A stretch of DNA of 64,000 bases from Plumapathes pennacea (taxonomy: Eukaryota; Cnidaria; Anthozoa; Antipatharia; Myriopathidae). Below, in pieces: positions 1-64,000 of this stretch. Made by a program: the position numbers and the translations under genes. The DNA lies in assembly GCA_964036295.1 (NCBI GenBank), contig OZ038464.1:363501-427500 (forward strand), written 5' to 3'. A model generated the notes under the pieces. The model was not told where the DNA came from, searched no databases, and saw only the letters and a list, made by a program, of their open reading frames with translations. Position 1 is the first letter of the stretch. Every line of letters starts with the position of its first letter.

Positions 1-399
1 TTAGGTTGCTCAATTTGTTCCGTTTTTGCCTAGGTTCTATTGATTTCATCGTTTCATACTAAAAAGAACGACTGCCGTTATTTTATCGAACTGTCGTCCA
101 CGTCCTGACAACGACGTAAAAAAGAAGCATTTGAAGTCGCACACGAGAGCACGGCGACCCCGAGAACATGTCAATTTCAGATATTTACGTGCTTTTTTTG
201 TCGTCTGTGATTAGTTTTATTGTTTCACCGACGTCGCCGTCGTCCTGTCGCGTCCTGTATCTTAAAGTCCCTACTGTAAACACAGACACGGCAACGTAAC
301 GGGCTAATAACTAACAAGAAGGCACTAATATGTGTGGAACTCGAGAGCTTTCGAGCTAGAAGTCAATTAAAACAACTTTAAAAATCTATTTTCCGGCAG

Positions 400-2301
400 G
401 CTGTGCGTGAACAGGAGTCGCAGTTGTACGGTGAGACGTGTGACGCTCCCAAGCCAATGTATTTTAAAGATGGCGGCGGAAACCTGAAAGTGAGGCTCCG
501 CACAAAGAAAGATGGCTGGCAAGTGGAAACTGCAGAAAAGGTACATTGTTATATGCTGTGTTCATAAGTTGAGTTTTCGAATGACGTTCGTGAAACCAAG
601 GCAAATGTTATTACGACTTTCAACGTCAGAATACAATACAAAAGTTTCGTTTGAGTGGTCACACCTTTAGGTTTCATTTGACAGTTCAGGAGTTGGAAGT
701 GAACACTGCTATTAGAATGTACTCATTTAGAGCTTTCATTTGAGTGGTCACACCTTTAGGTTTCATTTGACAGATGAGGAGTTGAAAGTGAACACTGCTA
801 TTACAGTGTATTCATTGAGAGCTTTTCATTTGACTGGTCACACCTTTAGGTTTCACTTGACAGTTATAATATTGGATGTTTTCTTGGTTCAGTAATGAAG
901 AAGGTTGAAATGTCAAATTGACTGACATTTCAACCATCAAGTTCTGACGTATTACACTTCTTTCAGGAAATCCGATTTAACCACATCTGGAATGGCATAG
1001 AGCGCATGCCCAGTGCCACGTTTGTGTTTTCCCGCCAAAAAGGCGCGGACGTGTCCCAGTTCAGCTGCAGCTTCGACGCAAAGCAGGAATGCCCGGATGG
1101 TGACGAACAAGAAGTGAACGTTGTGACGTCAGCCAAGGTATGATTGATTTAGTATGATGTCAGTTATAACATTGATTTCCCTTAGATAATTTTTGAAGGG
1201 TTGATGTGAATTTTGCTGGATGCCGAGTGTGTCTGTGACGTTTTGAGCATTGGGACTTCTCTGCTTTCAGCATATCCCCATCAACCTTTACGGCGGCGTG
1301 GCCGAGTGGTTAGGGCGCCGGACTTGAAATCCGGAGGTCCCAGGTTCAAGTCCCGCTCTGAACACTAACTGAATTTGTAACACGGTAGCCCCGCGTTCAA
1401 ATCCTCGGCCACGTTATGTAAATAGCCAACTGGTTTGCCTTCGACCAGTTGGGATTTTTAACAGATTTACGTTGAGTTTAAAACACGGCCCCACCAGCTC
1501 TGATGAATTACTTACCGTGTATAAATAACGATACTTTACTTTTATTTAACTGCTGCAGACCAAAACTTGTTCCAACAGGGGCCAGCATTCTTGTTTCTTC
1601 CTTTCTCTTCTCGTCTTTCTTGTCTGTATGTATTGCTCCTTCCATTTTTATGTTTTCTTTTTTCTTCTTTGTCTGCAGCGTTTTCTTACTTCGCTACGTC
1701 GCTTCTCTCGCAGAATCCAGTCAGCTCCACCGCCAAAACCTCGACCAAAACCGAAAACCAAAAATCGCCGCAGGACTCCACTGCAAGCAACTCCGGCTTA
1801 GAGGCCGCACGCGCGTCTCCTGTGTTCGCGGGCTCAGCACCTGGACCCAGGTTCTCGTCACCTCAATCAAACACGGACGATACTGCTGTTGTTACTTTTG
1901 TTCCCAGTCCCCTGTTTTCGCCTATAAGCTCGCGCCATTTCTCCTTCGCTTCATCCGGGTATTATTCCTTGGGCTATGAGTCTCTGACGTCACCGCTCTC
2001 CCTGCCTGAAAAGACCCGGATGGACTTGATGTTGCTGCTGGATCCTGAGCATCCTCGAGCTGATTGGCGCCAATTGGCCGAGCGCTTTGGTTGCGAGCCT
2101 AGACTTATAAGGTGGCTGGAGCATCGTAAAGAATCGCCAACACTCAGTTTACTCAATTGGCTGGAAACATGGCCAAGCCCGATGATGCCCATGGGACAGA
2201 TGGCCAAGGTGCTAAAGGACTTGGGCCGAGTCGACGCGGCGGAAGTCGTGGAAGGCGCGTTGTCAAGGGAACTAGAGACGCTAAGGGAGTCGGACGTGTG
2301 A
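400..2301 (+). CDS. UNC5-type receptor, 3' part: UPA and death domains
   Basis: Three last exons of a gene that begins left of the window: 400-540, 967-1137 and 1714-2301, all joined in phase 0 with AG/GT borders and ending in TGA. Exons one and two give about 104 residues resembling the UPA region of netrin receptor UNC5; the segment IRFNHIWNGIERMPSATFVF matches the family pattern of a His-Ile-Trp core followed by a TF-x-F strand. The last exon has a Ser/Thr/Pro-rich linker of about 95 residues and then a death domain from KTRMDLMLLLDPEHPRADW to the C-terminus, with the family's DW and LxxWLE-like helices. In UNC5 proteins these domains are cytoplasmic and mediate guidance or death signalling. 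The linker is longer than in vertebrate UNC5. UNC5CL or another UPA-death protein remains possible because the ectodomain is not in view. A SINE sits in the last intron. Confidence 0.72.
636..885 (+). repeat. 89-bp minisatellite array, copy 1
   Basis: About two and a half units of the dispersed 89-bp repeat, recognised by the words GAGTGGTCACACCTTTAGG and TTTCATTTGACAG followed by GGAAGTGAACACTG. It lies in the intron between the first two visible exons of the UNC5-type gene. Confidence 0.85.
1290..1505 (+). mobile_element. tRNA-derived SINE (Ser-like head)
   Basis: The head has an intact Pol III A box (TGGCCGAGTGG, about 1297) and B box (GGTTCAAGTCCC, about 1342) with a TGA anticodon-like loop. 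It lacks the long variable arm of a real tRNA-Ser and its acceptor stem does not pair well, so it is not called a tRNA. The body continues with a second GGTTCAAATCC-like word and a hairpin (CCAACTGG ... CCAGTTGG, about 1427-1453). A second, truncated copy of the body is present at 29825-29960 on the other strand, which shows that it is a dispersed element. Confidence 0.8.
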
Positions 2302-3248
2302 GGGCAGCTTTTGGTGCCCAGTCCTTTCTATCGAGCGGGTGGAGTCGCGTTTGCTCTCCCAGGGCCCTCCATCCCACAAAGATACCAGACCCATGAGAGC
2401 TTTTGAAAAATTGATTATGGCTATGTTCAATATTTGGACGTCATGTAAATCATATTTTGTGTCGACTGGTTCATTTTGTTGTACACCGCCCAACGCTGCT
2501 GCTGTAAGTGTTTGCGAGTCGTCCTTAGCAAAGTCTCTTTCACTTCCTGAGTGATCGACTTCAATTTTCTCACACGAGGTTCAGTAAATTGTAGTAAATA
2601 GAACTTAGTATTTGATAGCTTGCTCGGATAAAGCTGATGGAACTATCAATTCTCACTACATCACTTTACAGTTCTCCCTGAACGGTTGGGTGAATTTGTG
2701 TTCTGAGCCCAGGAGTGAAAAGGTTAAAGAGACAAAGTTAAGGAGGAGCTTCTCCAAAGTAGTGCAAGTTTGCTAACTGGCAACTCAATCTGAAATTTTT
2801 GCTTGTGTTTTACTTTTTAAAACCTATGCAGTGTTCTAGCTGTGAAAATGATCGACAATATAAAAATTAGTGTTTCGTAGTTATTCTTGCTGTTATCGTT
2901 GATATTTATCGGTCATTAACACGTAGAAACAAACAAGCACACCTGAGCTCACAGATAGACAGTTAACAAATAGCCGACGGACAGGTTACATCCACCTTTT
3001 ACAGTCATACAGTAGAATTAAACAAATGTATGTCTTTGGATAGTGCGTTTATTGATTCAGTCGTGATTCCTTTTGACAGCACGAGAACCGTTTTATTGAC
3101 TCCTTACAGCAAGAACACCGATTGGCTACCCAGCGTGCACTTACACGCGCGACTACTGTGTGACAGTATCCAATCAGATTGGCTGCTATTTGTCACACCA
3201 GGGTGCGAATGGGTTATTTCAAATACATCTTTATGCCAGGTGTAGTAA
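2302..3248. other. Convergent intergenic region
   Basis: Contains the 3' flanks of the UNC5-type gene and of the kelch-b561 gene. Around 2575-2720 lies a relic repeat with the word GAACTATCAATTCTCACTAC that recurs in altered form near 5095, 33105, 34745, 37845 and 47255. No further gene was seen. Confidence 0.6.
3048..3053 (-). terminator. Candidate poly(A) signal of the kelch-b561 gene
   Basis: AATAAA on the minus strand, about 195 nt after the stop codon of the kelch-b561 gene. Confidence 0.4.
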
Positions 3249-6200
3249 CTAAATTTCTTGTCCAACATTTTCGCTTCCCTTTTCCTCCATGGGAAATGTG
3301 ACGGTCCCAGATCTTCGGTTTTGGATGTACAGACGGACCTCCATCACGATGTACAACAGAACGAGGGCCCCCAATAGAACAAACCATATAAGCCACCCTA
3401 TAAAAGGGACCACCGCCATGAAAACCCCCAGAGAGATGTTGATCAAGGCGAAAATCAGGGCCAGGCGGCCAGATAACTTGTGGAACCATTCCCATATAAT
3501 GCGCTTCTTGGATTTGGAACCATCTGGGAACTTATGAGGACGACTGAAAAAAAAAAAAAAACAAACAAACAAAAAAAAAAAACAACAAGGTGGGGGAGGG
3601 GAGGCCGGTTACAAAAATGCGACTAAAAGTTATGACGTCCTTATAACAACTACCTGATATTTGATTTATCTCGCACTAAATGTATGAGAATTGAAAAAGG
3701 TGACGGAAGGATCTTGGGTACAAACAGACGGATAAAAACAGATGGACACTAAACCGAGACGGGCAGACACTTATATACAGACACTCATGCACACACATAC
3801 AGACAGACAGAGACAAATAGAGGAACAGTAGAAAACACTAGACAGATTTTCAGTTCAAAAACAAGGTATTTTTCTGACTCGTAGACCAGTTAAACTTCAA
3901 GTCTGTTAAATGAACCGTTCTCAAACAGCCGAGATGAGTGTCACGAGACACTGAAGAGAATGCGAGACAGTCAGTACTTACAGAATAGCGTTCAAGGGCT
4001 GCAGCAATCCAACAAACATAACCAACAAACCAATCGTGCCGTGAGCAAACATGAAATGATCAAATGGAACGGATAGAACGGCACAGATGAAACCTCCGAT
4101 GGCGACAAGCAAACCAGATGCCTAGCAGGGAAGAAAGACAGTTAGTTTTTCGGCAAAAGACGAAGAGAGACGGAAAGGTTCCGATACAAACACGAAAAAT
4201 GCCGAAGCTCACTGGGGGGGTGGGGGAGTGGGGGGACACGCAAAGTCCCGCAGTGACTACTTCTTGTCTCAAACACTATACCTGAAGGCCTCGGTGCATT
4301 TTGAACCACCATGGATCTTTGTGGCGAAAGTAGCGTCCAATGAAGGCGCCGGCTTGCAGCAGAATACCCCAGCCAATGAACATGAACAAACCGTGAAGCA
4401 TAATCAAGTTGAAATCCAGACCTTCACAGTCTCCCCCTGAAGGGTTCTCATCTACGTCACTTCCGTTGCCTCTCAGAAACCACAGCTCGTTTGAAAGTCC
4501 TTTCCTGTAAAAACAGTTCATTGTAAAAAGGTTCGTGAGACCAGACCACTAAAAGGTCACATTTTTCGGGCGGGAAGTCATCTGTAGTTTCCCGCCATTT
4601 TGGACTTTCTCGCGCGCGCGCACGACTCGATACAATCTCGTTCCAGGCCTCTCCGCGCGCAGAGCGAGGTCGCTGGTTCACAGGACGTCCGGGCCGGTTT
4701 TACCGTTTTTCTTTTGGACTTAAGAACACACTACAAACTCAGTACTAAACGGTGGGCAAGAAGAAACGGCTATTTTCCGGTAAGTTGGGCCGAGTGGTGA
4801 ACGAAATGCAGGTTTTGTTGGGGAATTTTAGTCGGTTTTAAAACGTGACTACGTGTTGTTGTCAAAGCTGTTCGTAAAAAGTGAAGCCTTTAATATCACG
4901 TATATGATAAATATTTAAACTTATAAACTTATTATATACGTGTTTAAACTCGACTTACCCACTCACACTACCTCCAAACAAGACAATTCCAAATTTTGTT
5001 GTCACCATCACGTGACCAGACCGCTTTGCTGGTGTGCTGCCCTGAAAAATGCCCACAGCTCACTATATAAATTCTCCCAACTAAACTTGAAGGAACTGTA
5101 TGAATGATGTAGTGAGAGTTAAGAGTTGAATCAGGTTTTGTCTGGGTGAAGTACAGCTGCCAGAATTTTCTCCTTGTTGTGTGACATCTGGGGGTAGAGG
5201 GTGTGACAAAAATGTGTTTTGCACCAGTCCAGGGTTACTGGACTTTTCTATTGGGCTAACAGATGTTCTTGTCAATTTTGTTTGTGGTGTTTGGGTAAGT
5301 GAGTCATGTCATGTAGAACTTGGTGCTTAGGCAAGCTGCTGAATATGAAAGGAGAAAATCAGCATACCTCAACTTTTTTCAGTGTCCACTTATTTGTTTC
5401 AAGATCCAGCACTGAAATTTCACTTGCTGGAACTTCTGATGTCTGTCAAAAAGAACTCTGTCACTCTTATATGGTTTACTGTGTATACACCATTATATAA
5501 TTACATTTTCTTGGAGACACCAAACCCCCCCACCAGTTCTTGGACCATGAGAGGAGTGGTCTCATTAGGTAAGCTACATGTAGTATGAGATACTGCAAAA
5601 GACTTTTGAAGGTTACTTTTATACCCTTTTTTCCCCTCCCCCAGGTTCCTGGGGTTCTTTGTCCTCAACTCTTCATTTTATAGCTCTACAAATAACTTTT
5701 AAAATGAACTCACGTAAAGAACTGACTTTCCGGTGTCTGTCCCTCCATACAGCACAGCTCTCCTGACGCTCTTGTCTGTGGATGGTAGCATGGCCATTGC
5801 TGAGTACACCCTTGGCGTGGTGCACTGTCCCAGCATAGTCCACTTGGTTTCCATGGCATCAAACAGCCAGCTATCTTCTGCAGGGCATGGACCTCCCGAG
5901 CCACCACCACTATAAGGTAAATACAGATCAGTGTTAAATTCTTCCAACATATCTTTAAGAAATTATCTAAGTCTATCAGGAGAGTTTTTAGTCTGATCAC
6001 TTTTAACCCAAATAAGAGATCACCTTTCACTTTCTCCATACTAAACTACATACAGTTGACTATGTATTGAAAGGAGAAGTTTGCCTCTGATCGCTCTTAA
6101 CAAGAGATCACCTGCCATTTTCTCCATACTGAACTACATACAGTTGACTATGTATTGAAAGGAGAAGTTTGCCTCTGATCACTCTTAACCCAAACAAGAG

Positions 6201-8166
6201 ATCACCTGCCATTTTCTCCATACTAAACTACATACAGCTGACTGTGTATTGAGAGGAGAAATTTGTCTCTGATCAGTTCACTCCTGAGCTCATCTTACAA
6301 ATTCTCCCAACTGAAATAATTGTTTTAAACACCAAAAAAAAAGCTGATTTAATAAATTCAAAACTCTGGTGGAGAAAAACTAAAAAACTTGAAGTTCAGC
6401 AGAACCTGTTCACTATACAGTATCATTGATTTCATCACCATATTTAGTAACATTTTGAGAGGTATGGAGTTGGATTATGAGAAAGAAAATAATATGTTCA
6501 CTGATTATGCAATGAATTGTCCCAAGCTTGTAATCCATGGCAACACAATACTTCAATGAGCATGCTGTTTTAGAACAGAGACTTTGTGTTACTTAGTTGA
6601 TTAATGTTTGCATAATAATTGGTAAATACAAGACATTTAATAGTGACATTGCAGCAAGGTAAATAGCATGCTGTTTTATATTGCATTGTAGTCAAAGTGC
6701 ACAAATTCCTTCAACATCTTTACCAATGTTAAGAGTTATTGGAAGTTCAAAATTAGAGTGGTACATACATAAGGTTGATATGTGTTGACCCTCCGTCAGA
6801 ACAATTAAGAGTTTAACAGGAACAAGTTGTTTATTGTCTTTCTAAATTCGCTCTTCCACTAAGTTGTCAGACATCTTTAGACCCAGGCACAGACCTTGGG
6901 GCAGGGTACAAAATGTGGCAAAGTGGGAGGGGGAGGGGGACGGGAAAGAAAAGAGGAAGGAAGAGAACGAGCTCTTTTCTTTCCTCCCCCCCCCCCCCCC
7001 CCGCCACATTTTGTCCCTCTCCCCATCATCTGCACCTGCGTATCTCAGAGTGGTTGTCAGAAACATGCGTCAGTGTCGCCAGTGCCCAAAATAACACGAT
7101 TATGTTTTAATCAGCTGAAAACAATAAGTTTATTTATTTTTAGTATCGGCAAGTTAGATGTTTTTGTTTGTCAGATAAGTCTACAGAAAATTACTTTATC
7201 ATAAGGAATTATTGTGGGATCTTTTGAGCCCAAAACGTTCATCGGACAAAATTTACGTAAAGTAACTGATATCGTTCAGTTTGCATTTGGCTACGTGGAC
7301 AACAGAGATTCGATTCACGAAAAATTATGCAAACATGATGCTGGAAAACTTGAAAATATGTTTCTTTTGTCAGTTCAATTACCCAAGGTAGCGGAGCCCA
7401 AAGTAACTTCGCCTGCTTAACTTCTAAAAATGTGTTACTTTTAAAAACACGAACACGAAAATCAAACAGATAATATGATAATTAAGAGAGCATGAACGCA
7501 CACTTACCCAAGACAGCCTCCAAACATGACCAACTGATTTAGGTTTGTCATGGTCGCCGCGTTTAAGCAGCGAGCGTGAGGTAGATACGGATGGTAACTG
7601 TTGGTACCCTTAAATTTCTCCTGCCATTCACCTTTAGCAAAGTCGAATTTGAACGTGTTTGAATAGCGCTCCCCGGCGAAGCCATGAGTGATATACAGCC
7701 CATCACCTTCCTCACCAGTCGCAATATTTCTCCATATTCCTCCGCCACTGCCGTAGCGTTTCTCGGGTTTGGTATTCCCCTGAGGTTCTAGTGCTTCCCA
7801 TGTCAGGTTAATGAAGTTAAACCTGTGGATATCGTCAAAATACGTTCCTCCTGCTTTCTCTCCTGTTGAAACGTAGAAATGCGTCTTAGTGCTGCCAAAC
7901 ACCATGCTGAATCGTTTGTCTGGAGCGTTGGTCGTGTTCACTTTGCTCCATGTTTTGGTTTGGATACTGAAGACCCATGTATCATCTAGACTGGTGCTCG
8001 AGTCGCGTCCACCAAACACGATTAACTTGTTGTTAATAGAGTCGTACCCGATCGCTGAGTCTCGACGCGGTGAAGGAGCCGAATCTGACTCTATAGAAAC
8101 GTTTTCCCATTTCACCTGTGAATAAGCAAGTCGCAGACAAGTCAGGAATAAGGTTACACGCAGCAT
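3249..8166 (-). CDS. Secreted kelch propeller fused to cytochrome b561 membrane domain
   Basis: Seven exons on the minus strand: 8166-7508, 5909-5714, 5442-5368, 5041-4959, 4504-4282, 4121-3982, 3543-3249. All borders are GT-AG and phases agree, giving 556 residues. The ATG at 8166 starts a signal peptide (MLRVTLFLTCLRLAYS). Residues about 20-345 form five to six kelch repeats, with FGG, YGG or TGE turns and a later Trp in each blade. Residues about 370-530 are a cytochrome b561/ferric-reductase-like domain with about five membrane helices and four conserved His contexts: MLHGLF, KMHRGLQ, AHGTIG and WFHKLSG. These are the haem-ligand positions of the FRRS1/CYB561 type, so transmembrane electron transfer is inferred. 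FRRS1 relatives carry reelin and DOMON ectodomains; here a kelch propeller takes their place. The short cytoplasmic tail is charged. Substrate is unknown. Intron 1 holds tandem repeats. Confidence 0.82.
5990..6275 (+). repeat. Tandem repeat, about 88-94 bp unit, three copies
   Basis: The words GAGATCACCTGCCATTTTC and ACTACATACAGTTGACTATG recur three times with spacing of 88 then 94 bases. It lies in intron 1 of the kelch-b561 gene and was not seen elsewhere in the window. Confidence 0.85.
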
Positions 8167-8989
8167 GACCCGCGAACTTGGCCGGAAAAACTGCTTATAC
8201 ACCGATTCGCTACATCAACCCACTTTCTGACCAAAACTCCTTTGTTCTGCTACATTTGCATGATACATACACCTATTTACATTCGCGCATTATAATTTAT
8301 TAACTGTGTAGTGTTTTTGTCACGTCACTCCAAGCAAGGACTACCTTAAACATGCGACGAAGCTCATAATATTGTGTAGCCTTCTGTATAACGAACAAAA
8401 CACAAATCACACATATCAGTGTGGTGTAAATATATGAATAGTTTACCCAAAACATTTTTACGCAAAGGAAGTGTTTTTCTGATGATAAAGATAATTTACA
8501 AGTGTTGACTTCATTGTCTCACAGAGAGACGGGGGGTTAGAAACGGTACATTGCACACGGCTAAAAAAACAAAAACAAATCAGGACAAACAATATTTTGA
8601 CAGGATAATCCTCGATGAAGTGTTTTATATGCGCCGTTTACCGACCTATTTTAAGATCACGCTACACAACCCTGCCACCAATGTATGGGCGACTCGTAGA
8701 AGACATCTGTGCCATCACGTATGAAACGCAACAAGTGAGCTGAAGTAAATGGACATTTTTAATAATTAGTTTTAGCCGCGGCCTTTTAAAAACACAACTT
8801 TAGTCAGTCCGCATGTATTTTTAAACACACACCTCTGTTGTTCCAACTTTTGACACGAGAATCAAGTTTGCGGCGCAGAACGTCAATTGGACAAGCTCAG
8901 CAGCGTTACCCTGAACGCATGCGTACTGCTGTACAATATCCGTGGCGGATCTTTAGTTCAACTTTGTCTTTCTGACAAACTTCATCCGC

Positions 8990-9490
8990 GCAAACACTCC
9001 TTCACAAGACTAAAGTTCCAGGAGCGACACAAGCATAAGCGCAAATACAAGAATCTATATTTCACAGTGACAACAAACTCGACGCAACGCAAGCACAAAG
9101 ATCCTTTGCAGTCCTTTTCCTTGAAGTTGTGCTTGCGTCGCTCGTTTTCACTTGACGCATATATCTCTTGTGCTTGGGTCGCTCGATTTCATTCGACGCA
9201 CATATCTATTAGTTTTTCTCTTGTGTTTGCGTTTCTCGTTTTTACTTGACGCGTATATCTCTTGGTTTTTCTCTTGTGCTTTCGTTTCTTGTTTTCACTT
9301 GACGCATATATATCTTGATTTTTCTCTCGTGTTTGCGTTGCTCGTTTTCACTTGACGTACATATCTCTTGTGCTTGCGCTTGTACTTAAATCCTTTTCAC
9401 TTAACGCACATGCCTTTTGTTTGCGCTTGCGTCACTCGCTCGCGTACATTTTTTGTGCAAGTTGCGCTCTTCGTGTAAACCAGGCTTCGC
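8990..9490. repeat. CAAGCGCAAGC-type repeat, copy 1
   Basis: Imperfect units of roughly 40-55 bases built on CTCGTTTTCACTTGACGCAT plus ATCTCTTGTGCTTGCGT, five to six in a row, with inverse-oriented words (AAGCATAAGCGCAA) at the left side and a terminus near GTAAACCAGGCT at 9473-9487. Similar sequence recurs at 19055, 23630, 29630, 54720 and 60080. Confidence 0.75.
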
Positions 9491-10670
9491 TGGGTGTGTG
9501 AACGTACTTCATACATAAGCTTGAGTTCATGTCGAGCGATTCATCTGTTTTAATAACTAATCCTCGAGTTTAGTTACTGCATGGTAACAGTTGCAATGTC
9601 ACTAATCTCTTCTCAGCTTTGCGATGACGTGGGTACGTCGTGCTAAATTAAAGTTCTCGACTTCCTTTCTGTTCCATTTCTCCTCGTTGCTGCTGTACCA
9701 TTTCTCCTCGTTTGTCAGTCTTGCATGTTGCGCAAAAAACTCTTTTTGTTTAAGTATCTCAAGTCTGTAATAGATCGAATTCGGACTGTGTTTTTTATAA
9801 GAATAGACTTTCGCATTTTGTGTAGAAATAGAAACTAAAGCGTTTTGACTGAAAAGTATCTCCCAATTTGTCGCTCGTCGGTTCGAGATGAATTGAAACG
9901 CCACAGCCTCACTGTCAACACAGCTTGCTTTCTGTGAAAATACTGTGAGAGGTTTTCTTTTCATTGGCTCTCCTGCCGGAAACTGTTCTTCAGCATTAAT
10001 TGATATACATAATTTGCCCTTTTTTATCCGCCGACAGCACCAAATCCATTGTTTGAGAGTTAGATTTACATGAGGCATATCTCACGAGCTTCTCCTGCTT
10101 GTCTTAGGGTTTATTTATTCTGCCTTCCCCTTTTGTTTTAGAGTCAACAATTCGGTAGAATTTTTCCGGTAGTCAATTTGATGTCATTTGTAAACCTAGT
10201 TGGTTCTCAGGCAAGACCTCATTTGGAATTCGACAATCTGAAAATTTAATCTGAAAACATTGTGGATGTCTTCCGCTTTTTTCCAACAAAGGAAAACATG
10301 TTTCAAATGGATTTTTTTGTCTTACAGCTTATAGCGAAAAGCTAGAACCCATTAGGTCTTATATACACTCCGCGGTGGAGTAACGATTCACAAACAATTT
10401 TCTCAATTACATGTACCTTCCGAATTTCCGGCTGGCTATTCCAGTTAGCCATAAAAGGTTTGTAATTAAATGTTTCCCAATTGCTGCAGATATTGTTTGA
10501 AGTGATTAGCTGCCCTCGAGCGTAAAACAGTTGGCATTAATGTTTGTCTAAGGATTCATAAGGAATCAGTGTTCATGAAAATTTTGTGCAATCGTTGAAG
10601 ACTAAGGAATATGCAATATCTACTGTACAAACAGAGTCGGCTCATGTGCCTAAACCCAACGTCAAACGCT

Positions 10671-10678
10671 TGACGTCA
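10671..10678 (+). promoter_or_regulatory. Consensus cAMP response element upstream of GPCR
   Basis: A perfect TGACGTCA lies 96 bases upstream of the GPCR start codon, a plausible core-promoter position for CREB/ATF binding. Function is inferred from the motif only. Confidence 0.45.
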
Positions 10679-10773
10679 GAATAACTCTATTTACTGCACT
10701 GTGAAACACGATCGAGCTTGCTACTGACAACTACTTAAGCGGCCAGGAGCTTCGCGCTTGAGTGGAAAACAAG

Positions 10774-11799
10774 ATGGAAACCATGTCGACCCTTAAGACA
10801 CAGCCAACAGCGAACTTTTCTCGAGACTACGTCGGCGAAGAAGACGACGTCACGCTCGGTTTTTCTGCAGAGATTGACTTGCCTTTGATCTTTATTAGTT
10901 TGCTAATTCTCGCAGAAAACCTCGTCGTCATAGGTCTGATCCTGAAGAAGGACATTTTGCGAGCGGTTGTGGGAAACACCCTCCTCGCAAGTTTGGCGGT
11001 TGGCGACTTTTTGTCTGGGTTGGTTGGGATTCCTCTCCTCATCGGCTGCTCGGCGACAAATACGAACGCTGTGTGCATTGGTACCTCGCTTTTCATCCGT
11101 TTCTCTTCTATCGTGTCCGTTTTGCACTTGTTGTTCATCGCGTTTGATCGCTATCTGAGGATTGTTAGGGTCGACTACGATACCCTAGTCACTCACGCAA
11201 GAACTCTCTTCGCCACTGTTTTTATCTGGTTTTTATCGCTTCTCGTTCCCTTCGTGCAACTATCCTGGTACAAAGTGGACGAAATCGACGTGAACGAAGA
11301 GGCCGAAGAGGAAATTCGCCGTATCGATGTCGTCTACTTCATTGTCTGCGTGGCTTTGTTCTACGTCCTGCCGTTGCTCTCGATGTTTTGCTTGTACTCG
11401 CGTATCTTCTTCATTTCGCTGCGGCACACCATGGCCATACGTCAACAGCGCCTCACTCTACAGCGCTCCCTCCCTCTCTTAATACTAGACCTGAGAGGCA
11501 GTGTTGTCATGGCAACCATGATGGTGGTGTTCGCGGGTTGCTGGCTTCCTTATTTCATAATTGTCCTCCAGCATCACATGGGCGAAGAGAACACGTTCGA
11601 GGCACCTCTCTGGTTTGAGAACCTTGTGGTGTTTCTGCGGTTTGTTCCACCGCTCTTGAACCCTCTTCTGTGTGCGTTTTGTAAACGTGATATCCGGAAA
11701 GCTCTGCTTGCCTCGTTCCGGCGAGCCATGCTGCGGCCTCGCCTCGAGACCTGGCGAGAGCGAGTTTCCACCCGGAAAGGCGTGGTGACTATTCTTTAG
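10774..11799 (+). CDS. Intronless class A (rhodopsin-type) orphan GPCR
   Basis: Single exon of 341 residues. The ATG at 10774 is chosen because the open frame upstream has only a GTG. The N-terminus has an NFS glycosylation site. Seven helices are visible: TM1 with AENLVVIG, TM2 with LAVGD, TM3 ending FDRYLRIV, TM6 with CWLPYF, and TM7 with NPLLCAF in place of NPxxY. The TM3 cysteine (exactly 25 residues before the DRY Arg) is present, but extracellular loop 2, which is very acidic (DVNEEAEEEI), has no cysteine. Instead a second Cys lies nine residues before the TM3 Cys. The gene at 14214-15335 shares these oddities and the LQHHMG motif after TM6, so the two are paralogues in convergent orientation. 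Ligand unknown; the missing loop-2 cysteine recalls the melanocortin/lipid group, without clear assignment. Confidence 0.88.
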   Translation: METMSTLKTQPTANFSRDYVGEEDDVTLGFSAEIDLPLIFISLLILAENLVVIGLILKKDILRAVVGNTLLASLAVGDFLSGLVGIPLLIGCSATNTNAVCIGTSLFIRFSSIVSVLHLLFIAFDRYLRIVRVDYDTLVTHARTLFATVFIWFLSLLVPFVQLSWYKVDEIDVNEEAEEEIRRIDVVYFIVCVALFYVLPLLSMFCLYSRIFFISLRHTMAIRQQRLTLQRSLPLLILDLRGSVVMATMMVVFAGCWLPYFIIVLQHHMGEENTFEAPLWFENLVVFLRFVPPLLNPLLCAFCKRDIRKALLASFRRAMLRPRLETWRERVSTRKGVVTIL

Positions 11800-14213
11800 T
11801 ATCGCTCCGCTGACTCGCTTATCCGTGGCGCGCAGTAACAACTTACAGCTACTGACTATCGACTTCAATCCAATCTTAACATCAAGAGCTATTCGACCGT
11901 TATTTTAACCGTATTTTCAGGCAGGTTTGCCCCGAAATTATGCCTGATTGATATACTTGAGTTAAGGGCACGATTGCTGTCAAATTTTGATCTGAAATAG
12001 GGTCAAAAATTGCAAATTTTGGTCTGAAATAGGGTAAGGGTTTCGTCTCGAGCGGCACACTCCCACCCAAAATTTTGAGGAGTACCCCCCCTCCAAGCTT
12101 TTCCATGCGGTGAGCGTTAGCAAAGTTCGCGCTTTCTTTATTCTTGTTACATTTATTTCAGACCCTGGAAACAACAAAAACTTGGGTATATAGAAGCCTC
12201 CGCTATTGTCTTGGCCGGCTTGACGTTACCTGTGGTTGATTATTGAGCTTCGGCGGCTTTGATGACGAACACGAGCTTTTTAAATTCATCAGCTGTTATA
12301 ACAATAGATGGACGTGTGAGATTTCCAGTTAAAAGAGCAAAAATTTCAATTACTTGGAAACTGCGGAAGCAGCCCCACCGGATGATGTCGGACGTAATTC
12401 TTTTTTGGGGGATAAAGGCGTGGATGTATACAAGTTTAATTTCGTTTGACAATTCAGGCCTTGGACGTTTTCCAGGTTTTGTGTCAAAGTCCCTTCTGGC
12501 TTTGGCTGTGGAAAGTTTAAAAACGCAACCACGCCACATGAAACCCGCTCGACAAGAGTATAAGCACAGCTAGAATGGAATATACTCATTGAGGGTTTTT
12601 ATTTGACTAATGGTTACACTTTTACCAAATTTTCTGTGACACTAGTTCAGGAGTTGGAAGTGAACGTTGCAGCTGTTATACACTGAGAGCTTACATTTGA
12701 ACTGAGTGGTCACATTTAGTGGTCTTAGATGTTATTTAGCAGCTCAGGAGTCACACCGCGCTAAGTTTAAGGGGCTGAAACTTTAATAAAATGTATATAT
12801 TGGTGCTGTGTAAATCTGTGTAAGGTGTAGATCAAAAAATTTTTCGCGTAATTCGTGACCTGTGCTACAAAATATTTTCTTCTAGAATGAAAGCGGAAAG
12901 TGCTTAAATAAACGGGCTCAAAATTAATGTTAGATTTGGCCTCTTGGTTTATTAGTTAGTGTAGCTGATGTCCCGACGGGCGCGCGACATAAAACAGTTT
13001 TTTTCGTGAACGTAAAATTAGTACATTATTTTTGCCGGGTTGATAATTTTTTATCCGTGAAGGGAAAAGCCTGAGCATTAGAGCAGCCATAATACAAGGT
13101 TTTAAATGATCGTCCCTTGATCTTGATTTTAAAATATAGACTGTTCTAATAACCAAAGTCCTTATCACTTTACCAGCTCTTGCGATTAAATTCTCCCAGT
13201 TGTCCATGATGGAGAAGTATATGAGGCACAAAGAGAATTTATAGTTTTATCATCTTATGTTCAATTCTTCGTACAATGCCACGCTTCTCTGCTAAGTGGA
13301 TTTGAGGAGACTAAAATTTTGGAAGATTACTTCGTTGTTTTGGTTGAAATTGGATTTCAAATCTGCCCCTATTTTTGTCTCAGTATCCACGACTTCTTTT
13401 GTTGAAAAGTCGCCTCGACCGTACGTGTACAAGGTTAGCATTATTCCGGTTTTTACCCCCCGGATGATAGACTAAAATCCGTAATGAAGCTTTGAACATT
13501 GTTTTCCCACGACCTCCCGGTTCAACTCAACTACTGAAAATTTTATGAAAGTTATCGTGTACGCAGTGGCAAATTAGCGCTTTTTAGCAGCTGTTCCTAG
13601 CTTTTTGAAGTTCATTCTTAAAGACCACAATTTATATCATTTCTATTGAGATGAATGCGGCACCGAGACAACAGTAATGTCCCCCCCTCTGTGACCCATT
13701 ACACTGAACTATTTACATCGCTCAGCGAGTAAATTTTTTATGAGCAATCGTGTTGGTTGCGTGAGATCTGTTATCTCTTAAGCCTGAAAATAGAAAACAA
13801 GATATATTTAATCCCTTCCTATTTTACCAAAGTCCCAGCATAGCCAATTTTCAGGGTTCTTAATTCCCAATAAACAAAGTTTGCTGAGAGGAAATTAAGC
13901 TGTCTATAAAACAAAAAAGTAATTTGATTCTTTGCCGAAAATGTTTATCCCGCATTTGTTCTTGATTGAGTTCCGCCGCTTCAACTGTTGCTTTGCTTTG
14001 ATGTCCCGTACCGTAACTAAAAATATGTCGACTTGGTGCAAAATATAGACAATTTCAACATGTATCCCGATATATGGATTGAGTGTGCAGAAGGATATGT
14101 AATTATGACCAGTTCTAACATCTTCAGTTTCAACTAATAGCTTAAATATACACATGGTTAGTTTCGAGCCTAAGAATGCAGTCCTAAATCTATACCAGAC
14201 TAACAAATGTTCA
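11800..14213. other. Region between the two convergent GPCR genes
   Basis: Holds the 3' flanks of both receptors, AT-rich sequence, and a degenerate copy of the 89-bp repeat at 12585-12765. Small open frames (12240-12573 on both strands; 13904-14227 minus) look like chance frames. Confidence 0.6.
12585..12765 (+). repeat. 89-bp minisatellite, degenerate copy 2
   Basis: About two diverged units: TTCAGGAGTTGGAAGTGAAC is conserved, and the TTGAGTGGTCACA part is shifted or interrupted. Confidence 0.7.
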
Positions 14214-15335
14214 TTATGGAGGTGCAAGAAATAATTTTTGGGAGGATTTGTCGGTCGTTTCTTGAGCGATTCTGTTTTTAGAAAAGTCAGAACAGTCCGC
14301 TATGCTGACGAGTCGGGAGCTCTGAGGCGTGCTGTTGTACACGATACGCCATTGCTGTTGTTGCATGTCCCTCTTCGAAGCGCAGCAACCGACGAGGTAT
14401 CTTCGCATTTGTTTCATCCATAACTTCAATGCTTGCCTGAAGTCTTGCTTGAAGAATGTACACAGTATGGGGTTAGCCAAAGCCGGTGTAAATCTAAGAA
14501 AGACCGTCAAATACTCGAGCCAGATTGGCAGCGCAAAAAGCGTGTCTCCCATGTGATGTTGTAAACCCAGCAAAAAATACGGCAGCCAGCATATTATGAA
14601 GATAAGAAGCATCGCAAAAAGTACGAAACTTCCGCCACAGCGAACGACGGCACGAGCAAGTCCAAGCTCTCCGCGCTGTCGTAGAATCGTGCGGTTGTGA
14701 CGCACTGAGATGACGAAGATGCGTCCGTACGCGAAGCTTCCCAGGAGAACTGGGACACAGAAAAACACGACCAAACAGCCGATGAAGTAACGTTTCTCGA
14801 TCTCGATTACTCGATCCTCCGCGTCTTCGTTGACGTCTAAGGTTTCGAAGTTCAACCACGAGAGCTGGATCAATGCGACCATCAGCGCGGTCAGGTAGGC
14901 GATGAGCAGAGAGACAGCTGCCCTGGAGAACGAGATGTATGAAGGATATTTGAGAGGGTGCACTATGAAACCGTACCGGTCAAAGGCGATCATCATCAGA
15001 TGAATAACTGTACAGACGGCGCTAAAGCGGAGGAAAACAGCCGACGGAACGCACGTTCCTTCTGAAGTCGTCGCGGAGCAGGCGATCAGAAGCGGAACGC
15101 CGAAAACGCTCGAAACGCCGTCGGAGACGGCCATGCTGACGAGGAGGACGTTGGACGGCGTGCGTAGAGATTTCTTCCAGTGAAATAATACGACGACCAG
15201 ACTGTTGGCTAAGATGATAAAGACACACAATACCAGCAAGGGAACGTCTATCGGCGCGTAAAAGCCAGGCTCTTCTTCCTCCAAACTCTCATCACCGTGT
15301 TTGGATGCGTTCGGGAAAATGGAAATATTGGGCAT
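14214..15335 (-). CDS. Intronless class A orphan GPCR, paralogue of the gene at 10774
   Basis: Single exon of 373 residues on the minus strand. The ATG at 15335 is preferred over an upstream in-frame TTG; the resulting N-terminus has NIS and NAS glycosylation sites. Helix signatures: TM1 LANSLVVV, TM2 MAVSD, TM3 ending FDRYGFIVHPLKY, TM6 CWLPYF, TM7 NPILCTF. As in its paralogue, the NPxxY tyrosine is missing, loop 2 is acidic and lacks cysteine (DVNEDAEDRV), and CSATTSEGTC gives the same C-x8-C spacing before TM3. The C-terminal tail is longer and contains a cysteine pair (VGCCAS) suited to palmitoylation. The pair probably arose by inverted duplication. Ligand unknown. Confidence 0.88.
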   Translation of the reverse strand: MPNISIFPNASKHGDESLEEEEPGFYAPIDVPLLVLCVFIILANSLVVVLFHWKKSLRTPSNVLLVSMAVSDGVSSVFGVPLLIACSATTSEGTCVPSAVFLRFSAVCTVIHLMMIAFDRYGFIVHPLKYPSYISFSRAAVSLLIAYLTALMVALIQLSWLNFETLDVNEDAEDRVIEIEKRYFIGCLVVFFCVPVLLGSFAYGRIFVISVRHNRTILRQRGELGLARAVVRCGGSFVLFAMLLIFIICWLPYFLLGLQHHMGDTLFALPIWLEYLTVFLRFTPALANPILCTFFKQDFRQALKLWMKQMRRYLVGCCASKRDMQQQQWRIVYNSTPQSSRLVSIADCSDFSKNRIAQETTDKSSQKLFLAPP

Positions 15336-17018
15336 GGCCGGAGGTTGAAAATGCCACAACGCAGTAATCAGTGTAACTGATAGCAATGTTTACTGCCCGC
15401 ACAATTTACCCTTTTACACTCGACTTGTGTCACAGGTGCAAAAGTAATCCTGAAAGGAATGCGCATGCGCCGGTGATTTGTCTCAAGTCCCGGATGTTCA
15501 ATTGGATGAAAAGCTTGTGTGTGAGGTTACTAAGCTCTACTTTGTATCTTTCTTATTATGCCAAAAGGACTTTTATTTTCTTGTATATTTGTATTAGCAC
15601 GGTGCCAAACGCGCTGTAAAAAAGAAATAATAAATTCCACCGCCCGCGCGGGTTTTTCGACCCTAAACACATGTAAAGCGATTGTCAGGGGGGTTTCGTG
15701 GGCTTTTTGACAATTTCAGGCATATTTTGTCGAGTGTATCTGTGTGAAATGTTTTACACAAAAACACTCCCACGCTACGCGTTTAAATGAACTTCAACTC
15801 GTGTTTTCGCTTTGTCTGTGAAAAAGCACAGGTAATCTGCATACACAGCTTTCCCCATGGAACGAGTGTTTGGTGCAATGGAAGATAGCAATTAAAGTGG
15901 TTTAAAGGGATCATTACTAGACCTTAAGTTCCATTAACCACAGCGATGTAGTTTGTTGATGTCAAGTTTGGAAGTCTCTTGCTGTGCTTGATCCAGCAGG
16001 TGCATTTTTCTTGATTCTATCTCAATTTTTGTTTTCACAACTCGATCGCGTTTTATATATCCAGATTGCTCACGGAGATTAAGCGGAGAAATTGACACAT
16101 TTTTAAGCGTATTTACTAAAGAAAGCGTTTAAAGGCTCGGCAGAATAGAAAACCAGCCTAAAAAACACGTTTAAATGTTTTAACATTAGTATTTAAAAAA
16201 ATACTAGAATGGCCAACTTTCTTAATGCGTCCAAGGTTATTTACTCTGGTGGGCGATATTTTAGTCAAAATATTTTCAGCTCGGCAAAGTCATGAAACGT
16301 CCATTATGGCAGAATTATTCATGATGGACACTAGGAAAACACCAATCTGAACAATAACAAGGTTTAAAATGTCAGTGCTGGCTCCAATTTGCTTTTTGCA
16401 AGCAAATTGTGCTACTTCGCTAATCGTTTAAATTGATTTTTATGCCTTTTGAATGGAGTTCTGAAGTAGAACCAGATTTCTCTTTTCTAGTCTTAGTCGA
16501 TTTGTTTTCGTTCTGTAAGAGCATTTTGAACAATAAGGTGGAGAAATCAAAGCACAAGAATCGTAAGAAGACAAGCAGTAGTTACGTTGATGCACAAAGC
16601 AACAGCTATACAGCGGAAATCATTAATCTCAAAGGGAACGCCAGGTGTCTGAATATGGGGGAGGGAAAATCGAAAACAAATCCCCTGCTATCATCAACAG
16701 CGGGAAAGTGGCACAAGAAAAAACAGCAGACTATTGCTTTTCTATTTCTGCTCCTTAGAAAGGCGCGAATTAATTTTTTGTTGATAAACACGCGAAATGA
16801 TTTTTCTTAAAAACGCGCGCGAAACAATTTTTCGTATGAGAAACGAGCGGAATTTGTTTCTCCTTTCCTTTAGCATCTCATACAGCTATAAATTATTTTC
16901 TTAAAGTTTCTTGCAAAGGTACGGGCGCTGAACTAACACGCTCAAATTCTCCTTACAATGCACGAGAAGACATTGTAGGTTACATAAAGAGAATGTGTAG
17001 TTTGATCAGTTGCCCACT
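15336..17018. other. AT-rich intergenic sequence
   Basis: Upstream side of the minus-strand GPCR. No convincing gene or repeat was recognised; the 125-codon frame at 16433-16810 is low-complexity and lysine-rich, without a domain. Confidence 0.5.
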
Positions 17019-18188
17019 CAACTCGTTCCCAGGCTCTTTCATCTCCCGGCCTCCGCCCCCGAAGAAAGACCCTGGTTCAGGCTAGTCACGTGCCTTACTC
17101 ACAAAGATAATCCGTTGGGAGGGGTCCCCCTGTCAAAGAAATTTGTCGTGCTGTGCGTTTGTCAAATCAAAACGAGGCTGGTACAAACGACACAAATCAG
17201 CCACGCTTTTTGGCAAGCTTCCTATAAAAGGGCGCTTCCCTGGGAAGCGCAGAGCCACTTGTCAATCAACAGCGACCGAGACAACAGCTCCTAATTAGTA
17301 AAAAGCCAAAAATGTTCAAATTTTGTTTTCCTTGTACTTGAATACCACGCAAAACAAGATAATGTTGCCTCACCAATTTTCCATCACATAAACATTCATT
17401 TTGAGTGCAATTTGAGTAAAATCCAAGAATAATCGTCAAAGTAAAAAATTAATATGCTTGGTGGTCGTATTGCACCGCGAAATTCAAAATGTATTTTGGC
17501 AGCCAAGAGAAAAATTTCGTTTCAAACCCTTCCGTCCAGGACTCCACATTAAAGTTGCGCGTATGTGTTTAATTTTAGGTATACTTTTAGTTGTTGCAGA
17601 GAAATTTCATGGACAGAGCGACTTCTGAACGCTGTGGACGCACGTGCGATTCAACAAACATTATGCAAATTTGATGTCGAAAGAGGCGGCCAACGGCCTT
17701 TTATAGCGCGCCTTCGTGTTCAAATGCATCTTTTCACCCTTGCGAAGGAGCCTTGACTCTTGAAATTATCTTTTTGAAAGCTCTGAAGTTGTCGAGGCGT
17801 CTTTCACATGGTCTGCAGATTAAATGCGGCAAACCTTCGCTCTGTGGCAACGAGCTGCTGTAAAACTCTTTCGCTGTTTCGAGAAGTGCCTTATTAGCTC
17901 AGTTTTCCGCATGCGTTTTTGCAGTGGTCTCCCACAGAACTACAAGGCCTGCAACAACTTGACTTGTTGTTCAGACGCAGCGTAAACTACATGGGAGGTG
18001 TTAAATTTTTATATCCAAATTTTTCTTTCCCCAGTAGACAAAGTAAAGTAAATTTCCGACTTAACGGCCCCTCCCTTGGTTTCTTTTTTTGCAACCGTCC
18101 AGATTCTGGCCGACACGTGACCAGCCTGAACCAGGGTCTTTCTTCGGGGGCGGGGCCCGGGAGATGAAAGAGCCTGGGAACGAGGTTG
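17019..18188. mobile_element. 1,170-bp non-autonomous DNA transposon with long TIRs
   Basis: Starts CAACTCGTTCCCAGGCTC and ends with the inverse, GAGCCTGGGAACGAGGTTG. The inverted repeats extend for about 85 bases (17019-17100 against 18108-18188). The element is flanked by a perfect 9-bp direct repeat TTGCCCACT (17010-17018 and 18189-18197). Long TIRs and a 9-bp duplication fit a Mutator-like (MULE) derivative; hAT or Merlin with 8-9 bp is the alternative. No transposase frame is visible inside. Confidence 0.85.
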
Positions 18189-19603
18189 TTGCCCACTGCG
18201 CAAGTGATTAAATTAATGCTATAAGATCCCTCTATTATTCATTAAGAGAGTATGATTTGCGTAAATAGAATGTATGGTTAGATCAGCTATGTAACGTGCG
18301 ACATCTGCGGAAGAATATTTTTTGAGAACTTTGTTTTTGCGTATTGCGCTTACCTGATGAGTCCCTTACGGACCTCCTTTGGCAGGCAATTATTATCAAG
18401 CAATGTTTTCTAAAGCTTCTCAATCAGCTCATTCTCAGTGCAATGTGATTTTGTACTTTTATTCGCAGAGCTGTACCATTCTGTTAGACCGCTTTATTCA
18501 AAGTGTTATTTAGTGTCCTATTGTACAAGCTTTCAAGTTGTCGTTGCCAAAGACTTGAAGCTGACAAATGTTGGACTGAGTAAAAATCTATTACAAAAAC
18601 GTTTTACAAATGTTCTTTCAAGTTGGAATGTTGTCTTAAACCTATACATGTATATCAATACCCTTAACTAAGACTCTAAACTTACTCCCTTCGACATACA
18701 TCAAAGCTGAAAAAATGTCTGAAGCTGACAACTATCAGACTGATGAGAGCGACAGATCTTAAATCTGGTTCTAATACTGAATTAAAAGCGTACAAACTGC
18801 AGCTAAAAGAAGAAACTAAAAGCTGCGTTACGAAAACGTTTTACAAATCAAGGCCCTTAACTGCTGAGACTCCAATCTAAAATCCCCGCCGACTTTTGAA
18901 GTCAGTTCTACTTTAAACGACAAGAAACTACTCAGAACGACCTGTGTGTGCCTTTAAGACTGTTTCTAGTTATTCGTTATCTGCTGGTACTAAACTGAAT
19001 AACCTTATTGCTGCAGCTGTACTTTGTTCTGTTGTGTGTAAAATACTGATATGTAAAGGAGAAACGCAAGCGTAAGCACAAGAGCAATTTCACAGAGTCA
19101 AGCGTAAGCACAAGAATCATTTTATTTTTGTTTTGTCCTTGCGCTTATGCTTGCGGTTTCACTGTGACTTATCACAGTTAATGTGTTTGGCCAATCAAAA
19201 CACTCTTTCTGGGTCCCTCGCGCGCTTTTGGGCGACAACAAGATGGCGGAAACTGCAATGTTGTCCGTTTCACAACAAGAGACTAGTGTATCTTTCGCTT
19301 TTTTCACTGTCGATATTTCTTGTGCTTTAATTGCATCGCTTGTGAGAATTGATTAACCGCTAGACATATGCTAACCATTAGCACGCACAGAATTTGTTTG
19401 TAAAACCAATCGAAATAATATTTATGATGGGCTGTGGTTTGTGAGCCTGCCTTCGCATGCGCGAATTTAGAATTACTAGTTTTAAAGACACACAAAATCT
19501 ATCCTCTCTCTCTGTCTTTGACCTCTGGTTTTCCTTGCCGTTTTGGCAGCGCTTAGTTAACTAAATGTAAACAGCGAATCGATTGGAATGAGTCAGGGTA
19601 TCG
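18189..19603. other. Downstream flank of TGF-beta ligand A
   Basis: AT-rich; includes a hairpin-type repeat at 19055-19165 and a CAAGATGGCGG word at 19239-19249. No gene recognised. Confidence 0.5.
19055..19165. repeat. CAAGCGCAAGC-type hairpin repeat, copy 2
   Basis: GAAACGCAAGCGTAAGCACAAG on the left is answered by CCTTGCGCTTATGCTTGCGG on the right, giving a stem-loop of about 110 bases. Confidence 0.7.
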
Positions 19604-20884
19604 CTACTTACAGCCGCATTCTTTTACCACTAAGTCGTTGATCCTTTTACTCACAAATTGCGGCTTCTGATGCAGATCGGAGTGTTGGGATAACACAATT
19701 TTGGCTGGTGAAAAACGCACAGCGACGCAGCATATCCGCTTGTGGCCAAACGTTGCTACGACGCGGCCGTGCCTGGTGGTCGAAGTGCTACAGGATCCAG
19801 TGCATCTGTAGATGTTAAGTGTATCGGGGAGTACAATCCCCGGTATTTGTAGGTCTGTTGCATTCACTATCATGTCGACCCGCTGACAGGGTTGAATTTG
19901 CTTCTGCTGCTGTTGACGAGTCGTATTTGCTTTACCAATTGTTCTTGGAAGCCGTCTGTGTAAGAACCTTGAGACAGACTTCTGAGATGCCTTTTCTGCC
20001 ATATCATAGGTGAAGAGAAAGCGGTCGTTAATTGAGCTTGATTAAACAGAGCAAGCACTTAAGTCACCGTGACTATAAGGGTTGGGTGAACCATAGAAAT
20101 CATTTGTAAAAGGAACGAAAAAGAAAATTTTGTAATCTAATTTACGACTTGCTTGTTTATGTGTGTCTGCATGTCTAGGAAATCCGTAATCTATAGTTCG
20201 TGACGTTCTATTGCTTTTTTGCAGCAACATAAACCAATTAAACTTGCCTCTTTACTTCACTTTCATAAGCTGGATGGAAATTAAGCCCAGAGAACCTCCA
20301 GCCCGCTTTGAGATGTAAATTTTGAACATTCGGTGTGACCACTCGAATAAAAGCTCTCGATGAGTACATCCTAATAACAGTGTTCACTTCCAACTCCTGA
20401 ACTGTCAAATGAAACCTAAAGATCTGACTACTCTGAAAATGAAAATTCTCATCGTAGTGTTCACTTTGTTGTTAAGCGGACGTCGCGTGTTTCATTTAAT
20501 TTTGGCAAAAAACAAGGCGGTGAAACGGTTAGGGAGTTAGGAAAACGGCGCTGAATAGAATCCTACACATATGACATCCTCCACGGCAAAGTTGTGATGA
20601 AAAATAAGTATGCTGGGACGAAAGAGCGAGAACTTACTTTTTTCGTGATGTATGCCATTTTGAAGCTTGACGTCTGTCGGCATGGACTGTACACCAATCT
20701 TTTCCTTGATTGATCTCCTAGATTGATGCGAAATTGCCTCCGATGAATCTTCATTACTTGGGAAGATCATTTTGAAGTTTTTCGCGTCACTTACGCGAGT
20801 GTTTCCTTCGTTAGGGCTGGGCTTAGCTGCTGCGAAGACCAACACCCCTAGAAATACCATGCCAACCGGATTGAGGATTGCCAT
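19604..20884 (-). CDS. TGF-beta superfamily ligand A, divergent, mini-prodomain
   Basis: Two exons, 20884-20638 and 19995-19604, joined at a phase-1 GT-AG intron; 212 residues. Exon 1 encodes a signal peptide (MAILNPVGMVFLGVLVFAAA) and a leader of about 60 residues. Exon 2 adds a basic stretch with an RLPR furin-like site, then a cystine knot. All seven superfamily cysteines are in order: CQR, CTGSC, CC and the final CGCK. The body is unusual: the Trp-rich finger 1 and the NHA helix word of BMP/Nodal proteins are missing, so this is the most diverged of the four ligands here. A normal precursor would have 250 or more prodomain residues; only about 100 are present and the 640-bp intron shows no further exon. 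Secreted signalling role is inferred from the fold. Confidence 0.78.
20325..20478 (-). repeat. 89-bp minisatellite, copy 3 (intron of ligand A)
   Basis: Inverse-oriented unit and a half: GTGTGACCACTCGAATAAAA, then CACTTCCAACTCCTGAACTG and TCAAATGAAACCTAAAG. Confidence 0.8.
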
Positions 20885-20950
20885 TGTAGTTCGTCTCAGA
20901 GCTCCTGCCGACGTGTTTGTCAATGTGGGTAAGTGTTTGAGTTCAATTAT

Positions 20951-20964
20951 CTTATATATATATA
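20951..20964 (-). promoter_or_regulatory. TATA-like box of ligand A
   Basis: TATATATATATA-type sequence about 70-80 bases upstream of the ligand A start codon. Confidence 0.4.
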
Positions 20965-23629
20965 CAACTCGAGCAGCCCATAATCAGAAAAATCAACTGA
21001 GTTAAGAATGGCTTTAATCATAAGAACATTTATCTTGGCAAATCAGGCTGTGTGAGAATAGAAGGTTTGGTCCATCAAAGGATTGAATAACATTTTAGAA
21101 GCATAGACCTTTCTCGTGTGAAAAAATAACAGGATTTAGTATGAAACTTTTTTAATCTACAATTTCGTGGTGATTTAATCTAAGCCGGCTCGGTGTGTTT
21201 CCAGCGGTTTCAGCAGAACAAACGGTCATAGTGGGTATTGACGTGAACAATCAACTAATCCTTAAAGATCTGCGTGAAAAATGTTATCAGCACGAAAGAT
21301 TGCAAACCGAGACTTAGAGATATCTTGACATTTTGACCAACTGCACAAGGTTAGCGACTTTCGCAAAGTTCATTTGGGGCGGAAACTGAAAAAGCGGCCT
21401 TAGCATCATCACGCGATCGACTTGCCTCTTCCATTGGCACTAGAAAATAATCGTAAATTTTGGGAGCTCTAGCAAGCAACGCCGGGCCTCGGAGTTTGCA
21501 CTTCAAAAGTTGTAAATGTCATTACGTTCGCTAAATGTCCCAAAAGTCAATGTGGCCTTCCACTGCCATCAGCGATGCAAGTGAAATTGTTGTTGTCGAC
21601 TCGAGGTCTCGTTGCATTCCTTTTCTTAAATTTGACACAAAATCACAAAGACATTAGTAAAACCGGCGGTATGGAAAATCTCCTTAAGTTTCTGCTCAAT
21701 GTTAAGCTTCTCATATTTTATAAAAGGTCTTAGTTGAATGAATAAGCCGATAATCTATCGGACAAAGGCCAAGTATTAGTTTTTCTATCAGTGGCTTGTT
21801 ATTCTACAGAGAACTCATGCAAGCTGGCAAAGACAAAAGAAATACTACGGAATTAAAAGACCTGCACGCCATGCAAAGAAAAATAAAAATGTAGACAGTT
21901 TTCAGTCGAATTTTTTTTCTTTGGTTGTTGTTCTTGTTTCACGGCTTAGTAGATCCGGTATCTCCTCTCCAGAGTACTCGAATGTAACAGCAACGTTTAA
22001 ATTGTTCGCACCCGTTACTGGACTCTTCCCTTCTCGCAAGGGGAACATCTGACTTGCTACGCATAGTGTCTGGTTTGTTCTACTTGTAAACGCACAACAC
22101 ACGCAACACAGCAATGAAGAAACGAAAAATAAACAACACCCGTCACGTCCTTAAGGGACCACACAAGTTTCATCCCCATTACATTGAACTCGACAACACT
22201 CGACTTGGTCGTGAAATAATAACCCGAGTCACCAAACGAGGAGGGTTTTTTAGAGCATTGCGGATCATTGTTTCTGGTTGCTGTTTTACTCGTAGGGCGC
22301 GAGTGGATATTTTGGCGGTCCTGTTTATGCACGCTTCTGTGCCAGTAAAATAACAAATCCAAAATCATTTACTGTTAATGTTACTGTCCATTTTCTTTGT
22401 TCTGTTCCTAAGATTGAGTTAATCTGTACGGTAAACGTTGATTGATCACATTAACACTGTCTCGGATTGGCGTGCAAAAGCTTGAAGGGTCACACTATAT
22501 CTGTGTCGGTAGTTTTTTTCCAAGACCTTAGTTTTTAAGGTTTTGGAATGCAATCCCACGATTCAAAAGGTTAAATAAGCATAATATCTAAACTTTTCTA
22601 CACGAAATCGTTACATGTGCAAGCGTTTATCTATACATGTTTGACCTTTGGTCTTTAAATTACCTTTAATCTTAATGGTATGTTTATTGCAATTGTTACC
22701 TTGACATTCGTGACTGCATTTTACAGCTTTTTTGGTGCACTCGTTGGAACTGAAATTTTACAACTTTTTGGGTGCACTCGTTGGAAATTAGTTCGGTTAC
22801 CTTCCTTGATATTTTTGGCTATAAATCTCTACTTGAGAGATCTGCATTTTGTTAAAAAAAAAAAAAAAAGAAACAAATTTAGCAAGCAATTTTTTTCGGT
22901 ATTTAGGTTAAAGCTGGTAGGAGGTTAAGTTATGGAAACTGTTCTAATTCGGGCAGAAAGCGCGTGATATTCCGATCACGTAGCAGCTAAATGGAGTCGG
23001 TGGCCCCCGTTGTGTTTATATAAAATCGAATCTGGTACACAAAAGGAATCTTTGTAGTGAATTTTACAAACATTTTTAGACTGGAAATCGCGCGATCGCA
23101 TTACCTTAAGCTGACTATTCGAGCCCTTTGTCGCAGCAAGTGACCGCTCACAACGTTACATGTAAGAATACGCAGTTTAAAACTAGTTCTAAATGCTAAC
23201 ATTCACTTGTGTTCTTACGTATGCCAAGTTCGGTTAAAATCAATAAATAGAGATGTGGACTTTTTGGCGTTGGTCTTGCTGGACCACCCGTGCGGAGACA
23301 CGAATCGAAAAGTTGCCGAGATTTTATTTAAACCATCTGTGGTGGTCCAGACGTGGTCCAGACTATGTGGTTATTAAATTGGGCATCCGGTGATTTGGTG
23401 GTATTACTGTAAAATGTGGTATGAAAGTTGGATCACAGACCACAAAACTTTAGGTACTTGTTACCCGCCGTGAGACTCAAGCCAGGTTTAGTATTTTTGC
23501 TGTCAGCACTTCCAGTTTTATGAGTGCTTTTAACAGTTTAGCGTAAAGCGATACACGTCAAATGATTTCTCAACACTTAGACACTGAAAGATAAGGCTGA
23601 TTGAAACGAGTAAATTAAGCTCAAGCGAC

Positions 23630-23725
23630 CGGTGCACACGGTTAAATTTGAGAAGCAAGGGCAAACGCAAGGCAAGAGAATAGAAACTTTTCCATTCTCT
23701 TGCGCTTGCTTTACCATGTAAACCA
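23630..23725. repeat. CAAGCGCAAGC-type hairpin repeat, copy 3
   Basis: AAGCAAGGGCAAACGCAAGG ... GAATAG pairs with TTCTCTTGCGCTTGCTT, ending GTAAACCAGCC, the same terminus as the copy at 9487. Confidence 0.65.
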
Positions 23726-25046
23726 GCCAATATACATATAAAGCGTGACCGGCAGTCAAATGAAATGATGGTATCAGGATGGTTCCTGTTATCCTGCGTG
23801 GGTGAGCGTTTCTTTTGACCGTGCAAAAAGTCGATGACTGCCGAAAAGTCGAGTTGCGGTCATCAATTCTCTGCAAGGTCAAAAGGAACGCCTGCCATGC
23901 ACGGTGCTTTAATCTGCGAGATAAAACCTGAGTATAATGTGTCAGCGTGTATGGTTAATGTGGATAAAAAGCTTAACGATTTAAGCGTTAGTCGGAGCAC
24001 GATTCTAATGGAAGTTATCAATGAGTACATTCTGTTGATTTTGAGTGACTAAAAGTTAAACTTGTAACCACTGCAGTGGACACAAAAACCATTGCAATGG
24101 ACACAAAGGTCAACGTTTTGATTCTTATGAGAAACTAGACTGGGGTTGCCAGTGAGCTCGCGGCCGGTTAGTTGGGTCGAGAGCAGAATAAACTAAAATG
24201 AAAAGCAAGGACAAGAGCGGAAGACCAGGAGACTTCCAGTTTCTCACAGTATAGAGAACTTGGCTTTTGACACCTTGCTTAAATGAAACCTGATTAAACT
24301 ATAAATTTATCATTACAACACTCATACACTTGGTTCTTAAAGGTTGAGCGACTCTGCATTTTGAGCTTAGAAGCGAAACGGTTACCCACCGAGTAAATCT
24401 GAGTAATGCGTGACTTGTCTTTGACAGTTTGACCTCGAGGCCACGATTAATCCAGCCTTCGCTTCAATACTAGTCTGTCTTGTTTTTTAACTGAATGCGT
24501 TTCACTTCTATAGGCTTTCGAGTATTCGTGCTTTGTAACAAATATAAAATTGAAAGCGATGAATGTAACGCGAGACATGTTTAAAATATTATTGCGGTTT
24601 TGTTCACAGTGTGTTCAGTCCATTTGCGACTTCATTTCTGGTATACAATGACCATTGCAAAACAAAGGCTACATGATCGAATGAAAGAAACATTTCAACA
24701 GGCAATGTACGATAAGCAGAAGAATCGTATGAGGCAACAGATGTCATGAACAGAGTAAAGCATAAATCGCCATTGTTTTGCGGCTAAAGCTCATCGTAGC
24801 TTTGGTTTCCGTTTTCGGCCTGTTTTCTTCCCAGAAGTATTTCGTGTCGCCACAGAAAGTTTCGTCGGGACTAAATATTTAGCGGCGACAGAGATATTTG
24901 CAATCCCCCAGCGGTATCTGATCAAACGGCGTGGGAGCTAGTCTACAGTGTTCGAATGATCTATACAGCGAGGTACGGCAGCACAACAGAGCTATTTGAG
25001 GCTTCAATTTAAGTGTCACGGCCAACGGTTTCTTTGCGTCCTCAGT

Positions 25047-25172
25047 GTTTTTTTTTTTTTTTTTTTTTTTTTTCAATTCAGAGACGGGACCGCGATTTTA
25101 CGTGGCCATCCGAGCCACGAGTAGAGAGCTTAAACGAACAGCGCTAACCGCTCGGCTACCACAACTCTAAAT
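25047..25172 (-). mobile_element. tRNA-derived SINE with poly(A) tail
   Basis: Read on the minus strand, a perfect A box (TAGCCGAGCGG followed by TTAGCGC) at about 25147-25165 is followed by a short body and about 26 A residues (plus-strand T run at 25047-25072). The B box is degenerate. No target duplication was found. Confidence 0.6.
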
Positions 25173-25939
25173 TGAAAGCTGTTCATGTTCAAAATCCCAG
25201 ACTTCAAAGGTCAATAGGTTAAACTAACCATTTTAATTCTTAACATAGAACTGAGTTACTCCTACGCATAAGCCGCGCGTATCATTTTTTTAACAAGATC
25301 AGTCATACATCTTTTTTTCTGGAGTTGCTGGGAGTATCTGCATTATGAGCTCAGAAAAAAAAGGGTAAATGTTTAACTCTCGAAGAGGACGGTGCTTATC
25401 ACTAACTAGGCTCCACACCGCGTTACTAATCTGTCATTCTGTCTTTCGCGGCTATTTGGTCTACAGCATATCCTGTAGCCTTCTAGTTGTATGATCAAGA
25501 GCGGTCGGCCACTGTTGGATTAGAAACAGACTTAACGCGGAAAAGATTTCAGAAAATGGATTGGCGGTATAATAATGACTGTTTATTGAAACTGTTAGCT
25601 AATTACAACTAGCATAATGAAATACAGTAATTAGCACAAAAACATAAAACCAGAAGTCACTCTCTAAATGTAACAAATTCTCCAGATCTCTTCGTGAGAC
25701 ATGTTTTCTTATTTCCATATAATAGTGTGTTATGGGACACCATATAAAAACAAATATTTGTCTCGGTAATTTGTTGAAACTATAAAACTGAATCGAAACT
25801 CGTACACCGCCGAATGCTGTTTCACTCCAAGACACGTGCAAAGGATCACGGGCTTTCTATTTTGGTTACCCGTAAGTCAACTGGGTCCGAAATCCCGATC
25901 ACGTGGTCGGCGTTCGGGCTGAAAATGTACTACAGTTAA

Positions 25940-27557
<1,618 letters not shown>

Positions 27558-27639
27558 CTCTCTGCTCCTGAAGTCTCGTCAAATGGAAGTTGCTACCGGA
27601 CTCCGACTAAACTGATACTCAGCTCAATGATAGAAAATC

Positions 27640-27645
27640 TTTATA
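27640..27645 (-). promoter_or_regulatory. TATA box of ligand B
   Basis: GCTATAAAG on the minus strand, about 85 bases upstream of the ligand B start codon. Confidence 0.45.
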
Positions 27646-28506
27646 GCAGAGCATAGTGAAATCCAAGACAGTTGGAACGAGGAATTGCGGTTAAGTTTGT
27701 GATGGTGTTTAGTGTTGAAACTACGTAAAGAACGTTAATCCTTGAGCAGAGCTTTTTGCAGCACGGACAGTAATTGGTGTGGGTTTGAGCTCAGGCCATC
27801 AGCCGAGTGACACACATTATAGAACATCGTTATCTCTCTTCGAGCTGGCGTGTTGCGTTTGACGGATGGGTCAACCGAAGCGTCATTTCTGGTGATATGT
27901 AAAAATGTTTGCACGGCTTTGTCAAGGCGTTAAATCTCCTTATCCACTGCAGGAGATTAAACGCAATGTTGCAAATAAATCTGTGGAAGCAGCCGGCACG
28001 TGCGGGGCTCGCTGCACGTAATGCACAACATGAAAAACCGCACTAAAAGAGCCTGTTTGTAGCACCGATAAGGCGTTACTATTGACAACTGAATCAATAT
28101 GCTGTATCAGGGCGCGACGAAAGCCGTATCCCCCAGGGCTACAAGTTTCTTTCCCCACATCTTGTTGGGAATAGCTATTTGGGCTTGTGAGTCATGGCTA
28201 GAGCTTGCTCTTGGGCTAGCTGCGAATTTATTTGTTTTTGTCGCGCCTATAATACCCCACCTATTGCTCACATCTCAGAAGGAGAAGACGCTATTTGATC
28301 CCAGGTAGAGCTCTAAGATAGACCAGTGGAATTCGGATGTGCGTACATACAAATCAGTGATGAGTTAGATTTCCTTGTCCCCCGAGGAGTGGACCGGGAA
28401 AAGTCCTTGAACTTCACGCGACTCATCAGTTTTGAGGAAACTGCGGTTTAGTTTCTTGAAGTGGGTCTTACTTTGGTTCAAGAACCCTCATATTCCTCAA
28501 TGCTAT

Positions 28507-28720
28507 AGGGGTGGCGAATGGTACCTAGAAAATCGCGGGTCTCGGAAACTTTTGATACGATCTCAAATTCAAATGTCGGAAGCCGTCGTGATGAGTCAAA
28601 GTCTCGTTTTTGTATTTCGTTTTTGTTTTTCGGATTTGGCTAAAATTGCTAAAGACTCGGTCTCAGATTTTCAAACAAGGGTCTCAGCGAGTCTCGGTTT
28701 TAGTGCCATTTGCCACCCCT
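28507..28720. mobile_element. hAT-type MITE, 214 bp
   Basis: Terminal inverted repeats AGGGGTGGCGAATGG and CCATTTGCCACCCCT resemble hAT ends. The flanks AATGCTAT and AATGCTGA form an 8-bp duplication with two mismatches, as expected for hAT. The interior is T-rich, without a coding frame for transposase. Confidence 0.75.
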
Positions 28721-28778
28721 AATGCTGACTAAAATCATGAATTTCACTAAACAACAAAATGAGCACTACTAGCAATGT

Positions 28779-29310
28779 ACTCGGCGAGAGCTTTCATTTA
28801 AGTGGTCACACCTTTAGGTTTCATTTGACAGTTCAGGAGCTGGAAGTGAACACTGCTATTAGAATGTACTCATTAAGAGCTTTCATTTGAGTGGTCACAC
28901 CTTTAGGTTTCATTTGACAGTTCAGGAGCTGGAAGTGAACACTGCTATTAGAATGTACTCATTAAGAGCTTTCATTTGAGTGGTCACACCTTGAGGTTTC
29001 ATTTGACAGTTCAGGAGCTGGAAGTGAACACTGCTATTAGAATGTACTCATTAAGAGCTTTCATTTGAGTGGTCACACCTTTAGGTTTCATTTGACAGTT
29101 CAGGAGCTGGAAGTGAACACTGCTATTAGAATGTACTCATTAAGAGCTTTCATTTGAGTGGTCACACCTTTAGGTTTTTATCGACAGTTCAGGAGTTGGA
29201 AGTGACAGAACACTGCTGTTGGAATGTACTCATCGAGAACTTTCATTATTTTAGTGAGTGGTCACACCGTTAACAGGTTTCGTTTGACAGTCCAGGAGAT
29301 TCAAGTGCTT
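28779..29310 (+). repeat. 89-bp minisatellite array, copy 4 (largest plus-strand array)
   Basis: Nearly six units with exact 89-base spacing of CATTTGAGTGGTCACACC at 28884, 28973, 29062 and 29151. The middle units are almost identical; the outer units decay. Confidence 0.97.
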
Positions 29311-29629
29311 TTCCTACGTTGAGTCAAAGTCGGTTTTGGTAGAAAAAGGATCGATGACGCATCCGAAAAATTTCATTGCTTGGTATGAAGAAGTGAAACA
29401 AATGATTCTCCGGCATCAGTCTTTTAATTGAATTGATACAAAAAATACATTAAAATCAACTGTCTTATTCGAAGACTGCAATATTTGGTGCCATGACACA
29501 TACTAACAAATGGAATAGAAGCCAGTCAAGGCAACGTGCATCGCTCTCTGGATAGTAATTCTCCCAAGAGTTTACAAGAAAACGTCTGAGTGATAAAGTG
29601 AGAATTTATCAAATGCCTTCTCTGATGAA

Positions 29630-30010
29630 AAACTAAAGCATAAGAGATATGTGTCTGGTGAAAACGAGCACAAGAGATAAACCAGCGACGCAAGCATAAG
29701 AGATATGCGTCAAGTGAAAACGAGCAACGCAAACACACACACACAAAAGAAAAATCACTTTATTTAAGTCTCGCGATGTATTTAGCACTGCCGTGCTAAT
29801 TGGGGAGACTTGAAATGCAGAAACGAATTATTATAAACTGAACACAAATTTGTTAAGAATCCCAACTGGTCGGAGGCTAACCAGTTGGCTATTTACATAG
29901 TGTGGCCGAGGATTTGAACTCAGGGCTACCGTGTTACAAATTCAGCTAGTGGTCAGAGCGGCACAAGAGATATGCGTCAAGTTGAAACGAGCGACGCAGA
30001 CAAATAAACG
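29630..30010. repeat. CAAGCGCAAGC-type repeat, copy 4, interrupted by SINE
   Basis: Words such as AAGCATAAGAGATATGCGTC and GTGAAAACGAGCAACGCAA occur at 29630-29745 and again at 29961-30000. The truncated SINE and some unrelated sequence lie between. Confidence 0.7.
29825..29960 (-). mobile_element. 5'-truncated copy of the Ser-like SINE
   Basis: Minus-strand sequence matches the body of the 1290-1505 SINE, including the second TTCAAATCCTCGGCCAC word and the CCAACTGG/CCAGTTGG hairpin. The tRNA-like head is missing. Confidence 0.85.
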
Positions 30011-30063
30011 CGAGGATTAGAGTTGGGAAAAGACTCGGTGTTTATTGTTGGACTTGTGCTTTA

Positions 30064-30282
30064 GGGCACGTTCCATTTTTTATCTATTCCGGAACAGGAA
30101 TAGCGATACTGATTGCTATATTTAGCTTTGGAGCTGAATTATGTCGAGATGTATCGAGAGCTGTTTAAGATGCCAGCGTGAAGGTTTTGAAAGCACTCCC
30201 GAAAACAATTCCCCCGGAACAAGCAAAACTTTGGATCATTTTAGCTATTCCTATACCAGAATACGGTCAATCGAACGCGCCC
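30064..30282. mobile_element. Harbinger-like MITE, copy 1
   Basis: Begins GGGCACGTTCC and ends with the inverse GAACGCGCCC, flanked on both sides by TTA, a 3-bp target typical of PIF/Harbinger. A related copy is at 43540-43758; both share GGAGCTGAATTATGTCGAGA and ATTCCCCC-GAACAAGCAAAAC. Confidence 0.65.
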
Positions 30283-31159
30283 TTAGTCCAGCCTTTTTTC
30301 GCTGTGAAACAAGGGTAACTCCCGTCCGCTGGCGCCGCTCGTAAAACAGACCCTTAAACATGACTACGAGATATATGTGCTACAGTTTTTGCAATTTGTC
30401 TCTCTTTTTAATCCGTTCTTCGGTGGAAGAAATGAGTTCTTCTTGTGCAGTTTGGTTTGAACAGCCACAGACGTCATGAGAAAGTGTACCAGCAATTATC
30501 ACTGTGGTCTCACAAAGGATTGCTCGGATTTCTAATCTTCCAGCAGAGACAAGCTGGTACGCTCTCAAGTACTCTGTGCATGCAGTAGGCATGAGATTGT
30601 GTTCAGCTCTCTGAATTAATAACTGTTTACTTTGTTTTTGACAATCAGCTTGTGAAGTGCCGGACGTGAGAAGGAAGTGAACAAACGCTCAGTCACGGTG
30701 CATCAGCAGATTTTTGAGCATCACTGCAAACCGACCCAATAAAGGTATGTGTAGTATGGAATGCTATCCTGCAATGGTGCATTGGGCGCGTGCTGTTGAT
30801 CAACAAAGATGGCATAAGCAAACAAACAAATAAACACAAACATGGTGTGATTTTCGAGACAAGCGTGCACCTGTCGAAATCGGCCCGGTTCCGTTTCCGT
30901 TTGCGCAAACTGCTGCATCTTTGCTGTATTTGCTCGTATTATTCCACTCAGCCGAATGAGCTGAGCAGAAGTAACGCCGTTTAAGCTGTATCTGTTACGT
31001 AAATCCTTGCTAACACCTCCTATTAGATTTAAAAGAAATACAAGCTCAGAGCCTCGGACCGCAAAGTGCCCGATTTTACCGGGTTACTCAGCGTTGACTC
31101 ATGGCCGTGTATTTCTCTGTCGTACCAATCACATTAAAAACAGCTCCGACCAATCAACA

Positions 31160-31525
31160 CGAACACTGCCATCAGACAGTGCTCGCTCAGTGGTCACACC
31201 TTAACTCCGTTCATTTGAAATTTCAGAAGCTGAAGGTTTTCTAGGTTTTCAATGAAAGGTTCCAAGATACGAAAAACATTCAACTTCGCTCAACAACAAC
31301 TTGAATGTGGCAAATGGTATGAACTCATTTAGAGTTTTCATTTGAGTCAGGTTACACCTTTAGAACACCACTGCAATGCTATATTAGAATGTACTCATTA
31401 TTTGCACACCTTTAGTTTCATTTGACACTTCAGGAGTGAGAAGTGAACACTGCTGTTAGAATGTACTCATTATTTGAGTGATCACAGCATAGGTTTCATT
31501 TGGCAGTTCTGAAGTTGAAACGCTC
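31160..31525 (+). repeat. 89-bp minisatellite, degenerate copy 5
   Basis: Decayed units: AGTGGTCACACCTTAA near 31190, TTTGAGTCAGGTTACACC near 31343, AATGTACTCATTATTTG near 31391 and 31463. Confidence 0.7.
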
Positions 31526-32701
31526 TTTAAGTTGAGTAGAAAAGGTCAACGACTGGCTCTCTGGCGGTTGAAATCATGCTTGTGCTTTCATCACGGTGTC
31601 GTCTCCTAATCGAGGACGCCAAAACACAAGTGAAGGCAATTGAGTATAACAAGATTTCCATCTGCCCTAATTGTGCGGCAACCCAGATTTCCCATTTAGC
31701 TCCAGTGACTCTTTCCGGCGGGCTTAGTCGTCTAATCTGCTGTCTCTTCTGGAACAACACTTGAACGTTGTGGGAGACAAAGCGAACTGCTCGAGTCACG
31801 TCCAGACCTCAAAGAGCTGTTCTCGAATGAATTCTGCGACGTAGAGATAGCGTAGTCAGTTGTGAAGAGCCTTGTAAGCCAGAGACTTATCTTCAGGTAG
31901 TTTTACACCAGACAAATTCGTCGCTTTCTCAGCTGATTGTACGTGTGATGGCATAAATTACAATTAGAGATTAAATGAGATTGCAAGCATATCTTCATGT
32001 CCAGACAGTCAGAATTAAGAGCCTTAATTTCGCTGAAGAGCTCCCCGCCTGTTTAAACACAAGAATTTACTTCCTCACCACGCAACCAAGCACAGGACCC
32101 GGAAAATGGAAACATTCCAAAACTTGAAAAACTTCCGGAGTTCCAAAATACCACTCAGCAGGCCTTCCAGCCTGCCCTAAAAACAAATTGTTGAGAATTT
32201 CGTTTAGTCCGCGGTATCCGTTGTTTAAAACAAAGCATCAGAGATAAAAAAAAAATCGCTCCGGGAAAAAGAGCGTAATGGCGACGAACACTGACCATAG
32301 TCCACGGTATCTACGGGCGCGTGCCCACCCCACGGGGGACTTTAGCCAAGAACACAACACTCTTCTCAGTGCCAAAAATCCGCGCGCAACTCGCTTAGGA
32401 ACGCGACTTTTCCGAACTTCTCAATCAAGGGACGAGTTTTAGAACCTCTGAAATTTCATTTGGCCATCTTCTTTTACGGGTGCCCCCCCGGTGGGGAACA
32501 GAACTGCTGTTCTGTTCACACGCACACAATGTAACAAAAGACTAGCCTGTTGTTTCTTGTCAGATTGATGGCAGATTTTACCAGCCCTGGGCCGTTGGCT
32601 AGCCAACTATTAAGCCCTTTGTCAGTGTAAGATTGTACAAATAACTGAAACACTGAAAGTAATAATTGCACCATGAGACTAATCCTTATTTTTTTTAGTT
32701 C

Positions 32702-32707
32702 TTTATT
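32702..32707 (-). terminator. Poly(A) signal of SF3A2
   Basis: AATAAA on the minus strand, about 75 nt after the SF3A2 stop codon. Confidence 0.6.
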
Positions 32708-32781
32708 TTCACACAAACCACAACACATAGCAGATATGACAAGAAAGTCTGGACATGTTGATGGCATAGCAGCCAAGCCTC

Positions 32782-35595
32782 TCACTGAGGCGCAAACGGG
32801 TTGAGGGGATTGGAGGCAGGGATGTTCCGTGGGGGAGGGGGTGCCAGGCCTGGTGGCATAAGCTGTTGTTGTTGACGCTGTTTCTGTTGTTGTTGTTGTT
32901 GAATCTGCTGTGGTGTCAGTCTGAAGTGGAACTGAAGGAAAAACTAAAAACAAGGACAGACACAAGTCAAAAATAAGTAACAAAATCAAACAAACCAAAA
33001 ATAAACAGAAATAAATATAGCATCCCTTGCTTTCCATTCATCATGTTTTATTTTTTTTAAATCAGACCAATCTAATACTTTTTGTGGACCAAGGAAGACA
33101 AACCTGATTGAACTGTCACTTCTCACAACTATAACTCATTCAAGTCTAGAAGGAAGGTTAGGAGAATCTGTCTTACTTGTTTTGTGTCCTTGTTCCAGTG
33201 AGTCCAGAACTTGCTGTCTTCTTTATCAACTTCTCGACTTGGGATCTATAAGTAAAGAATAACGCTGAAAGTCTGTATATAAACATAAATCAAGTTGCTG
33301 TAAACACCAAATCAGTGAAAAATGTATATATTTTACCCTTGCTATTGTACCTTACAGTAAATATTATTGTAGACTATTTCTGATGCTCAAATTAAACTCA
33401 AAGAACTTCCTAAACAGAAACAGAAACACTACATTAGATTGTACACACTGGCATATTTTACTCACATTTTGCATTTATCTTATCAAGCACACTTGGAACA
33501 GTGATAAGCAACTAAAAAAAAACACTGCAGTCCCCTAGGAGTAGATTACCGCCTTCTTTTACTGGTAGTTATATAATAGTGTGCATATAAGGGGATGCGT
33601 TACCTTGAATGATATGGTCTCATATGGCTCGGCAGCAAATAACAGGTATTGCCAAGTCTTGTCTGGAGGTTCGATACGCTGTTCATATGCCGACATGAAT
33701 CTGTGTCTAGGGGTGATACCTTCTGCTATTTCAGGATAGTCGACCTGTGCACAAACAAACAAACTCAGTAAATAGTAAACAATAACAACAACAAAAAAGA
33801 GAGATAGAAATGACATGAAACCTCTCCCGAACCAACACAACAATATTACGGTACATGAGTGTCCATCTAGAGAGCCCTGTACTGACAGCAAAACAACACA
33901 ATGTCTCTGCACCTGGAACAACAAGCTGTGCTGGCTTGTTTCCGGATCTCGTTGTTTTGTTACTGAAAACAGATACATGATCAAGGTAAATTTTCTCCCT
34001 TTCATACTGTAGACAGTAAGGACAAACTGGCATTATCAACCATTATGACATCACTTCAATTAAGGAAGTGAAACTGTTGATACGTTACAGTTCTGTGATC
34101 ATCACCCTGCAGTTTATTCAAAGCTTCACATTGCATATTGCATATTCACATTGTATATTGAGACCAGCAAAATCTAATCTACTGAAAGAACATTAATAAT
34201 ATATTCAAAGTGGCATAGCACAATATACTGTGTATTTAGATTGTCTTTGAAAAGCCTCTTTGGGGAAAGTCAATAAAGTATGTATGTACCTTTGTATCCT
34301 GGCCGTCCAATCTTCACAAACTTTTTAAGTGATACTCGTGGCTTTTCCTGTCCCGAGAATGGCATCAAAAAGGAACATTTAGTAGAATGTCAAGCAATTT
34401 CATGGCAAATAAATTGAACCCAGGGGTTTGAACAATACAGTAGGTTGGTTGTGATCATCTGGGTTAGAGGAAGGCTTTTGTTGGTGACTGATGTCTTGAC
34501 TACCTGAGTGGAAGTCACCTTCATAGTCAAGTGAAGATGTTGCATCAGTGTCACGTTCTTTATTGCAAAGGAAAAGTGCAGTGCACACAAGAATCACGAC
34601 ACTCACCAGAGCTGGCTGGGCTGGCGCGTCCTTAGCTTCCTTAGCAGCTCGTCGAGCCCTGTCAGCAATGATGCATACTTAATTAGATTCTCTCTGGACA
34701 CAGCTTAGACTGAAAATATTTCTGTATAACTTGGCTTTCGGTGCCTTGCTAACTGAACTATCAATTCTTACACATCATCTATACAGTGCCTTCTTGAATG
34801 CATGAAAGGGCAAACAGTCAGTTTATCTAACACTGATCGCAGTCAATTTTCTCTTTTTGCTTTCTAAGCAGCTGAGAGAAGTTTGGTGAGGAGAAGTTGG
34901 AACTTCTTAAACCTCAAAATTCTCCCAACATAAATCACCCATTTTCTTCATATACGAGGTTAGGAGATCTTAAACTGACTTACAAGTTTGACTGATGTTT
35001 CTTTCCTTGAGTATGGGCCAAGTAGCTCCCCTGAAAATGGATAAAAAGAACAAAATTTGTATTCTTCTGCTTTGCTCACTGATGAAGTGCCTAAATACCC
35101 ACAACACACCAGCATTATTATGGTTCATGGATGCTGTAAATAATTCTCATAGGACACATGCAAGTAAAAGTGATCGTATGACCTCAGCTTCACCTGGTAT
35201 GACTCACCTCATTATTGTGTAGCGTTAAACAAAGTTTACATTCATAAGATCCCAAGTGGTTCTTCATAAAATAAGGATCCTGCGAAAAAGGAAAAACACT
35301 TCATATTTGTCTATGAACTCGATTATTAGTGAATGACCAATTTCCAAGCCGCAAGTTGTCTTCTGAATCTGATCAAAGTAATGTTTCTCCCTTCATTATC
35401 CACTCACAAATACATAGTGCAGTAAGGAGAAGCTAGCATCTGATGCTGTGCCATGCAGGCATGCCGTACCTTGTTCAAGTCGATAGTTTCAAGAGCGAGT
35501 TGACGTAATCTTTCTCGCCGATCTCTGTTGGACTCAGATGATGACGCTACCCCGCCTGAGCCGGTCTTACCTCCGGCTCGGTGCTGGAAATCCAT
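32782..35595 (-). CDS. SF3A2: Splicing factor 3A subunit 2
   Basis: Nine exons on the minus strand: 35595-35470, 35279-35208, 35030-34984, 34658-34607, 34347-34290, 33962-33913, 33744-33604, 33245-33177, 32943-32782; all phases agree, 258 residues. SF3A2 is part of the U2 snRNP SF3a complex that contacts the branch-site region. The N-terminus (MDFQHRAGGKTGSGGV) and PRHRFMSAYEQRIEPPD are nearly identical to the animal family. The U1-like C2H2 zinc finger uses Cys56, Cys59, His72 and His78. The last exon ends with a Gln-rich run and a short proline tail, so the long proline-rich repeat tail of the vertebrate protein is absent, giving a length closer to yeast Prp11. It is a housekeeping gene sitting inside the ligand cluster, divergent from ligand C. 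Confidence 0.97.
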
Positions 35596-36380
35596 TCTAT
35601 CTAACTTACTATATCACGCAAGATTCAAACTAAACTTCACATGCGACGAACTCCAAACAACATGGCGGACACGTCCCAGCATGCATTGCAGAATGTCTGG
35701 TAGGACTCAGTCTTGCTCGACTCCAGTCATGAAGACGAAGCTTTTTCCGTTCGCTAACCGCTGGGGGCATTGCGAGGGCTCAAGGCTGGGTCTCTCTCTC
35801 TCTCTTTTTTTTTTTTTTTTTTTTTTTAGATAATTCCTCTGGATTTTGATTACGTACGTTCTTTTTATACTGTATCACTACACCATGTCACAGATTTAAA
35901 ACCAGCCTTTGTCACAATATAATGCATGGAATTACTCAGAAGTTAATTATAAATATATCTAAAATTTAGTCTGCGTGAGCGTATCGAAGACCTAACCGAG
36001 TTCGAAACGTCGAACAACGCAATCATTACGGCGTTAGGCATATCCGCACAAATATTTGGTTGACACATGCGTTTTGCATCAACGAGTTCTAATGGGCAGT
36101 AGCATGCCATCGTTTTCCACTTCACAGCCGCTATTGGCTCGCCACGCAACGGACCTGGCGAGCCAATAACGGCAACGAGGGAGACTAAAGCAATCTATGC
36201 GGCGCTCCGACTTGGCATCGTTGCGGTGGCCCCGTCGGCATCGTGCGCCCGGAGGCGTAACATAAACCGATGCACATTGCCCGAGGCTTGTTCTTAGATT
36301 ACACACCACAGCGCTTAGCTCTCCCAAGGTCACACAGGTCGAGAGCTTTTGAGCGCGTTGGAACGCCGCAAGCGAAAGAA
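35596..36380. other. Divergent promoter region of SF3A2 and ligand C
   Basis: Contains a YY1-type ACATGGCGGAC word (35660) near SF3A2, a CT/T tract (35795-35827), and GC-richer sequence before ligand C. No gene is seen. Confidence 0.55.
35660..35670 (+). promoter_or_regulatory. YY1-like motif near the SF3A2 start
   Basis: ACATGGCGGAC, 65 bases upstream of the SF3A2 ATG. A matching motif lies upstream of MFAP1. Confidence 0.4.
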
Positions 36381-37312
36381 ATGGCGAGTTCTATAGCGCT
36401 GTATGTGTTCCTACTATGTGTACAAGTCGGGTTGATCACTTCAAATGCGCAAAATATGCAGGATAACAAGCACAGGTTCACGAAGGTAATATTTGATAAC
36501 ACTGTGCGTCACACGCGAGTACGCCAGGAGAACAGCGCAGAGGAAAGCAAGACCGCTTTTTTATCGATGGCAGGAAAAGCGTTTAGGCTCAAGAGTGAGT
36601 ATTATCTGCAGTTAATTATTCTCTACAACCTTTTTCCCGTGTTCTTCTGTGTTGGGGACTTTCTGACCTCGATGACTTGTGGGTAAGCCAGAAGAGAACC
36701 AGAATCCTTTGCGGGCGCATGGGGGCAAACAATCCAGCTTGGCGAGTTTTACTTGTGGCAGGGCTTCTCGGGTGATGATTGGCTGACAAAAGGCTAGATT
36801 GTTCTCAACAGTTAGGCAGCAACTACAGCTGAAATGATAGTTCCCACAAAACGCTAGATCATACCAAGCGTGTTTTGAGCATTCTGTACTTCATTAAACG
36901 GCACCACACTACAAACAGTCACATGATATTGTCATGGCGACAATCTTTTACAGATGACGACACGGAGAGCCCACATGATCATACAACCGCATCACATCAC
37001 GTGCGAGCTCGCGAATGTCAGCGTGCGGATTTGGTGGTAGATTTGAGAGACTTGGGCTGGGATGACTGGATCCTTACGCCATTTTTGGTCAACGTGAAGA
37101 AGTGCGTTGGAGTTTGCGCACTTTCTCTGCAGAATGCCACCAACCACGCCATAGTACAGGCTGCCGCGCATGCGCTGAGGCCGAGCGAGCCTGGGCCCTC
37201 CTGCGTGCCTACGAAACTCGCCCCACTTCCCGCCCTATATATCGACCACAGTGGTAAGCCAGTTCTTAAGAACTTCCAGAACATGGTGGTGACGGAGTGC
37301 GGCTGCCGATAA
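36381..37312 (+). CDS. TGF-beta superfamily ligand C, mini-prodomain, lacks interchain cysteine
   Basis: Two exons, 36381-36594 and 36954-37312, phase-1 intron; 190 residues. The ATG at 36381 begins the signal peptide (MASSIALYVFLLCVQVGLI); an in-frame ATG at 36270 would bury it. The leader has about 50 residues, then a short His-rich stretch and the knot with ECQRADLVVDLRDLGWDDW, KKCVGVC, NATNHAIVQ, PSCVPTKL and final VTECGCR. The superfamily CC pair is SC here: the first cysteine, which makes the interchain disulfide in most ligands, is serine, as in GDF9 and BMP15. Six cysteines remain for the knot. NAT in finger 1 is a glycosylation site. A VRAR stretch before the first knot cysteine is only a weak cleavage candidate. 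Non-covalent dimers or heterodimers with a neighbouring ligand are inferred. Confidence 0.85.
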
Positions 37313-38571
37313 CACGGGGTGCGACTATGAAGAACATGTGCCAACGGCCAGTCTGTGATTTTTAGATTTCTGTGTAATGTATTGCTGCATGTCCGGCGCT
37401 CGAGGCGTCAGCTTTTGATCGTCACGTGACTTATGGATTTTTAGCCTTTCACTGCTTGGGGCGAGTTCGATTCTTTCGACTTCGAAATCTTTTAACTCTT
37501 AAACTGTCCGAGAAAAACTAAAGATGTGGCCACTCAAATGAAAAGCAAATGAGTACATTGTAATAACAGCGTTCACTTCCAACTTCTGAACGATCAAATA
37601 AAAGCTCTGAATGTGTACATTCGAATATCAGGGTTCAATTCCAGCCTCTGAACTTTTAAATGAAGGCTAAAGGTGTGACCAGGTGTAAAGCTGAAACTTT
37701 TATGGAGACTAAAAATTACGCAGCACTGTTATCTCTGTGCAATAAGGGAAAGGAGGGGACGTCGTTTTAATAATTATTTCAGCATTCAGAGTTTACCAGT
37801 TAGTTTACTTTACAGCTATTCTCCCATCCACTCGTAGAATGTGTATGAATGATATAGTGAGAATTGACAGCTGAATCAGTTTTCAGACGCCTCCTTATTG
37901 TGTTCCTTATTTCCGTGATTATTTATCTGGTTAACCTCTTCCTTCTACTGTTCTCTTTTTAAAGAATATACCAGAGCAAAGAAAGTTTGGACGGAGCAGA
38001 TTCCTCTTTTTCTCACTTGAACTGACTGAAAGAACGGTTGAATATTAGGTAACTATCTAAGCAGGAACAATAGAAGTTGGCATTGCGTATGCACTTGTGA
38101 AGAGTTTTTCATTCTGGTCATTATCTTGCCCTACTAAGTTATAATAGACATCATAAATTGACGCCATATTTAAATAAATCTATACCATTTATTTTCTATA
38201 TTACAAGTCTGAAGAGCATCATAGTGCTTTATATAGAATACACTTTCTACTATTTTTTATGAGCTCCGCCGTGGATCTCTGTTATAACGACGAGATATGA
38301 TATATAATGTTGACGGACCATCAAAAGTTCTATGAAGTCGGTTTACAGTTTACAGCAGACTGCTTCCTACACATTGGTTTGAGTTCTTGGAATTCGAACT
38401 ACTTACTGGCGTTTTAGTGTTGTTATTCCAAAAACGAGCAGTTCTCTAACTAGCCTAACAGAGTTTACAGAAATATCGAGTCTGTCACGGACTGTGACGT
38501 CATCTACCCGAAATCCTGTTCGGCCCCTGGTCTCTCTGACTATGTAAGTCCCGGATCGTTCCCGGCGTGCA
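37313..38571. other. Convergent intergenic region of ligands C and D
   Basis: Contains the inverse 89-bp repeat at 37510-37690 and a relic repeat with TGTATGAATGATATAGTGAG near 37842. Candidate poly(A) words are AATAAA at 37597 (+) for C and a minus-strand AATAAA near 38187 for D. Confidence 0.5.
37510..37690 (-). repeat. 89-bp minisatellite, copy 6
   Basis: Two diverged inverse units: GTGGCCACTCAAATGAAAAG, then TTCACTTCCAACTTCTGAAC, then AATGTGTACATTCGAATATC. Confidence 0.75.
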
Positions 38572-40920
38572 TCAGTGGCACCCACACTTGTTGACGACCA
38601 TGTTTAGGAACTTTTTAAGGACAACGTTGTTGTCATCATCCAGGTACAGAATCGTAATGGGGGAGAGAGACACAGGAACACAGCACGGTTCTTCCACTTG
38701 CTCCGTGTGCACGTGTACAAGCGACTGGATGATCGCGTGATTGGTTGTGGACGATTCACGGGGGATAGGGTTTGTGCATGCGCCACCACATCTGTACGCG
38801 TTGTATCCGTGCGGTGCGATGATAAAGTTGTCCATGCCGATATCGCTGAAGCTCACGTACATTGCCGACCTCTTGCAGCCGTCGCGCACATCCGGGTCAT
38901 CTGTGACGTCACTTTCGGGATGACGACGACGCCTCCTCTTGAGGGGCTTCCGCTGACCCATGCCTCGAAGGCCTGCAAAATATTTGTTAAAGTTAGTCGA
39001 GGAAAAGGCCCGATTGTTTACGCACACAAACTGAACCATTGCATTTGACATGGAATAGAACTAGCTGTGCCAAGTGCTCTGGTTTGCTGTCATTATCCAG
39101 AACGCCATTGTTTTACTTTCTTGGTTCACTCACCTGGAAGGGTGGCCACGTGATTTTCATAATCAGTATAGACAACTAGCCAAGGGTACAATTCAGGACT
39201 CAGGCCATTATCTTCTGGCAGATGGATCCCCCAGCTTTTTTGTGGGTTTTGTAGCCATTCTCGGAAGAGAGACGTAATATTAAATTCAGTCCAGCCTGAG
39301 TGACCAAGCGGAAGGGTCTGGCGTGATATCACGTGTCCACTTGTGACGTCATAGGCTGGGATGCTCCCAGGCTTACGTGCGAAGAGGTAGATTTCGGCCG
39401 CGCGGATTGTCGTGTAAGGGGAGATTGAGGATATGTTGAAGTGGTATTCCTGGTTTTCAAATTCTGTGAATAGAGAAGAGAGTGATGTCAGAAACAGAGG
39501 TAAAACATTTCATTGGCCAAGAGAAGAAAGCCTCTACTCTGACTGGTCGCTCATCTCTGACACGACAAACATGTTCACCATGACAATGCGTTTATCCAAC
39601 AGCGCATGCGTAAGCCAATGTGAGCCGGCTATTGTGCTGGAATTATTTCTATATTATTTGTACGGGAACAGAGTTTAAAACCGTTCTCTGCCAAACGTGA
39701 ATTTGAGTCAAGTAGGCTAGACTCGAATGATTTCATTAGAATTCAGTGTGAATTGTTAAATGGAATGGCATGAACAGCGAAACATGACAGTGAAAAAAAC
39801 CTCCCAATTATTATCAGGTTCCGCGACAAAAATCAAAGTTGAATCCCGTGCCTTTGAATTTACTCTTTTTTGTTGTTGTTGGTTGTCTATAGTTTTCTGT
39901 CATGACAGTGCTGAAGTTTGCAAGCTTTAATGGACTTTGCGCGACCTTTTGACTCGCTCAGTTGGGCAGCTTTGCGTCCAGCGGCTCTGTAAGTCCGTCA
40001 ACACGTTTGATCAAAGGACTGCTGAGACATAACAGCCCTGCTTACGCAAAATTCTGCCCTGTGTCGAAAACAAACAAACCGGTCACGGAACGGATAAAAA
40101 TCTGTACAACTTGGGCTGGAAACTTCTTCAGTAGGGAAACTATTTTACTACAAACCGCTGTTTACTGCACGATAAGTCGCCGGACAACCTTGAATATAGT
40201 ATTCGGGGCGATTGAAACTGCCTTTTATCCTGCATTCACCTATAAAACGCATGGTTGGTAAAACAAGATTTATCCTTATTAGTCGCGACTACCTCTAAGG
40301 CGATGGGTAACTTGGAATTTGAATGTTACTTTTGGATTGTTTTAAACAGGGGTCAGTATTTTGCTGTGCTGTGACTCTACTGACCTTTAGTGAACATCGG
40401 TGAACGCTTTTAGTACCGTATGACGAAATGTGGGGCACAGCTGGCTTTATCCCAAAACATTAATTGAATGACAGAATTTCTTCAGTTTCTACAGAATTGA
40501 AACTGAATAAGTGGAACTAGCAAGGTCTGTATTTGGTGGTGTTTTCTGGCAAATCCTCCGTTCCAAATTCATTTTCTTCGTCACACATAAACATCACTTA
40601 ATAGCATAGTTCTAGGTTATATAAAAAGAGATTTTTACAAAATGTGTGAGTTCGTTCACAAAACGGAAACACTTACTTTGCGCGTGGAAGAACTTCAGCA
40701 CCTTGGCAGAGCCCCTGGCTTCTTCGTCCTCGTGTTCTAATTTCCTGTAGATGTCCATGATAAAAGGCGGCGTGTTGGACTTGTGATACAGCTCCGTCCT
40801 CTTCAACAAATCCTTGGAGTCCTCTCGAGGTGCTTTCTTTGCGGCCCTGTTTAGACGGAAAGGGGTCGCGCCAACCAAGCAAGCCACGGTGAACACTACG
40901 ACAAGTTTTAAAACAGCCAT
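38572..40920 (-). CDS. TGF-beta superfamily ligand D, full-length Nodal/BMP-like precursor
   Basis: Three exons, 40920-40677, 39463-39134 and 38972-38572, with both introns in phase 1; 324 residues. Exon 1: signal peptide (MAVLKLVVVFTVACLVGA) and the N-terminal prodomain helix with PPFIMDIYRKL, a BMP/Nodal prodomain signature. Exon 2: prodomain body, with WTEFNITSLFREWLQ and an NIT and NIS glycosylation site. Exon 3: polybasic furin site (KRRRRR) and mature ligand with CKRSAMYVSFSDIG, APHGYNAYRCGGAC, TNPIPRE, TTNHAIIQSL, EEPCCVPV and final NKCGCH. The words GYNAYRC, NP and TNHAIIQSL closely match Nodal; a BMP or ADMP-like identity cannot be excluded without a tree. All seven cysteines are present. 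It acts as a secreted dimer on Ser/Thr kinase receptors if typical for the family. Confidence 0.92.
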
Positions 40921-40977
40921 CGTTGCGTTGAGTTTGGATTCGTTACAGAAAATGTATTTCCCTCCTCAGAGCCGGTC

Positions 40978-40987
40978 GTACTTATAC
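40978..40987 (-). promoter_or_regulatory. TATA box of ligand D
   Basis: GGTATAAGTA on the minus strand, about 60 bases upstream of the ATG, in a locally GC-rich setting. Confidence 0.5.
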
Positions 40988-40989
40988 CC

Positions 40990-43139
40990 CGCCACGACCG
41001 CGAAATGTCACACCGCAGTTTTGACACGACAATTAGCAGTATTGGCCCCCACTTACAAATGCACGCGCTGTGCAAATTAAAGCCTGTTATCGCTTCATGT
41101 GCGTGTTGACAGTCCCCGCTTGAGGTCCCCGGGCAGTCCCTCGTTTTAACACCGTTTTACTAGCTCAAACACCCGTTTCTTTTCCGGTGAGAACGTAGAA
41201 GAAAGCATTTTCTAACTAAACTTCAAAGTAACTTCCATAGGCTTCGAAATCGCCCCGTTTTAGTAGCCTTTTATTGGAGTCTAATCTTCGTAAGCATTTC
41301 AATTACGACATTTGAAGTCACCATATTTTACGTCTGTGCCTGTATCCTTTTAGCATTATCCGTGATTCGTTTTAAGCCTCTATGTATCTGTCATGGATTA
41401 AGGGCCAAATCTTACTCGAGCCGTGTCGGGCGATTTTAGAATTCCTGACCAAAATATTTCTTGATGCTTTCTGTCGGGACGTTGAAAGTCGCAATGAGAC
41501 CAGGACGTCTCACGTATTCTTAACTTGAGGCGAGGAAAAGTGAAGTATTTGTTTACGCAGGGAAGTTATCGATGATTGACGAGTGTTAGTAAGGACAATG
41601 ATATAGTTTTGTAGAGCTACTGTATTCTATATTTGTGACCATAAAACAACTTCAAGTATTCTCTTTGCGGTTAATCAGTTGACAGATTCAGAATCCAGCT
41701 ATTTTTGCGGAACTTGGCCTTCTGCCGATCGTACCACACTACCCAGCGTGAAAACATTAATACTCAAACAGGGGTGCAAACCTTGAACGGAATTCAAGAA
41801 AAACTCAAAAAGAAAATCAAACGGAATCCGCTCGAGAGATGGCGACAAAAAAAAAAAAAAAAAAAAAAAGTCTGTCTTAGAATTCACTGATTTTCCAAGA
41901 GTCTTGGCTATTCGTGTTCGCTTTAGGGGATCACATCCTGTTTGTAACCTCCATTGGATAACACGCAACGCAAGGCGCAACTGCCGTAACTATCTTGCTT
42001 CATATTTACATATGTATTTAGCTTTTGGAAATAATTGTATTGCTAACTGTACACCCAGCAATTTTTGACCTTTGGCGTTAAGTTGGGACACGCCTGCCAG
42101 GTTTCTTTTCTTGTGTGTGTGGAGCCGAAAACAGAGCACACTGACTTGCACGTACTGTTAAAAAAAAAATGCTAAAACTTCAAACAATGTTCCTTCCTGA
42201 TTGCCTTAAAAGCTTATAAATTATGGGCCGCAAAACCCGGTCTTCCGCGTGTTTCCATTGCTTAACTGCTACACTACTGTTGCTTCAAACGGAGAAAACA
42301 TTGAAATGCAGGACAAATCACGCGTGGAGATGTACGGTAACTTTATCGGCTACGTACTTTTTTGATGCTTTGGCTGTATAGATTGTAACTGAATGATATT
42401 CAAGAACGTTCGAAGTTAAAAACAGTTTAACAGTATAACTTAATAAAAAATACGTCAAATTTTCTCTGACCGATCTCACAAGGAAAAATGCAAGAGTTTG
42501 AGAAATATGCAGGATCAAACTGCATGCTAATTCGTAGTGTCGCGGTGCCCGCTTGGTCCGAACTCTTTCGCCAAGAAGCGGCGCAGTTCGTGCCGAAGAA
42601 TATACATGTGGCGGCAAAGCTTGCTGTAACCTTTCCCAGCATGACTTTTATCCAATAGTCAAATGCCAAACTCTTCAAACGCCGCAGTGAGATCAGATTA
42701 AAGCGATTTTCCTTATGGAATAACACAGGAATTTCCAGAAATAAAACCGCGAGGCGGCCGCGTATTTTCCTGACGTGATGAATTCCTAATTTTCAAGGTT
42801 TCAAATCTAAAACTCGCGACGATTACAGTGCTCTCCACAGACTTCAACTTTACAGAAACGAGGTTTTTTAAAATTTCCATCAAAGAAATTCGGCTGGCGG
42901 TTTTGCGCACATGACTCCCTCCGGTCCAGTTCACAGGATATGAAACGCGGTCTCTTTTGAAGTTTTACAAAAGTGCCCGAAGAACGCAAGGCTGAAGTGA
43001 ACTATCAGTGACTCTTTAATGACAGGGCTTCCTACCGAACAGACACTGCAGCACAAGGCATACCCCCTTAGTGAGGACTTCAACACCAACTCAACAATGC
43101 CGCGGCTTTGGTGAGCCGCTTTTTGTCAAATCTGCGTGG
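40990..43139. other. Intergenic sequence right of ligand D
   Basis: No gene supported. Contains an A run at 41849-41869 and AT-rich unique-looking sequence. Confidence 0.5.
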
Positions 43140-43520
43140 GTGTCTATAAAACGAAGACCGAAGACCCAAAAACGAAGATGCCCTTTTTTTCTGTTGTATC
43201 ATCATGAAAAGTCACGAAATGTCGTAAAACACAACTTATACAACAAAAAGACCATTCAGCAATGAAATAACCAGGGTCTTCGTTTTATAGTTTACCCCCA
43301 CCAAAACTACAAAACGAAGACCCCCTTCAAATCGGCTCAAAGTTTCGTAAACAACCTTAAATGCGCTCGAAAACTACATTTCAGCAACCAAAAACACTAG
43401 AAACGCGCATATATTAGAAATTGATCAGGGTCTTCGTTTTATAGTTTACCCCCACCAAAACTACAAAACGAAGACCCCCTTCAATTCGGCTCGAAGTTTC
43501 GTAAACAACACTAATTGCTC
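43140..43520. repeat. Palindromic GGGTCTTCGTTTTATAG repeats
   Basis: Two 55-bp palindromes (about 43275-43330 and 43430-43483), in which GGGTCTTCGTTTTATAGTTT pairs with AAACTACAAAACGAAGACCC. They belong to a duplicated block with about 159-base spacing that continues into ATCGGCTC-AAGTTTCGTAAACAAC. A further partial copy is at 43147-43180. Confidence 0.85.
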
Positions 43521-43539
43521 TCGAAGTTCCTCTGCATCT

Positions 43540-43758
43540 GGGCGCGTTCGATTGGGTCAATTCCGCAATAGGAATAGCGATACCGATTGATAAAATACTT
43601 TTCTTTGGAGCTGAATTATGTCGAGATGTATTAGGAGCAACTCGACATGTCAGCTTGAAGGTTTTGAAAACGACCCCGAAAAAAATTCCCCCAGAACAAG
43701 CAAAACTTTAGATCATTTTAGCTCCTCCTATTCCGGAATACGATCAATCTATCGCCCC
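43540..43758. mobile_element. Harbinger-like MITE, copy 2
   Basis: Same interior as the 30064 element, with TIRs GGGCGCGTTCGATTG and CAATCTATCGCCCC and an inner inverted word ATTCCG-AATAGG. The flanking duplication is not preserved. Confidence 0.65.
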
Positions 43759-43760
43759 CT

Positions 43761-43899
43761 AAGTGCACGCTAAAACCTTCTTGCATCACTTGTGCTCTTA
43801 TTTGATACATTCACCTGAGGTCGCTAAAGTGGGGTCGATCCATTAACGCGCGTCCACATTCACGTTTTTGATGCAAGACTGGGTTTTAGCGTGCACAAT
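43761..43899. repeat. Foldback element of about 139 bp
   Basis: GTGCACGCTAAAACC followed by CTTGCATCA is answered by TGATGCAAG and GGTTTTAGCGTGCAC. The centre (TTTGATACATTCACCTGAGG to ACGCGCGT) is repeated alone at 44277-44335. Confidence 0.75.
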
Positions 43900-46068
43900 T
43901 AATTATTAAAAATTGAACCGTGAACCAGGAGAGAAATGAAAATTTACGAGATTGAGAGGCTACGCGGCTTGACTTGCGCTAAATGAATGAGGATACTTTA
44001 CAAAATGGTCTGCCCGATTATTTACCGAACTCGGTGCGTTTGAAGATCATCGTTGAACTAATTTTACTACATTCGGAAAACGATCCTCTATTCAGCGGCG
44101 AGGCTTTGGTATCGGTGCTAAAAATAATGGCTTTATAATTAAATCCGCGGCGAGTTCAGTACATCTGATCAGCAGGGTTTCGGTGACTCATAAGAAGCGT
44201 CTTGTTCACTATTTTATAATGATCCCTGCACCTGTAGATAATCTTCTACTTGAAGAAAGGATAAAGGCGTATGCTCTATTTGATACATTCACCTGAGGTC
44301 GCTAAAGTAGGGGTCGATCTACTGACGCGCGTTCACATTCATTTCTTGGTAAAATCCGTTGGGTCTATCTGTTCGAACTACAATATATTAACAAAAAGTT
44401 GGTTGTTCCGTTATTAGCTTAGATTTAGATCTCCCTTGGTAGCGATGCTGTAAAGTTTGTTTTCGAATAAACAAATTTTATTGATCAATAGATAAGAGTA
44501 CCTTCTCCTTGACTCACACGTGCATCCGACATTGTCGGAACTTCGCTGCAATTTTTTCGCATCAACTTCCGCCATGGGGTGAAAAAAAAAAAAAATAAAT
44601 ATCGTTTATTTAAAGTCGAAGCATAGGGAGTGATTGCCCATCCACACGAGCCAGAGGCTCTTGTTCACCGCGAGTCTCGAGTGTGTCCTCGCACGGACCG
44701 TTTTGTGGTAAAACTATACTTCACAATATACTTGTTTTGTCTCCATCAACTTTTGTCGGGCTGCTATTGTTTCCTCTTTTGTCATTATTGTTTCAGTTTC
44801 AGGGGCCGGTTTCCTGATTATCTCATGCGCAATGTCTGCACAAGCAGTGTATGATCAATAGGGTGCTGACAAGCTCAACGAGCGCAATCTCTGGGCGTAT
44901 CACGTGGTTTCTCTTCCGACTACCGACTTCACCAAAATCTCTGCGCAACTTGGTGAATCTGTCTGAATTCATGCATTTGTTGGACACCAACGTGCGCAAC
45001 TTCTCGGAGAATAACGTTGCGGACTCTTAACAATCCTAAACTGAGTTTAAGAAAAATTCTGCGCAATGTGGCAAATCCTTTTAGAGTTATTCACTGATTG
45101 GTGTTGGCTTCCGTTGTCATTTTTCAACTATAAGGTTAATATAGCGCCATGTTTACGGTGAGTGCGGGCTGTTAGCTCTCAATCATTTCCGACGCGTTTT
45201 GTTTGCGTCTCAGCCTGGTTAGTGTTAAAAGCGCTCCCCGGGGACGTCAGCTTGATCCTGAGACCTGCATATCGGAGGTCACTGTAATTCTGAGACCAGC
45301 TGGTTTGTCTTGAACTGTGATAAATCTGGCAGAAGTTCAGTCTTTTGTCTCTAATCCTTATAAAAATGCGTACAATCACCTGAGTAGCTCTGTGTGGGGA
45401 CTCCAGCTTCATATCATTCATTTTGACCTCCTTCAAGATGCACCGCGTTGGCACCTCCTCAGTTAGTATAAAGATTAAAAGAATCTTCTACCAACGCATC
45501 GTTTCGCACCTCATTCACCGCCCAAGCAATTAAGACGCCATTTGCGGTTCTAGCATTCTATCATCAGCACTTCTTCCAAGTGTTTCACGTCTCATACCAA
45601 ACGTTCATTTAGCGGTACAAATTTCGCGAAAAGAGAGCGAGTGTTATGTGACGCCTCTTGGCGCCAATTCAATAAAGCATTTACAAGTGTATTTGGACCA
45701 ATTTCTCCACACGTTAAGACACACTTTAATCCAATACAATGGCCAAATACTGTTGTGGTTGTGCACTAGGAACCTGTATCGGTAATATTGTACAGACTTT
45801 GCTGGATTAGAGTCCGTTTAGTGGTGTTTGAATAATGGTCCAACTTGTAAAATACACGTGTAAATGTTTATTGAATTGGCTCCTGTTCTTCAGCTTGTTT
45901 CCAGACCTCCTCAAAGTTCTGACCGGGATGGCCCTGGAAACGAGGTTGGATTCCGCTGACCAATTCATGCGCAGTAAATTGTTTCACTCGACGCCATCTT
46001 GGATTTGATACATCAAGTCGTTTGAAGCGAGAAATTGTGGGTATTTTCTTCTTTGGAAGGCTTGAAAG
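43900..46068. other. Intergenic sequence left of MFAP1
   Basis: No gene supported. Holds a second copy of the foldback centre at 44277-44335, an A run at 44581-44594 and a transposon-end-like word (CCTGGAAACGAGGTTGG) near 45935. Confidence 0.5.
45992..46002 (-). promoter_or_regulatory. YY1-like motif upstream of MFAP1
   Basis: CCAAGATGGCG on the minus strand, 67 bases before the MFAP1 ATG; close to the YY1 consensus found in many housekeeping promoters. Confidence 0.45.
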
Positions 46069-49000
46069 ATGGCTGCAGCTGTAGCTAGAGTTCCTATTAA
46101 CAGCACAGCTGGTGCTGTGCCTATCAAAAATGAGAAAGGTGAGATTTTGTTGGCGTTTATCGTGGCTTAATTTGTGATTCCTGCTTTTGAGATGTGAAAC
46201 TAAAACAGTGTTTGGACTGATCTGAGCTCTTGACATTTATTTTACAGGGGAGCTTACTATGCAGAAAGTTAAGGTCAGCAGATATGTGGCTGGCAAACGG
46301 TAGGTATCCACTTTTAACAGTGAAAACTGTACTCCTGATCCCATGTAAACATATAAAGCCTCTTAGCTTGTATTAAGGATCTAACATGATTTCCAAAGAT
46401 TTCCATTCTTTATGTATTTGTGCGTGGAAAGTCAGGTAGTCATCATGGGAAGTCAGTTGAAACATCTTTATAAGAAGCACATTATCTCTCAGACAACACA
46501 GAGCTAGAGCTATATCCATAGCCTATGTATACACTTTCTTCGATACCTATAAAGCTACATATTCAGTCTTGTTAACTTACAGATCCTATTACCTACTTAA
46601 TACGTGTTACTTCATTGTATAAACCTTTATTACCCTATTTATTTCATTTTGTAACCTACGCCGTTAGTAATTAAAATTTGTACGAGGGAGCATGCGCCCA
46701 AAAACCCATAATGGGTTGTAGCATGCTTCCTCCACTTATCATCGACTTAGAATTATCATTTCTGTAAACAAATACCCTAAAAGTAAGTGGAAATAAAAAC
46801 CTTTGAACCTTGGAACCTTTGTAGTCTGATGGAAAAATAACTGAATATATAACAGTCTTCTAGCCTGTTGGCTACTGAGTGATGTTTTCTTACTAAAGCC
46901 CAGTGTCAACATTTGCTAGCCCCGGGCATTTCGAGCAGTGACAAGAGACCTTTTGAAGAGTAAACACAGTTAAGACGATTAATGCCATAAGCCTCTTGTC
47001 ATCGTGTTGTTTCAGGCCGGAGTATGCAAAGTATTCCAGTGACGAGGATGAGCAGGAGGAAGAACTGTTGGGAGAACAGGTGTTTGGACACAACACAGAG
47101 ATAAACGATGAAGAAATTGAAAAGGTGATGATGCTGTGAACAGTGATGTGTACTGTTGCAAAACCTCTTTTAAAATGTTGATAAGCAGATGGGTAACCAT
47201 ACCTGAACCTTTCACTCTTGCGTTGAAGTAAAGATTCTCCACATAATTCAAGAAGAAATGTATGAGTGATGTAGTGAGAGTTAGTAGTTTGATCTGGACA
47301 AGAGATCAGAAGCCAAGCCCACCATACTGTTTAACATATCTCTGGTGAGAGACTGGAGGAGAAAATTGAAGTTGATCACTAACTCAGGAGTAAGGTGGTA
47401 GGAGTCTTGTTCCCAATGATTGCAGTAAATTCTGTTGAGATGATGCTTTGATTTTGATGGGAGGATAACAGTACTTTTGTTGTTCTGTGTGCCGCTAGGT
47501 TTACGAGAGGGCTGAGAAAACAGACAGAAGGTTGCGGCGTCTTCAAGAGCGTGCAAAAGATGAAGCAGAGGATGAAGACATGTAAGATGGAAGAGATAAA
47601 ATAAGAAGAAGAAGAAAAAGATGGAAAAGATAAATCCTTTACTGTTTCTGTCTGAATGAAGAATTATGCAGATTAAAATTTGTTCTGGACAGTATTGTCT
47701 AAAGTTAAGCAGTTTGATTTAAGACTGTGGTTTTTCAGATAGAAAAAGACCTTTTTACTCAATTTGTGTTAGCTAAGCTTTTTATATCAGGTAGTTAATT
47801 TTGCCTGCTTTATGTAAACAGGAATGTTTAAGGGGTGGCTAAATGTGAACTTATATGTTAAACAGACTACCAATAGTAAAATATCATTAAGCTTGTACAG
47901 GGTTTGACTTGGACACTGTTTTTCACAGGGAAATGCCTCGACGCAGACTTCGTGAGCCGGAAGTCATTGCCACAGGTGAAGATGAAGCATCTGGCAATGA
48001 GGTAAATTGACCATGTCAATCCTAACCCCACTGAACTCTGCATTTAGTAAGTGAACAAGAAAGAGAGTATTGTGGCTTTTACTGGAATATGTTCTGAGAG
48101 CTGTGGACGTGATCAGTATCTAACAAAAACTTTCTTATTTATGGCAGAACCTTGAGTTGGCCCATTGTAGCTATTGTGTGCTTACAAAGATGTTGCAGAG
48201 GCAGCAAAATTATTCTTTTGAGCTTGATGCAATTATACCCCCAGATAACCCTGGGGATTGATTGTCAGACCTGCCTGTGGTGGTTAGACCAACTAACTCT
48301 CACTTATTGTCCCTTTTGATAATATTGGATTGCAATAATGCTTTTTGAGAGGGTTTATTTTTCATTCTTTAAATGTAATTTTGGGTGGAAGATATCTTGG
48401 GTTAAGAATCTGACTGGCTGGTACTATGCTTCACATCATCACAATAAAGTTGCCCAGAAAGCAAACTGTGATAGCTGTTATACTGGAGCTCTTTTTTGCT
48501 CATTATTTGCAGGAAGAGAGTGAGATGAGGCTAAGAGTACAAGATATGGAAGAGAGCAGGTGAAGAAATCAAAACATTCACTGCACATAATAATTATTTT
48601 GATTTCATCATAATTATTATGATGTACATGCAGCTAAATATACACCCTGGTCAGAAGTCCTTGGGGCACCTGATAATTTTTCTATTTTATTTATTTCACC
48701 CTCTGAACACTGGTCAAATTGGCTAAAACTCCCCCACCCCTCCCTTCAAACAATTTTGTGAGGAAGTGAGAGGGGGGGAGGGGGGGGGGGAGATTGATAT
48801 AATGTTAAGTGTTCCAAACACCTTACACCTCTGACCTCCAAACTTCATGTATTATAGTTATTTTATGATTGTACATGACATCTGTATGCATGTGTAATAC
48901 TTGATGTCTCTTTTCTTGTCTCTCCAGTGATGATGAGGAGATGGATGAAGATGTAAGTTGGAGACATCTTTGTTTGAAGTTTGGTTTCATACAGTGTACA

Positions 49001-52000
49001 TGTGCTGAATGGTTCTTATCTCTGGCAGGCAATCGAACGAAGAAGAAGAATGATGAAAGAACGAGCTCAACAGAGGCAAGCAGATAAGGTCAGTAACCAT
49101 GTGTAATATTAAACCTCTACTAACAGCCATCTCACCATGACAACCACCTCTATCTATAATGACCAGGTGTGTCATGACCTGGTCCTCAGTATTGACAAAT
49201 TTACTCTTATTTAAAATCACCACTTGTACACTGACTGCCAATCACATTTTAGAAAAGGTTCACCTTGCATGGAGTCATATCGCACCCTACACCCTGTATA
49301 ATGTACCTCCCTGTGGCTTGTAGGGCAGTTCAGCTGTACAGTATATTGAATGCTTCAGATGTTTTTTAGGCTGAATCAAATTCCCCTTGACAGTAAAAAA
49401 GCCTCTGTAGTTCAGATTGACTGTTCATCTTCTTGGTAATGTGTGCAAGACTTTTTTGCTTTGTGTGTTGATCAGATGATTGTGTCCTCATGTGGTTTCT
49501 AATTCCTGATCTTTACAGGATCTGTTGGATCTCGAGGAAGAAGCCAAGTCTGATGTGGAAGAGGAAGAGGAGGTGTGAAGAATTATCTGAGATAAAATAT
49601 TAAATATTACCTCGTATTATTTACCTCACCTAATAAAAGCAATGTGTCATTACATCTCCAAAATGCAAAGTACCAAATTAAACTCTTTAAGATTGTAGAC
49701 TGTTTTCTGTTTGAATTGTGCTCAAAGTTATACACAGCCTTGTTGGGTTGTGTTCTCTAAAAATACTATGTTTACCCCCAGTTATCTTTCTTATTATAGA
49801 ATTGTGTTATATTGAAATTTATTACATGACTTCACATTTTCGAGTGCAAATACGGGCCAAAACGAGTGCAAAGATGGGAGCGTATTGCACTCGTCAGGAA
49901 CCAGATCAACTGGTTTATTAGCTTACGTGATCAGTTTTCGCAAGCAAAGTTTATGAACACATCATTTTTTGTTCCATTTTGCGCGTGGCGAGAATATTTG
50001 CCCTGCTTCATTTGTCGTGTAATAAACAATTTATTACACGAAAAGTCGTGCAATACGGCTGTATTTTAACTCGTCAGTTTTATTTTTTTGAGCCTGAAGC
50101 AGGCTCGAAAAAATAAAACCAACTCGTAAAAAAAACCCCGCCGTATTGCACTCCTTCTCGTGTAATAACCTCTTTATAGTGGAGTTTGAGGTTGAAGCAA
50201 TATTGTATAAACTGTTGTTATCAAGTGCTACTAGTAACAGAGTCATGTTGTCTTGAAGTCATCAGAGTACGAAGAATACACAGACTCTGAAGAGGAAACG
50301 GGGCCGAGACTGAAACCAGTGTTTGTGAGAAAGTAAGTTGTTTGTAAACATAAACAGTACAGTCATCGACAGCTGTAAGTAATGTGAACTATCAGGACTG
50401 CACAAGAGCTGGAAAGGGCAGCATTTTCCCTTTTCCCTTCAGAGATCAAATAGCTATATTCTCCTGAACACCAAGTTGTCCATATTGCTGGATGTTTTTC
50501 TTGTAAGAAAACCGAACTTGATTAAGCCTTGGATTGAAAATGCCAATCACATAATAATATTTTGTTCTTGTGTTTTGTGTCTAGAAGCGAAGATACAGCA
50601 GTTATTTTTCAAATGAATGCAGGTGTTGTAGACTGCAGATCTCAGGGCAAATATCTCCAATTTGTGCACTGCTTTTTTTGACTGTCTAAATAGGAGTGAC
50701 CGTGTGACGGTTCAGGAGCGAGAGAAGATGGAACTGGACGAAGAACAACAAGAGCAAACCAGAAAGAAGAGGGCAGAAGAAAGGAAGAAAGTCTCACGAA
50801 AAGTAAGCCCTGCCTTCAGCTATATGTACAGTAAGACCTCTTGACATTCACCGACAATACAAACCATTAGGTTAGGTTACTGAGTCAGTGGTGCAGGCCA
50901 TGTGTGTTGTACTTGTTGCATCATTTTTATATAACAAGACTTGTTATGGCATGGGCCTGCCCTTATGTTGCTGTGCTTCTTTGCTTTGCGTAAGCTCCGT
51001 TCCATTTCTTCTTCTCACAACAGTTGGCAGAGGAACTTCTCAGACAGGAACTCCAGGAGAAGCAAGGAGGTTTGTGAATTGTGCTTGTGAATCTCTGCAT
51101 AAAACAATCAAATTCGCTGATAAAAGGCAAAACACTACCAAAAGATGGGTCGTTTTCGAAAACACTCCAGTGTCTGTTTCCATAATGAGTTCACTCTTGT
51201 TAGCAAACTGCGTATCAAAGACTTTTTTTTCTGACTTTTTTTTTTTTTTTTTTTTTTTTTCGTAAGCGAGAACCTCTGTTACACTGCCTTGCATATCTAA
51301 CTAAATTCTCTGTTGTGTCTCCAGTTGCTACTACGGAGGATGTGGTGATGACGGATGATGAAAACGATGAGGAAGAGGTAAACGAGTAAAATACAAAAAA
51401 CCAAAGCGAAGGCACCGGCTAGTTGATTGCTACTGTAAAACTTCTGTTGCATTTTAAGGCAGCCAGGACATTTGTGCTTTATGAACAAATAGAGTGTATG
51501 TCTCTTTACACTAATTTATTGAAAACCTGAAATCATTGACTGGTGTTGCAGTACGAGGCTTGGAAAGTCCGGGAGCTGAAGCGAATCAAGCGGGACAGAG
51601 ATGAACGTGAACAGTAAGTTGTTTACCATTCATGTTGGTCGAATCTGTACTTGATATGCCACTATGCGTCGTGGATGTATGGGCCAGCGTCGCAGGCTAT
51701 CGAACCTATGACCTTCGCGATACCGGTGCGATGATTTTTATTATGTTCGACATTGTGCACTTCAGGTTTTGATGTGCCTTTTTTTTTTCAGGATGGTCAA
51801 GGAGCGACAAGAGGCCGAGCGAATGCACAACATGACCGAAGAGGAGAGGCGAGCGGAGTTCAGAAACAACCCCAAACAGATCGTTAACAAAGCAATCAAA
51901 GGCAAATACAAGTTCCTGCAAAAATATTACCACCGCGGAGCCTTCTTCTTGGTAAGTCGTGTGTGATCAAATTCAATATTCTCTTTCAGTTCTCAAACCA

Positions 52001-53118
52001 GAAATATATAGTATGGTAAGGAGAACTTTGCATTTTATAGCGTGTTCTAAACTATAAGTAAAAACTTCAAGTAAAAACTTCAATGTGGGAAGTGGCCACT
52101 GTTCTAATGCCTTATTTGTTTATTTGTTTGTTTGTTTATTTGTTTATTGATAGGATGAAGAGGAAAATACATACAAGCGGGACTTTGCCAAGCCGACGCT
52201 TGAAGATCACTTTGACAAAAGTATTCTACCTAAAGTCATGCAGGTATGTCGTGTCCCCTTGTGTATGCGCTGCCGTCTCACGGCGTCTAAACCGAACCGA
52301 CAACAATTTTCCAGAAACATCTTCGGTTTTCCAGTTTTTCCCAGTCTGTTCTACGTTTGTAAAATGGCGCAGTCTTATTGACGCCTGCGCTATGTTTTGT
52401 TCAGCTGTTTTTTGTTCATTTGTTGGACTTTTTGTTTTCAGGTCAAGAATTTTGGTCGTTCAGGTCGAACAAAGTACACACATCTGGTAGATCAGGACAC
52501 GACAGCGGTGAGCTCTCCCGTTTTACTTTCTTACCCCCTCCTCCTCCTCTCTTCCCATTTTTCTCCCCTTTCCCCTTTTCCCTCCCCTTCCGCAGCTTTT
52601 GCCTCGCTCCATTCCTACTCCAGAACGAACGTTTTCCGCCTGAAACGAACATTAGCCCGGAATGAATTGTAACGCCTGTGTTGCGGCTACTGTTGCATTC
52701 TCAAACATGTTTCGATACGAACACGCGTGTCCTAATAATGCATAAGTTAATGTTGCACAGGGAAAACATGAAGATGATAGTTCAGTTAAATTATAAGGAC
52801 ATAAGCCGATTATCTGGACATTTGGGCACTGTTACTGACAGTTGATTGGCTAAAAATAAAGCCAAACGTCTAACAAAGTTCATAAGTAATGCGAACTTGT
52901 TCTTCTAAGAATCAAATCGGTTTAGGTTGCAGTCTAACAAGAGTTCGAACCTGTTTTTCTTGTAGTTCAACAGGAATTCAAACCTGTTTTTTTTTTTTTT
53001 TTTCTTGCAGTTCGATTCAGCTTGGTCCCAGGATAACACCCTTGCGATGAAATTCCACACAATGCAGGCAGGCGGAAGCAAGCAGGGATTTGAGAGACCG
53101 AGCAAGAAGAGGAAATAA
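46069..53118 (+). CDS. MFAP1: Microfibrillar-associated protein 1 (spliceosomal factor)
   Basis: Eighteen exons: 46069-46138, 46248-46299, 47016-47124, 47499-47581, 47929-48001, 48513-48559, 48928-48952, 49029-49088, 49519-49572, 50259-50332, 50694-50802, 51024-51069, 51325-51377, 51552-51613, 51792-51951, 52154-52243, 52442-52507, 53011-53118. All phases agree and give 446 residues, close to the 439 of the human protein. Despite its name, MFAP1 is a nuclear pre-mRNA splicing protein of the B complex. Visible are the N-terminal [16 protein letters not shown] segment, long acidic and Arg/Glu coiled-coil stretches, and the highly conserved C-terminal region with [45 protein letters not shown] and a basic terminus SKKRK. 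Exon 7 is only 25 bp. Intron 9 carries a foldback element. Confidence 0.97.
46585..46815 (+). repeat. Candidate retroelement 3' tail in MFAP1 intron 2
   Basis: AT-rich sequence containing the palindrome GGAGCATGCGCCC/TAGCATGCTTCC around AACCCATAATGGGTT and ending in short direct repeats CCTTTGAACCTTGGAACCTT (46800-46819). The tail pattern resembles that of CR1-type LINEs, but no reverse transcriptase is present. Confidence 0.3.
49819..50175. repeat. Foldback MITE-like element in MFAP1 intron 9
   Basis: TTATTACATGA ... GAGTGCAAATACGG at the left is inverse to CCGTATTGCACTCC ... CGTGTAATAA at the right. Further inverse words lie inside (TTTATTACACGA, and AATAAAA around GCCTGAAGCAGGC). Confidence 0.65.
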
Positions 53119-53644
53119 CTTGCTGCTGCTTTGTGAAATGACTTGTATATATAGACGGATCATCGCACATGTGACGTTTAAAACAAGTGAAACGTGAAGA
53201 GGCTGCCGTGTTGCAGACCCACAATGCTGGGAGAGCAGTAGAGCCGAACTTCCATCTCGCTCTACGCGAGAATGACTTCCACCTCGTTCCGGAGAGGAAA
53301 GAGCCTGTAAACGAGGTTTAAATGACTTGGGTACCAGGCTCGCGCTGTTTCAGGCTGCAACCTGTTTTACAAGGGGGAGGGGAGGGTGAAGTTGTTTAAA
53401 TCAGAAACGAAAATAAAACTCTTACTCAAGTGTGTATTTTGTTCCTTGTGACTTGTCCAGAGCGTTGTTGTGAAAGTGTTTTACAGCCGCTTGTAGAGCC
53501 ACCGTGCTGTGAAATTATAAGAACAGGAGGGTGGGGTGGGGTACTTCTTTCTCCCTTCCTTTCTACCTCCCCCAGAAAATGTAAGCGTCGAGCTCGTTTC
53601 CAGTCCTTGCTCTTCGTCAGAAATGGAAAGCCGCGAGATTCAAG
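53119..53644. other. MFAP1 3' flank
   Basis: Contains AGAGCCTGTAAACGAGGTT (about 53300-53318), similar to the terminus of the 1,170-bp transposon and probably a relic end. Confidence 0.45.
53412..53417 (+). terminator. Poly(A) signal of MFAP1
   Basis: AATAAA about 295 nt after the MFAP1 stop. Confidence 0.5.
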
Positions 53645-53739
53645 ATGGTGAATTCTGACAAATTAGGAAGCAGTGAACTAATGATGATGCAAGAAGCCCA
53701 GAAATGGCTTGTAGAAGTGTTGAATTGGATCGAAAAAAG
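53645..53739 (+). CDS. Candidate first coding exon of an unknown gene
   Basis: ATG followed by 31 codons (MVNSDKLGSSELMMMQEAQK, then a WLVEVLNWIEKR helix) and a consensus donor GTGAGT in phase 2. It follows an AAGATGGTG-type start context. A possible second exon ends at a donor at 55276 (open frame about 55166-55276, Ser/Lys-rich), but the only phase-compatible acceptor is weak. The amphipathic segment is not enough to name a family. It may be a truncated or misread gene. Confidence 0.35.
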
Positions 53740-54719
53740 GTGAGTTACATTGTTTATTCGTTTGTTGTTGTTTGGTGGCTTTCTCTGTTGATATCGGGCC
53801 GTCGCTGTCTCGAGTTAATGCGAGGTCCGAGCTGGCTCGACTCGATGTATCAATAACAAGTGGAATTTATAGGTTGTAAGAACATTTCTCACCGTGTTAA
53901 TATGACAATGCTGTTGTAATTTTGCATTCGTAAACAATTTCCAGTGTTCGAACGATCCAAAGAACACTCGGGTAAACGATCTAAAATAAGTTGCCTTTCG
54001 TGATATTATTACTGTATGGCGTTAAGCGATTTCCGACCCGTTTATTTGGCACAACGCGGGCGAGGAGTTAAGCAGCTGAGGGTAAATATAATGCAAATTC
54101 GATGACAGTTTGACCCTGACTCAATTTAAAATCAGTTGAACTTGTACCAATTTAATTATGTGAGGGTGCTTCCACGGATAAACTTTAGAATTAATATTTC
54201 TCGGCTTTGAGAACGAAAGCAGATAGTCACAGCAAATAATAAAGCTGGATATTGCAACATAATTATTTGCACAAAAAGTAACAAATTTGCCATGGTTTGA
54301 ACATTTTTCAAAGCAATACACAAATACCATAACGGGCCCAAAAGATTGTTCTCTTCTATAGTTTACTTTCAGTTTTAGTTTGGTTTAACTCCTAATGGCC
54401 ATTTTCAATTATTTCCTTGGTTTCCCTTTTTTTCTCGCTTGCTTGCTCATAATCACAAACAAAACATATCCCTCGTCCAAATTACTGAAACAAAAATAAA
54501 CAACCCGCGACAGATTTTCTGATAAGTTGCTGTCAGGATCATTCAACAACTAACATGTACTTATTGCCATTCAGTGAATACGACCAATTACGTTTTTCTC
54601 TTTCGTGGCGAATTCGTTTAGCCTCAGTCTGTACCACAGCCGCCAGAGTGCAATTCATTGTTCAGATTAATTTTGATTCTATAGATTTTAATAGTCTTCC
54701 CGGTTATCACACAACGGAG

Positions 54720-54805
54720 ACGAAGAGTCACTGGAGCCAAGCGACGTAAGCACAAGAAATATGCGCAAAATATGCGTCAGTGACGCGAGCAATGCAAAAC
54801 ACAGG
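54720..54805. repeat. CAAGCGCAAGC-type repeat, copy 5
   Basis: AAGCGACGTAAGCACAAGAA and ATGCGTCAGTGACGCGAGCA words, as in the copy at 29630. Confidence 0.6.
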
Positions 54806-55084
54806 GAAAGGAAACGGCATTTCGAATTTGATTTTGATCTTGTGCTGTGGAATTAAGACAGCTAAAGCTCCTGATCAGAAATGTCGGAAAACCAAAACTT
54901 TATCTTGATTGTGATTTTATAAAAATAATATGAGGTGATAACTGACGGTGTCAGAGAAATCATGTATTTGTCCTTGTCAGACAGTCAGTCGTATGTAAAT
55001 ATTTTAACTGTTGAACGTAATTTATTCCGGCGTAAATTATCTGCTGCCGGTCACAAAATTAATACTTCTTTGTTATTCTGCATG

Positions 55085-55086
55085 TT

Positions 55087-55128
<42 letters not shown>
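55085..55128 (+). repeat. (TTG)n microsatellite
   Basis: About fourteen uninterrupted TTG/TGT units. Confidence 0.95.
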
Positions 55129-55314
55129 TGTTTTATGTCCTGTTTTGGGCAGAAGGCAAAAGGCATGATTTCGCGGCGCCAGAATTCTTTTCCCCTTCAG
55201 GGTTAAACACATGTGACAATGCAAGAAGAACTCGACATCAGTCATCGAAGAAGGATAAGGCGTCATCAATGAATGAGGTATTTGATCGGTACGAAACATT
55301 GCTATTATATGGCT

Positions 55315-55405
55315 GTTAGAATGTCACTCATTCATGATCTTTCATTTAAGTAGTCACACCTTTAGACCGGTTTCATTCTAGTTCAATAGTTGGATGTTTT
55401 TGATG
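55315..55405 (+). repeat. 89-bp minisatellite, single degenerate unit (copy 7)
   Basis: TTAGAATGTCACTCATTCAT, then TTTCATTTAAGTAGTCACAC and TTTAGACCGGTTTCATT. Confidence 0.75.
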
Positions 55406-58400
55406 AAATCTCTCACATTCGGACAAGAAAAAGGAACTAATTAAGCCAAAAGTCGCCTGCAACTTGCTCCTGTTTTAAAAGATTTCAGTAAAAGTCACAT
55501 TTTAAAAGGATTTCGTTTTCAAATCACAATGATTATGTTTTTTGATATTATTTGAGGGGGGAGGGGGTGGGGGAGGTGTTTGCGACATAAAATCCATTCG
55601 TCATCGACCCTATATTATATGCAATGTATACATACTGAGCGAGAGCAGATATTTTGAATCTGACAGGACCATTTACGGGTTATCCGTGTCAACATTCTGC
55701 CATCCAAATCACGGACAAACAAAAAGACGCAAATAACATTTATTTTGTAGTTTTACTTAGACAAATAATGGCGACCTTGTTTGGTCTAGAAAATTAATTC
55801 GCCAAGTTCTCAGCGTTGTCTTTGTGGAGCTGTTTTCAGTTTGAACCACTTAGAACTCAGCTTGCCTTAGTTGCGGATTAAGAACTCAGATCCCAGGAGA
55901 TTAACTTTGACAGATGTTCGATAGCTCCAGGGAAGATATTTTATACTAGTTCATTTTGTTTGATGCTGCCAGAAACAAGTGAAGTCGACTCCAAGGAACG
56001 GAAAGGTTACAAGAATTAGGTTGGTACGGTCCACTGAATGATCTTTTAGTTGCTTACTTTAGCTAACTGTGTTCAATGGTAAAATTGAATAAGAAGCAAT
56101 CATGGTACTTGCCTTTAAAACTATCTGATTTACTAGTTTTATTTTATACAATAACAGCTAGTGTGAACAGGAATTATTGATGTTTTCAAAGGAAAAACTA
56201 TTTTTCTGTGAGAGTTCGGTGCGTGTTTCTCTCACACTAAGTAAGATCTAGTTCAGGGAACGTGAAGCATGGGGGTAGGGGGAGTGGGGTTTGAGCTGAA
56301 GTGAACGCGTTTGCGCGCACTTTAGGGGGAGGGGAGGGGGGGCCGGTGACATGCTTCTCCGGGAAAATTCAAATTTAAATCTTCTAAATGACTGGAATGC
56401 ATCTAAAACTGTAAAGCGCCATAGAAATTATAAATTTGTATCAACAAAAAAGCTATTTTTATAAATAATCAAAGCTACTCTGGCCATAATATTCACAAAC
56501 TTCAATGCGCAACAGGACTAATAGGCCAAGTAGTACAAAGCTTTTTGCGAATCAACGTCAAGTCGAAGCCGAACTCAGCATGAACTTAGTTTCCTTTACA
56601 AGTTTCACAAAATGAAAAGGGACAACATTTCGTAAAAATAACCGCAACGGAATATGGGATCACCTCAAAATTTCTCATAATATGTCATTTTAAAAGCAGT
56701 GCTTATATGTTTTGTTTCAAAAAGTGGATGTTTATGTAAGCTTGTATGCACAGCCGACAAACGGACAAAAAAATCGTAAAGGCTTTTTTTTATGCCGTGG
56801 AAATCACTGATAGTACAAAAGTCTTAAATTATGCCAACAAGGGTGAACAGCTTTATTTCGCAAAGTGAACAAAAATTGCTATGCGTAGTGCTCGAAGATG
56901 CCTTGCAGGAAAAGTTCATTTTTACTGTTACGCGCCTTCACAAGTTTTCGCACTTCGTCTTTTTTTCTGACCCCGCACTTCAAACGCGTCTCAGCTAAAT
57001 TTATTCAGCTTATCAGCCCTCTGTACCTCGGCTAACTGTGAAACTAAAATTTTATTTAAATGCTTATATGTACGGACAATTCATTTCCAAACTTCTTCTG
57101 CCCGCGTTTCGCGATTTCTTGAAAAAAAAAAAAAAAAAAAAAATTAAATTATCGTTACTTTGCGAGTCATCAGCCTCAAACACCGCGGCGCATAATGGGG
57201 TGTCAGCGGATATATTTTACATTGATGACGTAGCGTACGGGAAGCGACGGCGCTAAATAACAAAAAAGAGTTAAGAACGAACCTTGACAGCTGCCTTTCA
57301 CACGAAAAAAATGGTTTTCGTCTCATTTTGGCGAGGAAAGCAGCTCATAATTTGCGGTACCGAGCAAAGAACGACGTGAAAAATATATTCCGCCTGCAGT
57401 CTAAGGCGCAACTAACTAAACGGGTTCAATGTCAACTATTTCTTCTTATTTTCAACCTCCGTTCCCCGTACACTGTGATACGTCAGAAATTAAAAAAAGC
57501 ATACACTAACAGCCAAATTCTGCAGTGCAGTGCTTGAGTAAAAACTCACAAGAAAAAATATGATATTCAAGAATTTTTTGAAAATTCACAAAGCGCATGT
57601 CATTTTCGCTCGGACTTTATACAGCGAAGGGGATTATGGGACGTTTTCGGCACACGCGAAAAACGAAGGAGAGGCTGGTACCAAGTTAGCAGCCCTGATC
57701 TCCCATTGGTTGATAAGAAAACTGTGACTGGCAATAGCACTCACTTTACATCCACTGATTTTATTATGATGATAAGATGAGCTTTAAAAGTAGTTAAGAG
57801 TAAGGACTCTATCATGTGTACACGGGTTTGTGGTTTGATCCAGATAACTATGATGTTCCTTCAAAAGGACCGAATCGCCGACTCTGTGTCTCTGAATGAT
57901 CCACGTGATCCACCTTTTTTTAGTGTTCTTCACTTGTGTCGGTGCTCACTTCAGAACTTTGAGTCTGGTGATCAGGGTCACCGCTTCAAACGTGGGACAA
58001 GTTTCCTGCAAGCTCCTCTCTGCTTCTGCAAGGTAGAATTTCTCGCATTCCATGAATCTAAAACGCTGATCGGTTTCATTTGGTTGACAAGAAGCCTCCT
58101 GAGAAAGCCTTACTGTTAAGCATAACTTAGAAAGTAGTCGCACTGACAAATAGGAGGGCGTAAGAAGAAGCACGTCGCAACGTAAGGTTGACGTGGATTT
58201 GCTGAACGCCGTAATGAATGCAATGCTGAGTCTCTGACAAAACGCCAACGTTCAAAACGTCAAAAGAACTCAAAACGTCAGCCAGCGCGCGTTCAAAATA
58301 GTTGAGATATTTTATCGTTTTACCTGCCATGCCGAGGCGGCCTTACAACTTGAAACTAACTTTACTACCTCACTTATAAAACTTACTCGCGTTGCGGTTG

Positions 58401-59014
58401 CTTTTTCATGTGACGTGTTTAGTGTTGAAAGTTTTTACATTCGAAAGAAACGCCAGCTGCAAATCGGGTCTATCAAACATTGAGACAGAGCATGCAGGTA
58501 ATTTCTAACATTTAAAGCTCCCTCGTTAATACAGCAATCCAGAAGTCCAACATCTTACTGTGTTGTTTCAGGTTTGTGTTGACTATTACTTTCGTGATCT
58601 GGTATTCCAGTATGGATCCCTTGTATTCAAGTGAGGTTATAAAATATTCATGATTGGGTCATTCTATTTGAAGAACTTAAATTAATCGTGAAGTGCTCAC
58701 TTCGAACAAGACTTTATGATGCTTCTTGTACGTATGACTTTAAATTTACCGACACTTAAAGTCGTAATTTATAAACTGCCGAGTTTTCAATTCTCCGGGG
58801 CCATTCAAGAAAACAATGTATCCTTCATTTACAGTGAGAACTAATTGTTTAATCAAACTTGAGCGACCGAGACTATTGATAAACGAAAGACTGATGCAAA
58901 TATGCAACGCATCACGATTCGCAATGGCTGTTGAGATCCATTGTACGCATGCGCAGTGATCAACGATCACAGACAAAAGAAACGTATGTAGAACTTACAG
59001 AGATTCCACTCGCG

Positions 59015-59600
59015 AAGTGTCAAATGAAATCTGGAGGGGCAACCCGTCACTCGAATGAAAGCTTTCAATCAGTCAGTTATCGTAGCAGTGTTCGCCTCCA
59101 ACTCCTGAACTGTCAAATGAAACCTAAAGGTGTGACCACTCATATGAAAGCTCTCAATGAGTACATTCTAACAGCAGTATTCACTTCAAACTCCTGAATT
59201 GTCAAATGAAACCTAAAGGTGTGACCACTCATATGAAAGCTCTCAATGAGTACATTCTAACAGCAGTGTTCACTTCCAACTCCTGAACTGTCAAATGAAA
59301 CCTAAAGGTGTGACCACTCAAATGAAAGCTCTCAATGAGTACATTCTAACAGCAGTGTTCACTTCAAACTCCTGAACTGTCAAATGAAACCTAAAGGTGT
59401 CACCACTCATATGAAAGCTCTCAATGAGTACATTCTAACAGCAGTATTCACTTCCAACTCCTGAATTGTCAAATGAAACCTAAAGGTGTGACCACTCAAA
59501 TGAAAGCTCTGATAGAGTACATTCTGAGAGCAATGTTCACTTCCAACTCCTGAACCTAAAAATGTGACCATTCAAATGAGTACATTTTGATAGAAGTGTT
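59015..59600 (-). repeat. 89-bp minisatellite array, copy 8 (largest minus-strand array)
   Basis: More than six inverse units. GTGACCACTC recurs at 59132, 59221 and 59310 with exact 89-base spacing. Units differ at few positions, for example CATATGAAAG against CAAATGAAAG. Confidence 0.97.
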
Positions 59601-60044
59601 ATTTATGTTGTTGTCGAGCAGAGTGCATGTTTGTAGGAGCATGGCCGGTTTAATGCTTTGTACAATGTGGGGGTGGGGTGGGATGGGGTGGGGTGTGTCT
59701 GTTTTCGATATTTGATATCGTTAATTTTCTTTTTCAAATAATGTTTTTAACTCTACAAATCTCCATATGGGCTTTCAAAGTAAATATTTAGCTGTCTAGG
59801 TTGTTTCCTAATCTCAGTTTGACTTTTGTTTGACGTTTTCAACATCATTATTTGCGCTTTTGATCGGCAGTAAAATGGAGCTTTCTCTTTCATTTTGTTT
59901 CCACTGCATTCTTTTCGCCAAGTCCACTTCCTGATAAAGTAAACAGTGATTTTCAGGTATAATTTAATTATGATACTGCCACCTTGCTCGCACATAATTC
60001 AACTCATAAAACGAGGAAAAAAAATAACGAACTCATGGACGACA

Positions 60045-60300
60045 ACAAGAGCTTTCATTTTGAGTGGTCACACCTTTAAGCCTGGTTTTCAGACAAGCGC
60101 AAGCGCAAGATATATTAAAACAAAGAATGCAAGCACAAAGAATAATGTTGTTCTTTTTGTTTGTGAGGAACCTGTTTTCACAGAGAAATAAAATCTCTTG
60201 AGCTAGCGCTTGCGTCTTGTTTCTTCTCTCTTTTTCTTGTAGTTGCAAGGCTCGCCTGCGTGAACGCCAGCCGGTTTTAGACGTTTCCTCAAAGCCTTCA
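60045..60300. repeat. Composite: 89-bp fragment joined to CAAGCGCAAGC hairpin
   Basis: GAGCTTTCATTTTGAGTGG at 60048 passes directly into CCTGGTTTTCAGACAAGCGC at 60081. The hairpin partner is AGCGCTTGCGTCTTG at 60203 with CGCCAGCCGGTTTT near 60265. It shows the two families side by side. Confidence 0.65.
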
Positions 60301-61364
60301 GATTTTTATTTTTTATTTTTTCAATTTCTGGCTTTTTCTTTCTTAATCTAACTACACACTAACGCTTTGTCCCTTTTCAATCAAGCCCCCAGCATCACTG
60401 AAACGTGATTTGTAGTTTATGGGCGGGTCAAACTACTATTTCCGTAAATACATATTTGATTATTTACACACAAGGAGACAAAAAGGTGATAGATCACAGG
60501 CGTTGGAATAATTTTTGTTAAATTTTGTAAGTTATTAGTTAATGAGACATTGTTTGGAATAGAGTGCATTTGTTCAGACCAGAAACACTAATATTTATGT
60601 TGATGAGAGACAGACACACGGAACAGAACTCAGGGACAGAGAAGAGATAGTGAGCTAGAGAGATGGTGTCCGTTTTGGTGTCCGTTTGTGAACAGTTTAG
60701 GTTTGGTTTCATACTGCGATTCAGCAGTTGACGACCGAAGCATTACTAGAAACTACAAAAGCAACAAACGTAAAGATCAGTCTTGAACAAGGGATTCACT
60801 TTTAATTTGACAGAAGGTTCATCTTTAGTTCGTGTTTCTCCCCTGTATTCTTTAAGACTTAATGAACAAAATGCATCCATCACTTTGATTGCCGTAAAAT
60901 GAAACTTGGGTTATTTTCCATTCCAAGTGTGAAACAAAAAAGAATGTAAAGGTCGACCTTCTTTATACAAAACAATAATAGTGTAGAAGGAGAGATAATT
61001 TCATTTCCAATTGTAATGAAAGTTTTACTTGGTGGTGCAATTTCTGTCGCCTCTCTGTAATGCAGGTGTGCTGTGCGGTGTTGACGCTGATTGCATTCAA
61101 GTATAATATTTGTGAGGCTGGAAGGGCAGTATTGTCAGCCAAATGAACACAAAACAAGCGCTTACTGACATCAGGGTTACCGCACGTCCGCTTTCAGACA
61201 GATTAGATGTCTGAACGCAAACAAGCCGTCTGTGCACCCGATATCTTTCCTCTGATTGTGACAAGGCTGTTAGATTGCAAAGTGAGTCACTGTGACGCTT
61301 CTATTACACTGGGAAGAGCTCTTTCAAAAACTGCAAACTTAAATTTGGATTGTGTGTTTCAGAT

Positions 61365-63671
61365 ATGATGGCGCTACATTTTCACTGCTGGTCAATCTTC
61401 GCTGGTCTTGGGTTTCTAGTACTTGGTTTGTTCGCCGAGCCTTTCTCGCCAGGGCAAGTTTGCTGCTCCAGAAAAATAAACTCGAGCTTTCTTCAATGTC
61501 AGAATTTCAGCCGAAACAGTGAACGCAACTCAAGTTTTGAAGAATGTGGGCAGCACTTCAATAATTACACCTGCTACACTTTAACAAGGATAAATCCGTG
61601 TACATGGAATGAATCAAGCTCGAAGAACAGCGTTAAAAAGAAACTTCACATCGGCGCGTTTGTACCGCTACTGTCTCATGACAATCGAGGTTTCTTCGCT
61701 GGTATGCGCTTAGCAGTTGCCCTCATCAACAACAGAAGCGACATCCTAAAAAACTACGAACTCATACTTCACGCCGAAGACACTCATTGGGTAAGATAAA
61801 TCGCTCGCTCGCTAGAACTTTAAGCGACTCTTCTCTTTTAAAAAGCTATGCACCTTTGGAGAATCGTTATTGCCGAAACAGCCGCCGCTTTTCAATCTAA
61901 CTTCTCGGTTTGTAAGTGGATTACACTAAGAGGAACTCAAAACTCCAGTGTTATAATCGTTTTTTGCGTTCTTGGTTTGCCGGTAAAAATGTATCCTCGC
62001 GCAGGTGCCACTGTTGAACCCAGAAAGACATTTCTTCACTCCATTTTCTTTCTGTGTTTTTGTGCATCGCTTTTATATAAACAAAATCCCATTTAGAATT
62101 TGCCATGTCAGTTAGTAAGGTCTACATCTGATATTTGATATCCATACCTAAGTCGCCGCAGAACTGTGGTTTCGAGAATTTCAATTCACCTGTTTCATCA
62201 CGAAAGCGAGCGGATTATGCTAACTAGCAATATTATTTGGTCTTTTTATTTTTGCTGTCTTTTTGGAATATTCACGATAACACACTTCAGTTCGTACTGT
62301 AATGGTCTTCTTTATTTGTTCTTTTTCAAATTGATATTATTCACAAAATACATCTACCCAGAGCCAAAATTCAAATTTCGCATTCGACTTTGGCTGGCAT
62401 ATTAGCGTTTTTCGCCATTTTCGCAGTGAAAAAAAGAAAAGCTATTACTTAATCGTTATCTCCTTTTTCCTGGTACAGGTAATTCACGGTTTTACTCGAA
62501 CCTAATATATAAGTTATGATATTCTAATTGTCGAACCTTGATAACAAAAGATTGGCCGCGTTTCGTGCGATATTAACACTGGAAATTAAATTCGCAGATC
62601 GAATTGAAAAATTCTTAACTTGCCGCTAAGTAGGTATTCTATTTTTTTTCTTAACGAGGCTGCTACTTTAGAAATTAATGCCGAAAAATAAGGATGTTAA
62701 AATGAATTTGCTTTTCTGCTAATTAATGCGAGGAGCCGAAAGAATTCCTCATATCCTAATTAGCTGAAAACATCGTAATCACATGATTGATCCTTTCTTG
62801 CCGATGACAATTTCGACAGATTTAGGACAGCACTTTTGCTGGGGAATTTACATAACACAAAGCAACAAACATCTTTTCTCAAGCTGAATGTCTCACAAGA
62901 TACACAAAACCGACAAGTTGGCAGTCTTCACCGTGGAATAAATATTTCACGCGCTCACTTCTGTTTGATTAGCGTGGACAGCTACACTCTCATTTAAACA
63001 GAATTTCCATTCTTCAATTAACACTCATTAAATTATTCAATCATTTAGGTTCTCTGCCGTGTTCCCACTAAGTGAGTGCTGCACGCGAGGCTACGCGTCT
63101 TTGCTTAGTGGCTGAGCTATAGCGCAGTCACAAAGCAGTCCTTCAGTCTTGGTCAATTTTCAAATTTTCAAATTTTCAATTTGGTAGTTCGCTGCCATTT
63201 TTCATTTTATTTTATTTTTGCTGTTTTGTTTCTCAACTCTTTTTCGGTGCGCTTTCGACACTTGTTCTAAAACAATGAAAATGTGTTGTCATTTTAACCG
63301 AAACAGAAGTTTTCAAAAATACTTCAAGTGCTCGATCAGCTTTAGTCCTCTCAGCCAATCCGACGTTTTAAAAGGTTTTCCACTAGAAATGTGCAAAGCA
63401 TCTACAGCTGAGTTTGGTTCTCAACACGAAAAAAAAAACTTCTTTTCATCTCTGCTAATTCAGTTTAATTTTGGCGCGCATAGGACTCAAAGCAAAAGTG
63501 TCTTTAAATGCATTTTGTGAATTAATTCTCCAGGGAGGAGGTGGATATGCTGTGAAGGCATTTTTCAATCTCCTGATGACGGAACCAAAGAAGCTGATGC
63601 TGATTGGTCCAGCGTCTTCCTCATCTCTAGAACCAATAGCAGAAGCAGCGCCACGGTGGAACTTGCTGCAG
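61365..63671 (+). CDS. GABA-B-like class C receptor, first exons (partial)
   Basis: Exons 61365-61790 and 63534-63671, both phase 0, giving the first 188 residues; the gene continues past the window. The ATG at 61365 starts a hydrophobic signal segment (FHCWSIFAGLGFLVLGLF), followed by a cysteine- and N-glycosylation-rich region of about 75 residues. The ligand-binding lobe starts at LHIGAFVPLL, with GFFAGMRLAVALINNRSDIL and NYELIL. The second exon gives YAVKAFFNLLMTEPKKLMLI, followed by EPIAEAAPRWNLLQ. These match the order and spacing in GABA-B subunits. The two cysteines that flank this helix in vertebrate GABA-B (KCDPG and PGCSS) are absent: Trp and Ala/Ser occupy the sites. Ligand is therefore uncertain. 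Confidence 0.82.
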
Positions 63672-64000
63672 GTATGACGTCACTCCCGCTTATGGTGACG
63701 TGTTGAAATTAGTTTGATGTAATTACTATTGCTTGGAAACCATTCCTTACTCACGTCAGATTCTCGTAAATTAATGCCCCTCACGTTCTGGGTACAAGAC
63801 CATACGGTCACCATCGGGACATAAAAATCTGGCCGTATTAACGAGGTGGCTGTATGAACGGGGTTTTAGATAAAAAAAGGACTGGACGTTTGTTCCGCGG
63901 GACAAAAAAGTGGCCGTAATAATGAGGTAGCCGTAAGGTGGGGTTCCACTGTACTAGTATTTTAATTTCCATCAAGTCCTGTTGTTGTTGTAGAGTCAAC
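63672..64000. other. Intron of the GABA-B-like gene
   Basis: Follows the donor GTATGA; no exon was recognised before the window end. Confidence 0.6.

Follow-up and report, generated by a model that had tools for sequence, protein, structure and literature searches.

In the window, by which we mean the whole 64,000-nt stretch of DNA that was analysed, the ligand genes A, B and C are probably intact BMP-type genes of the TGF-beta family that have lost the folded prodomain, and their products would be secreted in a non-latent form and fold autonomously or with general help in the ER. Prodomains of the TGF-beta family are held to be necessary for folding, dimer assembly and latency. The precursor would then consist of a signal peptide, some 65–98 leader residues and the cystine-knot domain. 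The prodomain arm, which has an exon of its own in the neighbouring gene D, appears to be missing from A, B and C by every sequence test made.

Gene models and mature domains of ligands A to D

The models of the four genes were rebuilt base by base from the window DNA. Ligand A, on the minus strand, consists of exon 1 (20638..20884), which encodes a hydrophobic, signal-peptide-like start and a leader without straitjacket match and ends in phase 1, and exon 2 (19604..19995), which encodes a 36-AA linker and a 7-Cys TGF-beta domain with a shortened stretch between the third and fourth cysteines (C3–C4; PF00019, E = 2.6e-11). For ligand B (25940-27557, minus strand), exon 1 (27398..27557) gives a signal-peptide-like start and a short leader and has a TATA box and a TCAGTT initiator-like site upstream; exon 2 (25940..26343) adds a 32-AA linker without RXXR and a 7-Cys BMP-type domain (PF00019, E = 1e-28). 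Ligand C lies on the plus strand. Its exon 1 (36381..36594) again encodes a signal-peptide-like start and a short leader, with RHTR as the sole RXXR, and its exon 2 (36954..37312) a 21-AA linker and a 6-Cys BMP-type domain in which one cysteine of the CC pair is missing (PSCVP; PF00019, E = 1.1e-26). Ligand D has three exons on the minus strand: exon 1 (40677..40920) with a signal-peptide-like start and a lasso/alpha-2-like straitjacket remnant (TPPFIMDIYRKL), the 330-bp exon 2 (39134..39463) with the prodomain arm and a phase-1 intron on each side, and exon 3 (38572..38972) with an RRRRR furin-type site and a 7-Cys BMP-type domain (PF00019, E = 1.6e-32).

All five introns of A–D have GT–AG borders and are in phase 1. 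A, B and C are each built of two exons and one phase-1 intron (642, 1054 and 359 bp, respectively), and the precursors amount to 212, 187 and 190 AA vs. 324 AA for D; the rebuilt models agree with the lengths and phase-1 joins given for A–C in the first-pass annotation of this DNA. Its claim that the middle exon of D codes for the body of the prodomain between phase-1 introns was borne out by Pfam, which recovered this exon from an in-place translation with stops written as X (PF00688, E = 3.3e-8). Among A–D, PF00688 (TGFb_propeptide) matched D only; the match spans residues 43–163, from late in exon 1 through most of the middle exon. Hydropathy peaks early in all four proteins, the highest-scoring 12-residue windows beginning at residues 5–7, which on this measure fits signal peptides.

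Scores against PF00019 (TGF_beta) were 44.6 bits for A, 100.6 for B, 94 for C and 112.8 for D, all above the curated cut-off of 27 bits that is asked of a TGF-beta superfamily ligand. The domain holds seven cysteines in A, B, D and a further ligand, E, described below, and six in C, where the absent cysteine of the CC pair is read as the interchain one. The best PDB matches were BMP7 for D, BMP6 and then BMP7 for B, and a BMP2/BMP6 chimera and then BMP7 for C. Among the best 60 of 65 matches each for B and C there was no GDNF, neurturin, artemin or persephin, and GDF15 was matched by C at 1.5e-14. A matched BMP-type chains weakly (best E = 0.0066), with none of GDF15, GDNF, neurturin, artemin or persephin among its 24 PDB matches. 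In the prokaryote and viral collections no homologues were confirmed. With their BMP-type domains kept, B and C are the likelier agonists.

The third and fourth cysteines are separated by 19 residues in A, compared with 30 in D and 32 in B. The structure model of A, which is of low confidence (mean pLDDT 55.6), has no helix in the C3–C4 stretch; that of B (mean pLDDT 72.3) has a wrist helix, partly in a low-confidence stretch. Foldseek with the A model returned TGF-beta family folds, with the engineered TGF-beta2 monomers that have no such helix (5tx2, 5tx4, 5tx6 and 8dc0) at ranks 28–31, and this match to the mini-monomer is unspecific since ordinary family members rank higher. Engineered mmTGF-beta2 (5TX4) lacks the heel helix according to the available part of PMC11865472, which cites a paper titling the TGF-beta2 monomer a dominant negative. 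A is likewise short of part of the wrist (‘heel’) helix stretch, but it is natural, is ~11–13 residues shorter than B and D rather than 20, and keeps both CC-pair cysteines. Because the stretch is shortened where the wrist helix should be, our guess is that A could be a modified or antagonistic ligand that blocks signalling. The two tryptophans of the first-finger GW..W motif are absent from A, D and E, and B retains a single one; their absence was considered as a sign of antagonism in A and dropped, as D and E are without them too.

The prodomain arm in the window and in the genome

A whole-genome search for the TGF-beta domain in the 290-Mb assembly, which by its gene content is that of an animal and in which the window lies at C3:363501-427500, listed 20 domains, a number that is a lower bound. 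These at least 20 domains comprise A–D, 14 comparators with a long exon, E, and one partial domain accompanied by 5000 N (L024), which was left out of full-domain counts. In the comparators the domain match begins at residue 152–287 of a single open frame, which leaves room for an arm. The separate arm exon of D is an unusual state, as the domain and the region upstream of it lie in one long exon in these 14 genes, and among the arm-bearing ligands D alone has a second phase-1 intron, between the arm and the mature domain. The best-scoring acceptor candidate is in phase 1 in 12 of the 14 comparators, that of L023 falling inside the arm; for L016, L019, L022 and L023 the arm boundary used was a lower-scoring phase-1 acceptor picked by eye. 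An intron in phase 1 ahead of the arm seems to be a frequent feature of the family in this genome. One ligand, at L017:8106-9044, groups strongly with human TGF-beta1 in the mixture-model tree (99/98), and its exon also matches the propeptide (E = 4.6e-8).

The search also revealed E, a fifth short-leader ligand 21.7 Mb from the A–D cluster (C3:22101733-22101952 and 22102643-22102983; L013:7734-8984). It encodes 186 AA in a gene with one phase-1 intron, with a signal-peptide-like start, a leader of ~65 residues and no arm match, and the nearest other TGF-beta domain found (L018) is about 170 kb off.

The Pfam propeptide was not listed for the minus strand of 19604-29500 and 29400-38500 or for the plus strand of 20000-30000 and 30000-37400. 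PF00688 is poorly sensitive here, detecting 9 of the 14 comparator ligands of the same genome at E < 1, eight at E < 0.001 and six above the curated cut-off. For this reason weight is placed here on an own-genome arm profile, built from 15 arm regions and evaluated by leave-one-out on six-frame translations of the loci. Fourteen of the 15 arms were recovered, at E-values no worse than 8e-4, and with the tested arm left out the profile confirmed the arm in 13 of the 14 comparators. The one missed, L022, is counted as arm-bearing solely because 153 residues precede its domain match and an RX[KR]R site is present, its arm being detected by neither profile. Best matches of the own-genome profile were at E = 0.88 in the region of A, 1.4 in that of B, 0.59 in that of C and 1.9 at the E locus. 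Over the whole window the D arm came out on top (1.7e-29), followed by D's own mature exon (0.023) and by 10536-10345 (0.11), which is 9 kb from the nearest ligand and far from A–C.

The introns were further searched for exons on the gene strand bounded by AG, with a pyrimidine-rich acceptor, and GT, at least 180 bases long and holding an open phase-1/1 frame of at least 60 codons. In the introns of D this returned two candidates, of which the true arm exon is the longer. The introns of A and C yielded no such exon, and that of B only three nested readings of a His repeat. The B intron is mostly an 839-bp trinucleotide array (26387-27225), a dispersed 89-bp repeat has one of its copies in the A intron (20466-20332), and the intron of C has no open frame above 58 codons on the gene strand. 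The earlier description of these introns as repeat-filled or devoid of a prodomain-like frame holds, with repeats in A and B and no frame above 58 codons in C, and the arm exon that was to be looked for there turned up neither in the introns nor in the flanks searched, whether by Pfam, the own-genome profile or the exon search.

Leaders, start sites and the SF3A2 neighbourhood

Past the assumed ends of the signal peptides, the leaders are 98 (A), 65 (B), 69 (C) and 65 (E) residues long. For the straitjacket, a profile was made from five first exons of this genome chosen by motif; in leave-one-out runs all five were recovered, and no more than 1 of 500 shuffles scored as high. The leaders of A and B gave no match to this profile. 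Exon 1 of D has an alpha-2-like segment that scored only 6.4 bits (1 of 500 shuffles as high), and E has an alpha-1-like segment at 11.1 bits (0 of 500), with arm match absent. A weak match of C, reached by 12 of 500 shuffles and aligned over a stretch that is neither alpha-1 nor alpha-2, was not counted. A common leader homology among A–D was also sought in six pairwise comparisons and not found, the lowest shuffle count being 125 of 1000. The first-pass annotation had described A–C as having exactly the exons that remain when the middle one is taken from D. This is right for exon number and phase and fails for content, as the lasso/alpha-2-like segment of D is unmatched in the A–C leaders.

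As for cleavage sites, the only RXXR before the domain is RLPR in A and RHTR, about 47 residues before Cys1, in C; D has RRRR, and B and E have no RXXR anywhere before the domain. Two of the 14 comparators (L019 and L021) are also without RXXR in the region used. The leader of B carries three N-glycosylation sequons which, speculatively, might open access to lectin chaperones.

TATA-like boxes were seen 66–88 bp upstream of the ATG in three of the four genes (A, B and D), against a background of 354 of 3454 windows of 110 bp. The box of A is at −80 to −72, and in B TCAGTT follows 30 bases past the start of the TATA box. For C neither a TATA-like box nor a TCAGTT-type motif was present within the 260 bp examined; the divergently oriented SF3A2 gene begins ~0.8 kb away from the start of C, which leaves little room for upstream coding exons. 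Additional 5′ coding exons, named in the earlier annotation as a finding that would speak against the short precursors, are not indicated in the DNA, given the TATA-like boxes of A, B and D and the closeness of SF3A2 to C.

The SF3A2 splicing-factor gene itself lies between B and C on the minus strand, at 33592..35595 when counted from its start codon through the final exon with a strong match (PF16835, E = 3e-22), and a further weak match reaches 33177 (E = 0.034); residues 1–45 of SF3A2 in the PDB were matched at 3.2e-21. Going downstream from SF3A2, the first TGF-beta gene encountered is B, on the same strand, a neighbourhood that would be expected of an AMH orthologue, and no other Pfam family was above cut-off in the scanned stretches of the interval between them. 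In mammals AMH adjoins SF3A2 (available parts of PMC7982541 and PMC10944898), and the orientation of SF3A2 varies among them (PMC7982541, likewise in part). Other AMH neighbours of 19p13.3 were not recognised by eye among the open frames of the window. B was joined to AMH in one of four trees, weakly (mixture model, 28/82), and stood apart from it in the three simpler ones.

Other features of the window include the 89-bp repeat unit, which occurs in tandem arrays and dispersed copies (28766-29307, 59004-59600, 645-865, 20332-20466 and others), two long frames that by eye resemble seven-helix receptors (10762-11796, plus strand, and 14214-15389, minus strand), and open frames at 50632-52378 (plus strand) that presumably resemble MFAP1.

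Origin and possible mode of action of the short-leader ligands

In the trees, B and D were sisters twice, with modest support (84.7/72 and 80.8/39). The mixture-model tree joined A, on a very long branch, to L022 (93/95), a gene with no intron ahead of its domain. On the best mixture-model tree the genes without an arm (A–C and E) require four changes, of which strong branches force only one, and AU tests rejected none of the single clades (p = 0.27 for A–D, 0.18 for A–E and 0.088 for A–C with E). For B vs. D, dN was 0.55 and dS 3.6, which suggests constraint on the domain of this pair; dS was undefined for 14 of 21 pairs. The view that A–C are a full precursor minus one symmetric exon is upheld for the arm. 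It does not carry over to the rest of the prodomain: no straitjacket was matched in the first exons of A–C while part of it is kept in exon 1 of D, so these genes are not simply D minus one exon. As for a D-like precursor of all three, one clade is not rejected, yet the trees demonstrate no single origin and the best needs four changes. One loss from a D-like gene may thus lie behind these ligands; B is the gene for which this is best indicated, and the trees do not show it for A or C. Loss was probably eased by phase-1 introns, which stand before the arm in most members and, in D, also behind it, since the second phase-1 intron makes the arm a removable exon.

Reading A–C as working short-leader genes, we expect them to be transcribed and their products to be secreted without latency. 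Folding would proceed alone or with general ER help, as for GDNF-type precursors, and no normal pro/mature release step would be needed, since B and E have no RXXR before the domain. The earlier statement that such ligands would have to fold by a different route loses some of its force, as pro-domains in the GDNF family usually measure 55–75 residues (available part of PMC8589418) and GDF15 without its propeptide is still secreted (available part of PMC7299427). With signal-peptide ends assumed, the leaders of B (65), C (69) and E (65) fall inside this GDNF-family range and that of A (98) outside it; the leaders of B and E have no RXXR, and the mature domain differs, B and C matching BMPs best and not being of the GDNF type. 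Relative to the BMP5-8 and BMP2-4 class, B, C and D have a like cystine-knot domain, and D also the arm and the furin-type site, whereas arm and straitjacket were not found in A–C, RXXR is absent in B, and C has six cysteines.

A somewhat similar case comes from the ctenophore Mnemiopsis, where MlBmp3 and MlTgf3 have a signal peptide and no SMART propeptide, and MlTgf4 and MlTgf1b likewise a TGF-beta peptide without SMART-detected propeptide (PMC3169577, as far as available). There the propeptide is called missing or highly divergent, and RXXR or a possible variant is present in all (same source, in part). Leader length, intron content and the own-genome profile argue for true absence of the arm in A–C, unlike the second ctenophore alternative. 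In the part of the literature searched, this case and GDF15 surfaced, and no BMP-type ligand set like A–E was found.

As the main alternative, A, B or C might depend on D, whose prodomain, arm and straitjacket together, would act in trans as a chaperone of both subunits of heterodimers in folding and exit from the cell. Prodomains of activin and TGF-beta are able to assist in trans, D sits in the same cluster with arm and furin-type site kept, and the missing CC-pair cysteine of C would suit a non-covalent partner. We nevertheless regard this dependence as unlikely, given that E shares the short-leader architecture and that the nearest other TGF-beta domain found (L018) is about 170 kb from it. 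Still less probable is that the short models are incomplete, with a diverged or distant prodomain exon hidden in the introns or flanks. PF00688 is insensitive enough to allow it, the own-genome profile missed one arm of 15, and intron 1 can span several kb in this genome, the exon 1 candidate of L009 being about 6.4 kb upstream. Against it, none of the three regions gives a hit with the own-genome profile and there is no suitable phase-1/1 exon, on which grounds a hidden arm exon was judged unlikely; moreover, the first exons are signal-peptide-like, A, B and D have TATA-like boxes, and C starts close to SF3A2.

A reading of A, B and C as duplicates in decay that are turning into pseudogenes is very doubtful. 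The lost cysteine of C would be in keeping with decay, as would the incomplete C3–C4 stretch and the very long branch of A, but each of the three has kept its reading frame, its splice sites and six or seven cysteines, although synonymous sites are saturated or undefined vs. D. Just as little probability is given to a division of labour in which D is a trans-chaperone with a removable exon, B and C serve as agonists without latency or as partners in heterodimers, A acts as a natural helix-shortened antagonist, and B marks an ancient SF3A2–AMH linkage.

If A–C are indeed natural BMP-type ligands without arm or straitjacket beside the arm-exon gene D, in a genome that also has conventional relatives, the roles of the prodomain would be separable in this cluster by swaps and co-expression, and the symmetric phase-1 arm exon would offer a concrete path by which a member of the family may lose its prodomain in frame.
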